A stretch of DNA of 54,622 nt from Candidatus Alloscybalousia intestinigallinarum (GTDB lineage: Bacteria > Bacillota_I > Bacilli_A > RF39 > UBA660), in NCBI GenBank assembly GCA_018716115.1, contig DVKF01000059.1, positions 1-54,622 of the forward strand. Reading direction: 5' to 3'. The translations under genes and the position numbers were made by a program. Positions 1 through 54,622 of this stretch are shown here, piece by piece (within the stretch, counting starts at the first letter, position 1; each line of letters starts with the position of its first letter). The notes under the pieces were generated by a model. The model saw only the letters and a list, made by a program, of their open reading frames with translations. It made no database searches and had not been told where the DNA came from.

Positions 1-118
1 AAAATTCACTTTCACTCATAGGCATCGCCCTCACTCCGTATTTATCATACTACGTTCGGCCATACGCTGCAAGCAGCGGGGAAATGCCCTAGAATTTAAA
101 CATGCACTGTATGTTTAA
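1..118. mobile_element. Unidentified sequence at left edge, probable mobile-element end
   Basis: This segment is not part of the acetyltransferase that follows it. Homology of that gene begins abruptly just after this block, where its reading frame meets an in-frame stop. The block contains a GC-rich hairpin (CGCTGC-AA-GCAGCG, about 64-77) followed by GGGGAA, then a long AT-rich inverted repeat. Two hairpins in a short space next to a truncated gene resemble the terminal hairpins of IS200/IS605-type elements, but no transposase is in the window. The identity is inference; a non-transposon rearrangement is possible. Confidence 0.3.
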
Positions 119-121
119 ATT
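93..121. repeat. Perfect 11-bp inverted repeat at the junction
   Basis: The arms AATTTAAACAT and ATGTTTAAATT enclose the 7-nt loop GCACTGT. No U-tract follows on either side, so this is not a standard terminator. It lies exactly at the point where acetyltransferase homology starts, which suggests the terminal hairpin of an inserted element. Confidence 0.6.
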
Positions 122-430
122 TATTATAATCTCTGTATTTTAGATGGGAATCAAGTAACGATTGGTAATCATGTGATGATGGGACCTAATGTTTCTTTGT
201 TTACCCCTAAGCATCCCTTAGATAAGGAAAAAAGAAGAAATCAGATTGAAATCGATCTCCCGATAAAAATTGGCAACGATGTTTGGATTGGAGGAAATGT
301 TGTCATTCTAGCTGGAGTTACCATTGGTAATAATGTAGTGATTGGTGCAGGAAGTGTTGTTACCAAAGATATCCCAGATAATGTTGTTGCGGTGGGTAAT
401 CCTTGTCGAATCATTAAAAAGATGGACTAG
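119..430 (+). pseudogene. Truncated maltose/galactoside O-acetyltransferase (C-terminal part)
   Basis: This is the C-terminal half of a left-handed parallel beta-helix (hexapeptide repeat) acetyltransferase of the Maa/LacA/NodL group, which transfers acetyl from acetyl-CoA to a sugar. The repeats are visible as [20 protein letters not shown] and [13 protein letters not shown], followed by the family's usual ending [13 protein letters not shown]. Homology starts at the family's YNxxILD segment (from about position 122). The N-terminal domain, about 80-90 residues including the catalytic-histidine region upstream, is missing. An in-frame ATG at 173 would give only 85 residues. The 5' part seems to have been lost by insertion of the sequence at the window's left edge. 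It is unlikely to be active. Confidence 0.75.
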
Positions 431-458
431 AAAATAGGAAAAAGCTTCCTATTTTTTA
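431..458. terminator. Rho-independent terminator after acetyltransferase fragment
   Basis: A 10-bp stem (AAAATAGGAA / TTCCTATTTT) with a 5-nt loop is followed by a T-rich run on the plus strand. It overlaps the stop region of the convergent glycosylase gene and may serve both directions. Confidence 0.75.
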
Positions 459-1157
459 TTTTGCTTCCTCCTCTATCTGTTCTTTTCCTCTTATCTTCGT
501 TATTTGTTCCTCTTTCATTATATATTTGATATCTTCGATTGCCTTATCGATATTGAACCGACCATTTCCAATCGGATAGTAGACTGAATAACACTTATAG
601 ACTTGGTTATCGATTTTCTTAGTGAAACATTGTCTTCTCACTTGGGATACAGATATTTTTTCGTTTAAAACGATAGAGCTTACTTGATTTCCAAACAAAA
701 TAATTACTTTAGGGTTAATGAGAGAAATTTCTTTTTCTAATAAATGAAGATATTGTTTAAAGACTTCGTCTGGTAACTCTCTCGCATCGACTTGGGTGCA
801 TTTTGCTAGATTAGTGATAAAATACTTATGTTTTTCCACATCTTGATACACTTCTATTGCGAACTCTTCCGTCCACTCACTCCCCTTTAGTGTCCTTATT
901 TTTTGATAAATCTCTTCATCGACTAAATCTAAGGCATAAAACAAGTCCCAAACGTTCTTCGTTCCAATCCAAGGTGCTTTTAATCCATGCCATGATTTTT
1001 GAGAGGCAATATTTCTACCTGTTGGATTCATGAATACAAAACAAATATCTGGATTTTTACTGTATCCTCCAAAATAAATCGAATCCAATTCTTTCGCCCC
1101 ATATTTTTTCTGTAATTTATCGTATTTCTTCGTTAACTTTATTAATTCTTGATTCAT
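456..1157 (-). CDS. Uracil-DNA glycosylase family protein
   Basis: A cytosolic protein of 233 residues from the preferred start. It belongs to the uracil-DNA glycosylase superfamily, whose members excise uracil (or act on related bases) from DNA. The diagnostic spaced motifs are visible: the N-terminal FMNPTGRN (about residues 42-49, equivalent to the family's G-x-x-P-G segment), the central ITNLAKC (equivalent to TNVVKC), IILFGNQ, and a C-terminal YYPIGNGR at the place of the HPS-x-x-R loop. The ATG at 1157 is preferred over the upstream GTG at 1166, because the GTG lies inside the purine-rich ribosome site. The iron-sulphur cysteines of family 4 are not evident, so the exact subfamily and substrate remain open. 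Convergent with the acetyltransferase remnant. Confidence 0.8.
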   Translation of the reverse strand: MNQELIKLTKKYDKLQKKYGAKELDSIYFGGYSKNPDICFVFMNPTGRNIASQKSWHGLKAPWIGTKNVWDLFYALDLVDEEIYQKIRTLKGSEWTEEFAIEVYQDVEKHKYFITNLAKCTQVDARELPDEVFKQYLHLLEKEISLINPKVIILFGNQVSSIVLNEKISVSQVRRQCFTKKIDNQVYKCYSVYYPIGNGRFNIDKAIEDIKYIMKEEQITKIRGKEQIEEEAK

Positions 1158-1200
1158 ACTTATCACTCTTTTATTTTACTTAGTTATCCTTTTTCTGTAA

Positions 1201-1228
1201 AGAAAAACATCTGAAGTTTATTCAGATG
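1201..1228 (-). terminator. Terminator of the GntR-ABC operon
   Basis: On the minus strand an 8-bp stem CATCTGAA/TTCAGATG with a 5-nt loop is followed by TTTTTCTTT, immediately downstream of the ABC permease stop codon. Confidence 0.8.
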
Positions 1229-1232
1229 CCAG

Positions 1233-1862
1233 TTAAAATTCCTTTTTTTGAACGATTTTTTCAGATATTTTATAAGATATATACAAGATAATTACCATAA
1301 GGAATGGCAAAATAATTAGTAGATAATTATCGAGAAAGTGAATAGCTTCAGTGGATAGAGAAATTTTTATATTCTGAAATAATAGACCGATTAACGCACT
1401 AATTCCAAAGACAAGAACAAGTAGAAATATTCTTCCCTTCTCTATTCCTAATTTAAAGATTAACGGGTACATAATAGATTGAAGAAGAATAATCGCACTC
1501 CAACATCCTAATAATGTAGTGGTAGTTTCTTCTAAGTTTAAATTATGGTTAGCTACGCCAAATAGAATAACCAAGAGATAAGTAAGTAGAATAGCGACTA
1601 ACGATAAGAAAATACTCGCTATATATTTCGCTTTTACGATATTTTTTCTACCATTAGGAAGGGTTACCGCATAACTGTTCCACTTATTATAATCATCGTA
1701 ACTAAAGGTACTTAGAAACATCATCATGGATAGAAAAGCTGGCACAAAGACAAGTATTTGATTACCTTGTAGTCCAATAAAGACAAAAACCAAAACAAAT
1801 AGAACGAGTTGTTTTATATTTTCTTTGATCAACAATAAATCTTTGACAATTAATCCTTTCAT
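1233..1862 (-). CDS. ABC-2 type transporter permease subunit
   Basis: A 209-residue integral membrane protein with about six hydrophobic segments. It begins MKGLIVKDLLLIKENIK, the usual cytoplasmic lead-in of small ABC-2 permeases. It would form the membrane part of an exporter with the ATPase encoded directly upstream; one base separates that stop from this start region, and a GGGGGTAAAG ribosome site lies in the ATPase tail. The gene order GntR regulator - ATPase - permease is typical of YtrA-type operons of Bacillota, often induced by cell-wall-active compounds. The substrate cannot be told from sequence. Confidence 0.85.
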   Translation of the reverse strand: MKGLIVKDLLLIKENIKQLVLFVLVFVFIGLQGNQILVFVPAFLSMMMFLSTFSYDDYNKWNSYAVTLPNGRKNIVKAKYIASIFLSLVAILLTYLLVILFGVANHNLNLEETTTTLLGCWSAIILLQSIMYPLIFKLGIEKGRIFLLVLVFGISALIGLLFQNIKISLSTEAIHFLDNYLLIILPFLMVIILYISYKISEKIVQKKEF

Positions 1863-1863
1863 G

Positions 1864-2715
1864 TTACTTTACCCCCTTAATCATTAATAACATTAATTCT
1901 TCTAAAGTCATTTTATCAACCACAAAATCAGAATATTTCTTTCTCATTTTATCTCTATCTGCGACTAAGAATTCTACATCGTATTTATTTTTCTTATAAC
2001 AGATATAATCTTCTTTTTTTACTTGATCCATTTTATCAGGATCACATTTTAAGATTCCATAGTGATCAATTAATTCTTCACGATCTTTATCTAAAACAAT
2101 TTTTCCTTGGTCAATGAAGACAATCTTATCGGCGACATGTTCTAAATCACTTGTAATATGCGTAGATAAGATAATGGTATGATTTTCATCTTGGATAAAA
2201 TTTAAAAAGATATCTAAGATTTCATTTCTAATGACTGGATCTAGTCCGCTCGTTGCTTCATCTAGAATTAAAATATCTGGATGATGAGATAAGGCAGTAG
2301 CAATTTCTAATTTTTTTCTCATTCCTTTAGATAGTGCTTTTAATGGTTTATCTACTGGTAGAGAAAATTCTTTCAAGTAATTGTAGTATAATTCAGTATC
2401 CCAGTTCTTAGCTATTCCTCTCATCGCTAGTTCGATATCTTTGGCAGTAAGAAGTTCTGGAAAAAACATGTTATCTAAAACCACACCGATGTTTTCTTTT
2501 GTCTTTTCCTCATGATTATCTCTACCGTTAATTTTTATGGTTCCCTCATCCGTTTGAATAATATTTAAAATGGCTTTTAAGAGAGTTGTTTTCCCCGCTC
2601 CATTTTCGCCGATTAAACCAACAATTACGCCTTTAGGAACAGTTAAATCTAACTTTCCGAGTTGAAACTTCTCATCATATTTTTTGACTAAACCTTTTAT
2701 TTCGATCGCATTCAT
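1864..2715 (-). CDS. ABC transporter ATP-binding protein
   Basis: A 283-residue nucleotide-binding subunit. Walker A is GENGAGKTT (residues 36-44), the ABC signature is LSKGMRKK (about 128-135), Walker B is DILILDEATSGLDP (about 147-160), and a switch histidine sits in ILSTHITSDLEHV. The C-terminal 70 residues are a small extra domain of the YhcH/EcsA-like type. The ATG directly abuts the stop of the GntR gene (TAAATG), so translation is probably coupled, with GGGAGTGATG as ribosome site. It powers the permease encoded next; export of a drug or peptide is an inference from operon type. Confidence 0.9.
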   Translation of the reverse strand: MNAIEIKGLVKKYDEKFQLGKLDLTVPKGVIVGLIGENGAGKTTLLKAILNIIQTDEGTIKINGRDNHEEKTKENIGVVLDNMFFPELLTAKDIELAMRGIAKNWDTELYYNYLKEFSLPVDKPLKALSKGMRKKLEIATALSHHPDILILDEATSGLDPVIRNEILDIFLNFIQDENHTIILSTHITSDLEHVADKIVFIDQGKIVLDKDREELIDHYGILKCDPDKMDQVKKEDYICYKKNKYDVEFLVADRDKMRKKYSDFVVDKMTLEELMLLMIKGVK

Positions 2716-3093
2716 TTATTCATCACTCCCATAGAATATTTTTACTAATTCGATAATCTCTTCCTGTTTAATTTGAAACTTTTCCGCAATATCGACAATT
2801 TTTCCCATATAACTCTCGATTTCTTTTTGGGCTTGTTCTTTGGCTAGTTCTGTATTTTTGGGTGCTACAAAGGTCCCCTTTCCTTGACGAGATACAATAT
2901 AGCCTTCATTTTCTAGCTCATCGTATGCTTTTTTTATTGTCATGACACTGATTTTAATATCTTGAGCCAAATTTCTAATCGATGGCAGGGCTTCATCTTC
3001 TTGAAGCTCATTATTTAAGATCTGTTCAATAATTGCCTGTTTAATCTGTTCGTAAATCGGAATAGAGCTACTATTACTAATAATGATTTTCAT
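2716..3093 (-). CDS. GntR-family (YtrA-type) transcriptional regulator
   Basis: A 125-residue repressor with an N-terminal winged helix-turn-helix: PIYEQIKQAII, then LPSIRNLAQDIKISVMTIKKAYDELENEGYI and the wing SRQGKGTFVA. A short C-terminal helical tail follows instead of an effector domain, as in the YtrA subfamily. The start MKIIISNSS at 3093 is chosen because AAAGGGGCGA lies just upstream. A longer reading from 3147 would run through the promoter/operator and is rejected. It probably represses its own operon by binding the dyad that covers the promoter. Confidence 0.88.
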   Translation of the reverse strand: MKIIISNSSSIPIYEQIKQAIIEQILNNELQEDEALPSIRNLAQDIKISVMTIKKAYDELENEGYIVSRQGKGTFVAPKNTELAKEQAQKEIESYMGKIVDIAEKFQIKQEEIIELVKIFYGSDE

Positions 3094-3110
3094 CGTTATC
3101 GCCCCTTTCG

Positions 3111-3147
3111 TGTTATACAGTATATAACAGTATATAACATTTGTCAA
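3111..3147 (-). promoter_or_regulatory. Promoter with overlapping GntR operator
   Basis: On the minus strand TTGACA (3142-3147) and TATACT (3119-3124) are separated by exactly 17 bp, a near-consensus sigma-A promoter. Overlapping it is the dyad TGTTATA-CAGTA-TATAACA (3111-3129), followed by one more TATAACA half-site ending at 3139. This fits autoregulation by the GntR protein encoded 20 bases downstream. Confidence 0.8.
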
Positions 3148-3220
3148 CTAGATATGTCTATAATTTATTTTTTTCTATGAAAGATTAAGTTTTTGGGTAT
3201 ACTAGGATTGGTGATTCATC

Positions 3221-4201
3221 ATGAAAATTAGATTAGGTTATGTCGCGATTTCTCTTACCCTAAATGATTATATTCATTATAAAACGCTCTCTTTTAGTCA
3301 GTATCAAAAATTAGGAACAGAAAAAGCTAATGTAAAATTAACCGAAATCATCCTCGATAATCTTACAGTATTAGAAAATATTCTTCGCTATAATGTGAAA
3401 AATGGCATTTATTTTTATCGATTGAGTCAGAATATGATTCCCCTTGCGACACATCCTGAAGTTGACTTTGACTATATTACCCCTTTTCTTACGAAATGGA
3501 AAAGAATTGGCCAATGGATTAAACGTCATCAAATCCGAGTCGATTTTCACCCCGATCAATTTTGTGTATTAAATAGTCATCGTCAAGAAGTCGTTACTAG
3601 TAGTATAAAAATACTAGAATTTATCTATGCCATTTATCAGGCACTAGGAATCGATAATGGGAAAGTCGTTCTTCATATCGGTAGTTCAGTGATAGGGAAA
3701 AAAGAAAGTATTGAACGCTTTAAGAAAAACTTTTTTCAACTTCCCTTACCTCTTCAACAGATGATTTTATTAGAAAATGACGATAAGATCTATACAATCG
3801 AAGATACGCTAGCTTTATGTGAAGAATTACATCTACAAATGGTTCTTGATTATCATCATTATCGTTGTAATCACACTCAATATAACTTAGATCACTTTCT
3901 ATCACGTATTTTAGCGACTTGGAAAGAAAGTGGTTATCCTCCTAAAGTTCATTTTTCTTCTCCCAAAAGTAAACAAGAAAAACGTGCCCATAGTTTTTAT
4001 CTCGACTATAAGTCTTTTGTCCAATTTTTGGAAGTCATAAAAAAATATCCCTATGACGTGGATATTATGTTAGAGTGTAAAGGAAAAGATGAAGCACTCT
4101 TTCGGTTAGTAAGACAGTTAAAATTCTTATATCCTGTAAAGTTTTTTAAACAAGCGGTTTTTACTCTTACTGAAGATAGCCAAGAAAAAAACAGTCATTA
4201 A
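3221..4201 (+). CDS. uvsE: UV DNA damage endonuclease UvsE/UVDE
   Basis: A 326-residue TIM-barrel endonuclease that nicks DNA 5' to UV photoproducts and other lesions, starting alternative excision repair. The family signature is clear: start MKIRLGYVAI, HPDQFCVLNSHR (from residue 110), LHIGSS (from 151), ENDD (from 185) and DYHHYRCN (210-217). These are the metal-ligand His/Glu/Asp positions of the three-metal site. The length matches the family. The stop codon overlaps the stop of the convergent LysM gene. No neighbour belongs to the same pathway except perhaps the glycosylase-like gene 2 kb away. Confidence 0.93.
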   Translation: MKIRLGYVAISLTLNDYIHYKTLSFSQYQKLGTEKANVKLTEIILDNLTVLENILRYNVKNGIYFYRLSQNMIPLATHPEVDFDYITPFLTKWKRIGQWIKRHQIRVDFHPDQFCVLNSHRQEVVTSSIKILEFIYAIYQALGIDNGKVVLHIGSSVIGKKESIERFKKNFFQLPLPLQQMILLENDDKIYTIEDTLALCEELHLQMVLDYHHYRCNHTQYNLDHFLSRILATWKESGYPPKVHFSSPKSKQEKRAHSFYLDYKSFVQFLEVIKKYPYDVDIMLECKGKDEALFRLVRQLKFLYPVKFFKQAVFTLTEDSQEKNSH

Positions 4202-4686
4202 CTGTTTAGTCCCTTTTCTGGATCCTTTGGTTCGTTTCTTTTTCGATAGGCAATCAACTGTTCTGGTAAAAGATAGATTTTAGGGTTATAGACAAAAATT
4301 TCTTCTCGATTGGTACCTAACTTATCGATAATGGTTTGAATCGTATCGCCATCTTTCGTAATATAAACCTGTACCCCTTCTTCTGGCACTAACAACCGTT
4401 GTTCTGGGTAAATGTATTCATTGATTTCTAAACCGTTTAATTCTGAGAGATCTTTTACACTGATATTGTAGCGTTTCGCTATCTCATAGAGATTATCTCC
4501 TTTTTTAACAGTATAATGAGTAAAACCAAGTGGTGCCTTCTCTTCAGGAATGATTAACTCCAAGCCTGGTTCTAGATAATAGACATTTTCTAAATTATTC
4601 TGATTAATCAAGTCAACGATACTAATATTATATTTCTTCGCAATCGTTGCGATGTTGTCTCCTTCTTTTACGATATATGTCTCCAT
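4198..4686 (-). CDS. Triple LysM domain protein, SafA/spore-coat-like
   Basis: A 162-residue protein built almost entirely of LysM peptidoglycan- or chitin-binding modules: YIVKEGDNIATIAKKYNIS (from residue 4), YTVKKGDNLYEIAKRYNIS (from about 57) and a divergent third, YITKDGDTIQTIIDKLG (from about 108). No signal peptide is present. LysM proteins without export signals in this phylum are commonly spore-coat or cortex proteins made inside the mother cell (SafA, SpoVID, YkzQ types), so that role is inferred. Its ribosome site AGGAGGTAAAG can be folded into a perfect hairpin (separate entry). Overlaps uvsE tail to tail. Confidence 0.8.
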   Translation of the reverse strand: METYIVKEGDNIATIAKKYNISIVDLINQNNLENVYYLEPGLELIIPEEKAPLGFTHYTVKKGDNLYEIAKRYNISVKDLSELNGLEINEYIYPEQRLLVPEEGVQVYITKDGDTIQTIIDKLGTNREEIFVYNPKIYLLPEQLIAYRKRNEPKDPEKGLNS

Positions 4687-4688
4687 TT

Positions 4689-4725
4689 CTTTACCTCCTA
4701 TATTAATATATTCAAGGAGGTAAAG
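4689..4725 (-). promoter_or_regulatory. Hairpin that sequesters the LysM gene's ribosome site
   Basis: In the minus-strand transcript CTTTACCTCC pairs perfectly (10 bp) with GGAGGTAAAG, with a 17-nt AT-rich loop between. The 3' arm is the Shine-Dalgarno sequence lying 2-3 bases before the start codon. In RNA this would block translation initiation; as DNA it could instead be a protein-binding dyad. Confidence 0.55.
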
Positions 4726-4727
4726 AA

Positions 4728-4768
4728 AAACACTCTAAGTTTAAGTGTGAACTTGAGTGTTTATTTTT
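4728..4768. terminator. Bidirectional-looking terminator between LysM and membrane protein genes
   Basis: A stem AACACTC(T)AAGTT / AACTTGAGTGTT has T-runs on both sides: TTTTTCTTT on the minus strand and TTTATTTTTT on the plus strand. It ends transcription of the minus-strand gene that stops at 4780. Confidence 0.8.
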
Positions 4769-4779
4769 TGATTAGAAAT

Positions 4780-6036
4780 TTATTTTTCTGAAGACGCTTT
4801 ATATACTGCGATACGATTATTATCGTTATATCTTAATTCATCGTTTTGAAGAATTAATCTTTTTCCATAATTCTCGTTATAGTAATAAAGGCTATTGTCA
4901 ATTAGGAAATAGAATGTATCCTGATTAAAGATTACTTCTTTTGTATCTAGTTGTTGAAATAGTAAAATCGGTAGACTTAAATCTCGTTTACTTAAACGGT
5001 AGAAATTACCATCTGCTGTATAGTAATAATAATCGGTTTCATTTTCATAAGTCATAACTGGATTTTTGGAAGCAATTTCAGGAATATCACTATAATCCTT
5101 TTGAAATTTTTTCTCATCGACTAAGTCATAAATATTGACGGTCTCCCAACTACCATTATACATTTGACCATTTAAATCTGTATTTCCAATTACTCGATAT
5201 TGTTTTTTCTCAGGATTGATTTCTAATTGTACTAGGTTATCTTTATCCATATAGTAAAGTTTACCATCTACGATACCATTAATATAGGTATCCTGTGACA
5301 TTGTTCGCTCTAAATTAAGACGATCTGTTTTATTTTCGACGATATCGTAAATTACTAATTCCTGAAAATCAAATACATTTTGATTATAATAGACAGGTAT
5401 AATATAATATTTACCAACTAAAGCACCATGAGTATTTTCGTATTTTTCATAAGAAGATAAGCTTTGTTCTAATGCACTATCTTTTTTGATTATCTCTAGA
5501 TTTTGGTAATTCCAAATCGTAATATAATCATTATCTAACAAATTATCTTTATAGACGGTAGAAGTTGTTGTCTTCTCTCCGGTAGTGGTTGATTCTTGCC
5601 AAGATGGATTCTGATACCCTTTTTCTTTTAATGTATTTACTAATTCTTGCGCTACAGGATTAGTCTTTTGTGCTTCATAAGAATATAGGACTCCTCCACT
5701 ACTACATTCGATATTGTGATCATTATCTTCTTTACCAAAGACTGGGAAAACACACATCGTTCCATCACGATTAATTAATTCGATATCTTCAATAATTTGT
5801 TTTCTTTTATTAAAATTATTTTTTATTGTATATCCAAACTGATAATCTCCTGTTGTAATATTAATGTAATATGTGTCATTGTTGCTTTTATTGTAGAACT
5901 CTTGAATATCAAAAGTAAGTTCGCCTTTACTGATCTGATAGTTTGCTTCATGATCTTGTTTAAAATAAACAATCGCATACTGAGCGATAAAAAATAATAA
6001 AAGCAGTAAGATACAAACAGATATTGCTCGTTTCAC
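4780..6036 (-). CDS. Membrane-anchored extracytoplasmic protein of unknown function
   Basis: About 418 residues from the GTG start. A short basic N-terminus and one hydrophobic segment (AISVCILLLLLFFIAQYAIVYF) are followed by a long tyrosine- and asparagine-rich extracellular part. This part has recurrent beta-strand-like stretches such as NETDYYYYTADGNFYRLS and GKLYYMDKDNLVQLEI, reminiscent of propeller or DUF5050-like repeat proteins. I do not recognise the family. GTG at 6036 (AGGAAGG eight bases upstream) is preferred: a longer reading from a TTG at 6069 would start upstream of the -10 box. Monocistronic, with its own promoter and terminator. Confidence 0.75.
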   Translation of the reverse strand: MKRAISVCILLLLLFFIAQYAIVYFKQDHEANYQISKGELTFDIQEFYNKSNNDTYYINITTGDYQFGYTIKNNFNKRKQIIEDIELINRDGTMCVFPVFGKEDNDHNIECSSGGVLYSYEAQKTNPVAQELVNTLKEKGYQNPSWQESTTTGEKTTTSTVYKDNLLDNDYITIWNYQNLEIIKKDSALEQSLSSYEKYENTHGALVGKYYIIPVYYNQNVFDFQELVIYDIVENKTDRLNLERTMSQDTYINGIVDGKLYYMDKDNLVQLEINPEKKQYRVIGNTDLNGQMYNGSWETVNIYDLVDEKKFQKDYSDIPEIASKNPVMTYENETDYYYYTADGNFYRLSKRDLSLPILLFQQLDTKEVIFNQDTFYFLIDNSLYYYNENYGKRLILQNDELRYNDNNRIAVYKASSEK

Positions 6037-6057
6037 TTCATACACCTTCCTATTTTT

Positions 6058-6086
6058 ATTATATCTCAAAATAGGATTTTCACCAA
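6058..6086 (-). promoter_or_regulatory. Promoter of the membrane-anchored protein gene
   Basis: On the minus strand TTGGTG (6081-6086), a 17-bp spacer and TATAAT (6058-6063) lie about 20 bases upstream of the GTG start. Its position also rules out the longer TTG-initiated reading frame. Confidence 0.65.
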
Positions 6087-6113
6087 GAAATTTTTTGAAC
6101 TCATCTTAAAATA

Positions 6114-6165
6114 GAAAAAAGTACTAATCTCAAATTGATTCTTGAGAATTTAGTACTTTTTTTTG
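6114..6165. terminator. Terminator at the end of the PH-domain gene
   Basis: AAAAAGTACTAA pairs with TTAGTACTTTTT, with an inner CTCAA/TTGAG pairing. T-runs flank both arms, so it can act in either direction. The last codons of the PH-domain gene lie inside the hairpin. Confidence 0.75.
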
Positions 6166-6576
6166 TTCGCTCATGTAAGTTCCGATCATCTTTTCTATTT
6201 CGGGAAGAGCAGCTTTATCGAGATTAGACAAAGTAATATATTCTTTGACGGTATCGATATGAATTTTTCCCCAGATGATGCCGGATAATACTTTTAGATC
6301 ATTAAATAGATCAGGAGTAATGGAATCGAAGAAATAGCCAAATACAACTCTTTTTCTACCAATAATCAATCTTTCACTTGTTAAGGCTAAAACAGCGGTA
6401 GTGAAAATATCGAATGGATTATTATTCTTTTGCGCAACGAATACATAAAGCACCTCTTCGTTAGGGCGCAAATACTTTTCAATGATTTTAGCATTTTTCT
6501 TTAACCGCCACGCAATTGTCATAGGATACTTTTTCTTAAACGCTTTTGCTTTTTCGTAGATATTTCCAGATTCCAT
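6130..6576 (-). CDS. Small bacterial PH-domain protein
   Basis: A 148-residue soluble protein. The segment LRPNEEVLYVFVAQ ... TAVLALTSERLIIGRKRVVFGYFFDSITPDLF is the characteristic strand order of short bacterial PH (YvbH/bPH) domains. This is followed by an atypical loop and the closing IHIDTVKEYITLSNLDKAALPEIEKMIGTYM helix. PH-like domains mediate protein or membrane association; no enzymatic role is expected. It lies 17 bp after the thioredoxin-like gene on the same strand and may be cotranscribed with it. Confidence 0.7.
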   Translation of the reverse strand: MESGNIYEKAKAFKKKYPMTIAWRLKKNAKIIEKYLRPNEEVLYVFVAQKNNNPFDIFTTAVLALTSERLIIGRKRVVFGYFFDSITPDLFNDLKVLSGIIWGKIHIDTVKEYITLSNLDKAALPEIEKMIGTYMSEQKKVLNSQESI

Positions 6577-6592
6577 TTTCTCACTCCTTTAC

Positions 6593-7162
6593 TTATTCAC
6601 TTTCACTAATAAAGCCATATTCTGTTAGCAATGAAATAAGGCCACTTATACCACGAGCACCTTGATCGACACTAGTAACTTCGCCATTTTCGAACACGAT
6701 AAATGTTGGTGTTCCGAATCCAGCTAGACTCTCATGCAATGAAGTTAGATCGCTGTATTCATCATTGGTTAACGCATTAACATCTAAGTAATATACGTTA
6801 ACATCAGGATATTGATAAAGAACATACTCTAGTATTGGACGTTGATAATTACACCAACTACAAGTAGCACTTCCTAAGAAAATAATTCTCTTTTCATTAT
6901 TTTCCATTGCTTCTTTCATCTCACTATACGTGATCGATGGGATTTCTCTTGTTTCTCCTTCCGGAAGAACTTCTCCACTTTCTAGCAATGGATTTGATGC
7001 TGTTTCGTCTGTTGTTCCACCACTTGCTGCATCAACTGGTGTTTTATCGTTAGAACGATCTCCCGTATTTTCGGAAACAAAGTATCCAGCGAATAAAAAG
7101 ACGATAACACCTAGTACTACTATTGCTATATTCTTTGCTTTATCTTGATTTACTTTTGTCAT
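6593..7162 (-). CDS. Membrane-anchored thioredoxin-like protein
   Basis: A 189-residue protein with a single N-terminal membrane helix (residues 11-30), a Ser/Thr/Asp-rich linker and an extracytoplasmic thioredoxin fold. The redox motif is CSWC (101-104) in FLGSATCSWCNYQRP, and the cis-proline loop is GTPTFIVF. The fold resembles the bacteriocin-accessory/PedC-like thioredoxins of Bacillota that help disulphide formation or reduction outside the cell. AGGAGGTAAAT precedes the ATG. The SNase-type nuclease gene lies 31 bp upstream on the same strand, so both probably function at the cell surface. Confidence 0.82.
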   Translation of the reverse strand: MTKVNQDKAKNIAIVVLGVIVFLFAGYFVSENTGDRSNDKTPVDAASGGTTDETASNPLLESGEVLPEGETREIPSITYSEMKEAMENNEKRIIFLGSATCSWCNYQRPILEYVLYQYPDVNVYYLDVNALTNDEYSDLTSLHESLAGFGTPTFIVFENGEVTSVDQGARGISGLISLLTEYGFISESE

Positions 7163-7193
7163 ATTTACCTCCTATTTTTTGCTTTCTTGGTTA

Positions 7194-7856
7194 TTATAAC
7201 ATACTTTCTATCCAATTGACGATATTTTCTAGAAATTTGTCGATTAAATCGAATATTTTTCCAAGAAGATTATCAAAGAACTCTTGAATTACGTTCTTTT
7301 CTTTATCTTTTTTCTCTTTCTTTTCCTCTTTCGTTGTTTCTTTTTCATTTTCTGTTGAACTTTCTTCTTCACTAGTTGGTGTCTCGCCACTCCACTGTCC
7401 AACTTTATTCGCTTTGGCGACAGCTTCAGCATCCTGTAAAAGTGAAGTGTATTGATAATCATCGTATAAGTATGCTACTTCCGCAAGTCCTTTTTCGATT
7501 AAAGATTGTTGAAGTAAAACGCCATCTACCCATACCCAAGCCAAAGTTCTTCCGTATTTATCTTCTTTATCACTGTTATCATCATACTCTAGTTTAATTT
7601 CCTTGGCATTGGTCAATGTCTCACAAGTATAGTTACTTGCCTCTTTTCCATAGGCCTCTACTTCTTTTGTTGGATGAACAGTTTCTGGCGTATCTACCGC
7701 TAAAAATCTCGTTTTATAAACCGTACCAGTACTCGTTTTAAAATTAGCGGTATCACCATCTACACATTTATCTAAGGTGACAATTTCTGTCTCTCCCGCA
7801 AAAACAAGAGAAGGTATCATCATCAAACAAAATAAAAATCCTATATACTTCTTCAT
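7194..7856 (-). CDS. Secreted thermonuclease (staphylococcal nuclease-like)
   Basis: About 220 residues with a clear signal peptide (MKKYIGFLFCLMMIPSLVFA). An SNase OB-fold follows: VDGDTANF, TRFLAVDTPETVHP (supplying catalytic Arg and Glu), KYGRTLAWVWVDG (second Arg), and LLQQSLIEKGLAEVAY with the closing QDAEAVAKANKVGQWS. It degrades extracellular DNA and RNA in a calcium-dependent way. After the domain comes a highly charged Glu/Lys/Thr linker and an unusual amphipathic C-terminal helix (FFDNLLGKIFDLIDKFL and on), perhaps a surface or membrane attachment. ATG at 7856 is chosen over GTG at 7865 because the GTG is part of the AGAGGTG ribosome site. Confidence 0.88.
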   Translation of the reverse strand: MKKYIGFLFCLMMIPSLVFAGETEIVTLDKCVDGDTANFKTSTGTVYKTRFLAVDTPETVHPTKEVEAYGKEASNYTCETLTNAKEIKLEYDDNSDKEDKYGRTLAWVWVDGVLLQQSLIEKGLAEVAYLYDDYQYTSLLQDAEAVAKANKVGQWSGETPTSEEESSTENEKETTKEEKKEKKDKEKNVIQEFFDNLLGKIFDLIDKFLENIVNWIESML

Positions 7857-7867
7857 ACTACACACCT

Positions 7868-8614
7868 CTATTTATACTTTTTTAACTTTACAATTAATTT
7901 GTTTTTCTTAGTTGTACCCGCAATTTCCGTGATGATAAACTTGCCGACATGCCTAATCGAGAGAACATCTTGTTCTTTGACTAATATGAACGGAGAAGTG
8001 GCTACTTCATAATTATAGAGTACTTTTTCCGTTTCTAGTAATCGTAATGCTTCTCTTCGACTGGTAGGGGTCAATTTACTGATTAAATTATCTAGACGTA
8101 AACTAGATAAAATCACTTGTTGATCTGAGAAATGTTCCTCCTTTAATTCCAACTTTGCTACTTGTTCTAAATGAACTAGCTTACCTCTAACTAGAACGAA
8201 ATTATCTTCTAAATACGTATTTAACCGAGTCAAGTTCGTTAGATAAAAGCCATCTTGTTCAACCCAGATATCTCCAATTGTATCCGGTTCAAAACCAAGT
8301 TGAAATAAAGTGGCTAATATTTCATTATGTCTCATATTAGGACTTTGCGAATAATAAAGCGTAATTTCTTTCTCACTTTCTCCTATACATAAAATACACT
8401 TTTCACAAATCTCATCGATAGAATAAAAAGTACATACTGGAAAAATGAACGATAAACGATGTTTAATTAACTCTTTTTTTCGTTTATCGAGAAAATTGGT
8501 CGTACTACTATGTCCTGTTTTTAGGTAACGTTCGTATTTATCTAAGATATTACTTAATAAAATTTTGTCTTCTTTTTTTAGACCTTGTAAACATTTCTCA
8601 CGTATTATTTTCAT
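7868..8614 (-). CDS. ylmH: YlmH-like S4-domain RNA-binding protein
   Basis: 248 residues from the internal ATG, which follows AGGGGAT. The order is that of YlmH: an N-terminal mixed domain (HRLSFIFPVCTFYSIDEI ... HNEILATLFQLGFEPDTIGDIWV), then a C-terminal S4 RNA-binding domain (SLRLDNLISKLTPTSRREALRLLETEKVLYNYE). In Bacillus the protein is encoded in the division gene row before divIVA and acts on stalled ribosomal complexes. Here it is separated from division genes. The longer frame starting at 8797 would overlap the divergent activase gene and is rejected. Confidence 0.85.
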   Translation of the reverse strand: MKIIREKCLQGLKKEDKILLSNILDKYERYLKTGHSSTTNFLDKRKKELIKHRLSFIFPVCTFYSIDEICEKCILCIGESEKEITLYYSQSPNMRHNEILATLFQLGFEPDTIGDIWVEQDGFYLTNLTRLNTYLEDNFVLVRGKLVHLEQVAKLELKEEHFSDQQVILSSLRLDNLISKLTPTSRREALRLLETEKVLYNYEVATSPFILVKEQDVLSIRHVGKFIITEIAGTTKKNKLIVKLKKYK

Positions 8615-8768
8615 AAAATCCCCTATTACTATTATATAATATTTCTTTTTTCCTTTTAAGGGCTTTTCTTGTTTTTGACAACTATTTACATCTAGTACTA
8701 TCTTCTTATCTTTTACTTCTATTTCTTCTTTGTCGTGAATACAATAGCGATAGAAAGGAACAAAAGCG

Positions 8769-9683
8769 ATGAAAAATATGAAAATCGGTATTCCCAAAGC
8801 TTTACTTTTTTATCACTATGGAGATCTTTGGACTTCTTTTTTTGAGGAATTAGGTTGTGATATTATCGTCAGTTGTAATACGACACGAGAGATGGTTGAA
8901 TGGGGAACACGTTTTAGTGTCGATGAAGCATGTCTAGCGATGAAAATTTATATGGGACATGTCTATTACTTATTAGATAAGTGTGATTATATTCTAGTAC
9001 CACGAATTATCTGTTTAAAAAAGAAAGAAAAGTTATGTACAAATTTCTCGGCTTTGTATGATTTAGTTAGAAATACATTTGATAAGAAAATTATTCATTA
9101 TAATATCGATGTTGCGAAAAAAGAAGATGAATTCTATGCTTTTGTCACTATGGGATTAGAATTAGGATTTAAATATCGTGACATTGTAAAAAGTTACCGG
9201 AAAGCGAAAGAAAAACAAATGGCTATAAAAACGCGCAAAATAAGTAAACAGAAAGCTATCGTTGCCTCAACCAAAAAGATAAAAATTCTTCTAGCTGGAC
9301 ACGCCTATAATTTACGGGATGAATTTATTGGTAAACCGATTAGTAAAATGTTAGAAGAAAATGATGTCGAAGTAATCTATTCTGATTGTTATGATACGAA
9401 ATATTTGGAGAATGAAGTAAAAAAGATTAGTCCTCATAACTATTGGACGTACAATAAAGAAATTATCGCTTCTGTTGAGCATTATTTAGATAGTGTAGAT
9501 GGCGTGATTTTACTTACGGTATTTCCTTGTGGCCCTGATTCGTTAAGTAATGAGATGATTTTACGAAAGGTAGATATTCCGATTATTCCGATTATTATTG
9601 ATGATGAAAGTGGTAATGCAGGAATTATTACTAGAATTGAGAGTTTTCTTGATATTTTAGAAGAAAGGAGACATCAAGCTTGA
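8769..9683 (+). CDS. Acyl-CoA dehydratase activase-related protein, N-terminal type (DUF2229-like)
   Basis: A 304-residue first gene of a three-gene overlapping operon. It starts IGIPKALLFYHYGDLWTSFFEELG and carries cysteines in DEACLAMK, VPRIICLKKKEKLC and FPCGPDS, the pattern of the DUF2229 module. In many Clostridia this module is fused to 2-hydroxyacyl-CoA dehydratase activases, and it resembles HgdA/B-type dehydratase subunits that bind a [4Fe-4S] cluster. The AAAGGAAC ribosome site is eight bases before the ATG. It overlaps the next gene by 4 bp. The substrate is unknown; no separate dehydratase pair is in the window. Confidence 0.8.
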   Translation: MKNMKIGIPKALLFYHYGDLWTSFFEELGCDIIVSCNTTREMVEWGTRFSVDEACLAMKIYMGHVYYLLDKCDYILVPRIICLKKKEKLCTNFSALYDLVRNTFDKKIIHYNIDVAKKEDEFYAFVTMGLELGFKYRDIVKSYRKAKEKQMAIKTRKISKQKAIVASTKKIKILLAGHAYNLRDEFIGKPISKMLEENDVEVIYSDCYDTKYLENEVKKISPHNYWTYNKEIIASVEHYLDSVDGVILLTVFPCGPDSLSNEMILRKVDIPIIPIIIDDESGNAGIITRIESFLDILEERRHQA

Positions 9684-10753
9684 CGAATGAAAAAGTGATT
9701 AGTTTTCCTCACTTAGCGAATTACTATTTACCGATTACTTACCTACTTAAGAAAACAACAACTTGTAAAATTGTACCAGCTCCACCGATTACGAAAAAAA
9801 CAATCGAATTAGGCAGTAAATACGCTCCTGATTTTGTCTGTGTTCCCTTTAAATATAATTTAGGAAATTTCATTGAAGCACTAGAAAACGGGGCTAATGT
9901 GTTAATTCAAGCAGGTGGTGGTTGTCGCTATGGGTATTATGCGGAAGTTCAAGAAAAGATTTTAAGAGATCTTGGGTATGAATTTGAGTTTTATACCTTA
10001 GTAGATAGTGATCATTTTACGGTAAAGAAATTATTTCAGGTCTTTAGGAGCTTGAATCCTAAACTATCTTTTTTTAAGTTTGCTTACTACGCTCTCCTTA
10101 CGATATTAATGATTAGATTTATGGATAAGATGGATGACTATATTAGGCTTCATATTGGATTTGAAACAGAGCCTGGTAGTTTTGAACGATTAGAAAAAGA
10201 GATGCACAATTCATTTTTAGAAGCGAAGGGCTTTTTCTCTTTAACTAGACGGTATTTTCGCTATCGCAAGAAGTTTCAATATCTAGAAATTGATAAACCA
10301 GATGATTGTATGAAAGTTGGCGTAATCGGTGAACTCTATACGTCTATGGAACCATTTTCTAGTTACTTTTTGGAAAAAGAACTAGCCAAGATGAAAATTG
10401 AGGTAAAGCGCTTTACTAATGTTAGTTACCTACTCTATGAGAAAAAATTTCATACTAAGCGTATGTTACGAGAAGCAGAAAAATATTGTCGTTATACGAT
10501 TGGAGCAGATGGCTTAGATAATGTTTGGCGAGCAAAATATCTAAGTGAAGAAGGCTATGATGGCTTGATTCATATTAAACCATTTGGGTGTACACCAGAA
10601 ATTGGGGCAATTCCTATTATTCAACATGTTTGTAGGGATTATCATATGCCGATTATCTTTTTTTCTTTCGATCAGGCGACAAGTGATACGGGAGTAAAGA
10701 CAAGATTAGAAGCTTTTTATGATATGTTAAACGAAAGGAAGAATCAAAAATGA
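9680..10753 (+). CDS. 2-hydroxyacyl-CoA dehydratase-like / CoA activase-associated protein
   Basis: 357 residues, starting with TTG (overlapping the previous TGA; AAAGGAG lies nine bases upstream). It contains the dehydratase-like features PHLANYYLPITYLLKK, DFVCVPFKYNLGNFIEALENGA, a glycine-rich IQAGGGCRYGYY, and near the end IHIKPFGCTPEIGAIPIIQ and the closing SFDQATSDTGVKTRLEAF. These conserved cysteines probably hold a [4Fe-4S] cluster. Together with its two neighbours it corresponds to the single large activase protein (about 1,400 residues) of other Bacillota, here split into parts. Its physiological reaction is not known. Confidence 0.8.
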   Translation: MTNEKVISFPHLANYYLPITYLLKKTTTCKIVPAPPITKKTIELGSKYAPDFVCVPFKYNLGNFIEALENGANVLIQAGGGCRYGYYAEVQEKILRDLGYEFEFYTLVDSDHFTVKKLFQVFRSLNPKLSFFKFAYYALLTILMIRFMDKMDDYIRLHIGFETEPGSFERLEKEMHNSFLEAKGFFSLTRRYFRYRKKFQYLEIDKPDDCMKVGVIGELYTSMEPFSSYFLEKELAKMKIEVKRFTNVSYLLYEKKFHTKRMLREAEKYCRYTIGADGLDNVWRAKYLSEEGYDGLIHIKPFGCTPEIGAIPIIQHVCRDYHMPIIFFSFDQATSDTGVKTRLEAFYDMLNERKNQK

Positions 10754-11700
10754 ATGCATATATGGGAGTCGACATCGGCTCAATTTCGACTAAAGGGGTA
10801 ATTATTGATGAAGAGAATCATATTTTAGCTAGTAGCTATTTATGGACGAAAGGAAATCCGATCGATGCGGTTAAGGCGCTCGTCTCTCAGTTAGAAAAAC
10901 AGGTAGAAAAACAAGAGATTACTATTTTAGGAATCGGTACAACCGGAAGTGCCAGAAAATTAATTGGGGCGATGCTTGGTGCGAGTGTTGTAAAGAATGA
11001 AATTACTGCGCATGCGGTAGGAACTTTATCTCTTCATCCTGATGTAAAGACGATTTTGGAAATTGGTGGACAGGATTCAAAGATTATTTTATTAGAGGAT
11101 GGGATTGTGGTTGATTATGCGATGAACACTCTTTGTGCAGCGGGAACAGGTTCCTTTTTATCTAGTCAGGCAGAACGTTTAGGTGTCGCCGTAGAAGACT
11201 TTGGAAGTATCGCCTTAAAAGCCAAAAAGCCAACCAAAATCGCGGCACGATGTACGGTATTTGCGGAAAGTGACTTGGTTCATAAAATGCAAATTGGTTA
11301 CTCTAAGGAAGACATCATTGCGGGGCTTTGTAAGAGTGTTGCTCAAAATTATTTGAATAATGTGGGAAAAGGGAAAAAGATCAAAGGACCAGTTATTTTT
11401 CAAGGAGGAGTCAGTAAAAACATCGGGGTAAAAAAAGCTTTTGAGGAAGAACTCGGTATGGAAGTTATCGTCGATGAGAACGGTCATTTGATGGGTGCCT
11501 TAGGAGTAGCTATTCTCTCAAAGAAAAAACCATTAGAGAAAAAATTTAGTTTTTCTATCCTAGATGATCACTTTGAAACGAAAGGTATCGAATGTAATAA
11601 GTGTCCTAATCACTGTGAAATTATCTGCGTTAGAAAAAATAAAGAGTTAATCGACGCTTGGGGAAACCGGTGCGAAAACGGGATTGTGTTTAAGAAATAG
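10750..11700 (+). CDS. ATP-dependent acyl-CoA dehydratase activase (HgdC/BadF family)
   Basis: A 316-residue ASKHA-fold ATPase. Phosphate loops are VDIGSISTKGVIID (from residue 7), GIGTTGSARK and EIGGQDSK. The two cysteines that bridge a [4Fe-4S] cluster across the homodimer are in NTLCAAGTGSF (C129) and AARCTVFAESD (C168). ATP-driven activases of this family inject one high-energy electron into a dehydratase. A C-terminal extension with CNKCPNHCEIIC is an extra cysteine cluster, seen in the fused forms. ATGA overlap with the preceding gene indicates coupled translation. The target is probably one of the two upstream proteins (inference). Confidence 0.88.
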   Translation: MNAYMGVDIGSISTKGVIIDEENHILASSYLWTKGNPIDAVKALVSQLEKQVEKQEITILGIGTTGSARKLIGAMLGASVVKNEITAHAVGTLSLHPDVKTILEIGGQDSKIILLEDGIVVDYAMNTLCAAGTGSFLSSQAERLGVAVEDFGSIALKAKKPTKIAARCTVFAESDLVHKMQIGYSKEDIIAGLCKSVAQNYLNNVGKGKKIKGPVIFQGGVSKNIGVKKAFEEELGMEVIVDENGHLMGALGVAILSKKKPLEKKFSFSILDDHFETKGIECNKCPNHCEIICVRKNKELIDAWGNRCENGIVFKK

Positions 11701-11705
11701 ATTGT

Positions 11706-11738
11706 AAAAAAATTCCACCTAAAATAGTGGAGTTTTTT
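11706..11738 (+). terminator. Terminator of the activase operon
   Basis: ATTCCAC pairs with GTGGAGT around an 8-nt AT loop, followed by TTTTTT on the plus strand, 13 bases after the activase stop codon. It sits inside the remnant of the toxin gene on the other strand. Confidence 0.8.
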
Positions 11739-11807
11739 ATTATTCAGTTTAATTTTCTGCTTATCTTTTTTACCTATTTTAAAACTTTGATTATGTAATT
11801 TTACCAT
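11736..11807 (-). pseudogene. Truncated toxin of a Phd/YefM-type toxin-antitoxin pair
   Basis: The antitoxin stop overlaps an ATG in the sequence ATGGTAA, the coupled arrangement typical of antitoxin-toxin pairs. The frame that opens there begins MVKLHNQSFKIGKKDKQKIK, resembling the first strand and basic first helix of RelE/Txe/YoeB-like toxins (a KDK-x-IK pattern). After about 24 codons the resemblance stops, at the terminator of the convergent activase operon. The toxin body of about 60 residues is absent. This is inference from position and a short match. Confidence 0.45.
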
Positions 11808-12058
11808 TCTTCATCTTGGTTGTACTCTTTGGCAGATTCGAAAGATTCATTTTTTCTTATATTGTTAATATCTTTCACTAAGCCTGATATACTAGAAAGA
11901 TATAAGGTTTCTTCGATATTTTTCCATTCATCTTCTGATATTAATACTGCATTTTTCCCTTTATCATTAACAATTGTGATAGGGTTATAACCAACATTTA
12001 CATCAGAAATCAATTGATATAAATTTTCTCTTGCATTTATAATATCTATCGTTCTCAT
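11801..12058 (-). CDS. Phd/YefM family antitoxin
   Basis: An 85-residue protein with the family's N-terminal DNA-binding and dimer fold: IINARENLYQLISDVNVGYNPITIVNDKGKNAVLISEDEWKNIEETLYL. It ends in an acidic, toxin-wrapping tail (KNESFESAKEYNQDEEW). Such antitoxins neutralise RelE/YoeB/Doc-type toxins and repress their own operon. Only a stump of a toxin gene is left downstream, so it appears to be a solitary survivor that could still act as regulator or anti-addiction factor. Confidence 0.88.
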   Translation of the reverse strand: MRTIDIINARENLYQLISDVNVGYNPITIVNDKGKNAVLISEDEWKNIEETLYLSSISGLVKDINNIRKNESFESAKEYNQDEEW

Positions 12059-12169
12059 GTTATCACCTTTTGTACATTATAACGCACTTTTTCGCATATA
12101 CCAATCATTTATTTACATATTAGAAATTTTTCCTATCCTTACTATCCTAATTTTTTGATAGCATAATGT

Positions 12170-12211
12170 AAAAACAGCAAGTCTTTAAGTAAAAGCATTT
12201 AAAGACTTGCT
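12170..12211. terminator. Terminator of the BspA-like surface protein gene
   Basis: A 13-bp perfect stem (AGCAAGTCTTTAA / TTAAAGACTTGCT) with a 10-nt loop is followed on the minus strand by GTTTTTAC. It lies 17 bases after the stop codon. Confidence 0.85.
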
Positions 12212-12228
12212 AAAGATTTTAATTTTAG

Positions 12229-13965
12229 TTATGTAGTTGGAGCAATAGTAACTGTTCCTACCCCACTACCTAATTTATCTTGAATCCATGATTGACTACT
12301 AGTATCTTTTACTATAATTTGAATAGTAGAAGGTACAGTGTTGAACATACTAGCATAGCTAGTTACAGTATCAAATGTTGCATTTCTGAAATCTAAATTT
12401 ATTAAGTTACTACAATTATAAAACATAGCAGTCATATACTTTACCGTCGGGGTATCAAAATGACTTAAATCTAGATTCGTTAAACTACTACAGTCTTTAA
12501 ACATAAAAGCCATATCCGTTACTTGGGATGTATCAAAATGACTTAAATCTAAATTCGTTAATTTACTACAGCTATAAAACATATCCCGCATATTCGTTAC
12601 TTGCGAAGTATCAAGATGACTTAAATCTAGGCTTGTTAAACCACTACATTCATTAAACATACTACCCATAGTCGTTACTTGGGATGTATTAAAATCACTT
12701 AAATCTAAACTTGTTAAACTACCACAGTTAGAAAACATACCACTCATATCTTTTACTTGAGAAGTATCAAAACTACTTAAATCTAGATTCGTTAATTTAC
12801 TACAGCTATAAAACATATCCTGCATATTCGTTACCTGGGAGGTGTCAAATTCACTTAAATCTAAACTTGTTAAACTACCACAGTTAGAAAACATACCACT
12901 CATATCTTTTACTTGAGAAGTATCAAATCCACTTAAATTCAAACTAGTTAAAAGACTACAATCAGAAAACATACCTTCCATAGTCATCACTTGGGAAGTA
13001 TCTACATACTCTAGACCTTCTACCACGGTTAAAACGTTTAACCCAGTATCTGGATTAATTAGGTAAAATAACGCTAAACCACTCGATAAATAAATCACGT
13101 CATTTCCTTGGATATATAATGTATAAGTAGTCTCTGGAAATTGCATTTCTCCCATATCAGGTGGAAGTTCTGGTGGAATAAAAGATCCTTCTTCATTCTC
13201 TACTAAATAGGCCATACAATTACCATCATTATTTTCCGATACATCCCAGCTTAACTCAGTTTCGATTGGTTCCATTTTATTTTGGAAAACTATTTTACTA
13301 ATAGAACCACTATATTGATAGAATGTTTCAGAAGACATAGGATCATTTCTTTCTCTCATTACACTTAATTTACTAGTAGGTTCTTGTTTTTCTAAGGTAT
13401 CTACTTGCATTGTCATCGCTAAACTTAATCCTTGATCTTCATTCTGAGGTTTACCTGTTTCTTGTAACCACACTTTTAAGAGATAACTTTGTTTTTCTGC
13501 TGGAGCTAAAATCATATTGGTTTTAATGACAAACTCATTATCTCCACTTAAATAACCACTTGATGAAGAAAAACTTCCAGATTTAACTAGAGTTCCTTCC
13601 GTATAATCTTCATCTGCTTGATATAAAGCCCATTTTAAATTATGAGAATAGGTATCCATCCCCATTTTTGTTAAAGTAATATCGATAAAACTGATATTAT
13701 AATGTGCATCTAAAGTTCCTGTATTTTCAACTGTAAATTGATGAATAGAAGCTGAACTTTCTTCTGTTGGGATAATACTAAGAGCATTGATATCTTGCCC
13801 TGTTTCATAGGTTAGTCTTAGCGTTCCACTTTCTACTACTTGTTCATTTGAAGTCGCAGTTGCGGTAAAGTAGGCATAACTTGTCCCGGTTATGATTAAA
13901 GCAAGTCCTACAATTATGGCGATAATGCTTAGAGCTTTACGCTTATTTTTACAATTTTTTTTCAT
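12229..13965 (-). CDS. SipW/TasA-type exported surface protein with BspA-like leucine-rich repeats
   Basis: 578 residues. The N-terminus has a long hydrophobic signal ending in TSYAYFTATATSNEQVV, the hallmark of TasA/CalY-type proteins processed by the signal peptidase SipW. A camelysin-like beta domain follows to about residue 190 (TLRLTYETG ... FTVENTGTLDAHYNISF). A linker with repeat-free strands then leads to eight consecutive 26-residue BspA-type (DUF285) leucine-rich repeats of the form DTSQV-x-x-M-x-x-MF-x-x-C-S-x-L-T-x-LDLS, plus a degenerate cap. No LPXTG anchor is present. The fusion suggests that a fibre-forming domain displays an adhesive solenoid; that role is inferred. No sipW gene is in the window. 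Confidence 0.85.
   Translation of the reverse strand: MKKNCKNKRKALSIIAIIVGLALIITGTSYAYFTATATSNEQVVESGTLRLTYETGQDINALSIIPTEESSASIHQFTVENTGTLDAHYNISFIDITLTKMGMDTYSHNLKWALYQADEDYTEGTLVKSGSFSSSSGYLSGDNEFVIKTNMILAPAEKQSYLLKVWLQETGKPQNEDQGLSLAMTMQVDTLEKQEPTSKLSVMRERNDPMSSETFYQYSGSISKIVFQNKMEPIETELSWDVSENNDGNCMAYLVENEEGSFIPPELPPDMGEMQFPETTYTLYIQGNDVIYLSSGLALFYLINPDTGLNVLTVVEGLEYVDTSQVMTMEGMFSDCSLLTSLNLSGFDTSQVKDMSGMFSNCGSLTSLDLSEFDTSQVTNMQDMFYSCSKLTNLDLSSFDTSQVKDMSGMFSNCGSLTSLDLSDFNTSQVTTMGSMFNECSGLTSLDLSHLDTSQVTNMRDMFYSCSKLTNLDLSHFDTSQVTDMAFMFKDCSSLTNLDLSHFDTPTVKYMTAMFYNCSNLINLDFRNATFDTVTSYASMFNTVPSTIQIIVKDTSSQSWIQDKLGSGVGTVTIAPTT
12382..13005 (-). repeat. Eight tandem 78-bp repeats encoding BspA-type LRR units
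   Basis: The unit is exactly 78 bp (26 codons). Units 2 and 4 are near-identical (KDMSGMFSNCGSLTSLDLS), and units 3 and 6 share TNM-x-DMFYSCSKLTNLDLS. This points to recent within-gene duplication or recombination, so copy number is likely variable between strains. Confidence 0.9.
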
Positions 13966-14171
13966 ATTTCTATCACTCTACTTATATTTTTTTCTATATT
14001 TTTATTATGATACAATCTATTTTGGATTATATATTTTATGATAGAATACTTTCGATGTGATGTCAACAAGCCACTTTAGACTTTGTGTAAAATTTTGTTT
14101 GAATATAAAAACTTTATTACTATTTTGATAATTAAATGAAACATGACTTTTCGATTAGTTTCTTACACAAT

Positions 14172-15794
14172 TTATTCAGCTAATAATTCTCGTAGTTGAT
14201 TCTTATACTCTTCTAGTTTTGTCTGATACTCCATAATTTCTGCATCTTTTTCTTCATTACTCGTTCTTAACTCATCAATTTCTTGTTGTTTAGCTTCGAT
14301 CTGTAGTTCTAGATCATTGATGATTGCCTCTAAGCTATTGATTTCTTCTTGTCTCATTTCCTCTTCTTGACGAAGATGATACTCTTGTTCATTTTGTTGA
14401 ATACGTTCTATATTTTCTTTAGATGCGGTAATATTTACGGTTATCTTTTCTAATAAACCATAATTATAAATGGTTCTTTCTTTTAAATTAGAAAGTAACT
14501 TTTTCTTCCATTCTTTAACCCTATTCTCAGTAAGGCTAAAATCTTGATTAATATAGATTACGTTATTTTCTAGATTCATTTCAATATCGTTGTAAGCATC
14601 TGCATATTCTACCTCTACTCGAACCTTATCGGCTAACGTGTCATCTTCATGATAATTGACTTGGGCATAAGCATACGCTTTGACAAAAAGTTCTGGCGTC
14701 ATTGAATATTCCTCTTGAAGTGTTTTCATCTCTACCTGTTCAGGTAAACGGTCATAGTAAGTAGTATTAGAAATTTCAATGGCACTAATCGCACCAGAAA
14801 TACCGATTCCTACTAGGGAGAGAATAAAGAGAAAAATAGCGAGTTTACCTTTTGGTGCTTGATTCAATAGCCAATGTAAGACAAGACTAACTATACAATA
14901 GTTAAGGAGTAAACAGCTAAGAAGAAGGAGAAGAATTCCGATATAAGGAATACCTTGGAAGATAAGTACGATTCCGATGACAATGAAGAAGACAAGGCAA
15001 ACAAGGGAAATTAAAAATGGAATTAGAATACAAGCTAAGCAGAATTTCACAAAAAAGGTAAATAAAGTACCTAGTATTTTGGTAATTAGTGATGTTGAGC
15101 GTTCACGTCGTGGGGCATAGATCACTTTTTCTTGTTTTTCTTTTTTCTCTTCCCCACTTTTTTCATCTGATGATTCTGTTTGATCATTCGTATCCATGTC
15201 TATATCTACTTCTTTTATTTTTCCTTGTTGTTTGGTTAACTGTTGTTCTTTTTCCCATTTTTCTAAGAATAATAATTTATATAAATAAAAGAAGCAAATA
15301 ATCGCTAGAATCAGATAGGATACGGAAAGTAGAAAATTCCATATTGGACTTAGTATATTAGATACTTGAGTACCAAAGCTGATAAAGATATCGTGACCTA
15401 GACTATAAATATAATCAACAGGAAATTTCAAGAAACGCAAGATGAAGGCGATAATCAACATACCGATAATACATTTTAAGATTTCTTGGGCATTCATCTT
15501 CTGAAACATCTGAATACTACGGTTAATGATATCCATTACTTCATCGATGAAATTACTAGCGGTTAATTTTGTTTTTTCCGTATTTTTGATTTCCTTTACT
15601 TCATCATTAGTCAAATCATCAAGACTACATTTAAATATTTTACATAGGGCTAGTAGCTTATCCATTTCCGGATAAGTTTGACCCGATTCCCATTTCGATA
15701 CTGCTTGACGAGAGACATCTAGCATATCCGCTAATTGTTCTTGGGATAGTTTATTTTCTTTTCTTAATTTTTGGAGTTTTTCACTAAACTTCAT
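14172..15794 (-). CDS. XRE-family regulator with membrane domain and coiled-coil tail
   Basis: About 540 residues. Residues 1-65 form an XRE helix-turn-helix (LRKENKLSQEQLADMLDVSRQAVSKWESGQTYP, of the usual DUF-linked transcription-factor type). A hydrophobic region of at least six membrane segments follows (about 115-185 and 245-345), split by a charged Lys/Glu loop. Then comes an extracytoplasmic stretch and a long C-terminal coiled coil (EEMRQEEINSLEAIINDLELQIEAKQQEIDEL). A DNA-binding domain tethered to the membrane suggests signal transduction from the envelope. ATG at 15794 is chosen, since the GTG nine bases upstream is part of the GAGGTG ribosome site. Confidence 0.8.
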   Translation of the reverse strand: MKFSEKLQKLRKENKLSQEQLADMLDVSRQAVSKWESGQTYPEMDKLLALCKIFKCSLDDLTNDEVKEIKNTEKTKLTASNFIDEVMDIINRSIQMFQKMNAQEILKCIIGMLIIAFILRFLKFPVDYIYSLGHDIFISFGTQVSNILSPIWNFLLSVSYLILAIICFFYLYKLLFLEKWEKEQQLTKQQGKIKEVDIDMDTNDQTESSDEKSGEEKKEKQEKVIYAPRRERSTSLITKILGTLFTFFVKFCLACILIPFLISLVCLVFFIVIGIVLIFQGIPYIGILLLLLSCLLLNYCIVSLVLHWLLNQAPKGKLAIFLFILSLVGIGISGAISAIEISNTTYYDRLPEQVEMKTLQEEYSMTPELFVKAYAYAQVNYHEDDTLADKVRVEVEYADAYNDIEMNLENNVIYINQDFSLTENRVKEWKKKLLSNLKERTIYNYGLLEKITVNITASKENIERIQQNEQEYHLRQEEEMRQEEINSLEAIINDLELQIEAKQQEIDELRTSNEEKDAEIMEYQTKLEEYKNQLRELLAE

Positions 15795-15828
15795 TTCTTT
15801 CACCTCGAAGTCATCTTAACCCAAAACC

Positions 15829-15878
15829 CGGTTGCGACTCTACCGATTTTTGGTTGTTTTTTGTCAATTTTCGGTTGC
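15829..15878 (-). promoter_or_regulatory. Three helically phased GGTTG repeats upstream of the XRE gene
   Basis: CGGTTGC (15829), TGGTTGT (15851) and CGGTTGC (15872) are spaced 22 and 21 bp apart, about two helical turns, between the XRE gene and the divergent aminotransferase. The phasing suggests an operator, perhaps for the XRE protein itself. No experiment supports this. Confidence 0.35.
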
Positions 15879-15970
15879 ATTTTCCATATTCATTATAGAA
15901 AACATTAAAAAGTTAGGCAAGTGATTATTTTTTGAAGGTTATTTTGTTATAATGATGATGGAGGGATATT

Positions 15971-17086
15971 ATGCTAATTAAATCAAACGCAATCGATAGA
16001 TTGTTAAGAGAAAATCCAAATTTAGGAGAAAGACGATTTGGTTTACCATTTATTGGTGGACGAGATGATCATGAAGAATTTAATCCTACGGTACAAAAAA
16101 TTGCCGATGCGATTGACTTTTACGGATATGAAGTCCGTGATGATAAAATTACGACGATGCCAGATACTGATCTCGGTACTGGTAATCCTGTTAATTATCA
16201 GCCATTCCCACTGTCAATAGAAGCGATGCACAAAGCACTAGACACCACGGAGATGTATAAATATCCATATACTGAAGGAGATGACAGAATCAGAAAAGTA
16301 TTACTCGATTATGTGGAGGAACTAGGGTTTATTAATACAACCCCCTACTCTTATCCTGATGTTGATGATAAAGGGTTATCGGTACATAACTTGACTTTCA
16401 TGCCATCTACTTCGATTATTTTTAATATTATCGTGGAAACGATTTCTAAACCCGGGGATGTAATTTTGGTAACAGGACCTAATTATGGATTATTCACGAT
16501 TCGGGCAGAACGAGCTGGCGCGGAAGTAGAAATTCTAAATCTAGAAAAAGAAGATCACTTCTTAGTAAATCCTAAGAAGCTTGCGAATAAGATCGATGAG
16601 ATCAATGAAAGCTTACAGAAAGTATACAATAGACGAAAAGGATATGTACCAAGAGTAGTTGCCTTTTTAAATGCGAATCCTAATAATCCTACTGGAAAAG
16701 TGATGGGAGAAAGTGAGACAGAATTATTAACGGAAATCGGACAAGTATGTTTAGATCGAGGAGTATTTATCATCGATGATTTGGTTTACCGAGATATCAG
16801 TTTTGATCCTAATCATCTAGCTAAACCAATTGCGACCATACCTGGAATGTTTCGAAATACCATTTCCCTATTCGGTCTTTCCAAAAGTTATGGGTTAGCT
16901 AGTTTACGAGCTGGATTCGTCGTTGCGGATGAAATCGTGATTCGAGAAGTGATTAATCGAATTTTTCAAAGTATGGACTCTGCTCCTGACTTAGTTGGAC
17001 AAGCTTTGGCTGGCGCTTTTAATACGAGTGAGAGAAGAAAACAAGTCTATGAAGAATATTTTCAAGGACTACGACAAATCATATAG
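15971..17086 (+). CDS. Aminotransferase class I/II, N-terminal part of frameshifted aminotransferase-GNAT fusion
   Basis: 371 residues of a PLP-dependent fold-type I aminotransferase. The substrate/cofactor motifs are GPNYGLFTIRAERAGAEV, NANPNNPTGKV, IIDDLVYRDISFD and the PLP-lysine motif LFGLSKSYGLASLRAG. The frame ends prematurely at FQGLRQII. Reading continues in the -1 frame as NHIDKYHLLKAM, directly into the next entry, which supplies the missing small domain with the carboxylate-binding Arg (GRISFALEDKVLITAFDKM). The intact gene would be about 698 residues. A one-base loss near ACAAATC (about 17070-17080) explains the break; no slippery heptamer is seen, so programmed shifting is unlikely. 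It could be a true pseudogene or a sequencing error. Confidence 0.8.
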   Translation: MLIKSNAIDRLLRENPNLGERRFGLPFIGGRDDHEEFNPTVQKIADAIDFYGYEVRDDKITTMPDTDLGTGNPVNYQPFPLSIEAMHKALDTTEMYKYPYTEGDDRIRKVLLDYVEELGFINTTPYSYPDVDDKGLSVHNLTFMPSTSIIFNIIVETISKPGDVILVTGPNYGLFTIRAERAGAEVEILNLEKEDHFLVNPKKLANKIDEINESLQKVYNRRKGYVPRVVAFLNANPNNPTGKVMGESETELLTEIGQVCLDRGVFIIDDLVYRDISFDPNHLAKPIATIPGMFRNTISLFGLSKSYGLASLRAGFVVADEIVIREVINRIFQSMDSAPDLVGQALAGAFNTSERRKQVYEEYFQGLRQII

Positions 17087-17109
17087 ATAAATATCATTTA
17101 TTAAAAGCT

Positions 17110-18066
17110 ATGGTTCAGGGATTAGATCAAGTACCTATTTCTAAACAACAGATGATTAAAGACAAAGTAAAAGCAATTATTGGAAAAGAAAAAGCAGAAG
17201 CTCTTCTTCAGTCTGGTCTACCTTATGTAGATTTTCCTAAGAATTTAGAGCCTGAATCAGGTTTCTTCGCAATTTTAGACTTTACCGCAATCAAAGGAAT
17301 GAAAGATCAAGGACACTTAATCACTACGGAAAGAGATTTACTAATCTTTTTCTATCGTCACGCAAGAATTCGTTTTTTAGTTGGTCAATCGATTTCTTGG
17401 CCTTATCCAAAGGAATTAGTCGGACGAATTAGCTTTGCCCTAGAAGATAAGGTATTAATTACTGCTTTTGATAAGATGCGAGAAGCCCTACTCACTCTGG
17501 AACCAAAAGAGGACTATGTGATTCGTAAAAATGAATACCAAGACCAAAGACAGATGGCTCAAATTAAAGTAGAAGGTTGGCAGAATGCTTATGATAAAAT
17601 CATCGCTTCTAAATATTTGAAGTCTTTAAATGTAGAGGAACAGACTAAGCGATATATACAAAGCTTCGAAGAATATAAAGATCTCGTTTTCGTTGCGGTT
17701 AAAGATGATGAAGTATTGGGTTATGCTTGTTTTAAGCCTTATGACAAGAAAGAAAAATACGATTCCGAATTAGTTAGTTTATATTTAAGAAAAGAAGCTG
17801 ATGGTAAAGGAATTGGTAGTAGCCTATTTAAAGAGGTGGTGAAAGAACTAATTGCTCAAGATCGCCATAATATGATTGTTTGGTGTCTTGCCGATAACCA
17901 ACATGCGATTGATTTCTATGAGAAACTAGGGGGAAAATGCTTAGAAACGAAGAACGCCAAAATTGGTGAGGAAGTTTATTTGGAATATGGATTCTATTTT
18001 GATTTAGATCAATTGAATTCCTCTTACGGCCTCGAAAAACAAAAGAGAAATACAAAGGATAATTGA
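17110..18066 (+). CDS. C-terminal part of the frameshifted aminotransferase, fused to a GNAT acetyltransferase
   Basis: 318 residues in the frame that continues the preceding aminotransferase. Residues 1-140 are the C-terminal subdomain of the fold-type I enzyme. Residues 170-300 form a GNAT acetyltransferase: EYKDLVFVAVKDDEVLGYACF, the acetyl-CoA pyrophosphate loop LRKEADGKGIGSSLFKEV (Q/R-x-x-G-x-G/A form), and WCLADNQHAIDFYEKLGG. A transaminase joined to an acetyltransferase suggests amination then N-acetylation of one product, which is inference. If it is translated separately, the GNAT half could still be functional. There is no good ribosome site before its ATG. Confidence 0.75.
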   Translation: MVQGLDQVPISKQQMIKDKVKAIIGKEKAEALLQSGLPYVDFPKNLEPESGFFAILDFTAIKGMKDQGHLITTERDLLIFFYRHARIRFLVGQSISWPYPKELVGRISFALEDKVLITAFDKMREALLTLEPKEDYVIRKNEYQDQRQMAQIKVEGWQNAYDKIIASKYLKSLNVEEQTKRYIQSFEEYKDLVFVAVKDDEVLGYACFKPYDKKEKYDSELVSLYLRKEADGKGIGSSLFKEVVKELIAQDRHNMIVWCLADNQHAIDFYEKLGGKCLETKNAKIGEEVYLEYGFYFDLDQLNSSYGLEKQKRNTKDN

Positions 18067-18130
18067 GACAACATCATCTTTCTATAGAGTGAGACGCTTT
18101 GGATGATATATTTAGTAGTAGGTAATAAAA

Positions 18131-18880
18131 ATGGATATAGCGAAAATCAAACGGGAATTAATCAAACAAAAAGAATCAAAATTTAAAGGGAATATTTATC
18201 ATTATTTTCAGGTAAATTTTTCTTACCATTCAAACAAAATTGAAGGTAGCAAATTAACTAGTGAACAGACAGAAGCAATCTTTGACACTGCTTCTTTTAT
18301 CCCTAAAAGTGATGATTTAATTCAATTAGATGATTTGATCGAATCTAAGAATCATTTTAAATTATTTGATTATGTATTGGATAATGTAGATAAAGCTTTA
18401 TCTAAAGAAATGATTCTAGAAATGAATAGAATTTTAAAAAGAAATACTAGTGACGAAGAAAATCCCCGATATAATGTTGGTGGTTTTAAAATAGTCCCTA
18501 ATATAATCGGGTTAGTTAATGTTATTCATACTACTGAGCCTGAAAATGTAGAAAAAGAGATTGATCAATTATTGTTAGAATACAACACGAAAAGAACGAT
18601 TGCTTTAGAGGATATTATTGATTTTCATTATCGATTTGAAAAAATCCATCCCTTTGGTGATGGGAATGGAAGAGTCGGTAGAATGATTATGTTTAAAGAG
18701 TGCTTAAAGAATAATATTATGCCATTTATTGTATTGGATGAAGATAAACCATATTATATAAGAGGGTTAAAAGAATACGAGCGGGATAAAATGTTTTTGA
18801 TTGATACTATACGACATGAGCAAGATTTATATGAAAAAATATGTAAGGAATTATTAGATTTTGAAATAGACGAAAAGTAA
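18131..18880 (+). CDS. Fic domain protein (AMPylase-type)
   Basis: A 249-residue enzyme that typically transfers AMP from ATP to hydroxyl groups of target proteins. The catalytic motif HPFGDGNGRVGR (residues 173-184) is complete. An N-terminal inhibitory helix of the class II type is visible as SNKIEG (34-39), where the glutamate blocks ATP binding. The protein is therefore self-inhibited and needs no separate antitoxin. It is alone, with its own terminator just downstream. Substrate unknown. Confidence 0.9.
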   Translation: MDIAKIKRELIKQKESKFKGNIYHYFQVNFSYHSNKIEGSKLTSEQTEAIFDTASFIPKSDDLIQLDDLIESKNHFKLFDYVLDNVDKALSKEMILEMNRILKRNTSDEENPRYNVGGFKIVPNIIGLVNVIHTTEPENVEKEIDQLLLEYNTKRTIALEDIIDFHYRFEKIHPFGDGNGRVGRMIMFKECLKNNIMPFIVLDEDKPYYIRGLKEYERDKMFLIDTIRHEQDLYEKICKELLDFEIDEK

Positions 18881-18907
18881 TTTTAAAAGGATGCCTTTTT
18901 CTAAATG

Positions 18908-18953
18908 AAAAGAACTAAAACTGTTACGGGAAACAGAGTTTTAGTTCTTTTTT
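18908..18953. terminator. Terminator between Fic and SDR genes
   Basis: AAAGAACTAAAAC...GTTTTAGTTCTTT, with an inner GTT/AAC pairing, followed by TTTTTTG on the plus strand. It can serve the convergent SDR gene as well. Confidence 0.8.
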
Positions 18954-18959
18954 GTTTTC

Positions 18960-19838
18960 TTATTTTTTCGTCATGGCTTTTTTCGCTAATTTTAGGATTA
19001 GGGTATTGGTTGCCGACACGTTACTAGGATCTTTTTTCTTATTCAATGTAATTAAGCTCGTATTGGTCGCATCGATAATTAGATCAATTCCAGAGATAAA
19101 AGACGCCATATCTGATGCGATAAAGACGATTGGTTGGGCCATTTCTTCTGAAGTAGCTAATCTTCCCATCAAGCCATTTGAGCTCTTTAAAGACTCTTCG
19201 CCTCCTGCCATCTGTTCAAATTCGTCTTTCATTCCAGTATCGGTAGCGCCCGGCATGACATTGTTCACTCTGACATTTAGCTTACTAAATTCGATTGCTT
19301 GTTCACATGAAAATTGAGATAGACAACGTTTAGCAAAAATATAGGCAAATGTTGGAGGTGCTACTTTAGCGACTTTTTGAATTGATTTTTCAGTTTCTTC
19401 CCAAGTAGCTGCATGAACAACTGGATCTTGCTCTTTCCTATGCTGTTGCCAGTATTTACCAGCTGTTGAGGTAACATAAGTAATGCTTCCTCCTTTTTTC
19501 ATTCTCTTCGTTAAATAAGTTAAGGTAATATACTTGTTCGCTGTAAAATCACAATTAAATGTTGTAATATAGTCCGTTTTACTACCAGATAAACCAGCTA
19601 TACCAAAGAAACAGTCAATCTCTTGTGGCAATTTACTAAACACATCATCGATACTCTTTTTGTCTGATAAATTACACTGATGAAATTCGGTGATATTCGG
19701 TATATCACACTCCTTAATATCTAAAGCATATACTTTAGCGCCTAAATCTACTAACATTTTGGCGGTTTCATAACCCATCCCGCTAGATGCTCCGGTTACG
19801 ATACAGATTTTGTCTTTGTAATTAAAATAATCTCTCAT
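18960..19838 (-). CDS. Short-chain dehydrogenase/reductase, hydroxysteroid-dehydrogenase-like
   Basis: A 292-residue NAD(P)-dependent oxidoreductase. The Rossmann motif is TGASSGMG (15-22), and the acidic residue in ALDIKE at the end of beta-2 suggests NAD preference. Catalytic YIFAK (Y166, K170) is preceded by the serine strand YVTSTAG, and the PG motif is MPGATDTGM. The long insertion between the serine strand and YxxxK and the ending FIASDMASFISGIDLIID resemble 3-alpha-hydroxysteroid dehydrogenases/carbonyl reductases. The last 30 residues (NTSLITLNKKK and a basic tail) extend beyond the family. Substrate uncertain. Confidence 0.82.
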   Translation of the reverse strand: MRDYFNYKDKICIVTGASSGMGYETAKMLVDLGAKVYALDIKECDIPNITEFHQCNLSDKKSIDDVFSKLPQEIDCFFGIAGLSGSKTDYITTFNCDFTANKYITLTYLTKRMKKGGSITYVTSTAGKYWQQHRKEQDPVVHAATWEETEKSIQKVAKVAPPTFAYIFAKRCLSQFSCEQAIEFSKLNVRVNNVMPGATDTGMKDEFEQMAGGEESLKSSNGLMGRLATSEEMAQPIVFIASDMASFISGIDLIIDATNTSLITLNKKKDPSNVSATNTLILKLAKKAMTKK

Positions 19839-19910
19839 ACTATCTCTCCCCTATTCTGCTTTACTCTTCCATTATACCTTAATTTTCTCTAAAGAAAAAG
19901 AATTCTTAGA

Positions 19911-19957
19911 AAAAAACAATACCTGTATAGATTGTTGATCTACAAGTATTGTTTTTC
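19911..19957. terminator. Terminator of the MMPL transporter gene
   Basis: AAAAACAATAC(C)TGTA pairs with TACA(A)GTATTGTTTTT. A T-run (TTTTTTTC) follows on the minus strand, 25 bases past the MMPL stop codon. Confidence 0.8.
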
Positions 19958-19981
19958 TATTTGTATTTCTTTATATTCATC

Positions 19982-22216
19982 TTACTTTTTCCAAGTTGTT
20001 TTTTGTATAAAAGTATCTAGGGCATATAATAAAGCCGGTAAAATAAAGATCGTAATTAAGACAGAAATTAATGTTCCAGTAGCTAAGAATAGACCAATGG
20101 AGGCGACAACGCCGGAACTAGAAATCCATCCGATTAAGAATCCCGCAATCATTAGAATTAAGCCACTTGTTGCGATTGTAGGAAATGAATCTTTAATAGC
20201 ACCAATTAAAGCTTGTTTCTTATCTTGTTTTCCTCGTAAAGTAAGATAACGGTTCGTCATCACTATCGCATAATCAATCGTTGCTCCCATTTGAATCGCA
20301 GAAACAATAATATAGCTGATAAAGAAGATCTTTCCTCCCATTAATGTCGCAAGAGAAAAATTAATTAGGATACTTCCTTCGATAGCGACAATCAACAGAA
20401 TCGTTGCGCCAAGAGAACGGAAAGTTCCCAAAAGAATGATGGCGATAAATAAAATGGTAACCGCTGTAATTAGGGTATTATCTTTAGAGAAAGAGTCACT
20501 TAAATCTTTCGCACTTACGCTTTCGCCAACTAGTTTTACTTCACTGTACTCTTTTTCTACTTCTTCTTTAATCCTATCTAACAAGGAATATGTTTCTTCT
20601 CCTTCTGAAGGAACTTTTATCTCTAAAATCATTCTCGAATATTCCGGACTTTCTAATAGCGAAATAGAGCTTTCTAGTTCTTGTTTAACTTCTTCTATTT
20701 GGAGTAACATTTCCTCTGATAATGGTAGATTTTCTTTTTGTTCATCTAAGAAGTATAGTAAATCTACTAGATTTATTTGATAAGTAGAAACCTCATCTAT
20801 TATTTGATGACTATTCATATATAAAGAAAATAAATTTCTACTCATTTCTTCTGGAATATTAAACATGGCGGCTAATTCTTGATATCGAAGTTTACTTCCT
20901 AGATAGACATTTTCTCCTACTAGATAATTTCCAATACTCGTTACTTTACTAATCTTATCGTTTTCTAATAAACGATTAGCTAGATCTAATTCTTTCGTAT
21001 AATCTTTTTCTTCATTCTTCATGAGAACGACTAAACGATTTGTATTTCCGAAAGTATCGTTAATTTTCTCTAATGCGATTTGGTTATCACTCTTGTTTAG
21101 AGAACTAACTGAATAAATATTATAGACATATTCATAATTAGGTAGAATGCAAATAGCAAAAATTAAGAAAAGGATAAAGATTGGAAGTAGTACTTTTCTA
21201 GAACTTACGATGAAATTCGCTAACTTGTTGATGTTGGGAATATGCACTTTATGTTTTGTTTTATCAACGATCTTAGAAAATGCCATAAGTAGTAACGGTA
21301 ACAAGAGAATTACTGTAAGCAAGCTACATAGGATACCTTTAGATAAGACTAAACCAATATCTTCACCAATTTTTAACTGCATGAATACTAACGCAATCAA
21401 ACCGGCGATGGTAGTTAAAGAACTAGCTAGTATTTCTGGAATGGATTTAGAGACAGTTTTCTTGACAGCTAATTCTAGATTTGGAGTATCGCTTCTTTCT
21501 TTCATATAGTGGTTCATAAAAATAATGAAATAATCTAAGGATAAGCCGAGTTGTAAAATAATGGCAATTGCTTCTGTAATGTAAGAAATCTTACCAAACA
21601 AGAAGTTACTACCCATATTGAAAAGAATAGAAACACCGAATACTAAGAAAGCAAGCACAATTTCAAAGTAAGATTCGGTAGTTAGTAATAATACCACGAT
21701 AATCGTTAAAATTGCGAGTCCTAAAATAATATTCATTCCTTCTACTTGGTCTTCTCCATTTTCTACATATAAGAAGTATTTTTCTTCTTGAACTTGATCC
21801 TCGATTTGTGTAATGACTGCGTTCTTTTCTTCTTCTGTTACTTGATCTAATTCGATAACGAATAAAGCCTTGTTCTCTTTATAATAGTTTTCATTATCCG
21901 CAAAAGAAATACTTGCGACATGATCAATTGACGCTAACTCTGTTTTTAGTTCTAATGCTTCTTGAAGTGGAATTTCTTCAATCATTACTTGAAGTTCATT
22001 TAATGAGCCAAACTCTTTTTCCATTAATTCAAGCCCAGCTTTGGTCTCTGTTTCATCACTTAAATAAGAAGTAATATCATATTCTATTTCTACATTATTT
22101 AAATTTACTAACGAAATAATCCCTAGTAAAACAAAAATGCTTAAGAATAGATATCGAAAATCGACAATAAAGTCGCCTATTTTGATTAATAATGTTTTTG
22201 GTTTTTTCTTTTTCAA
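19982..22216 (-). CDS. MMPL/RND-family membrane transporter
   Basis: A protein of about 744 residues with 12 predicted membrane helices in two repeats. Each repeat is one helix, a large extracytoplasmic loop, then five helices. The loops are at about residues 45-165 and 370-555. Family signatures in the helices include GLSLDYFIIFMNHY and QMGATIDYAIVMTNRYL, carrying the conserved acidic proton-relay residues. It exports lipids, peptides or drugs by proton motive force. The start is the TTG at 22216 following GGAAGG; an earlier TTG overlaps that site. Divergent from a TetR gene, which probably controls it. Confidence 0.88.
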   Translation of the reverse strand: MKKKKPKTLLIKIGDFIVDFRYLFLSIFVLLGIISLVNLNNVEIEYDITSYLSDETETKAGLELMEKEFGSLNELQVMIEEIPLQEALELKTELASIDHVASISFADNENYYKENKALFVIELDQVTEEEKNAVITQIEDQVQEEKYFLYVENGEDQVEGMNIILGLAILTIIVVLLLTTESYFEIVLAFLVFGVSILFNMGSNFLFGKISYITEAIAIILQLGLSLDYFIIFMNHYMKERSDTPNLELAVKKTVSKSIPEILASSLTTIAGLIALVFMQLKIGEDIGLVLSKGILCSLLTVILLLPLLLMAFSKIVDKTKHKVHIPNINKLANFIVSSRKVLLPIFILFLIFAICILPNYEYVYNIYSVSSLNKSDNQIALEKINDTFGNTNRLVVLMKNEEKDYTKELDLANRLLENDKISKVTSIGNYLVGENVYLGSKLRYQELAAMFNIPEEMSRNLFSLYMNSHQIIDEVSTYQINLVDLLYFLDEQKENLPLSEEMLLQIEEVKQELESSISLLESPEYSRMILEIKVPSEGEETYSLLDRIKEEVEKEYSEVKLVGESVSAKDLSDSFSKDNTLITAVTILFIAIILLGTFRSLGATILLIVAIEGSILINFSLATLMGGKIFFISYIIVSAIQMGATIDYAIVMTNRYLTLRGKQDKKQALIGAIKDSFPTIATSGLILMIAGFLIGWISSSGVVASIGLFLATGTLISVLITIFILPALLYALDTFIQKTTWKK

Positions 22217-22286
22217 TATTTCACCTTCCAATATTAGATTATCGCTTTTTTTAAAGAAAAAGCACTTACTTTTTTGGTGTTTTTTC

Positions 22287-22357
22287 TAATTATTCTACTT
22301 TTTTCACAAAAAGTATCTTTTTTAGTTATTCTACTTTAGTATATTTTTGTATATAAT
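22287..22357. promoter_or_regulatory. Divergent promoter region with duplicated TTATTCTACTTT element
   Basis: Two direct copies (TAATTATTCTACTTT at 22287 and TAGTTATTCTACTTT at 22323), 36 bp apart, lie between the divergent MMPL and TetR genes. A TATAAT box at 22352-22357 serves tetR. The repeats are candidate TetR-binding sites, although they are not clear dyads. Confidence 0.4.
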
Positions 22358-22381
22358 AATACCATTCGAGGTGAGACATTG

Positions 22382-22945
22382 ATGAAAGAAAAGAAAGATT
22401 TACGGATTCAGAAAACATATAAATTATTAGCTGAGGCATTAATCAAATTACTACAGGAAAAACCATTTGCGGAGATTAGATTAAATGAAATCTGCGAAGA
22501 AGCTCTCGTTCATAAGACGACTTTTTATCATCATTTTACGGATAAATATGATTTATTAAAATATACGATTACTCTTATTCAGAAAGAAATGTTAACAAAA
22601 TTAGACACTTCTTCTGAAGATAATTTACTGGATTATTATTGTAATTTGGCTAAAGTTTACATGTCTAACATTAAAAAGAATCAACAGTTTTACCGGTCGA
22701 TTCTCTCTAGTGAAGGCAATACAATCTGTACTGATTTACTCTATGATATGTTTGTCGAAGACGTAGAAAAAAAACTGGGTCAAGTGGATATTCCTAGTTT
22801 CTATATTTCTAGTTATTATGTTAGTGGTGTATTCGCGGTAATCAATGAATGGTTTAGGCGTGGAATGAAGGAAGAAGAAGATGTCGTGATTGAATACTTG
22901 AAAAAGATGATTACCAATCACAATTTTATTTCTCTTCTAGATTAA
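22382..22945 (+). CDS. TetR/AcrR family transcriptional regulator
   Basis: About 187 residues. The N-terminal TetR helix-turn-helix is TYKLLAEALIKLLQEKPFAEIRLNEICEEALVHKTTFYHHFTDKYDLL, with the recognition-helix YHHF motif of the DhaS-like subgroup. The C-terminal region is a helical ligand/dimer domain resembling TetR_C_8/33 types (MSNIKKNQQFYRSILSS). It is transcribed away from the MMPL transporter, the common arrangement for a local repressor of an exporter. ATG at 22382 follows GAGGTGAG. Confidence 0.88.
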   Translation: MKEKKDLRIQKTYKLLAEALIKLLQEKPFAEIRLNEICEEALVHKTTFYHHFTDKYDLLKYTITLIQKEMLTKLDTSSEDNLLDYYCNLAKVYMSNIKKNQQFYRSILSSEGNTICTDLLYDMFVEDVEKKLGQVDIPSFYISSYYVSGVFAVINEWFRRGMKEEEDVVIEYLKKMITNHNFISLLD

Positions 22946-22986
22946 GAAAAATTATCTACCTATCCTATCTGATAGTTTTCTCTATT

Positions 22987-23019
22987 AAAAAAAGATTCAG
23001 ACCGTTACTGAATCTTTTT
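22987..23019. terminator. Bidirectional terminator between TetR and PIN genes
   Basis: AAAAAGATTCAG pairs with CTGAATCTTTTT around ACCGTTA, with T-runs on both sides. The stop codon of the PIN gene lies within it. Confidence 0.8.
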
Positions 23020-23512
23020 CTAATTCATCAATAAGATTGTCAAGATCTTTTTCTGGTATTCTTGTAGTAGAACATTGTTTTAATAACTTACAAGCATTTA
23101 TTGCTTTTCTACAGGAAATAATGTTATTCTTTTTCATTAATTTGATTATTTTTAATGTCCTGAATACTTCAATACCATTATTTTCAGAATAAATTTTTAA
23201 TCGATTATCACCAGTAGCAAGAATACAATCATTATCTCTTGCTATTACATAATTAAGTAAATCATATGTTGATAACTTTTTTTCAGTAATAGATAAATTA
23301 CTTACTTCTATTAATTGCGTTGATGTTGCAGATATAACTTTAAATTTATTAATTATTTTAACATCTCCTGTTTTTGAATTTATTTCATCATTTTTAACCA
23401 TATCACTTATATAAGCATTATCCATACTAATAAATTCCTCTAATATATTCGCATTATTTAAGTCTGTTATTATATTGGTATCAGTAATTATTATCTTCGC
23501 TGTTATATTCAT
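22997..23512 (-). CDS. PIN-domain protein, putative toxin/nuclease
   Basis: 171 residues from the ATG that overlaps the end of the upstream XRE-peptidase gene by 32 bp. PIN-like features are an N-terminal IIITDTNIITDL (first acidic residues), a central STYDLLNYVIARDNDCILATGDNRLK (second acidic cluster and TGD), and the helical end. PIN proteins are magnesium-dependent ribonucleases, frequent as VapC-type toxins. It is encoded directly downstream of an XRE-ImmA/IrrE protein, with translational overlap, so the pair probably forms a toxin-antitoxin-like or stress-response module (inference). No SipW, integrase or conjugation gene adjoins it. Confidence 0.72.
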   Translation of the reverse strand: MNITAKIIITDTNIITDLNNANILEEFISMDNAYISDMVKNDEINSKTGDVKIINKFKVISATSTQLIEVSNLSITEKKLSTYDLLNYVIARDNDCILATGDNRLKIYSENNGIEVFRTLKIIKLMKKNNIISCRKAINACKLLKQCSTTRIPEKDLDNLIDELEKDSVTV

Positions 23513-24524
23513 CTGTAGTAACCCCCAACAGTTCACAAGCTTTATTTAACGAAATGATTTCATTAGCTTCTAACTTGCATACTATTCGTTTAAATTGATA
23601 GGATATTTCCGGTTGAATCGGCTTTGGATCGTTTTTTCCTATACGTTGACTTATAAAAATGTTTAATTTTTTATATAAGTATTCTGATATGATATTTAAA
23701 TCTTTCAATCTATATATAATTGCCGCATAACTAACTTTAAATTCATTTTTAAAAGCAGTTAATTCAAAGAAATTTATATTTCTTCTTGATATTCCAAATT
23801 CATTGATTACGGCTTCTTTTGGCATTAATAGTGCACTTGCAAATCTACTACATAATTTCTCTTGATCTAATTCTTCATTACTAATGTTTAGTACTAAATG
23901 TCCTAATTCGTGGGCAATAGTAAATCTTTGTCTAGCGCCATCTTTTATACCATCTAGTAAAACAATAACAGGAATATTATTTACCATTTCACTTAAACCA
24001 TCAAAGTCATCAAAACGATTATTTGGATTTTTAATTTGAATGATAATAATACCTAGATTTTCAAGCATATTAATTAAATCTGATATTGGTTGTTTGCTAG
24101 ATATTTTTATATTATTTCTAAAATCATTCGCCGCTTTTTCAGCTTCATCAAGACTATTGCAAGAATATCTTTTTAGTTTGATATTATCCGTATCTATATT
24201 ATTCATTTCTATAACTTCTAAGTATTTAGCAACATCATCTTGAATTAATTCTTCTAAAAGTTCTAGATTTTGACCGGTTAATCTTTTTTTCTTTCTAAAT
24301 GAAGTAAATTTCATTTCAGGTATATTATAGACTTTTAATAAATCAATAGATTTAACTCCATATGCATTAGCAAAATCAATTAGTTTTTTTGAATCTGGTA
24401 ATATTTCTCCTTTTTCATATTTTGAAATAGCAGTTGCAGTCATATTAAGAAGATTACCTGCATCTTTAAGTGATAAATTTCTTAACAATCTAATTCTTTT
24501 TAAATTTTTCCCAATTTCATTCAT
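23481..24524 (-). CDS. XRE-ImmA/IrrE fusion: DNA-binding metallopeptidase
   Basis: 347 residues. Residues 1-65 form an XRE helix-turn-helix (LKRIRLLRNLSLKDAGNLLNMTATAISKYEKG). Residues 130-270 form the ImmA/IrrE (COG2856) zinc peptidase with HELGH (205-209) in RFTIAHELGHLVLN and a downstream acidic ligand in CSRFASALLMPKEA. Such fusions sense stress or DNA damage and cleave partner repressors, or act as antitoxins for neighbouring toxins. The GAGGAG ribosome site precedes the start. It reads into the PIN gene. The region upstream of it carries a decayed small operon in the opposite direction. Confidence 0.88.
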   Translation of the reverse strand: MNEIGKNLKRIRLLRNLSLKDAGNLLNMTATAISKYEKGEILPDSKKLIDFANAYGVKSIDLLKVYNIPEMKFTSFRKKKRLTGQNLELLEELIQDDVAKYLEVIEMNNIDTDNIKLKRYSCNSLDEAEKAANDFRNNIKISSKQPISDLINMLENLGIIIIQIKNPNNRFDDFDGLSEMVNNIPVIVLLDGIKDGARQRFTIAHELGHLVLNISNEELDQEKLCSRFASALLMPKEAVINEFGISRRNINFFELTAFKNEFKVSYAAIIYRLKDLNIISEYLYKKLNIFISQRIGKNDPKPIQPEISYQFKRIVCKLEANEIISLNKACELLGVTTDEYNSEDNNY

Positions 24525-24743
24525 GCTATCTCAGCTCCTCACGGTTTAAATTTTACCACAAAAAAGAAGAAACGTAAACTAACAGGTGGATATTTATTGA
24601 ATTATATGCTATTATCTCATTATGAGAGTAAAAACAGTTCACTTGCAACAAACTGTACTCTCTTAAAGTATATTAAAAACTTTAAAAGCTTTGTAATACT
24701 TTACAATATTTTCCAAAATAAATAATGAAAGGAGGAAATACTT
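24525..24743 (+). other. Divergent intergenic region with a bulged hairpin
   Basis: Between the XRE-ImmA gene and the plus-strand small ORF. The notable element is an imperfect hairpin at 24624-24662: GAGAGT and ACAGTT in the left arm pair with AACTGT and ACTCTC in the right arm, with an AAAA bulge and the loop CACTTGCAACA. No U-tract follows, so it is not a terminator. It lies in the leader of the plus-strand small genes or in the operator zone of the XRE protein. The rest is AT-rich, ending with the strong ribosome site AAAGGAGG at about 24729. Confidence 0.4.
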
Positions 24744-24868
24744 ATAGCAAATAATATATGGACTTCTAAAAGTGTTGGTAGTAATACTAATAGCAATTAG
24801 GAAGTAAAACTACTTCTTCTAAAGAAAGGTCTGTAGTTGCAAGTGCTTTAAGGAATAGAAGTAAGTAA
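24744..24868 (+). pseudogene. Decayed small ORF (about 40 codons) with ATA in place of ATG and a frameshift
   Basis: AAAGGAGG stands eight bases before an ATA codon. From it the frame reads ANNIWTSKSVGSNTNSN and then stops at TAG. In the -1 frame the reading resumes as SKTTSSKERSVVASALRNR and ends at TAA, overlapping the ATG of the next gene (TAATG). The excellent ribosome site and the overlap show that an intact 40-45 residue Ser/Asn/Lys-rich protein was encoded here. It has now lost its start codon and frame. I do not recognise the family. Confidence 0.5.
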
Positions 24869-25191
24869 TGAAGAAAAAGGCTGCTAGTGAATTAATAGAG
24901 TTTGCCCTTGCATTTATAATATTAAGTGGTTTTCTAGGAATCAGAGGAACTCTTAATATTATTAAAGCAGTATTATCTGGGGTTAATTCTATTTTAGTAT
25001 CGTTTTACGATACTACCATTTTAACAGTAATGTTTAAATATTTTATTACTTTTCCAATAGTAGGTGTACTTTTGATGAGATTAGGTTCACTAAGAGGAAA
25101 AAAAGGACATCAGTTCGGTAAAGTTTTATATTTTATGGTGGGTTATGTAATCGGGTTAGTATTGGATTTTATATCAGGATTAATTTTTTAA
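24868..25191 (+). CDS. Small membrane protein of unknown function
   Basis: A 107-residue protein with about three hydrophobic segments (IEFALAFIILSGFLGI, ILTVMFKYFITFPIVGVLLM, VLYFMVGYVIGLVLDFISGLIF) and a basic loop (RLGSLRGKKGHQFG). The start overlaps the stop of the decayed small ORF, indicating former translational coupling. The gene has no good ribosome site of its own, so it may be poorly expressed now. Unknown family; the position opposite an XRE-ImmA regulator recalls accessory genes of integrative elements, but no integrase or relaxase is nearby. Confidence 0.6.
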   Translation: MKKKAASELIEFALAFIILSGFLGIRGTLNIIKAVLSGVNSILVSFYDTTILTVMFKYFITFPIVGVLLMRLGSLRGKKGHQFGKVLYFMVGYVIGLVLDFISGLIF

Positions 25192-25218
25192 TAAAGTTTA
25201 TTCCAAATTATATCGCAT

Positions 25219-25266
25219 TAAAAAGTACCAGACAATAGTAACTATAACTATTATCTGGTACTTTTT
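25219..25266. terminator. Bidirectional terminator before the U32 peptidase genes
   Basis: AAAAGTACCAGA(C)AATAGT pairs with ACTATT(A)TCTGGTACTTTTT, an extended stem of about 18 bp with T-runs on both strands. It ends both the small membrane gene and the trhP operon. Confidence 0.85.
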
Positions 25267-25268
25267 CT

Positions 25269-26453
25269 TTAATTTACTTTTATTCTCATCATAGAGTTTG
25301 CCTCTACTTCTTCAGGAACTCTTATTTTTAAGATTTCTTCAGGATGACAAGCCTTTTCGAGTGGATTTAATTCCTGATCATAAATTTTATCGATCGTAAA
25401 GGAAATTCTCTTTCCACTAGGCATAAAGATTTCTACTTCGGTATTCGGCTCAAAGTAGTTACGTTCAGAAATGGTAATCATCTTTTTTTCTTGGTCGTAG
25501 TCTAATACATAAGCGAGGTAATCTTGGTTGGATAGTTCTTGTCTACCAGTATAGTATTGATCGGTTTCATCGGCTTGATGGGTAAAATAATGAGAACTCG
25601 TCTCGCGGTTCGCAACCCGGGCTAATATTTTCTTTTCTTCTTCTAGAGCTTCCTTGGTCAATTTATCTTGATAACAAAGATCGATTAATTTACGATAGGA
25701 AGAAATTACGGTCGCTAGATAGTAGTGAGAACGCATTCTTCCCTCTACTTTTAGACTGGTAACGCCAATTTTAATCATATTTTCTATTTGATTAGCTAAG
25801 TTTAAATCTTTGGTTGCCATTGTGAATTTTTGACTATCTTCCCCTTCTAGATCAAAGGCAAAGCGGCATACTTGACTACATCCCCCACGATTAGAATCAC
25901 GGTTGGTGAAATAATTCGATAAGGTACAACGTCCACTATAAAAAGTACACATTGCGCCATGAATGAATACTTCGATATCCATTCCTGTTTTTTCGATAAT
26001 GGTTTGAATCTCTTCCATCGATAGTTCGCGGGCAAGTACGACTCGTTTTACTCCCTCATTCTTCCAGTAGTTAACGGCTTCAACATTGGTTGTTGATCCT
26101 TGAGTACTGACGTGTACTTCTACATTAGGGAAATTTTTTCGGATATATTGTATGATAAATGGATCACTTACAATAAAAGCATCGATTCCAGCATCCGCTA
26201 CTTGTCGTAAATAATCTTCAACTCCACTAATATCTTCGTTATGAAAAACAATATTGGCAGTTAAATACACTTTCTTATTTCTTTCGTGGGCAAAGGTACA
26301 AGCTTCTTTAATTTCATCGATACTAAAATTAGTGGCATTTGCCCGAAGACTATATTCTTGTCCTCCGATATAGACCGCATCAGCCCCATATAAAAGGGCA
26401 AGTTTTAATCGTTCTAAATCTCCTGCGGGAGAAAGTAATTCTATTTTTTTCAT
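25269..26453 (-). CDS. trhP2: U32 family peptidase-like tRNA hydroxylation protein TrhP2 (YrrO)
   Basis: A protein of 394 residues. The family features are LLSPAGDLERLKLALLYGADAVYIGG, FIHGAMCTFYSGRCTLSNYFT and GGCSQVCRFAFDL; the cysteines hold a [4Fe-4S] cluster. In Bacillus subtilis YrrN and YrrO (TrhP1/TrhP2) introduce 5-hydroxyuridine at the tRNA wobble position using prephenate, and TrmR then methylates it. The same three activities are encoded in this window. The ATG at 26453 follows AAGGGAAG; an earlier GTG is too close to that site. It is the last gene of the operon before a strong terminator. Confidence 0.88.
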   Translation of the reverse strand: MKKIELLSPAGDLERLKLALLYGADAVYIGGQEYSLRANATNFSIDEIKEACTFAHERNKKVYLTANIVFHNEDISGVEDYLRQVADAGIDAFIVSDPFIIQYIRKNFPNVEVHVSTQGSTTNVEAVNYWKNEGVKRVVLARELSMEEIQTIIEKTGMDIEVFIHGAMCTFYSGRCTLSNYFTNRDSNRGGCSQVCRFAFDLEGEDSQKFTMATKDLNLANQIENMIKIGVTSLKVEGRMRSHYYLATVISSYRKLIDLCYQDKLTKEALEEEKKILARVANRETSSHYFTHQADETDQYYTGRQELSNQDYLAYVLDYDQEKKMITISERNYFEPNTEVEIFMPSGKRISFTIDKIYDQELNPLEKACHPEEILKIRVPEEVEANSMMRIKVN

Positions 26454-26458
26454 GTTGT

Positions 26459-27343
26459 TCACTTCCCTTTCTTTACCTTATATATGGTTTTTTGATAGAA
26501 GAAATTGGTACTATCTCCAATCAAAGAAGCTGTCTTTTCTAAATATTTCTCTAAATCGATGTCGTCTCCTATTTCTACTTTTTCTTTGATTTCGTTAAAT
26601 AATTCTAGTACTTGTAAAGAAGTATCCATAGGAATAAAACTAGTGTCTAAAAGTCCGTAATCTAGATTACTTCTAATTAATTCCGGTAAAGCTTTAGTGC
26701 CATTAATGATTTTTCCAAAAAAGAGACTAGTTCCAGTTTTATCTTCTGTGATTAGATAGTCATTCTCAGGGTTAGTATGATCTTGTAAAGTATATTGTTC
26801 TTTCTGTTTCGCTTTTCCCATACTTTTAAAATAATTAGAAATTAACATTCTTCTAGAATGAGACATACTAGGATATCCCATGATTTGAACGATCAACTGC
26901 ATCTTCGTTTTTTTCTTCATCTCAATAATTTCTTCTAAGGTTACTTCGTTAGCAATCAACCCATACTTGACTCCTTTTTCAAAATAATAATTACAAGTAT
27001 TATAGTTAGTTACCATATGGGTTTGATTCCAGACTAGATCTAGGGCTAACTGTTTCCTTCTCACCATACTTAAGATTGCTAGATCATAGAAGAAAATCCC
27101 TTTAATATTCGTTTTTTCTAACTCGATTAGTAAACGTTCTACTTCTTCTAATTCCTCGTTAAAAATATTTTTATTCATGGCAATAAAAAGTTCACTTTCT
27201 TTAGAAAGTTCTTTGATTTCTTCTAGCGTTAATTCCGGATAATGAACACTATAATTTTTTAAACCAAATAAAAAGTGATTGACTCCTTTTTCCTGATAGA
27301 ATTTTATTTCCTGTTTATCTTGTGGGACAACAATATACTGCAT
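26459..27343 (-). CDS. trhP1: U32 family peptidase-like tRNA hydroxylation protein TrhP1 (YrrN)
   Basis: A 294-residue shorter U32 protein that partners the longer one encoded 5 bp downstream, as YrrN does with YrrO. It begins YIVVPQDKQEIKFYQEKGVNHFLFGLKNYSVHYPELTLEEI and carries the TIM-barrel strand pattern (GIFFYDLAIL, LVWNQTHMVTNYNTCNYYF), but it lacks the cysteine cluster of its partner. In Bacillus it follows trmR (yrrM) directly; here the six-gene paralogue array lies in between. Confidence 0.82.
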   Translation of the reverse strand: MQYIVVPQDKQEIKFYQEKGVNHFLFGLKNYSVHYPELTLEEIKELSKESELFIAMNKNIFNEELEEVERLLIELEKTNIKGIFFYDLAILSMVRRKQLALDLVWNQTHMVTNYNTCNYYFEKGVKYGLIANEVTLEEIIEMKKKTKMQLIVQIMGYPSMSHSRRMLISNYFKSMGKAKQKEQYTLQDHTNPENDYLITEDKTGTSLFFGKIINGTKALPELIRSNLDYGLLDTSFIPMDTSLQVLELFNEIKEKVEIGDDIDLEKYLEKTASLIGDSTNFFYQKTIYKVKKGK

Positions 27344-27650
27344 ATTATTCCTTCTTCCTCTTTCGATATTATTTAACCATAGAAAAAAGAAAAAGAAAAG
27401 TTATTTTTCCCTTTTCTTTACTAATTTTCTGTAGTGAATTCTTGTTATAGTATCTATAATTTATCCTATATTTTATTATGTAAAGAAGCATAATACCGAT
27501 TTAAATACAGTTTAAACCCTCTTGATGTTCTTTAACTCTATCTGATTTTGATCTAGATTAAGTAAAATTTCTCTAATGCAGGCCAATTTTTTATAATAAT
27601 CTTTTTTCGGTCCATGCTCATTCCCCTATTCATCTTTTATTATTCATCTT
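27344..27650 (-). other. Intergenic region between paralogue array and trhP1, holding a decayed seventh copy
   Basis: About 300 AT-rich bases. The part nearest the array holds the direct repeat AAAAGATGAATA (twice) and the remnant described separately. The part nearest trhP1 shows no clear terminator but must hold the trhP1 promoter; TTATAGTATCTATAATTT-like boxes are present. Nothing else is recognisable. Confidence 0.5.
27512..27615 (-). pseudogene. Remnant of a seventh array paralogue (N-terminus only)
   Basis: On the minus strand AGGGGAATGAGC precedes an ATG. After a one-base frame disturbance in an A-run, the reading YKKLACIREILLNLDQNQIELKN matches the conserved beginning of the six intact paralogues (EKLLLIKEILIxADxxxIxLP). 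It stops at TAA after about 30 codons, and nothing further of the family is found downstream. This decayed copy directly follows the last intact gene, showing that the array has lost as well as gained members. Confidence 0.6.
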
Positions 27651-29390
27651 TTATTTTTTTAATACTTTATTTCTTTTTTCTTTTTCTTGTTTTAACATAT
27701 GATCTACTTCATCAATTTGGGCTTGATAAAGACGATATGTTGGGGGTAAAGAAGATTCTATTACGGATACTTGGGATTCTTTTTGACTCTTCTTTTGGAA
27801 CTCTATAAATTCTTTTTTTGGTCGTTGTTTCAATTCCTTCATATAATCAATCGCTATTAGATAAGTATCTAGGGATATATCCGATGGATATTGTTCTGTT
27901 AGAGCGTCAAGGATATTTTTTCTTTCCCAATCATATTTGGTTTTAAAGATAAGATCGATAATTTTCTTATATATTTCTAGGGCATTATTGGTCGCACTAT
28001 TTTCTAAAAATTCGCCACAATTTAAAGCAGTAAACGCTGCTCGAATTTGTTTTTCTTTTTCCTTCGTGATAGATGGTGATAATTTATTTAGTAAATATTG
28101 GTAGATTTGGTAAATATCTGGATTAGTTTGAGAGAGACGTTTAATATTTTCGTTTGTGATTGATTTTTGGAATTCTTTAGTAAGAGAAGGATCTAATTGG
28201 GTGAATTTCTCTATGAAGTCAATCAGTTCAGAAAATGAATTCAATGTCTTCTGCAAATTTTTTTGTTGAAGTATCTCCGCTACAGAATCTAAAGAAGCAG
28301 GGTCTAAAGTTTCAAAATAATTAAGTAGCTGAATTAAGGCATCTTGTCCTATTCTAAGTTCTTCTTCACTGATTAGCAAGCGGAAAAAATAATTATTATT
28401 ACTATTTAGTAAATTTAATAGTGAATCTTTTTTCTCATCAGTTATTGTAGAGGCAAGATCATGACTTAACGCATATACAGAAAACTCTCCATTTTTTGTA
28501 AAGTAAAGATGGAAAGGAACAAGAAAATAGCTAAATATGACTAAGGCTAGCTCATTTTCGCTAGTTTCTGCTTTTTTAACAAACGACAAAAAATTAGGAA
28601 TATGAATTACTGCTTGTTCAACTAAAGCATGAAAATCAGGATTCATCAATAGTTCAGTTTCTATATCTAGGAGTGACGGATCATTCTGTTTTTTTATTTT
28701 TGTTAATAGTTGATGAAACTCAAGCTTACTGATATCTAAAGTACAAAAATCACGATTAGATAATAAAGCAGAAATTTCTTTTCTTTCTCTACTCCATAAT
28801 AGATATTGATAAAATTCTTCGTGCGAAATTTCTTTATTTTCTATCCAATCTTTGGTAAAATCACTAATTAAAATGGTACTGATTTCTCTTAGTGAGTTAA
28901 ATACTTCTTCATCGGTTAGTTTAGGATTTTCAATTGTGGACTGGAGTAAAGAATAAATTTCTCGATGGGTAAATTCTTCTTTGAGAAGCAGGGAAATAAT
29001 ATTTTTAAATAAAGAAAGCGTGTTTTTACGTTTATCTTTTCCCATTCTAATATAGGAAAATAATTGTTTTTTAGTTGGTTCTAATTCAGAAAATTTGACA
29101 ATTGAGTCAAGATAAGTTGAAAATTGTTCACTTTGAATATCCGTACAATCCCATCTTGTCTGGTTTAAAATTTCCAGCATCATTTGTTTTTTTAAATATT
29201 TATTTTCTATTTTAAGATTAAGAATAAAATTTAAATAAACAAGGAAATTTTGGCCATCTGTCTCAGCTAACCACCTTATCATCGGGAAACTTTGTTCTAA
29301 TAGCCTAGAAACAATATCTTCTGGTAATTTTAATTGTTGTTGATCAGCTTGTATTAAAATTTTTCTAATATATAATAACTTTTCTCGCAT
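27651..29390 (-). CDS. Tandem array paralogue 6 (last intact copy), unknown function
   Basis: A 579-residue protein of the same unrecognised family as its five upstream neighbours. It has the conserved head (MREKLLYIRKILIQADQQQLKLPEDIVSRLL) and tail (FKTKYDWERKNILDALTEQYPSDISLDTYLIAIDYM, then YRLYQAQIDEVDHMLKQEKEK). There is no signal peptide, membrane segment, cysteine motif or nucleotide-binding loop. The sequence is Leu/Ile/Glu/Lys-rich and looks all-helical, with a repeating helix-turn pattern that suggests an alpha-solenoid. Unlike the other members it is separated from the preceding copy by 219 bp and has only a weak ribosome site (AAGAAGAGAAC). Confidence 0.88.
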   Translation of the reverse strand: MREKLLYIRKILIQADQQQLKLPEDIVSRLLEQSFPMIRWLAETDGQNFLVYLNFILNLKIENKYLKKQMMLEILNQTRWDCTDIQSEQFSTYLDSIVKFSELEPTKKQLFSYIRMGKDKRKNTLSLFKNIISLLLKEEFTHREIYSLLQSTIENPKLTDEEVFNSLREISTILISDFTKDWIENKEISHEEFYQYLLWSRERKEISALLSNRDFCTLDISKLEFHQLLTKIKKQNDPSLLDIETELLMNPDFHALVEQAVIHIPNFLSFVKKAETSENELALVIFSYFLVPFHLYFTKNGEFSVYALSHDLASTITDEKKDSLLNLLNSNNNYFFRLLISEEELRIGQDALIQLLNYFETLDPASLDSVAEILQQKNLQKTLNSFSELIDFIEKFTQLDPSLTKEFQKSITNENIKRLSQTNPDIYQIYQYLLNKLSPSITKEKEKQIRAAFTALNCGEFLENSATNNALEIYKKIIDLIFKTKYDWERKNILDALTEQYPSDISLDTYLIAIDYMKELKQRPKKEFIEFQKKSQKESQVSVIESSLPPTYRLYQAQIDEVDHMLKQEKEKRNKVLKK

Positions 29391-29609
29391 ATTTGTTCTC
29401 TTCTTTCTATTTATCGGATATTTTATGGATTCTATTTATTTACAGTATCTGTTTTCTTTATTATCTAAATATAATACTTTATATCCAGATTTATCTTTTT
29501 TTAGGTAAAATGTTTTCTTCCTAGAAAGTGGGGATTCTGTCTACTAATACTTCAGTTTCATTCTTTTCTACTTTCCGGATCTTTCATTAAATTTAAGTTT
29601 GACTCGTCT

Positions 29610-31319
29610 TTATTTTACTCCTTTAGGTTTAGTCTTTTTTAAGGTTTTATTTTCTTCTTTTTCTAGCATATCCTCAATTTTTGCGATATATTCTCCATAT
29701 TGAGGATATCTTTCGTCTTGATGACGGACGGTTTCATCCTTCATAAAATGAAGTAATAGAAAATAAGTACTAGGGGAAATTTCTTTATATTTTTCAGTAG
29801 ATACCATATAGAGATGATTTAATTGCGATTCTTCTTTACAGTCAAAGACAATATCCGTTAGATGCTGTAAGTCTTCTTTGGTTAGGGAAGTTTGAAAATG
29901 CTGATTAAATTCCGATGAAGTTAAAATATTACTTATGGTATCCAATTTTTGTCTACATAATCTATTTTCCTCTTTTGCCTTATTCGCTATATAAGGTAAT
30001 ATTTCATACCTAGTGATATCCTTGGATAGAAAATCTTCAAAATTATTGTTGCTAACTAAGTCAAGAAGGATATCTGAAGTTGCGATATCCAATTCGGGAA
30101 TGTTTAATGCTTTTAATTGTTCTACTATTTCTTCACAAGAGGAATAATGAAAGAAAAGATAACCATTCTCTAACATTCTTAGTGTCGTAATAAAAGCATT
30201 ATAAGAAGGAATACTAGTGAGATAGGTAATTAGCTTTTCTAGTTGTTGATTATTTTCTTCTGGTGAAAGAGAATTATTTTTAAACATTTCAATCATTCCT
30301 GTTGTCTCTGCTAAGCACAATAGATTTTCTATCCCACTTTGTGTGCCGTATGGTTTATTTTCTAATAAAGAAGTAAATTTCTTACATAAATGTAGTGGAT
30401 TTTGATGAGTAGATACGCAATAATTACTCCACTCTTCAAAAAGAAAATAATAAAACATCCGTAAATTCAATTCCCAGTTTTGATAATCTGTGTTTTTTTC
30501 ACAAACTAAAGAAATGACTTCTTTCATCGATAGATCAGTTTCAAACACTAAGCTCTTCAAATTAGGACAGGTTAAAATATTGGTTTTCCAGTTAATAGAA
30601 TGATTTTGAGCCTCCTCTATCTTTATCGTATCTAAGATTTTTCGATAATCTGAGGCACTCATTTGATTTTTTTCTAATAAATAAATCAAAGTATCACTAG
30701 CTAAAACTCTAACTAAATATTTATTATCTAAACCGATAGATAACAGTTCAAGCATTTCTTTTTCCGTTAGGTAGTGTCTTTCTAACAATTTATTTTCCTG
30801 TTGGAGTTTTTTTAATAACAGAACTTCTTCTTTTATTGCTTTTTTATTTAGTGGATAGGCGTCTTCTTGATAGAATGGTTCTAAAAATTTTAAGAGTTGT
30901 TTGTGATTTTGTTTAGAAAATCCACCTAGTCCTTCTTTAAAGAAAGAAACAATAAATAAGAACATTTCGTCTACTTTCTCGGTATTTTTCATCTTCTCTA
31001 TAAACGCAAGCATTTGTCTTCTAGTGGGATTTAACTCTAAAAATGCGGAAACCACTTTGGTATTTAGTGATTTATTTTGATTGATTGAACGTAAATGAAT
31101 TAGTAAATCTCTTTTATAGTCGACTTCTTCTAATGTAAAATAAAAGGAATAGAGATTTTTTATTTGATCTTCATCTACCGTTTTTGCTAGTATCCAAAGA
31201 TTTCTTTCGTCTTCAGCTAGTAATTGATTATAGACTTTTTCTTTATCACTTAGTTGAACTCGATGTTCTTCCATCTTGATCAGAATCTCTTTTATATGAT
31301 TTAATTTTTCTATATTCAT
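29610..31319 (-). CDS. Tandem array paralogue 5, unknown function
   Basis: 569 residues, the most divergent member. The head is MNIEKLNHIKEILIKMEEHRVQL, while the usual LP-x-DVVS-x-LL box has become SDKEKVYNQLL. The tail motif is weakened to KEESQLNHLYMVSTEKYKEISPSTYFLLLHFM, without the WQRKNI sequence, but ends with the shared YPQYGEYIAKIEDMLEKEENK pattern. Conserved middle segments such as LTEKEMLELLSIGLDNKYLVRVLASD and LNPTRRQMLAFIEKMKN align with the others. It is predicted cytosolic and all-helical. It starts 11 bp after the preceding copy, so it is cotranscribed. Divergence suggests an early duplication or relaxed selection. Confidence 0.88.
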   Translation of the reverse strand: MNIEKLNHIKEILIKMEEHRVQLSDKEKVYNQLLAEDERNLWILAKTVDEDQIKNLYSFYFTLEEVDYKRDLLIHLRSINQNKSLNTKVVSAFLELNPTRRQMLAFIEKMKNTEKVDEMFLFIVSFFKEGLGGFSKQNHKQLLKFLEPFYQEDAYPLNKKAIKEEVLLLKKLQQENKLLERHYLTEKEMLELLSIGLDNKYLVRVLASDTLIYLLEKNQMSASDYRKILDTIKIEEAQNHSINWKTNILTCPNLKSLVFETDLSMKEVISLVCEKNTDYQNWELNLRMFYYFLFEEWSNYCVSTHQNPLHLCKKFTSLLENKPYGTQSGIENLLCLAETTGMIEMFKNNSLSPEENNQQLEKLITYLTSIPSYNAFITTLRMLENGYLFFHYSSCEEIVEQLKALNIPELDIATSDILLDLVSNNNFEDFLSKDITRYEILPYIANKAKEENRLCRQKLDTISNILTSSEFNQHFQTSLTKEDLQHLTDIVFDCKEESQLNHLYMVSTEKYKEISPSTYFLLLHFMKDETVRHQDERYPQYGEYIAKIEDMLEKEENKTLKKTKPKGVK

Positions 31320-31330
31320 GTTTTCCTCTC

Positions 31331-32995
31331 CTATTTTTTCTGTAATATTTTAGGGTTATCTTGTTCTAATTGTTTTAACAAGTTATCCACTTCGGCGATT
31401 TGGTTTTGATATAGATAGGATTTTTTCCTTGGACGAGTGGCCCAGTCTTCTTTAGGTCTCTTTTTCATTTCTGCCATATACTTAATGGCCATTAGATAAG
31501 TATCTTTCTTAATATCATTTGGGTAATGTAATTGCGCTACTTCTTGGATATTCTCCAATTGCCAAGCTTCTTTGGTATTTAAGGTAAGATCAATCAATTC
31601 TTTCATGTCATCTATACTTAGTTTCCGCATTATGGTTAGCTCTAAAGCATAGTCGATCAACCAAAGTGCGGTTTGGAATTGTTTCTTTTCTATCACTGAA
31701 ACTGAAGGGGAATTAGATATTTTTTCTATTAAATACGGATATAATTCTAATGCGATTCTGCTATTATTTACTATTGAGTGGCACAACTCTCCTTCAAGGG
31801 ACGGATGAACTGAACTAATTTGCTTTAAGTAGTTAGCAACCTCAAGGAAGGAATGAGAGTTTACTAGCAAAGGGGAAGTGGCTAAAATTTCCATGTATCT
31901 CTTTCTTTTTAACGGTTCTAGTTGCTTTAAATAGGTTAATAAATCGGCTAATTCTTGTAAAGAGGTGTCCCCTTTTTTCATTGGCCCAATCGATATATCT
32001 AATATTTCTTGTGTTGAACTGAATAATAATTCATCAAAACCATATTCGTTTTGCGGATCGATTTTATATAAAGTTTCTGATACTTGTTTACTAAATTCTA
32101 GGGGATCATTTTCATTAATAGCGAATAAGGTCATTCCCTTGTTTAATATTTTTAAACACATAAGATCTTCTTTTTTCTCACGTTCATTGATAAAAGCTAA
32201 TACTTCTGATAGTTGAAGATTATGTTTAGCTAATAGAATAGGAAAATAGTTAGCGGTAAATATTTCTATTTCTTGCCTTGTATAAGATTCTGGTTTAGCC
32301 TTTCTGACTTGAGCTAATACACTTCTAATTTCTTGAAGAGTTAGATTTTGTAAATGTTCATTTTTTAGTAACTCGGCTACTGCCTCACTATCTAAAATCC
32401 AAGATAAATATTCGGAACAATCTTGCGAAGATATTCCTTTATTCTTTATTAAGTGAAAGAAGTTAAGATTGTTTTCTACATTTTCTATTCGTTCTAAAGT
32501 TGGGGTATAGACAAAGTCTCGTTCAAGAATTTTCTTTAGTAATGCTAGAATATTTGTATTCACGATAGATAAATTTCTCATTCCATTGATTACTCTTCTT
32601 AAACAACGGGGTTCATCCACTTTTTTCGCTTTTTCTATAAATTCAAATACGTCATCACTTTGAGGATCAAGTTTACAAAAGTCAATCAATAATCCTTTGT
32701 ATTGTGAAAAATTGGTATCGTCGATATCGGGACTTATGATAAATAAATCTCTTTCCATTCCAATTAATTGAATGAGTACTTGTCTTTTTTCCCGGCTGGT
32801 TAACGTATTCGCATTTAAGATAAAATCAATCGACTCTTGTTTATAGTGAGAAGGATCATTTACTAATAATTTTAGCGTCTCTTTATCTTCTTTTAACAAT
32901 TCCAAGACAATATTCTCTGGAAGTGTGAGTGTTTCAGCTTCTGTTTCTGTGTTAATTAAAAATTCTCTAATCAATAATAATTTTTCTTTTTCCAT
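31331..32995 (-). CDS. Tandem array paralogue 4, unknown function
   Basis: 554 residues with head MEKEKLLLIREFLINTETEAETLTLPENIVLELLKED and tail LNTKEAWQLENIQEVAQLHYPNDIKKDTYLMAIKYMAEMKKRPKEDW, closing YLYQNQIAEVDNLLKQLEQ. The middle has the shared ISSQDCSEYLSWILDSEAVAELLKNE and LAFINEREKKEDLMCLKIL segments. No catalytic motif or export signal is seen. It begins 9 bp after paralogue 3 and is followed after 11 bp by paralogue 5, so it is certainly part of one transcript. Confidence 0.9.
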   Translation of the reverse strand: MEKEKLLLIREFLINTETEAETLTLPENIVLELLKEDKETLKLLVNDPSHYKQESIDFILNANTLTSREKRQVLIQLIGMERDLFIISPDIDDTNFSQYKGLLIDFCKLDPQSDDVFEFIEKAKKVDEPRCLRRVINGMRNLSIVNTNILALLKKILERDFVYTPTLERIENVENNLNFFHLIKNKGISSQDCSEYLSWILDSEAVAELLKNEHLQNLTLQEIRSVLAQVRKAKPESYTRQEIEIFTANYFPILLAKHNLQLSEVLAFINEREKKEDLMCLKILNKGMTLFAINENDPLEFSKQVSETLYKIDPQNEYGFDELLFSSTQEILDISIGPMKKGDTSLQELADLLTYLKQLEPLKRKRYMEILATSPLLVNSHSFLEVANYLKQISSVHPSLEGELCHSIVNNSRIALELYPYLIEKISNSPSVSVIEKKQFQTALWLIDYALELTIMRKLSIDDMKELIDLTLNTKEAWQLENIQEVAQLHYPNDIKKDTYLMAIKYMAEMKKRPKEDWATRPRKKSYLYQNQIAEVDNLLKQLEQDNPKILQKK

Positions 32996-33004
32996 ATTTT
33001 TCTC

Positions 33005-34717
33005 CTATTTCGTTCTTTTTTTTGTTTTTGGTTGTTCTAAACTTTTTAGCATACTATCTACTTCATTGATTTGTTTTTGGTAAAGCTCATATGAAGGAGC
33101 AAAAAATTCTGTTGGAATTTCTCCTTTATCTCTTTCTTTCATCTTAGACATATAGAAGATAGCACTTAAATAAGCATCTCTATCTATTTTTTGAGGATAA
33201 TCTTCCCCCATAACATCGACAATATTCCGGCGTTGCCAATTAAATCTTGTCTCGAAAATACGATCGATAATTTCACGATAGATATCTAACGCATCATTTC
33301 CCCCATATTTTGTATGATTTAAAATAGAAAGAGCGGTATCTAATTTTTTCTTTTCTAATTTAGTTACAGGATTAGATAACTTTCCTATTAGATAAGGATA
33401 CAATCGATAGATTTGTGCATCATCATAAAAAATATATTTTATATTTGGACTTATTATTGACTGATATAGGTCTCCGGCTAGGAAAAGCTCTAATTGAAGG
33501 AAGTGGTTAAAAAAGGAAATGAGCTCATCCATAGAATTCATACTTTCTGCTATATAGGTCCATGTCAAGATATCGATTAAAAAAGTGTTTTTCGTATTTT
33601 GAATGGAAAAGTCGGGATCATGTTGCTCAGCTAATGATTCGAATAAAGGAATCAATTGGTTATCTAGCGCATTCGTTAAGTCTTTTTCCTCTTTTAATAG
33701 TTGGACAAGACCACTTTCTCCCAGTACGTCTATCAATTCTTTTTGTTTTTTTGAAGGGGCTTTTCTAATTGCGGAAGCAATTTTCTTACTGAATTCAATC
33801 ATAAACGGAGAAACATCGGAGATAGTGACAGCATCGTAAAAGTCACGCCAATCATCTGAAAGAAGCGCATAAAACACGCGTAATGGTAAAAGATCCCTTT
33901 TTTCTTCTAGTTCTTGGGTGAATTCAAGAAAAGAAGATATGTCTAATTTTTTATCCAATACTAGCTTTTGAAAATTTTCGTATAGAAATAGCTGCGTCTC
34001 CATGTTTAAAAATGGCGATTTCTGGAGTTGCGTTAGGATTTGATCAAACTCGTCAGTACTAATGGTTAACGAACAGAAATCCTTATCGTCTAATAAAGAG
34101 GCAATTTTTTCATTTTCTATCGTCCAAGATAAATATTTCAAAAGAGTTTCGTGAGTAATTTTTTTCTCTTCTAACAAAACATCTATATTTCCATTACTCA
34201 AAATACTATTTACATAAAGTAAATTACTGGACTCATTCCTATCCGGATCACAGACAGGCTCTAACAAAGATAAAATTTCTTGATTAGAACATTCATATCC
34301 ATGTAGTTGATTGATGATATCAATCATTAATTGATTCTCATTTTTATTTTTGTTTTTCATGGTTCTAGTATAGGCAAATAGTTGGTCTTTGGTTGGGGCC
34401 AGTTGGTTAAATTTAACGATTGAAGTAACGTATTGATTCAATTGTTTTACTTTATCTTCGTTATATGAAGGAATCTGTTTTCCCATTTCCATGATTTCGT
34501 CTAATAGTTGTTTCTTTATGCTTTCCTCTTTTATTCTGGTGGATAGAACAAAATCTAAATATAGTGGTTTATGTTCAGATTCATCATTTGTTAATGCCTG
34601 TAAAACATCGATACTTTCTTTTAATAGTTTAGAAACTACATCAGCTGGTAATTTTATCCTCTTCTTATCGGCATAAATCAGAATTTCTTTGATTAATAAT
34701 AATTTTTCTTTATCCAT
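33005..34717 (-). CDS. Tandem array paralogue 3, unknown function
   Basis: 570 residues with head MDKEKLLLIKEILIYADKKRIKLPADVVSKLLKES. Shared inner segments are FNQLAPTKDQLFAYTRTMKNK, THETLLKYLSWTIENEKIASLLDDKDF and YPYLIGKLSNPVTKLEKKKLDTALSIL. The tail is FETRFNWQRRNIVDVMGEDYPQKIDRDAYLSAIFYMSKMKERDKGE, closing YELYQKQINEVDSMLKSLEQPKTKKRTK. It is closest to paralogues 2 and 6. Soluble and helical by appearance, it starts only 4 bp after the preceding stop codon, giving near-coupled translation. Confidence 0.9.
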   Translation of the reverse strand: MDKEKLLLIKEILIYADKKRIKLPADVVSKLLKESIDVLQALTNDESEHKPLYLDFVLSTRIKEESIKKQLLDEIMEMGKQIPSYNEDKVKQLNQYVTSIVKFNQLAPTKDQLFAYTRTMKNKNKNENQLMIDIINQLHGYECSNQEILSLLEPVCDPDRNESSNLLYVNSILSNGNIDVLLEEKKITHETLLKYLSWTIENEKIASLLDDKDFCSLTISTDEFDQILTQLQKSPFLNMETQLFLYENFQKLVLDKKLDISSFLEFTQELEEKRDLLPLRVFYALLSDDWRDFYDAVTISDVSPFMIEFSKKIASAIRKAPSKKQKELIDVLGESGLVQLLKEEKDLTNALDNQLIPLFESLAEQHDPDFSIQNTKNTFLIDILTWTYIAESMNSMDELISFFNHFLQLELFLAGDLYQSIISPNIKYIFYDDAQIYRLYPYLIGKLSNPVTKLEKKKLDTALSILNHTKYGGNDALDIYREIIDRIFETRFNWQRRNIVDVMGEDYPQKIDRDAYLSAIFYMSKMKERDKGEIPTEFFAPSYELYQKQINEVDSMLKSLEQPKTKKRTK

Positions 34718-34721
34718 AATT

Positions 34722-36377
34722 CTATTCTCCTATCTTTTTTCGTTTTGTTTTTGGTTGTTCTAATTCTTCTAACATCGCATTTACTTCATCTATCTGTGCT
34801 TGAAAATGGCGATAACGAGGAGTTGGTGGTTTTGGTGGTAATTCATTTTTGTCTCTTGGTTTCATTTCTGCCATATATTTAATCATCATTAAATACGTAT
34901 CGTTTTTTATATCAGCTGGATATTTATCTAAAGCTACTTCTTGAATATTTTTACGTTGCCAATCGTACTTCGTTTCAAAAATAAGGTCGATAATTTCTTG
35001 AATGGTTTTTACATCCATCGTACAGTCTTCTTCTCTTTTCTTATTATCTATAATAGAAAGCGCCACTTCTAATTTTTCTTTCCTTTCTAGAGGAGATTCA
35101 TCCGATAGTTTTTGAATTAGATAAGGATACAAATCATAATAAGCAGAATCATCCTCAATCGTTCTAGCAGAATAGCTATCTATCGTTTTGCTGAATATGG
35201 ATAGTAAATAAGGTCTCAACGTTTCAAATTGTTTTAGATAATCGATAATATCTGGAATGTTCTTTTTACTTCCTAAGATCCCACTGTTTACTATTCGCAT
35301 GAAATAAGGAAATTGCGTAGTATCTAATTGTAATAAGTAGGTAAGTAAACTAAGAAATTGCGTTTTTCCTTCTTTCTTATTTTTTTCACTAAATCGTAAG
35401 GGAATATTGTAATTCTCTAGTAGTCGACTTATCTCTTTAGGATAATCCTTCTTTTTTTGATGAATAATTGTTGCGATTTGTTTACTAAATTCGATGCTGT
35501 CTACTTTCCTATTCCACTCTCCAGGTAATAAATGGTTAAATATTTGGATAGGTAGAATATCTTCTTTTGATTTTTGTTCTTGAATAAAAGCTAAAAGGCG
35601 AGAAACCGTCATTCTTTTTTCCTTTACTTCCTCTAAAAAATGGTAACTATTTAATATTTCATATTCTAATTCTGTGAATGATTCTTGTTGTTCTTTAAAA
35701 TCATTCACAATCCTCTTAAAGTCTTCTGTATTTAATTCTAGTTCCTTGAAATTATTCTCTAGTAATAACTCGGATAACTTTTCGTTTTTTATACTTGAAG
35801 ATAAGTATTCTAAAAAGTCCTCGCGAGAAATTTTATTTTTCTTGATCCATTCATAAGTAGACTTTAGATCAATAATTCGAACTATATTATAGGTAGCAAA
35901 AGAATTTTCGTCTGGTTTTTCTACAGGAATACCATCTAAGACGGTTAGAATTTCTTTTTTTTCTATTCCTATTTTTCCTAATACAGTTATGATATCGGTA
36001 AAGTACTCATGATCTGCTCGATCACGCGTTGCTTCGACAAATTTTTCTAATTGTTCCTCGGTTGGTTCTAGGTTAGAAAACATAGTAATAGAAACTACAT
36101 ATCGATGGAATGCTTCCCGATCACACACTAGTCGCATTTCTTGCCCTATTTCGATTAATTTGTTCAGTAACTGTTTTTTGACCTTTTTCTCTAAATGAGG
36201 AGTATTTAGTAAAAACTCAAGATGAGTGGATTTATTGATTAGTGCTTCGTTATTAAGAATTTCTAATGTAGATAGTTCTTCTTTCATTAACTGGGACACT
36301 ACGTCATCTGGTAGACTCCAATTTTCCTTATCTGCTTCTATTAAGATGTTTTTAATACATAGTAATTTTTCTTTCAT
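34722..36377 (-). CDS. Tandem array paralogue 2, unknown function
   Basis: 551 residues with head MKEKLLCIKNILIEADKENWSLPDDVVSQLMKEEL and tail FETKYDWQRKNIQEVALDKYPADIKNDTYLMMIKYMAEMKPRDKNE. The tail continues with a proline-rich linker PPKPPTP and the closing helix FQAQIDEVNAMLEELEQPKTKRKKIGE. Middle segments FSNLEPTEEQLEKFVEATRD and SREDFLEYLSSSIKNEKLSELLLENNF align across the family. No known domain recognised. Its basic C-terminus and charged helices could suit protein-protein contacts. It starts 20 bp after paralogue 1. Confidence 0.9.
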   Translation of the reverse strand: MKEKLLCIKNILIEADKENWSLPDDVVSQLMKEELSTLEILNNEALINKSTHLEFLLNTPHLEKKVKKQLLNKLIEIGQEMRLVCDREAFHRYVVSITMFSNLEPTEEQLEKFVEATRDRADHEYFTDIITVLGKIGIEKKEILTVLDGIPVEKPDENSFATYNIVRIIDLKSTYEWIKKNKISREDFLEYLSSSIKNEKLSELLLENNFKELELNTEDFKRIVNDFKEQQESFTELEYEILNSYHFLEEVKEKRMTVSRLLAFIQEQKSKEDILPIQIFNHLLPGEWNRKVDSIEFSKQIATIIHQKKKDYPKEISRLLENYNIPLRFSEKNKKEGKTQFLSLLTYLLQLDTTQFPYFMRIVNSGILGSKKNIPDIIDYLKQFETLRPYLLSIFSKTIDSYSARTIEDDSAYYDLYPYLIQKLSDESPLERKEKLEVALSIIDNKKREEDCTMDVKTIQEIIDLIFETKYDWQRKNIQEVALDKYPADIKNDTYLMMIKYMAEMKPRDKNELPPKPPTPRYRHFQAQIDEVNAMLEELEQPKTKRKKIGE

Positions 36378-36397
36378 ACATGGATGCTCCTTATATT

Positions 36398-37876
36398 TTA
36401 CTGATGGTTTAAAGTTTTTGTTTTTGGATGGTTCTCTTCAGTTATCTTTAATAATTGATCGATTTCTTCAATCTGTTTAGTATACCGGTTAAATTTTTCT
36501 TTCTTTTCTTCACGCGGTGGATAAATAGAAGAGTATTCCATAAAGGTTAAATAGCTATCAACTCCAATATGTCGATAGTGAAAATTTTCTTCCGCAGCTA
36601 ATACCATATTATCTCGTTGCCATTCTTCTGTTGTTCTAAACACTAAGTCGATAATATGACGACTATTTTCTACATCTTCAAAAACTTTTTGACATTTTTC
36701 TTTACTAACACAAGCTAAATCATGTGTAGTAGTCAATATGTTAGCTACAGTAAGAAGTTTATCTATTTCTTCGTCAGTTATTGGATTAGAAAGATGATCA
36801 AACAAATAGAAAATTACCGAATAATATTCTTTATTCGTTATTAATATCGTATATAATCTATCGTTATTTAGACTAAACATCTGAAGAAACATCGATGCAG
36901 CTGTGGGATCTAGTTGAACGAAGCGTTCTAATAATTCTTGAACAGTTGCCAGAGATACATTACGAGGAAGTTGTTGTAATAGTTTTCTACAAGCGTAGCG
37001 TTGTTCTTCTCGTAAATCATTTAAAAACTTTATTGTTTTAAATAGTGTTTCTTCTTGATAACCGTGATTAAAAAAATCATAAAGAATAAGGGATGGAAGA
37101 GGTCTAGAGCCTGATTCTTTACTAATGGAAGCGATTTTCTTAGTTAAAGTTAGATGAAGTCCCTTTTCTGTACCATCCTTTGTTAGATAATGCTCATCTA
37201 CTCGGTAAAGAATATCCGTCAAAATGGAAATGGAATCATAATCTTTTTTCTTTAAATGTTCTTGGATAAAATCCATTACTTCTTTTACACTTATCTTTTC
37301 TTGATTCACTAACCGACTAAAATTAGAACTCGTAAAAAGGATTTTTATTTTGTGTTTGATTTCTTTTTCTTGATAAAGCCAATTCATTATTTGATCTAAA
37401 TCTTCATTAGTTACTCTTTGCTTTTTAATTAAGGAAAGCATCTCTTCAGAACTTAGTACATAAGAAATATCATCTTCTTTTAAACTCCAAGATAAATAAC
37501 GTAAAAAACTATCACGAGGAACTAATTTTTTATCTAAATACGGATACATATTAGAAAAATACTGGGGAAAAATATAAATATCATCACTACGCCATTCATT
37601 TCCTTCATAGATTGGTCTTAATACGTTTAAAATTTCTTTGTCATTTAGTTCTATTTTTAGTGCTTGAATAAGTGACGCAATTGATAAATTACTATCTTTT
37701 TTTAGCGCTTCAATAAATCCACTTAATTCTTTTTCATTCGGGTGAAGATGAGAAAGTTGAACAAGTGTCCTTATATAGTTATCAACTAATTTTTCCGGAT
37801 TAGCAACAACATAATCCATTAAATGATCTAAAGCTTGTTCTTTTTCTACCGAAAAAAAATTCTGATTGTAAAACAA
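36398..37876 (-). CDS. Tandem array paralogue 1, main part downstream of a frameshift
   Basis: 492 residues covering nearly all of the protein except its head. It contains the shared segments LSHLHPNEKELSGFIEALKK, VPRDSFLRYLSWSLKEDDISYVLSSEEM, IFYLFDHLSNPITDEEIDKLLTVANIL, FRTTEEWQRDNMVLAAEENFHYRHIGVDSYLTFMEY and the closing YTKQIEEIDQLLKITEE. The conserved beginning lies in a different frame (next entry). Removing one base from the T8 tract joins the two into one frame through SEFFSVEKEQ, giving a protein of about 553 residues, the family's normal length. As printed, the gene is out of frame. Confidence 0.8.
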   Translation of the reverse strand: MFYNQNFFSVEKEQALDHLMDYVVANPEKLVDNYIRTLVQLSHLHPNEKELSGFIEALKKDSNLSIASLIQALKIELNDKEILNVLRPIYEGNEWRSDDIYIFPQYFSNMYPYLDKKLVPRDSFLRYLSWSLKEDDISYVLSSEEMLSLIKKQRVTNEDLDQIMNWLYQEKEIKHKIKILFTSSNFSRLVNQEKISVKEVMDFIQEHLKKKDYDSISILTDILYRVDEHYLTKDGTEKGLHLTLTKKIASISKESGSRPLPSLILYDFFNHGYQEETLFKTIKFLNDLREEQRYACRKLLQQLPRNVSLATVQELLERFVQLDPTAASMFLQMFSLNNDRLYTILITNKEYYSVIFYLFDHLSNPITDEEIDKLLTVANILTTTHDLACVSKEKCQKVFEDVENSRHIIDLVFRTTEEWQRDNMVLAAEENFHYRHIGVDSYLTFMEYSSIYPPREEKKEKFNRYTKQIEEIDQLLKITEENHPKTKTLNHQ

Positions 37877-38060
37877 AAGAAAGTAACTGTTGCTTTTCTC
37901 TTTTTAAAGACAAAGACGAGCCATCAAACTCAATTAATTTTTTTAATAAGGATGTATTTTCTTGATACAGTAAAGAAACTACATCATCCGGTAAGTAGAA
38001 GTCCTCCTTATCAGCATCTATTAAAATATTTCGAATTAAATATAATTTTTCTCTCTCCAT
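37800..38060 (-). CDS. Tandem array paralogue 1, N-terminal part upstream of a frameshift
   Basis: This reading frame supplies the family head MEREKLYLIRNILIDADKEDFYLPDDVVSLLYQENTSLLKKLIEFDG and continues to LLSFVLQSEFF. It then enters a run of eight T's on the coding strand, after which the frame is lost; the final 17 codons are nonsense read-out. AGGAGG stands upstream of the ATG, so this is the real start of the first array gene. The product as printed would be an 86-residue stub unless polymerase or ribosome slippage, or strand-slippage mutation, restores the frame. Confidence 0.75.
   Translation of the reverse strand: MEREKLYLIRNILIDADKEDFYLPDDVVSLLYQENTSLLKKLIEFDGSSLSLKREKQQLLSFVLQSEFFFGRKRTSFRSFNGLCCC
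37852..37859 (-). repeat. Eight-base homopolymer at the frameshift of array paralogue 1
   Basis: T8 on the coding strand (A8 on the plus strand). Seven T's would keep the gene in frame and eight break it, so this is the exact site of the frameshift. Such tracts change length by strand slippage and also permit transcriptional slippage. Confidence 0.85.
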
Positions 38061-38547
38061 TTTGTCCTCCTAGTTTTTTATTTGATTGCTTTTCAGACTA
38101 TAACATTTCCCCTATCTTATCTTTTTGGCGGTATACTATATAAAAATGTTTTAACCTATCCTTTACCTTCTTATATCACCTTGCTTCTTATTATAAAGTT
38201 TTTTGATAAAAAGTCTAGTTTTTATTAGGATTTTGTTAATCCTTTTAAATTGTCACCATATCATTAGTAGAAATGTCACCACTAAGTTTTAATAATTTCT
38301 TTATAAGCAAATTACTGATAATAGGCAGTGATAATGCTGTAATATCTTATTTTTAAAGCATTACGCACTTCAAAAGAGTTATTACTGGGTTCCTATTGTC
38401 AATGAGGAACTATAAAGAAATTACACTATAAAATCGGTGGCATTTTAACTAATGTTTAACATTTTCAAAGAAAAAAAGTATTCCTCATGAATCTTCAAAA
38501 TTTGGAAGTCAATCAATGAGGTAAAGAAACAGCTTTTCCTATTGATG
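38061..38547 (-). other. Leader and promoter region of the paralogue array; no gene recognised
   Basis: About 490 bases between the trmR terminator and the array. On the minus strand the array-proximal end has ATATAGTATACC-type -10 boxes near 38145 and the ribosome site AGGAGG at about 38065. The middle (38230-38500) has no open frame. It shows two GTGACA motifs 22 bp apart and scattered short ATGAGGAA/TTCCTCAT-type repeats, which could be the ruins of an insertion sequence, but I cannot identify one. Confidence 0.4.
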
Positions 38548-38588
38548 AAAGTAAAATGAGTACTGACTTATTTAAGCCGTACTCATTG
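38548..38588 (-). terminator. Terminator after trmR, separating it from the paralogue array
   Basis: On the minus strand AATGAGTAC pairs with GTACTCATT, with further pairing possible inside the loop, followed by TTTTACTTTC. It is 29 bases past the trmR stop codon. It implies that the array has its own promoter. Confidence 0.7.
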
Positions 38589-38616
38589 GTTTACATGTTA
38601 AATTTTATATACTATT

Positions 38617-39216
38617 TTATCTTCTACGAGCAACCGCAATCCCGTCTCCTATTTTTAAGAATTCTACCTCATATTTGGGATTGTTTTTTAAATAATCGAT
38701 GTATTCTCTGATTTTTCTAATTAGACCTCTTAGATTTCTACTTTGGATACTATCTACATCCTTTTGGACTAAGCCATGAAAATCGATGTTATCAGTAATA
38801 ATCACTCCATGATCCGTTAAATTGGGTTCGAATTTTTCAAAGAAACGGATATTTTGACCTTTCGCCGCATCGATAAAAATCAAATCGAATTTACCTTCTA
38901 CTGTTGTTTCTAATGCGTCGTTAAAGATTAGCGTAATTTTATCTTCTAAGCCTAATTTTTTTACATTCTTAACCGCTTCAAGATAACGTTCATGATCACG
39001 TTCTATTGTCGTAATTTTCACATTGGGATTCGCAAGCGCCATCATGATTGCGGAATACCCTATCGCACTACCAATTTCTAAAATATTGGTGGTTTGATTT
39101 TTAATAATAAAAGTGGTTAAAAAATCAATTCCTTCATCTACCATAATTGGAACCTTATGATCTAAGGCATATTTTTTGATTTCTCTTATTTCTGCGTATA
39201 TACTTGTATTTGGCAT
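38617..39216 (-). CDS. trmR: Class I SAM O-methyltransferase TrmR (YrrM)
   Basis: A 199-residue member of the COMT-like O-methyltransferase family. Motif I is ILEIGSAIGYSAI, the acidic ribose contact is TTIERDHERYLEA, and the metal/catalytic Asp region is FDLIFIDAAKGQ and VIITDNIDFHG. In Bacillus subtilis YrrM (TrmR) methylates 5-hydroxyuridine in tRNA to 5-methoxyuridine, using the hydroxylated base made by TrhP1/TrhP2. It lies 8 bp after mltG, the same order as in Bacillus. Assignment rests on family plus gene order. Confidence 0.87.
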   Translation of the reverse strand: MPNTSIYAEIREIKKYALDHKVPIMVDEGIDFLTTFIIKNQTTNILEIGSAIGYSAIMMALANPNVKITTIERDHERYLEAVKNVKKLGLEDKITLIFNDALETTVEGKFDLIFIDAAKGQNIRFFEKFEPNLTDHGVIITDNIDFHGLVQKDVDSIQSRNLRGLIRKIREYIDYLKNNPKYEVEFLKIGDGIAVARRR

Positions 39217-39224
39217 TTTTCCTC

Positions 39225-40304
39225 CTAGAGCCCTCCGTTTACTGCGGAAAGTTCATTCTTTTTGGCTAAAAAAGATGCATAATCCTCATAGAAGAAAGTC
39301 TCTAATGTCTGAATGTTCGCAATAAAATACAAATAGTTATGACTATCAGGATAAAGAGTCGCTTCGATTGCTTCTTCCGATGGAGAACAGATTGGTCCAA
39401 TCGGTAGTTTTCCATCCATCGTTCCGTTAGTCAAACGAGTATTATAAGGATTCTGTAAGGCATATTGAGCGGCAGTTAGGGCTTGACCTTTATTATCAAT
39501 TTGGTTCGCATAACGAGTGGTTACATCACTGCCAAGCGGCATACCGATTTTTAAGCGATTTAAGAATACACTAGCGACTTTATTTCGATCTTGTTTGTTG
39601 GCACTTTCTTCTTCTACCATCGAGGCAAGAGTTAATATTTCATGAGGAGTAAATCCACTAGCTTCGATTGCCTCTTTATGTGGCGTTAAAACTCGATTCA
39701 TCTCTTCTAGCATTCTATTAAAAATATACTCGACATCGACGTCGCGATTTGTCAATTTATAGGTATCAGGGAAAAGATATCCTTCTAAATCATAGTAAAT
39801 CCCCTCTTGTTTTACACTTTCGTCGATAAACCAATATTTTTCTATCAATTGATTAATATATTTCTCATCATTCGCTTTGGCAATTACTTCTTCATAACTA
39901 TTACTCGTATTATCGCTAATAATTGTCGCTATTTCTCTGATATTTAATCCTTCTTGGAACGTAATTTCAATCTCATTAGGATTTTTGGTACTTCCTTCTC
40001 GTAAAGTCGCTACAATTTTTTCTACTCCCATATTGGGCGATAAGTCATAGTAACCAGCTTTTAGATCATTAACATTATTTAGTTTTAGATAAATCAAAAA
40101 GATTCTATCATCACGAATTAATTTCTGTTCTTTTAATATACTCGCAATCTGTTTACTACTAGAATTAGCAGGAATTTCCACTTCTTTGGTTGTTTTATCA
40201 CTAGATGGTGCTGTCATCATGAAACGATAGAAGCCTAAGCAGCCAACGATAATAATGATAGAGGCCACTAAAATTCCTAACGCAATATTTCTAAACTTCT
40301 TCAT
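39225..40304 (-). CDS. mltG: Endolytic murein transglycosylase MltG
   Basis: A 359-residue membrane-anchored enzyme that cuts nascent glycan strands, setting their length. It has a single N-terminal membrane helix (about residues 7-26), a LysM-like region (EIPANSSSKQIASILKEQKLI), then the YceG catalytic domain. The catalytic Glu is in LTLASMVEEES, and the closing motifs are GSDVTTRYA and LPIGPICSPSEEAIEATL. The length matches Bacillus YrrL. It sits between yrzB and trmR in the conserved yrr order. Confidence 0.93.
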   Translation of the reverse strand: MKKFRNIALGILVASIIIIVGCLGFYRFMMTAPSSDKTTKEVEIPANSSSKQIASILKEQKLIRDDRIFLIYLKLNNVNDLKAGYYDLSPNMGVEKIVATLREGSTKNPNEIEITFQEGLNIREIATIISDNTSNSYEEVIAKANDEKYINQLIEKYWFIDESVKQEGIYYDLEGYLFPDTYKLTNRDVDVEYIFNRMLEEMNRVLTPHKEAIEASGFTPHEILTLASMVEEESANKQDRNKVASVFLNRLKIGMPLGSDVTTRYANQIDNKGQALTAAQYALQNPYNTRLTNGTMDGKLPIGPICSPSEEAIEATLYPDSHNYLYFIANIQTLETFFYEDYASFLAKKNELSAVNGGL

Positions 40305-40349
40305 ACTTTTCTCCTTAGTTTTTTTCTTATGAAATAACGAGCAAAAAAA

Positions 40350-40664
40350 TTATTGCTCGTTAGGACTAGCAGGAGTTGTCTCACCTTGTTGTGCGATTTT
40401 ACTTCTTACTTCTTCTTGGATAGCTTCTAGAATGGTTTCTACTACTTTCCATTCCTTTTCTGTTTCAATCGGTTCGAATCCTGCATTTAAATTTTCGGGA
40501 TGATATACGGCAGCGTAAGCTTTGATACTACCATCCGGTTCATAAGTATTGTCTGTATAGGCAATATAACTTTTTTTTGTTTCTTCACTATCGAAGGTAA
40601 ACAAAACATTACATATAATTTCTTTTCCATCTTCTGTAACCATTTTAAACGTATTTTCTTTCAT
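40350..40664 (-). CDS. yrzB: DUF1292 family protein (YrzB-like)
   Basis: A 104-residue acidic protein of the DUF1292 family. The family core is visible as FKMVTEDGKEIICNVLFTFDSEETKKSYIAYTDNTYEPDGSIKAYAAVYHPEN and EWKVVETILEAI. Its function is unknown; it is nearly always encoded between ruvX and mltG in Bacillota, as here. Its ATG overlaps the ruvX stop (TAATG). A hairpin TAACGAGCAA/TTGCTCGTTA spans its stop codon without a following U-run and might moderate read-through to mltG. Confidence 0.88.
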   Translation of the reverse strand: MKENTFKMVTEDGKEIICNVLFTFDSEETKKSYIAYTDNTYEPDGSIKAYAAVYHPENLNAGFEPIETEKEWKVVETILEAIQEEVRSKIAQQGETTPASPNEQ

Positions 40665-41083
40665 TATTTTCTTTCCCTTCTATCTAAAAAACTCTGTAAT
40701 ATGATGGTAGCAGCTACACAATCTATTACTTTTTTTCTTTTTTTTCGACTTGTATTATTACTGATTAATAAGCTCTCCGCCTGGCGGGTAGTTAATCGTT
40801 CATCTTCCATATAAACAGGAAGATGGAATTCATTTTCTAATTTTTCTTTAAACTTTAACGCAATTTCGCCTCGTTCTCCTACCGAATTATTCATATTTTT
40901 AGGAAATCCCAATACGAATGCTTGAATGTTCTTTTCTTTGACGATTGGCTCCAGTTGTAAAATTAAACCATCATAATCTTCTTGATGATGAAGTATTTTA
41001 TAACTTGTCGCAATTGTTCCTAAGCTATCAGATATGGCTAAGCCTAAAGTTTTTGTCCCTAAATCTAGTCCTAGATACCTCAT
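40664..41083 (-). CDS. ruvX: RuvX/YqgF family Holliday-junction resolvase-like protein
   Basis: A 139-residue RNase H-fold protein. The acidic active-site residues are in YLGLDLGTKTLGLAISD, in FVLGFPKNMNNSVGERG and in YMEDERLTTRQAE. It is implicated in pre-16S rRNA processing and possibly junction resolution. Its ATG overlaps the ireB stop (ATGA) and its stop overlaps the yrzB start, giving tight translational coupling within the conserved row. Confidence 0.92.
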   Translation of the reverse strand: MRYLGLDLGTKTLGLAISDSLGTIATSYKILHHQEDYDGLILQLEPIVKEKNIQAFVLGFPKNMNNSVGERGEIALKFKEKLENEFHLPVYMEDERLTTRQAESLLISNNTSRKKRKKVIDCVAATIILQSFLDRRERK

Positions 41084-41328
41084 TCGTCTAAACCTTTTCT
41101 CAGTAATACTTCGATAATTTTACTTCTATCGATACCAGTTATTTTCTTTCTAGCATCTCGATGAGATGATATATAACCAGGATCTCCGCTCATCAAATAT
41201 CCAGTTAATTGATTGATTGGATCGTATCCTTTATCTTTAAGAGCATCTCTTACCTCGGTTAAGATTGCTTCAACTAAAGCTTTATCAAACTCTTCTACAT
41301 CATATAAATGAGTAGTCTTTGATTCCAT
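41080..41328 (-). CDS. ireB: IreB family regulatory protein (UPF0297/YrzL)
   Basis: An 82-residue protein matching the family over its full length: YDVEEFDKALVEAILTEVRDALKDKGYDPINQLTGYLMSGDPGYISSHRDAR. In Enterococcus IreB is a small phosphoprotein target of the kinase IreK that tunes cell-wall stress resistance; two conserved threonines near the N-terminus are the phosphosites, and TT is present at residues 5-6. It is the first gene of the yrr-type operon here. Confidence 0.92.
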   Translation of the reverse strand: MESKTTHLYDVEEFDKALVEAILTEVRDALKDKGYDPINQLTGYLMSGDPGYISSHRDARKKITGIDRSKIIEVLLRKGLDE

Positions 41329-41425
41329 TTTATCACCTCTTTATAATAAACATTCTAACATTAATTTTTCTTTTCTTCAACCGCTTAGAGATATTTTGTG
41401 AATTTTCTGTTTTGGTTTTATTCTT

Positions 41426-42562
41426 CTATCTAAAAGCAAAGATTCCCATATAAATCATAAATATCGTAAACAAAGTGGTTACAATCCAACCATTCACTTT
41501 TTCAAAAGTGGTACTCTTGTATTTAACCCCTAATGATATTGTCATTAGAATACCACCAATTAAGCCACCGATATGCGCATAATTATCGATACCTGGCGTG
41601 ATGGCACCAAGTACTAAGTTGATCACAATCAAAGGAATTAATTGACTTTTTAATACATTGCCAAGATATACTCGGTAATGATAACCAAAATAAAGCATAC
41701 TTCCCATTAATCCAAAAATAGCGCCACTCGCTCCAACACTAGGAGCATCCCCATTTAAAGCAATCGAAGCTAGACTTCCAATTAAACCAGAAAATAAATA
41801 GATGACTAGATACTTTCCTTTACCCATAAAACTTTCCATTTGACTACCAATAATATATAAGGCATAACAGTTAAATAGAAGATGGAAAATATCTCCATGA
41901 AGAAAAATCCCCGTTAATAATCGATAGTATTCTCCAAAACGAATAAGTGGTCCATAAACGCAAAATTCATTAACGATATAATCATAATTGCCAAACATCA
42001 TTAGAAGATATACGAATACATTAATCCCAATTAATATCGGAGTAATCACCGGTTTCTTTGGTTTAAATACATCTTCTGCTTTCTCAGCCTCTTTTTTATT
42101 TTTCATATTAATATCGTTAGTAATTTTTACAAATAATTGTAAGCCCTTCTCAGTAAATTTTAATTTATTTTTAATATCAGGAAACGCTTTATCGATAAAA
42201 CTATAATTTTTGATATCTTTCTCATCATATAAGAACATACAATCATTATTTTGTACTTTATCTAAATGAGCATTATCTCCTAGATCTGTATAGATCGATA
42301 AAACATTCATATGAAAGGAAAAAGTTTTCCGTTTAATTTTCTTTACGATTCTTCCCGTTTTAAACAAATCAAAATTTAACTGTTCATCATTATGAATATA
42401 ATTGGAAACAATACGAACGATTTTATAATCTTTATCTAAATTTTCTAGCCAAATTTCATCTTCGGCACCTTGTAAGATAATTGGACTATAGTTCTGTTCA
42501 GTAATGAAATAATGAAGTAGTTTCATTACGATTCTATCTTTTCGATTTAAGGTATCTTCCAT
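41426..42562 (-). CDS. Rhomboid family intramembrane serine protease (GluP/YqgP-like)
   Basis: 378 residues. An N-terminal cytosolic domain of about 175 residues precedes a rhomboid core with seven hydrophobic segments. Key motifs are ILIGINVFVYLLMM, the GxxLHGDIFHLLFNCYAL loop, the catalytic serine in GASGAIFGLMGS (about residue 278) and the catalytic histidine in YAHIGGLIGGIL. The architecture matches Bacillus YqgP/GluP, which cleaves membrane transporters during manganese stress. It lies 8 bp after rluD but may also be separately expressed. Confidence 0.9.
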   Translation of the reverse strand: MEDTLNRKDRIVMKLLHYFITEQNYSPIILQGAEDEIWLENLDKDYKIVRIVSNYIHNDEQLNFDLFKTGRIVKKIKRKTFSFHMNVLSIYTDLGDNAHLDKVQNNDCMFLYDEKDIKNYSFIDKAFPDIKNKLKFTEKGLQLFVKITNDINMKNKKEAEKAEDVFKPKKPVITPILIGINVFVYLLMMFGNYDYIVNEFCVYGPLIRFGEYYRLLTGIFLHGDIFHLLFNCYALYIIGSQMESFMGKGKYLVIYLFSGLIGSLASIALNGDAPSVGASGAIFGLMGSMLYFGYHYRVYLGNVLKSQLIPLIVINLVLGAITPGIDNYAHIGGLIGGILMTISLGVKYKSTTFEKVNGWIVTTLFTIFMIYMGIFAFR

Positions 42563-42570
42563 AATATCAG

Positions 42571-43473
42571 TTACTCCTTTCTATTTTCTTGTTCTAATTG
42601 TTTTAAATATGATTCAAACTCTTCTGGTAGTGGAGTTTCAAAGGATAATTTTTCTTTCGTAATTGGATGAATAAAAGAAATTTTCTTTGCATGTAGATAT
42701 TGACCAAATGGTGTGGTTTTCGAAGTTTTCCCATATACTGGGTCATTATGAATTGGATAGCCAATATATGCAAGGTGTACTCTAATTTGGTGAGTTCGAC
42801 CAGTCTCTAGTTTGCATTCGATTAATGTATTTTTAGGATAACGTTTTAATACTTTAAAATGGGTAACGGCATCTTTACTATTTTGATCAGTTACCTTCAT
42901 TTTTTGACGGTTATCGGTATCTCTTCCAATCGGAGCATCTATTGTTCCGGTACTATGAGGAATTACACCATCTACTAAGGCATAATAGATTCTTTCTACT
43001 TCGTGATTTTTAATCATTTCACTTAGTTTTTCTAAAACTTCTTCATTCTTGGCAACGACTAGTAAACCACTTGTATCTTTATCAATTCGATGAACAATTC
43101 CAGGTCTAGTATTTTTGTCTGTATTCCAGTTAAAACGGTAAATTAGCGCATTAACTAAAGTTCCATGATAATTACCGGGTGCGGGATGAACAACCATTCC
43201 TGATTTCTTATTGATTACCAATAAGTATTCATCTTCATAAACGATATCTAACGGAATATCTTCTCCTTCAATATCGATATCAAAAGTCAACTGATCATCT
43301 ACCACTACAAAATCATGTTCTTTTACTAGATAACTAGGCTGTACCTTTTTGTCATTTACCAAAACTTTTCCTTCTTTGATTAATTTTTGAATTTTACTTC
43401 TACTAATTTCTAACTCTTCGCTTAGATACTGATCTAGTCTTATCTCTTTCTTTTTTACTTCTATCTCTATCAT
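42571..43473 (-). CDS. rluD: RluD-type 23S rRNA/tRNA pseudouridine synthase
   Basis: 300 residues. The N-terminal S4 RNA-binding domain is RLDQYLSEELEISRSKIQKLIKEGKVLVN. The catalytic domain has the nucleophilic Asp in PGIVHRIDKDTSGLLVVAKN, and the family ending GRTHQIRVHLAYIGYPIHNDPVYG. It converts specific uridines to pseudouridine. The GGGGGAT site stands before the ATG, which lies inside the 3' end of lspA: a 71-bp out-of-frame overlap. The lspA-rluD order is conserved in Bacillota (lspA-ylyB). Confidence 0.92.
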   Translation of the reverse strand: MIEIEVKKKEIRLDQYLSEELEISRSKIQKLIKEGKVLVNDKKVQPSYLVKEHDFVVVDDQLTFDIDIEGEDIPLDIVYEDEYLLVINKKSGMVVHPAPGNYHGTLVNALIYRFNWNTDKNTRPGIVHRIDKDTSGLLVVAKNEEVLEKLSEMIKNHEVERIYYALVDGVIPHSTGTIDAPIGRDTDNRQKMKVTDQNSKDAVTHFKVLKRYPKNTLIECKLETGRTHQIRVHLAYIGYPIHNDPVYGKTSKTTPFGQYLHAKKISFIHPITKEKLSFETPLPEEFESYLKQLEQENRKE

Positions 43474-43936
43474 GATTATCCCCCTTAATCATCTCTAGTA
43501 GGACTAACCCTACTCCGATTACGATCGCCATATCGGCAATATTGAATATCGGAAACTGGTAATTTCCAAACTGAAACCCGATATAATCAACGACCCCATC
43601 TCTTACTACTCTATCAATAAAATTTCCTAAAATGCCACCCATAATGAGTCCATAATACCATTCTTCTAAACGAGAAAAAGTATTTTTTTTCATTAGGTAG
43701 CGATTCAGTAAAATTAAACAAATCGCACTAATAACGGTGAGAAAAAAAGTACTATCTTCTAAGATACTCCAAGCTGCACCTGTATTTTCTACATAGGTAA
43801 AATAGAAGAAATCTGGAATAATCTCCTTTACTTCTAACAAAGAAAAACTATTTATAATAATTCTTTTTACTACTTGATCGATAATGACCAGAATCAAGGT
43901 AATGATATAAATATTTTTCTTCACTTTCATCACCAT
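43403..43936 (-). CDS. lspA: Lipoprotein signal peptidase II
   Basis: About 177 residues with four membrane helices. The aspartic protease catalytic pair is in GNFIDRVVRDGVVDYIGF and FNIADMAIVIG, and the conserved VENTGAAWSIL loop is present. It cleaves signal peptides from prolipoproteins after lipid modification. The start is uncertain: ATG at 43936 or 43930 fits better than the extreme upstream codon at 43969, but no strong ribosome site precedes either. The basic C-terminal tail (DRSKKERDKTRSVSKRRVRN) overlaps rluD. Confidence 0.9.
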   Translation of the reverse strand: MVMKVKKNIYIITLILVIIDQVVKRIIINSFSLLEVKEIIPDFFYFTYVENTGAAWSILEDSTFFLTVISAICLILLNRYLMKKNTFSRLEEWYYGLIMGGILGNFIDRVVRDGVVDYIGFQFGNYQFPIFNIADMAIVIGVGLVLLEMIKGDNHDRDRSKKERDKTRSVSKRRVRN

Positions 43937-43969
43937 GCTTAGTATACCATATTTTCCTATATTATGCAT

Positions 43970-44720
43970 TATATTTTCTTTTTCAAAAGAAAAAGCTCTT
44001 CACTTGAAAAAGCTTTTGTATTAGTGGTTAAATAACCGTTTTTAAATAAATTTAAAATTTTGTTTTTAATCCATGTCAACATTTCCTTTCACGATTCAAT
44101 TTACATCGTGTTTGAAAATACTTTTATTTGTTTTTAGTTAGATTATTCATTGGCCTATGCATCAAATCTTTCTTTATCTCTATTTTTTCTCTTTTTATAT
44201 AAATTTTCTTCCATAATTAATAAGTCAATAAAATCATTCCAATTATTAGGAAAGTTATTTGTTCCATGAAGCATGCGTACCTATCACTAGTGAAATCATG
44301 GTAAATTCCTAATTGGTAGGGTGTTTTTTCATTACTAATCAAAACTACCACCTCTTTCTTAGTTACTTTGAGGAGATATTATTATCGAAAATTGGTTTTA
44401 CTCGATTCTCATTTGGGGTGCCATAAACTTCACGTGGGATATTTTCTTCTAGCGCTATCCATATTTTTTCTTAAGAGAAATATCTATGCTTTTTTTTAAA
44501 TTCTCTGAACTTATTTCGTCTTTTGGAACAAAGTCTTCACAACTACTTCCACAGTGACAACATCTAGCGTTGCATCTAGAAGTTACTTCTAAAAATAGAT
44601 CTTTTAAGATGGGTTTCTTATAGAGTTTTTCACGATAATCATATCATCGTTCTAAATTGTGTTGTTTGATTTTTTAGATTTTATCATCCATCACAACACC
44701 TACTTTACTTGTTACTATTT
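43970..44720 (-). other. 750-bp non-coding region with several decayed coding fragments
   Basis: There is no intact gene. On the minus strand three fragments with protein-like composition follow one another: the radical-SAM stump (separate entry), a 32-codon piece WIALEENIPREVYGTPNENR ending at 44363, and a piece HGTNNFPNNWNDFIDLLIMEE ending in KERFDA at 44155. The last two look like the C-termini of unrelated hypothetical proteins. Short frames, internal stops and lack of ribosome sites indicate gene decay between lspA and the T4CP-like gene. Confidence 0.5.
44455..44690 (-). pseudogene. Decayed radical-SAM protein (N-terminal stump)
   Basis: The minus-strand frame reads REKLYKKPILKDLFLEVTSR, then CNARCCHCGSSC, followed by EDFVPKDEISSENLKKSIDI, and ends at TAG. 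The CxxxCxxC arrangement preceded by LEVTSR is the [4Fe-4S]/SAM motif of radical-SAM enzymes of the SPASM-like maturase group. In-frame stops lie both upstream and about 35 codons downstream of the motif, and no barrel remains. The motif match is strong; the stump is surely inactive. Confidence 0.65.
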
Positions 44721-46034
44721 TTAATCTTCGATTTTGAATTGTTCTAATTCCGATTTTTGTTCTTTTGCTTGATAATCAGCTTCTTGTTCGGTTAGCTTTT
44801 TCAATTTATCGTCGATTTGTCTTTGAATATCACTCATTTCTCCATCATCTGGTTGAGCATTTAATGCTTCTAGAATCTTAGCATGGCGAATTTGATTTAC
44901 TTTTTCTTTTAGATCAAAACATTTAATCGTTCTTTTTTCATAGCTTGGATAAAAAATCGCATTTTTGGGGATTGTTACCGTTTCAAAGTCCTTCTCTATT
45001 TTTTCCTCTTCATTACCCATCTCTATTTTTATATCTTCATTTCTAATTGAAATTAAATCACATAGTTTGATTATATATTTTCCATAGATATCGATTAGTC
45101 CTGATAAAGAACGCGTTGCGATATATACTTTTATATTTCTAGGTATACAAGAGGATAAAATATCTACTAAATCATGACATATTTCAATACTATCGAAATT
45201 ATCCAATATGAAATGGAACTTGGTATCTACGTTTAAATCGATTAATCTAGCATATAATTGTTCAATAAACATCGTAGCAACTGTATTTAAAGCGCTATTT
45301 TCATCTCTAGTAATCACAATAAAAGCGGTTGGTTTATGGATAGAAGTTTCAATATCAAAGGTTGTTTTATTCATCATCTGAGATAGATTTTCTCTAGTTG
45401 CATACATTCCTAATCTTTGTCTTGCGACAGATAAAATACTTCCCTTTGTCTCTTTAGGGGCTAAAATCGTGGCAGAAGCAAAAATATAGGCATTTGAAGT
45501 TGAGTTTTTAGCGTTAAAATATTCATTCAAATAAACTGAACCACCTATTTTTCCTTCCGCTTGATTAAGCATATTCATTATACTATTTAAATTTACTTCC
45601 TCAGGGGCACCATCTTCAAATAAGCCAAGGGTCACGCCTGTAAATAAATCGGATGCGGCATTATCCCAAAATGGGTCTTGAACTTGTTTTTCATAAAAGC
45701 AAGTTTTTCCGATTTTTTGTAAATATTCTTGGGCTTTATCCGTTTTTCCATTCTTGTATAACTGATATGGATACGTTAAAGGATTCCAGCCTTCACTTTT
45801 ATCTGGTTCTCTTAAGTTTATGATGATTGTCTGATAACCGTTTTCATTTAGCTTTTCCTGATACTGATGTAAATACTCTTCTCGTGTATCTAAAATCAAT
45901 AAGTTTTCTTTTTGCTCAATAATCTTATCTACAATAGGAAACAATATATTTGTCGTTTTCCCTGATGAGATATTTCCTTCGATAATCATATTTTGGGGAT
46001 GATTAAATAATTTTTCTAATATTTCTTTTTTCAT
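44721..46034 (-). CDS. VirD4/TraG-like conjugative coupling ATPase, orphan
   Basis: 437 residues. Walker A is GNISSGKTT (20-28), and the T4CP-type sequence GWNPLTYPYQLYKNGK with DPFWDNAASDLFTGVTLGLF follows. The Walker B-like stretch is FHFILDNFDSI and a later sensor is YIATRSLSGLIDIYG. Type IV coupling proteins pump DNA during conjugation. This one lacks the N-terminal membrane helices and has a glutamine/glutamate-rich coiled tail. No relaxase or secretion gene is nearby. It starts within the end of a MerR gene (32-bp overlap), with AAGGAGG six bases before its ATG, so the two form an operon. Role unknown. Confidence 0.8.
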   Translation of the reverse strand: MKKEILEKLFNHPQNMIIEGNISSGKTTNILFPIVDKIIEQKENLLILDTREEYLHQYQEKLNENGYQTIIINLREPDKSEGWNPLTYPYQLYKNGKTDKAQEYLQKIGKTCFYEKQVQDPFWDNAASDLFTGVTLGLFEDGAPEEVNLNSIMNMLNQAEGKIGGSVYLNEYFNAKNSTSNAYIFASATILAPKETKGSILSVARQRLGMYATRENLSQMMNKTTFDIETSIHKPTAFIVITRDENSALNTVATMFIEQLYARLIDLNVDTKFHFILDNFDSIEICHDLVDILSSCIPRNIKVYIATRSLSGLIDIYGKYIIKLCDLISIRNEDIKIEMGNEEEKIEKDFETVTIPKNAIFYPSYEKRTIKCFDLKEKVNQIRHAKILEALNAQPDDGEMSDIQRQIDDKLKKLTEQEADYQAKEQKSELEQFKIED

Positions 46035-46413
46035 ATTTCCTCCTTAACACTCTTTCTCTTTCTGTTTCTTTTTCTTTTCCATAACTTCTTTTGTTTTCGA
46101 TGTCTTCTTGTATTTGATTTACTCTGTCAATTTTTAAGTTTAATAGATAAATTTTTTCTTCGAATTCTGCTTTTTTCTTTTCTAAGATTTCTTCGTCTAA
46201 GCCCTCTTTGTATTCGATGATTTCATCAAGGGTAAAATCTAATGATTTTAATAATTTAATAAACTCACATTCGATAACATTATCATCACTATAATATTTA
46301 TAGCCAGTCAAGGGATCGATTTCACTGGGAACTAATACTCCATATTCAGCATAATATCTAAGCGTTCTAACCGGAATATCTACAATTTTGGAAAAATCAC
46401 CGATTTTATACAT
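46003..46413 (-). CDS. MerR family transcriptional regulator
   Basis: A 136-residue protein with the MerR winged helix-turn-helix at the start (MYKIGDFSKIVDIPVRTLRYYAEYGVLVPSEIDPLTGYKYYSDDN) and the long dimerisation helix (EEILEKKKAEFEEKIYLLNLKIDRVNQIQEDI). There is no ligand-binding domain after the helix, only a very basic tail (RERVLRRKYEKRNIRK). Members twist promoters that have long spacers. Such a promoter, with a dyad, stands just upstream, implying autoregulation and control of the coupled T4CP-like gene. Confidence 0.9.
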   Translation of the reverse strand: MYKIGDFSKIVDIPVRTLRYYAEYGVLVPSEIDPLTGYKYYSDDNVIECEFIKLLKSLDFTLDEIIEYKEGLDEEILEKKKAEFEEKIYLLNLKIDRVNQIQEDIENKRSYGKEKETERERVLRRKYEKRNIRKII

Positions 46414-46456
46414 GTTTATTCACTCCTTTTTCTATAGACTCCTCCCTTCAGTTAAG

Positions 46457-46487
46457 ATACTAACAGAGCAGTCGACTGCCGAGTCAA
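46457..46487 (-). promoter_or_regulatory. MerR-type promoter with 19-bp spacer and central dyad
   Basis: On the minus strand TTGACT (46482-46487) and TAGTAT (46457-46462) are 19 bp apart. The spacer contains the perfect 12-bp palindrome GCAGTCGACTGC (46468-46479). Overlong spacers with a dyad are characteristic of promoters activated by MerR proteins, and a merR gene begins about 44 bases downstream. Confidence 0.75.
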
Positions 46488-46517
46488 TAGAAAATTAAAA
46501 TTTTTTTACTTTTTTTG

Positions 46518-47234
46518 TTAGTAGAGCTTGCCACTAGGATCTAATGGGATTTTTTCGCTCATCTTAATTAATTTTAAGCACTTAGGCTTTACCTCTTCTT
46601 GGTATATATGAGAAACTTCTAGCTCTTCTTCTGGACTTAATGGCTTTTTCATAGGTACACCGAAATGACATTGTGGCTCTATGACCGCTGGATTAATTCC
46701 TCTAATTAGTAATTCAAGTGTTCTGTCGTAATCGCTTTCTAATTCTAATAAGGGAGTTACTAGTTCAATTCCAAAAGCATTTAGAAGGTTGCGATATTGT
46801 TCTAACATATTTGTCTGTTCAATCGCAAATAATTGACTTTTTCTTGCTCCTTCGGCAACCACTTTAATATTTAGCTTTCTACATAATAGAATCGTGTAAA
46901 CATACATGGCACTTCGACAAGCTAGACAGGTAAACTGGGGTAGATTAAAATATGGATATTTTCGAACAATTTCTTGGAGTTCTAACCTATATATCTCGTC
47001 TCGTAATGCTTTAAAATAGCCAACCGTTAGACCAACTCCCCAAAATTTCACTTTATTCTCTCCGTAACGTTTGATTAATCTCTCGGCAGTTTCTTTAACA
47101 TGTTCACAGCCACTACTGCTCCCATTATCATAGTGAACTAAAGTTACTTTCCATCCATCTTCGATCATTTTACAACTAGTAAGAAGCGAATCCAAACCAC
47201 CGGAAAATAAAATTAATGCTTGTTTTTCTTCCAT
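46518..47234 (-). CDS. PP-loop (AANH) ATPase, QueC/ThiI-like
   Basis: 238 residues. The adenylation PP-loop is FSGGLDSLLTS (SGGLDS at 11-16), followed by KVTLVHYDNGSSSGCEHV. A CxxC-type pair stands in FTCLACRSAMYVYTILLCRKL, then come VVAEGARKS and PLLELESDYDRTLELL. This is the fold of QueC, ThiI and related tRNA or purine-modifying enzymes that activate a substrate as an adenylate. The zinc cysteine cluster expected at the C-terminus of QueC is absent (only isolated Cys in PQCHFG and KPKCLK), so queC is not assigned. The product is a base- or sulphur-modifying enzyme of unknown target. Monocistronic. Confidence 0.75.
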   Translation of the reverse strand: MEEKQALILFSGGLDSLLTSCKMIEDGWKVTLVHYDNGSSSGCEHVKETAERLIKRYGENKVKFWGVGLTVGYFKALRDEIYRLELQEIVRKYPYFNLPQFTCLACRSAMYVYTILLCRKLNIKVVAEGARKSQLFAIEQTNMLEQYRNLLNAFGIELVTPLLELESDYDRTLELLIRGINPAVIEPQCHFGVPMKKPLSPEEELEVSHIYQEEVKPKCLKLIKMSEKIPLDPSGKLY

Positions 47235-47295
47235 TACTTTACCACCCTATTAATTTTATTTTAACTTATATTCTCACTCTTGGCTAGTTAGTGCA

Positions 47296-47328
47296 AACAA
47301 AAAACTTCGGATTTTATTCCGAGGTTTT
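47296..47328 (-). terminator. Hairpin terminator in the valS-PP-loop gap
   Basis: AACCTCGGA pairs with TCCGAAGTT around ATAAAA, followed on the minus strand by TTTTTGTTTG. It may end transcripts that read past valS or a lost gene. Confidence 0.7.
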
Positions 47329-47410
47329 CTTTGAGAACCGTGCTTACTTCGATAAATATTTACCGCAGTTATGTATTGTTTCATTGTTTTCTTATCTTAG
47401 TTTTTAATTT

Positions 47411-47443
47411 TCGGCTTATTTTCGGCTTATTTTCGGCTTATTT
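47411..47443. repeat. Three tandem copies of an 11-bp unit
   Basis: TCGGCTTATTT is repeated exactly three times without interruption between the two hairpins downstream of valS. Function unknown; length variation between strains is likely. Confidence 0.85.
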
Positions 47444-47529
47444 TAATTTTTGAGCATATTTTTCTTTTTTACTATTATTTTCTAACACTTAGCTAAAATT
47501 ATTTTTATCTTATTCATTTAAAGAATAAA

Positions 47530-47575
47530 TAAAAAAACAAGATGAGTTGTTGTAAAATAACTCTTTCTTGTTTTC
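47530..47575 (-). terminator. Terminator of the valS operon
   Basis: AACAAGA(T)GAGTT pairs with AACTC(TT)TCTTGTT. On the minus strand a T-rich run (TTTTTTTATTTATTC) follows. Position is just past the valS stop codon. Confidence 0.75.
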
Positions 47576-47587
47576 TATTTTTCTACT

Positions 47588-50005
47588 TTATTCTTTTTCT
47601 AAATCTAATTCTATTTTTTCTACTTCATAATCCTTATCGATTAACTCCATTGTTAAGTTATCAATAAACAAAGTAGCTTTGAAATCTTTTATTGAACAAT
47701 TAATTGCTTCTTCCAATTCTTTATTTACTTTTAATACTAAATTCTTAATTGGCGTTTTTAGGGAAACATTATTGATTGTTTTTTCCCCTCGTGCTTGACT
47801 GATGATATTCATCATTAAGTCACCATTTTTAATTTCAGATTCAAAATTAAATTCTAATGGTTTTATTTCAGTAATGTGAACTGATTTTTGATCTTTAAAT
47901 AATTCTTGGTAGATTTCTTCGGTAATAAATGGGAAGAAAATACTAAAGTCTTGTAGTAATTTATAGAGTAATGTGTAGACTGTCTTTTGACCAGAATAAC
48001 GTGGAATTTCTCCGAATTCTTCAGGGCGGTACAATCGATGTTTAACAATTTCGATGTAGTTATCACAGAAATTCCAGAAGAATTTTTCAAGGGTATTTAG
48101 GGCAAGTCCTACTTCGTATTCATCTAAGTAGCGAAGAAAGTTTTTCTCCATTTCTTGGAAGCTTCCCAAAATCCACTTATCGATATATTCATAATCATCA
48201 AATGGTTTATCTGTATAGTCAGAAAGATGCATCTCAATAAACTTAGCTACATTCCAAAGTTTATTAACGAGTTTCTTACCACGTAATAACGTCTCTTCAC
48301 TAAAGACAATATCCGTTCCTAATCTACCTGAAGCTGCCCAGTAGCGAATGACATCAGCGGAGTATTGATCAATTAGTGAAAGTGGTTCTACTTTACTGTT
48401 TCCTTTACTCTTACTGATTTTTTCGCCTTTACTTGCCATAACGAAGCCAGAGATCATCACATTATCCCAAGGTCTCATTCCAAAATGATAGAAACTTTTT
48501 ACAATTGTATAAAAATCCCAAGTTCTAATAATCTCTGAAGCGTTAGTTCTTAAACTCATCGGTTTTAAAAGTGCTTCGTAATTGTCTTTTTCTCCATAGT
48601 GCATATTGATTAATGGCGTTACTGATGAAGTTGCCCAGGTATCCATAACATCACTTTCTGGAATAAACTCCTGGCATCCACATTTTGGACAACAACTAAC
48701 TGGAGGTTTATTCGTTAATGGATTGACTGGTAAATCTTCCTGTTTAGCGAGAATGACTTCACCACATTCTTTACAATACCATACAGGGAATGGTACGCCA
48801 AAATATCTTTGTCTAGAAATACACCAATCCCAAGCAACATTGTTTACCCATTCATCATACCGCGCATGCATATAATCAGGGTGCCATTTGATTTCATTAC
48901 CGATTCTAAGAAAATCCTCTTTATGATTCATAATATCGATAAACCACTGATTCATTACCGCATATTCTACTTCTTTTCCACAACGTTCATGCGTTTGTAC
49001 TTCGTGTTCTAGTTCTTCAATTTTTTCAATATAACCACCATTTTGTAGATCTTCAATAATCTGTTTTCTTGCCTCTTTTATTTTTAAGCCCCCATAGTTA
49101 GGAACAGAGTCAATAATTCTTCCATCATTCGTAAAAATATATTTTAATGGAAGGTTATATTTTTTCCACCATTCAATATCGGTTTGATCTCCAAAAGTAC
49201 AACACATAACGACACCAGTTCCTTTATCAATGGCTACTTTTTCATCTGCCATGATAGGTACTTCTACATCAATTACCGGTATGTGAGCAGTTTTTCCAAT
49301 TAAAGATTTATGTTTTTCATCTTCTGGATTCACAAAGACACATACAATAGCTGGTAATAATTCTGGTCTTGTTGTCGCAATAGTAAATTCTTTGCCATCT
49401 TCTACCGTTTTGAATTTAACATAATTGAAGGTTGTTTTGATGGTTTTGGTTTCTAGTTCAGCTTGCGCAATTGAAGTTAAACATTCATTACACCATAAAG
49501 CTGGACTTTCTTTATGATAACAATGTCCTTTATGAATTAAATCTAAGAAAGATAATTGGCTTACTTTTATTGTTGATGGACTAACTGTTTTATAATGAAT
49601 ATCCCAATCGGTACTGACACCCATCTTACTAAATAATTCTTGGAACTCTGCTTCATATTTATCTGTTGTATCATAGCATAATTTTGAGAATTCTTCTCTT
49701 CCTATTTCAGCTGCTTTTTTCCCTTGTTCTTTTTCAACTAAACGTTCACTAGGTAACCCATTATCATCAAAACCAAACGGATAGAAAACATTATATCCAC
49801 GTAAACGCTTATATCTTGCGATCATTTCCGTCTGTGAATAAGAGAAAATATGACCAATATGAATACTACCACTTACTGTTGGAGGGGGGGTATCAATCGA
49901 ATATATTTTCCGTTTATCTGGTTTAAACTCATAGATTTTATTTTCTTGCCAGTAGTTTAACCACTTGGCTTCTTTTTCTTTCGCATTATATTTTTTATCT
50001 AACAT
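47588..50005 (-). CDS. valS: Valyl-tRNA synthetase, short (archaeal-like) type
   Basis: 805 residues. The class I signatures are HIGH (49-52) in PPPTVSGSIHIGHIF and KISKS in ASKGEKISKSKGNSKVEPL. The editing domain includes FTIATTRPELLPAIVCVFV and DKGTGVVMCCTFGDQTDIEWW. A zinc-ribbon pair lies in CKECGEV and CCPKCGCQE. It attaches valine to tRNA-Val. The sequence GFDDNGLPSERLVEK and the absence of the C-terminal coiled-coil arm mark the shorter, archaeal-like ValRS rather than the Bacillus type of about 880 residues. It is the last gene of the T-box operon. Confidence 0.93.
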   Translation of the reverse strand: MLDKKYNAKEKEAKWLNYWQENKIYEFKPDKRKIYSIDTPPPTVSGSIHIGHIFSYSQTEMIARYKRLRGYNVFYPFGFDDNGLPSERLVEKEQGKKAAEIGREEFSKLCYDTTDKYEAEFQELFSKMGVSTDWDIHYKTVSPSTIKVSQLSFLDLIHKGHCYHKESPALWCNECLTSIAQAELETKTIKTTFNYVKFKTVEDGKEFTIATTRPELLPAIVCVFVNPEDEKHKSLIGKTAHIPVIDVEVPIMADEKVAIDKGTGVVMCCTFGDQTDIEWWKKYNLPLKYIFTNDGRIIDSVPNYGGLKIKEARKQIIEDLQNGGYIEKIEELEHEVQTHERCGKEVEYAVMNQWFIDIMNHKEDFLRIGNEIKWHPDYMHARYDEWVNNVAWDWCISRQRYFGVPFPVWYCKECGEVILAKQEDLPVNPLTNKPPVSCCPKCGCQEFIPESDVMDTWATSSVTPLINMHYGEKDNYEALLKPMSLRTNASEIIRTWDFYTIVKSFYHFGMRPWDNVMISGFVMASKGEKISKSKGNSKVEPLSLIDQYSADVIRYWAASGRLGTDIVFSEETLLRGKKLVNKLWNVAKFIEMHLSDYTDKPFDDYEYIDKWILGSFQEMEKNFLRYLDEYEVGLALNTLEKFFWNFCDNYIEIVKHRLYRPEEFGEIPRYSGQKTVYTLLYKLLQDFSIFFPFITEEIYQELFKDQKSVHITEIKPLEFNFESEIKNGDLMMNIISQARGEKTINNVSLKTPIKNLVLKVNKELEEAINCSIKDFKATLFIDNLTMELIDKDYEVEKIELDLEKE

Positions 50006-50021
50006 ATTTTTTCACTACTCC

Positions 50022-50465
50022 TTATTTATTTTTTAACCCGTTTTTTCCTACTATATATTTACGGTTTATTTCTTTTTTTATCTTATCTATTCCATAAAAC
50101 TTTTCCCAATTTGCTTCATTATCTATTTTCTGTAAATTGTATGCACCAATTACACTATAGTGACTAAGCATCATTTCGTTTTGATAGAACCATTCTAATT
50201 CACGATCAGTAATCGTTTCTGGTAAATAGAAAATGACTAATCCAGATGAATCTTCACTTTTTACCACCAAGTGACCAAGTTCCACAATTCGGCATGGTGC
50301 CTCTTGATAATCATCAAGTTTAAATTGAAAGCCTAACTGATACAGGTCGGAAAATTCTTGAATTTTTTTGGTATGATTCTCACCGAGGGCAACTTCTTTT
50401 TCAAATAGTGGTTGGATAATCTGTCCTTCATCAGGAATGATCCAGACTTTTCCTCTACGATTCAT
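50022..50465 (-). CDS. Conserved protein of unknown function in the valS operon
   Basis: 147 residues from the ATG after GAGGGGAT. It overlaps the end of the HD gene by 11 bp, and is followed after 16 bp by valS. Sequence features are GKVWIIPDEGQIIQPLFEKEVALGENHTKKIQEFSDLYQLGFQFK, PCRIVELGHLVVKSEDSSGLVIFYLPETITDRELEWFYQNEMML and a basic end. I do not recognise a family and see no catalytic motif. Its place between an HD hydrolase and valS under the same T-box suggests a role tied to valine-tRNA status, which is inference. Confidence 0.75.
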   Translation of the reverse strand: MNRRGKVWIIPDEGQIIQPLFEKEVALGENHTKKIQEFSDLYQLGFQFKLDDYQEAPCRIVELGHLVVKSEDSSGLVIFYLPETITDRELEWFYQNEMMLSHYSVIGAYNLQKIDNEANWEKFYGIDKIKKEINRKYIVGKNGLKNK

Positions 50466-51204
50466 GATGGATCCCCTCGTTAATCGCATCATAACAGATT
50501 TCTCTTACCTTTAGCCATAACTTTTCACTGTCTTCAGCTACCTCAATCGTACTAACAAATAGATCAAAGTTATCTGTTTCAACTAGAATGTCCAAACTCT
50601 CTTCGAAATTAAAATCGTAAATAAAAGCTAAAATCGATAATACAGCATCTGATTTTGATTGATTGTCTTTGATATCGAGAAGGTGTCTTTCTTTGAAGTT
50701 TTTTAATACATTAGGCGTTACTTCATCTGCTTTGAATACATAATGATAATGAATGGCATACTGTTTAAAGATATCGACTTTATCCATATCTCTAATCATC
50801 GAGACAAATAATTTTTCTTTATCCTTTAATGGTGGGACGTCCAACTTATTATGATACCTGATCGCTAATTCGATAATTTGATCATACTTGTCTTCTTCAA
50901 TAAAATCTCTGATATGTCCTTCTTCAAACAGATAGATACAACTTTGATCAGCATGATCGACTGTTTTTCTATCGGATAATCTTCCATATATCCTGAATTG
51001 TTCAAAACGACCAATATCATGTAAGAGTCCAATAATCTTTGCTAGAATAATTTCTTCCTTCGATAAATTAAGGCGGAAAGCAAGTTCTGCCATCAAGTTT
51101 GCGACTTCTAAACTATGTTCTTTCTTTAGGCTAATCATTTCTTCTTTCTGATCATAATTTTCTACATATTTTTCAAATACTTCTTTTGCCCGTTCATAAT
51201 CCAT
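50455..51204 (-). CDS. HD-domain hydrolase, first gene of the T-box operon
   Basis: 249 residues of the HD superfamily of metal-dependent phosphohydrolases. Ligand residues are HSLEVANLMAELA, LLHDIGRFEQ (about 59-68), a YHN motif in LAIRYHNKLDV, and MIRDMDKVD. It is a paralogue of the HD protein encoded about 300 bp upstream (shared LLHDIGRFEQ, DRK-x-x-DH, YHN/FNHNK and DADKLD). Substrates of this group are nucleotides or small phosphomonoesters. AGGAGG lies nine bases before the ATG and is part of the T-box terminator arm. Confidence 0.85.
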   Translation of the reverse strand: MDYERAKEVFEKYVENYDQKEEMISLKKEHSLEVANLMAELAFRLNLSKEEIILAKIIGLLHDIGRFEQFRIYGRLSDRKTVDHADQSCIYLFEEGHIRDFIEEDKYDQIIELAIRYHNKLDVPPLKDKEKLFVSMIRDMDKVDIFKQYAIHYHYVFKADEVTPNVLKNFKERHLLDIKDNQSKSDAVLSILAFIYDFNFEESLDILVETDNFDLFVSTIEVAEDSEKLWLKVREICYDAINEGIHHES

Positions 51205-51242
51205 AAAAAAACTCCTCCTTATCTTTTTTAATAAGGACGAGT
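51205..51242 (-). terminator. T-box terminator whose 3' arm carries the Shine-Dalgarno sequence
   Basis: ACTCGTCCTTAT (51231-51242) pairs with ATAAGGAGGAGT (51211-51222), followed by T7 and directly by the ATG. The arm includes AGGAGG (51214-51219), the only ribosome site for the HD gene, so folding blocks both elongation and initiation. Confidence 0.85.
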
Positions 51243-51452
51243 TAAACCCGCGGTACCACCTTAATTCACTCTAAAAAAGAGTACCCTTCATTAAAGAACT
51301 AACGTATCTTTCAAGTTACGGAATTACCTACTCATTGTTCAATAATTCTACTCCATCGCTACCTTCCAAAGATAATTCTATTCATTTCCACCAACCATGA
51401 ATTCTCTATAAGAATTATTCTTTGTACTCCTCGACTTCTTTGTATTTCGTGT
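51205..51452 (-). ncRNA. T-box riboswitch, valine-specific (specifier GUA)
   Basis: The T-box core AAGGTGGTACCGCGG is present on the minus strand (about 51249-51263). Upstream lies Stem I: GAGGAGTA, then CAAAGA(A)TAATTC paired with GAATTA(T)CTTTG, carrying the apical GGTTGGTGGAA region. The strand after the stem reads GAAG-GTA-GCG, giving specifier codon GUA (51360-51362), valine. This agrees with valS as last gene of the operon. Uncharged tRNA-Val would stabilise the antiterminator and allow transcription of HD gene, unknown gene and valS. Confidence 0.9.
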
Positions 51453-51456
51453 TTTT

Positions 51457-51485
51457 ATTATAGACCAATTTTTTTACTTTGTAAA
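51457..51485 (-). promoter_or_regulatory. Promoter of the T-box-valS operon
   Basis: TTTACA (51480-51485) and TATAAT (51457-51462) are 17 bp apart on the minus strand, just ahead of Stem I of the T-box. Confidence 0.85.
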
Positions 51486-51521
51486 TATTTTCCTTATTAG
51501 GATATCCATTTATCCATTTTC

Positions 51522-52268
51522 TTATTCTTCTATATAATTTATTTTATTTTGAATATATTTCTCTACTTCCTGAAAATATTCTTTTAAGTGTAGTGGATAG
51601 TTTAACTCTTTAGCCATTCTTTGGTATAACTTTGTTTCCTTTAGATAACGAAAACTATCTGAAAAGTATAATTCATAGACATACCCTAAATAGATCAGTA
51701 AATGATCACTGTCTGTTTTTAGCTCTCTATAGGGAATCATCTGGTGTTGAAAAAATAGGTCTCGGCAAGTTGGGGTTACTTCTTCATTAGTCGTTGGTAA
51801 TTCATTATTCTCGATCAATAAATAGATAATATCAAGCTTATCGGCATCTTTAATCATTTTCGCAAATAATTCTTCTTTTTTATTTTGGATTCCTGTTAAT
51901 TCCATTTTATTATGATTAAAAATACTTGCTTTGATGATTGGATAATATTCTTCTGGGATTTTAAACTTTTCAATTAATCCATCTTCAAACAATAATTTCA
52001 CGCCATATTCACCATGATCTAAGCTTTTTCTATCATTGACGGTATGATAAGTAGATAACTGTTCAAAGCGACCAATATCGTGTAATAAGGCAATTAATTC
52101 AGCGAGTTCAATTTCTTCTTCCGTTAGATGAAGACTTACCGCTAGCTGTTCTATTCTATCAACAACTCGATAAGTATGAAGATAACGTTCTTTAATTTTA
52201 GGATTACTACTATCATATTGTTGATAAAAGTCTTCAAATAGCGATATCCATTCCTTTTTTAATTTCAT
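51522..52268 (-). CDS. HD-domain hydrolase (paralogue of the T-box operon HD protein)
   Basis: 248 residues from MKLKKEWISLFEDFY, preceded by AAGGGATGAG. A longer frame from 52349 lacks a ribosome site. HD motifs are YLHTYRVVDRIEQLA, LLHDIGRFEQLSTYHTVNDRKSLDHGEYG, NHNKMEL and MIKDADKLDIIYLL, a complete metal-binding set. Similarity to the HD protein of the valS operon across the whole length points to gene duplication. Separate transcription unit, ending upstream of the T-box promoter. Substrate unknown. Confidence 0.85.
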   Translation of the reverse strand: MKLKKEWISLFEDFYQQYDSSNPKIKERYLHTYRVVDRIEQLAVSLHLTEEEIELAELIALLHDIGRFEQLSTYHTVNDRKSLDHGEYGVKLLFEDGLIEKFKIPEEYYPIIKASIFNHNKMELTGIQNKKEELFAKMIKDADKLDIIYLLIENNELPTTNEEVTPTCRDLFFQHQMIPYRELKTDSDHLLIYLGYVYELYFSDSFRYLKETKLYQRMAKELNYPLHLKEYFQEVEKYIQNKINYIEE

Positions 52269-52407
52269 TTTCTCATCCCTTTTAAATAATATTTCCATTA
52301 TACGAGGGAATTTGAGAGTTTGCAAGTATGCACTTGATTTTCTGTACAAAGATTAGGGATACGCCCAAGCTGTTCCTTCTTTTGTTCATATAATATTGTA
52401 GGTGAAA

Positions 52408-52632
52408 ATGATGTTTAAAAAAGGACAAGGACATGGTTTTTTCTGCCGATGTGAAGCTTGTAAATTTAGAAGAAAGTCCAGCATTTTTTATATGGGATGT
52501 CTTCTTTCTTTATTGGTTATTCTTTTTTATCAATGTCTTTTCGCAATATTTGTTGTTTCACGTTTTAATTCCTTTTTATGCTTTTTATTTTTAATATTAG
52601 TAATCATCGGCTTTATTCGTATTATTTTTTAA
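52408..52632 (+). CDS. Small membrane protein with CxC-x-x-C motif
   Basis: About 74 residues: a short cytosolic head with FFCRCEACKFRRKS, which could bind a metal ion, then two hydrophobic helices separated by a short SRFN turn, ending in IRIIF. The TATAAT at 52389-52394 lies a few bases ahead of the AGGTGA ribosome site. The family is not recognised. It is the only plus-strand gene in this part of the window, and its start could be either of two adjacent ATGs. Confidence 0.6.
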   Translation: MMFKKGQGHGFFCRCEACKFRRKSSIFYMGCLLSLLVILFYQCLFAIFVVSRFNSFLCFLFLILVIIGFIRIIF

Positions 52633-52690
52633 AAAAACTAAATAGGATGTTTGGGCTTAGATTCATGCCGATTCATTCTATTTAGTTTTT
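52633..52690. terminator. Long-loop terminator between the small membrane gene and the CotS-like gene
   Basis: AAAACTAAATAG pairs with CTATTTAGTTTT, followed by a T-run on the plus strand. The arms enclose the last codons of the convergent CotS-like gene. The loop of about 30 nt makes it less certain. Confidence 0.5.
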
Positions 52691-53537
52691 CTCTTAATTG
52701 ATAAGCAGTTTCCGTAATGGTAAATACTTGTTTAATTTTCTGAACTTCTGTTTTTTTCATTTCTAATTTTTCCGGAAGCAGAGTCATCGCTAAAAAAAGA
52801 TCAATTTCTTCTTCTTTTAAAATATACTTCGTCTGATAGATATCTAATAAATCAAAGATATCTATTTTTTCTTTGTTGTTTTGATAAATATTTAATAAAT
52901 CATATACTGGTAAATTAATTCTAGCCTTACCCCAACTGATTAGATAAAGATCATGATTTTCAATTAAATGTTCTCGTTCTAACGCTCCATGAGTCATGGC
53001 ATAACGTAATTTCTTACTTTCTTTTACTTTTTGATACCAAGATTCTATTCGTTTTCTGCTTTCGCCAATATTCTGATACAAAATAGAGATATTTCGAATT
53101 AACAAGTAATGACTGGGTGACATATATACTTCGCTTTCAATCATATTCTGTAAACCAGAATAATAATTATATAGATAATCTTGACGATCGACAATCTCTT
53201 CGTAAATTTTTTTTACTTGATCAATATCCACATTTTTATAGAACGTTGTCTTGTTGTGTAGTAGACTAACGAGATAGATTAAATCTTCTATTCTCTGTTC
53301 TTCTGGCACTTCGAAATCATCTATATATTCTGTAATTTCATAAGGATCTTCGATACTAGTTAAATTCGGAGGAAAATTATGAAAATTACGGGTTCTTAAA
53401 TATTCATAAATATTGGTGTTGTTTTCTTCTTTTAAGCAATAACGATTTTGATCGGTAGAAATAATATCTACTTTTTTCTTTTTTTGATAACGGGATGCTT
53501 TTAAGTTATATTTTTCTAGTTCTTGTCTTTTATTCAT
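52638..53537 (-). CDS. CotS/YutH-like aminoglycoside-phosphotransferase-fold protein, spore coat type
   Basis: 299 residues. Features of the degenerate kinase (APH) fold of spore-coat proteins CotS/YutH are seen: a lysine-rich start, NRYCLKEENNTNIYEYLRTRNFHNFPP (degenerate ATP-lysine region), YEITEYID, DLIYLVSLLHNKTTF, then AMTHGALEREHLIENHDLYLISWGKARINLPVYDLLNIYQ in place of the catalytic HGDLHxxN and DFD. The catalytic aspartates are missing, so it is probably inactive as kinase. Its start overlaps the stop of the SpoVID-like gene by 8 bp. In Bacillus related genes are expressed in the mother cell. Confidence 0.7.
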   Translation of the reverse strand: MNKRQELEKYNLKASRYQKKKKVDIISTDQNRYCLKEENNTNIYEYLRTRNFHNFPPNLTSIEDPYEITEYIDDFEVPEEQRIEDLIYLVSLLHNKTTFYKNVDIDQVKKIYEEIVDRQDYLYNYYSGLQNMIESEVYMSPSHYLLIRNISILYQNIGESRKRIESWYQKVKESKKLRYAMTHGALEREHLIENHDLYLISWGKARINLPVYDLLNIYQNNKEKIDIFDLLDIYQTKYILKEEEIDLFLAMTLLPEKLEMKKTEVQKIKQVFTITETAYQLREKLNRMNRHESKPKHPI

Positions 53538-54438
53538 GTTGACATGGAATGATTACTTTGCTGCCGATTTTTAAGTTTTCTAAATCGTTATACGCGATAA
53601 GATCATCACGAGTGGCTTTATATTTTTCGATGATGGAATCTACTGTATCGTTTTCTCTAACGATGTAAACATGATAAGTGACGAAAGTTTCATCACTAGA
53701 TGCGATTGCATTAAAGATAGAGCTCATTTTGGTTTCTTCTTTAGGACGTTCTTTTTTTTGTGGTAGGACAATTTCTTCTTGATCAAAGCAGGCAGTTGAT
53801 GCGGTAGTTGTTGGATGATTAGAGGTAGTTTGAGTTGTCTCTTGATCGTAGATTTCTTTGTTTTTAGAAATTTCTTGAGTTAACTTGGCTTCAATTTCTT
53901 GTTCCAGATTACTTTTTTCCGGCATAGCTGGAAAGTCATAATCCTCATGATTAGAAGTAGATTCTGTGATTTCTAGATGATCTAATTCTTCTTCTTTTTC
54001 TAATGGTTCGATTTCTACTTTTTCTTTTTTCTCTTCAATTTCAATCGGGATTTTTTCTACGGTCTTACGAATGGCTTCTTCGTCTAATGAAATATCTTCT
54101 TTAGGTAAGTTTTTTTCTTCGACATTGCCAACTTCTAATTCCACATTAATTTTTAAATCTTCTTCGTTAATAATTTCAAAATAGAAATCATCGATTGTAA
54201 TCGTACAGTTAGAAATATCATATTTGTTATCTACTTCTATTGTAAAAGGTAAATTATAATGGAATTCCTCCTCAATTTGACTTGCTTCATGCATCTTATA
54301 TTTTCCATCGATAAGGATATCTCCTTCGATAGTATTTCCTTCTTTTACCTCGAGATTATGTTTAGCTTCAATATCGGTGATCTCGGCGATCATCGTTTTA
54401 AATTTAATCGTCTTCGTAAAAGGTATTATTTTTTTCAT
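53530..54438 (-). CDS. SpoVID-like spore-envelope protein with C-terminal LysM
   Basis: 302 residues from MKKIIPFTKTIKF, where GAGGGATAAG gives the ribosome site. The N-terminal beta domain (AEITDIEAKHNLEVKEGNTIEGDILIDGKYKMHEASQIEEEFHYNLPFTIEV) has the arrangement of the SpoVID/DUF3794 family. A long acidic linker rich in Glu/Lys/Ile follows, and the last 50 residues form a LysM (HVYIVRENDTVDSIIEKYKATRDDLIAYNDLENLKIGSKVIIP). SpoVID guides coat encasement around the forespore. The overlapping downstream gene is CotS-like, supporting a spore role. The reading upstream of the chosen start runs into the group II intron's end and is not coding. Confidence 0.78.
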   Translation of the reverse strand: MKKIIPFTKTIKFKTMIAEITDIEAKHNLEVKEGNTIEGDILIDGKYKMHEASQIEEEFHYNLPFTIEVDNKYDISNCTITIDDFYFEIINEEDLKINVELEVGNVEEKNLPKEDISLDEEAIRKTVEKIPIEIEEKKEKVEIEPLEKEEELDHLEITESTSNHEDYDFPAMPEKSNLEQEIEAKLTQEISKNKEIYDQETTQTTSNHPTTTASTACFDQEEIVLPQKKERPKEETKMSSIFNAIASSDETFVTYHVYIVRENDTVDSIIEKYKATRDDLIAYNDLENLKIGSKVIIPCQHE

Positions 54439-54492
54439 CTTATCCCTCATTTCTATTTCAATATATGAGAATGACGAAAAAAACATGCACAA

Positions 54493-54622
54493 ATCGAGTA
54501 GAGGAAAATAAATAAATTATTTTGCCCCTCTCACACCACCGTACGTACGGTTCTCGTATACGGCGGTTCAATTTATACTACAGTATGTACTTTTTGATAT
54601 TGGTCTAGTGGAGACACTAGAC
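54493..54622 (-). mobile_element. 3' end of a group II intron (domains V and VI)
   Basis: On the minus strand a domain V helix is present at 54535-54567: ACCGCCGTA pairs with TACGGTGGT, with the typical 2-nt CG bulge in the 3' strand (GTA-CG-TACGG). Next comes domain VI (GAGGGGCAAAATAA ... TTATTTTCCTCTACTCGAT) with a candidate branch A eight bases before the expected intron end at 54493. At the window edge a perfect hairpin GTCTAGTG-GAGA-CACTAGAC (54603-54622) probably belongs to domain IV. The reverse transcriptase lies beyond the window. It is inserted upstream of the SpoVID-like gene, in the same orientation. Confidence 0.8.

What the first reader, a model, noticed from the sequence alone, without database searches (positions are those of the whole stretch)
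27512..38060. Tandem array of six paralogous, unrecognised 550-580 residue helical proteins plus a decayed seventh copy
Seen: six consecutive minus-strand genes share a head (EKLLxIKxILIxAD then LP-x-DVVS-x-LL), a middle (YLSW-x-x-x-x-x-x-I-x-x-LL) and a tail (KYDWQRKNI, YPxDIxxDTYLxAIKYM, then a QIxEVDxML helix), with gaps of 4-20 bp except one of 219 bp. They are strongly diverged but keep the same length, with no signal, membrane, catalytic or nucleotide motif. Inference: repeated duplication with divergence in a soluble alpha-solenoid suggests diversifying selection, as in recognition, defence or effector families. I know of no described family with this pattern. This is the best candidate in the window for a new system.
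Basis: partly seen in the sequence, partly recalled or inferred. Interest (0 to 1): 0.85.

Follow-up and report, generated by a model that had tools for sequence, protein, structure and literature searches.

The report
Tandem array of orphan helical-solenoid proteins
A small-genome uncultured Bacilli species carries a row of six related, fast-changing proteins made of stacked helices, of a family found only in its own genus and always at the same spot in a tRNA-modification operon, whose constant ends and variable middles suggest a set of binding proteins of still unproven function.

Summary
Six consecutive minus-strand paralogues (19-36% identical), five intact and one frameshifted at a T8 run, lie at 27651-38060. 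The 'decayed seventh' is real: its 31-residue head is 84% identical to an intact gene at the same position in a sister species. No library tried matched (Pfam, NCBIfam, PHROGs, PADLOC, PDB, phages, plasmids, viral contigs). Only five of 17 genomes of the genus carry the family, always at the trmR|trhP2 (yrrM|yrrN) junction; about 380 genomes each of the family and order gave no acceptable hit elsewhere. Copies range from seven to one, pseudogene or none. AlphaFold gives an all-helical solenoid (pLDDT 83, best of five models) without a confident PDB relative. The first 40 and last 120 residues are conserved, the middle is not. Orthologue dN/dS is 0.31-0.40 against 0.03-0.11 in flanking genes, nowhere above 1: loose constraint on a kept core, not proven diversifying selection. 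Duplications are old. The site is a conserved operon, not a prophage or defence island. Best reading: an undescribed genus-restricted solenoid family evolving by birth and death, probably protein-binding scaffolds with constant docking ends. A defence role is unsupported.

The parts
27651..29390 (-). copy c1, 579 aa, intact
   Evidence: orthologue pieces in G015 (L076:180-750), 74-80% identical, frame broken there
29610..31319 (-). copy c2, 569 aa, intact; second sub-group together with the intact G015 gene (tree support 96/94)
31331..32995 (-). copy c3, 554 aa, intact
33005..34717 (-). copy c4, 570 aa, intact; modelled as an all-helical solenoid (pLDDT 83.3, pTM 0.74)
   Evidence: 53% identical to the G007 fragment and 54% to the G004 fragment
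34722..36377 (-). copy c5, 551 aa, intact
36398..38060 (-). copy c6, frameshifted: head 37800-38060 and body 36398-37876 in different frames
37852..37859 (-). run of eight T (coding strand) at which the frame of c6 changes
27512..27659 (-). remnant of the seventh copy: ribosome-binding region and about 31 codons of head, frame broken
26459..27343 (-). downstream neighbour: U32 family, yrrN/trhP2-like (U32 domain only)
   Evidence: operon context PMC6599085
25269..26462 (-). U32 plus U32 C-terminal domain, yrrO/trhP1-like
38617..39216 (-). upstream neighbour: O-methyltransferase, yrrM/trmR-like
   Evidence: named by Pfam family and operon position

Best explanation
A genus-restricted family of soluble all-helical solenoid proteins that accumulated as a tandem array in one tolerant spot of a housekeeping operon, between trmR and trhP2, and evolves by birth and death. 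Shown: one locus, no detectable relatives outside the genus, variable copy number, decay in several relatives, preserved hydrophobic core, conserved ends, loosely constrained middle. Inferred: the copies are scaffold or recognition proteins that share one docking partner through the conserved N-terminal helices and the C-terminal region, and bind different protein or peptide ligands with the variable solenoid. The loss seen in relatives then means the repertoire is only conditionally useful.
For: Same site in all five carriers as far as contigs allow: G007, G011 and G015 directly upstream of the U32 gene; G004 directly downstream of the methyltransferase, with its contig end overlapping the U32 contig by exactly 77 bp. 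No acceptable hit in 386 family and 385 order genomes beyond this genus. Residues 1-40 and most of 441-560 are 35-50% identical per 20-residue block, the middle mostly 10-30%. In the c4/G004 orthologue pair residues 3-42 are 82% identical and 83-122 only 29%. Hydrophobic class is kept at 80-96% of hydrophobic positions while other sites are 25-47% identical, so the proteins are folded and selected. Helical model with good confidence. No signal of a catalytic or nucleotide-binding family. Starts are preceded by AGGAG-like ribosome-binding sites.
Against: No partner, ligand or phenotype is known. Only one of five AlphaFold models reached pLDDT 83 (others 52-68). Conserved ends could be structural caps rather than docking sites. 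Decay in G004, G007 and partly G015 fits simple dispensability as well. The G011 member joined on head similarity (E 5e-4 by hhalign, 1e-7 by HMMER against a tiny database) and position; it is only 18% identical to c4.
Confidence: 0.4

Rival explanations
1. A dispensable orphan family drifting under relaxed constraint. The array is an old expansion that is being lost; divergence reflects weak selection, not ligand diversity.
For: dN/dS 0.31-0.40 with no measurable segment above 0.66; pseudogenes or fragments in G004, G007 and G015, a frameshift and a remnant in the window; empty site in several relatives.
Against: Five full-length open copies persist although dS between them is near saturation; hydrophobic core and head/tail are clearly kept.
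Confidence: 0.3
2. Nucleic-acid-binding solenoids working like TAL-effector-like or mTERF proteins, each copy reading a different DNA or RNA site.
For: Apart from designed proteins, the best natural fold matches are TALE (E 3e-3 to 3e-2) and MTERF1/MTERF4 (Z 5.3-5.6) superhelices; the neighbouring genes modify tRNA.
Against: Matches are weak (TM at most 0.27 for these, Z under 8, a level the tool calls common for helical repeats). The proteins are acidic (pI 5.0-5.5, middle 4.7-5.5). No near-identical internal repeats. No Pfam TALE or mTERF hit.
Confidence: 0.12
3. Immunity or anti-effector proteins: an array of paralogues each neutralising a different toxin of competitors or phages.
For: Arrays of divergent immunity genes are, by my own knowledge, a described pattern in polymorphic toxin systems (review PMC3482391, found but not read); variable presence between close species.
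Against: Far longer than usual immunity proteins (own knowledge); no toxin gene recognised next to the copies in the window, G004, G007 or G015; no PADLOC, Pfam or viral relative.
Confidence: 0.1
4. Accessory factors of the flanking mo5U34 tRNA-modification pathway (TrmR, TrhP1, TrhP2).
For: Always inserted inside this operon.
Against: Two thirds of the relatives examined make do with a 6-163 bp junction, and other genera carry unrelated secreted proteins at the same junction, so position alone shows an insertion-tolerant site.
Confidence: 0.06

Closest known systems
TAL-effector-like and mTERF superhelical proteins
   Same: Long all-helical solenoids; the best natural fold neighbours by Foldseek and VIA-align.
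   Different: Weak fold scores, acidic proteins, no regular near-identical repeats, no Pfam match.
ARM/HEAT/TPR type scaffold solenoids of bacteria (reviewed in PMC11514114)
   Same: General architecture; these mostly bind proteins.
   Different: No Pfam repeat model matches; helix spacing irregular; tandem array of full-length paralogues.
Immunity-gene arrays of polymorphic toxin systems (PMC3482391, own knowledge)
   Same: Tandem, strongly diverged paralogues with variable copy number.
   Different: No toxin partner, much longer proteins, fixed in a housekeeping operon.
yrrM-yrrN-yrrO (trmR-trhP2-trhP1) operon of Bacillus subtilis (PMC6599085)
   Same: The host operon of the array.
   Different: In most relatives examined no such genes lie between the methyltransferase and the first U32 gene.

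Membership tests
TAL-effector-like proteins | tandem near-identical 33-35 residue repeats | tested here: not met
   self profile comparison gives no strong off-diagonal match (best E 0.045); no hydrophobicity peak at repeat length
TAL-effector-like proteins | TALE superhelix fold | tested here: inconclusive
   Foldseek E 3e-3 to 3e-2 but TM 0.11-0.21; VIA-align Z 4.6 or less
mTERF | match to the mTERF sequence profile | tested here: not met
   no mTERF model among Pfam matches at E up to 1
mTERF | mTERF fold | tested here: inconclusive
   Z 5.3-5.6 over 111-129 residues
TPR/HEAT/ARM repeat families | match to a repeat model above the curated cut-off | tested here: not met
Known anti-phage defence systems | match to a PADLOC model | tested here: not met
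   only one noise-level hit, E 0.015
Known anti-phage defence systems | protection from phage | not testable with these tools
   needs experiment
Polymorphic-toxin immunity arrays | adjacent toxin or toxin fragment | tested here: not met
   neighbours in window, G004, G007 and G015 are mltG/trmR/trhP genes; G011 has an Rpn-family nuclease gene upstream
Polymorphic-toxin immunity arrays | binding and neutralisation of a toxin | not testable with these tools
   needs experiment
Prophage or plasmid cargo | relatives on phages, plasmids or viral contigs | tested here: not met

The most novel reading that the evidence does not exclude
A bacterial repertoire of recognition solenoids: constant head and tail dock to one common partner while the variable middle of each paralogue reads a different protein ligand, with copies gained, recombined and lost between strains at a fixed chromosomal slot.
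Probability: 0.25. Interest if true: 0.75.

Novelty: new variant of a known kind. Interest (0 to 1): 0.42.

Why it matters
The family has no name in any library tried, occupies about 10.4 kb of a genome of only 1.49 Mb, and varies in number between close species while its neighbours hardly change. If the copies are a binding repertoire, this would be a compact bacterial case of constant-end, variable-middle recognition proteins. If they are only drifting, it is still a clear example of how an orphan gene family is born and dies at one tolerant site in a core operon.

Tried and rejected
Pfam, NCBIfam, PHROGs and PADLOC: only noise-level hits. PDB by sequence: nothing credible. Foldseek in PDB and BFVD with the first, poorer model: nothing below E 0.6; with the better model, weak TALE and designed-repeat hits. 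A family that VIA-align does not list is not excluded. Viral contigs, phages, plasmids: none. Weak hits in G282, G099, G443 and G013 rejected as chance or low complexity (E 2e-4 to 0.03, partial, some with stops, hundreds of genomes searched). Mobile-element reading rejected: the flanks are leuS, lspA, ruvX, mltG, trmR and trhP genes. Recent amplification rejected: copies share only short DNA matches. Phase variation at the T8 run of c6 was considered; twelve 8-base A or T runs occur in the window, so one frameshift at such a run is not special and may also be a sequencing error. Literature searches found no description of such a family.

Full report
1. Observation. The window is contig 39 of a 1.49 Mb, 65-contig genome. 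Six consecutive minus-strand genes of about 550-580 codons lie at 27651-38060. Gaps are 219, 11, 9, 4 and 20 bp. Five are intact. In the sixth, head and body are in different frames, and the switch is at a T8 run at 37852-37859. A profile of the six finds all copies at E 1e-160 or better and nothing else in the genome. Identities between copies are 19-36%.

2. The seventh copy. The stretch 27519-27659 aligns over 143 nt with the start of a gene in sister species G015 (score 183; best of 200 shuffles 50). The translated head is 84% identical over 31 residues (E 3e-14). The G015 gene is open for 603 codons and sits between the copy-1 orthologue and the U32 gene, the same position as the remnant here. 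So the ancestral array had at least seven genes, and this lineage lost one.

3. Distribution. In 17 genomes of the genus, five carry the family: G000, G004, G007, G015 and, much diverged, G011. Searches of 386 genomes of the family and 385 of the order gave no acceptable hit elsewhere. None was found in viral contigs, phages or plasmids. The genome-contig scan returned only two contigs, matching those of G007 and G004 in length, both titled uncultured Bacilli bacterium. Detection is limited by divergence: G011 was missed by the first profile and seen because of its position, so more distant members may exist.

4. Site. The array interrupts yrrM|yrrN (trmR|trhP2), part of the mo5U34 tRNA wobble operon of B. 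subtilis (PMC6599085). Family assignments: O-methyltransferase, U32 domain only (YrrN-like), U32 plus C-terminal domain (YrrO-like), with MltG upstream. Of the 30 stretches from other genera in which both genes were found, 20 have a junction of 6-163 bp and 10 carry 1.2-3.6 kb, with unrelated products, several of them looking like NlpC/P60 or lysozyme-like secreted proteins by inspection. In this genus some relatives have a short junction (84-306 bp), others unrelated genes or a contig break there. The junction is therefore an insertion-tolerant slot, and position alone does not tie the array to tRNA modification.

5. Turnover and recombination. G007 keeps one fragment abutting the methyltransferase gene end; G004 one copy with an internal deletion and broken frames; G015 a broken copy-1 orthologue plus the intact seventh gene, with its contig cut inside the array. 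Comparing G004 with G007, the left flank is 82.8% identical, whereas array tail and right flank are 93.8% identical, with the step inside the array. This is a recombination or replacement boundary. The two G004 contigs overlap by exactly 77 bp at the end of the array, as expected from a fork in the assembly graph; strain variation there is one explanation. Orthologue groups c1, c2 and c4 cross species, so the duplications are old.

6. Selection. Orthologue pairs give dN/dS 0.37 (c4/G007), 0.40 (c4/G004), 0.31-0.37 (c1/G015), against 0.03-0.11 for the flanking genes. By segment it is 0.16 in residues 3-42 and up to 0.66 in 83-122. One segment has saturated dS and could not be scored. Nothing exceeds 1. 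Some of these orthologues are fragments or pseudogenes, which would raise the ratio. Hydrophobic class is kept at 80-96% of hydrophobic positions while other sites are 25-47% identical. Blocks 1-40 and 441-560 are the best conserved among copies, and DNA-level matches between copies are short and lie at heads and in the last third.

7. Fold. With eight rows headed by c4, AlphaFold gives an all-helical protein of about 35 helices, pLDDT 83.3, pTM 0.74, though the other four models are at 52-68. A first run headed by c1 gave 67.6. Foldseek finds designed helical repeats and, as natural neighbours, TALE proteins (the three best rows, named TOD6, which I take for TALE-linked enzymes) and mTERF proteins, at E 3e-3 and weaker with low TM-scores; VIA-align gives best Z 9.3 to a designed repeat and 5.3-5.6 to MTERF1/MTERF4. 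These are common levels for helical repeats and do not place the family. The proteins are acidic.

8. Reading. Most likely an undescribed, genus-restricted family of soluble solenoid scaffold or recognition proteins evolving by birth and death. Constant ends and a variable middle suggest a shared docking partner and different ligands; this last step is inference. The main rival is a dispensable family under weak constraint. Nothing found here supports a defence role specifically.

Noticed in passing
L078/L079 (G004) against L075 (G007): Sequence identity between two sister species jumps from about 83% to about 94% within the array remnant, a recombination boundary inside a housekeeping operon.
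   Followed up: partly
L112, L113, L115, L119, L122, L127, L129, L132, L138, L139: In other genera the same trmR|trhP2 junction carries unrelated genes, several looking like NlpC/P60 or lytic transglycosylase cell-wall proteins next to a small anchored protein; a recurrent insertion slot.
   Followed up: partly
L094:1-801: Rpn-family PD-(D/E)XK nuclease/transposase gene directly upstream of the G011 family member; a similar-looking fragment lies at the contig end near the U32 gene in G001 (L085).
   Followed up: no
L082:3036-5801 and L086:10717-13327: Two relatives carry a UvrD-like helicase and acetyltransferase-like genes after the methyltransferase instead of the U32 pair (by inspection).
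   Followed up: no
window 12229-13965: DUF285 repeat protein with an N-terminal camelysin-like (Peptidase_M73) domain.
   Followed up: no
window 44721-46034: ORF matching the type IV secretion coupling protein family (T4SS-DNA_transf, E 6e-17) in an otherwise core chromosomal region.
   Followed up: no
window 52638-53537: Relative of spore coat protein YsxE (E 1e-25, below the curated cut-off) in a reduced-genome Bacilli species.
   Followed up: no
window 14172-15803: 543-residue protein with an N-terminal Cro/C1-type helix-turn-helix; matches RmrA-type PADLOC models only through that domain.
   Followed up: no
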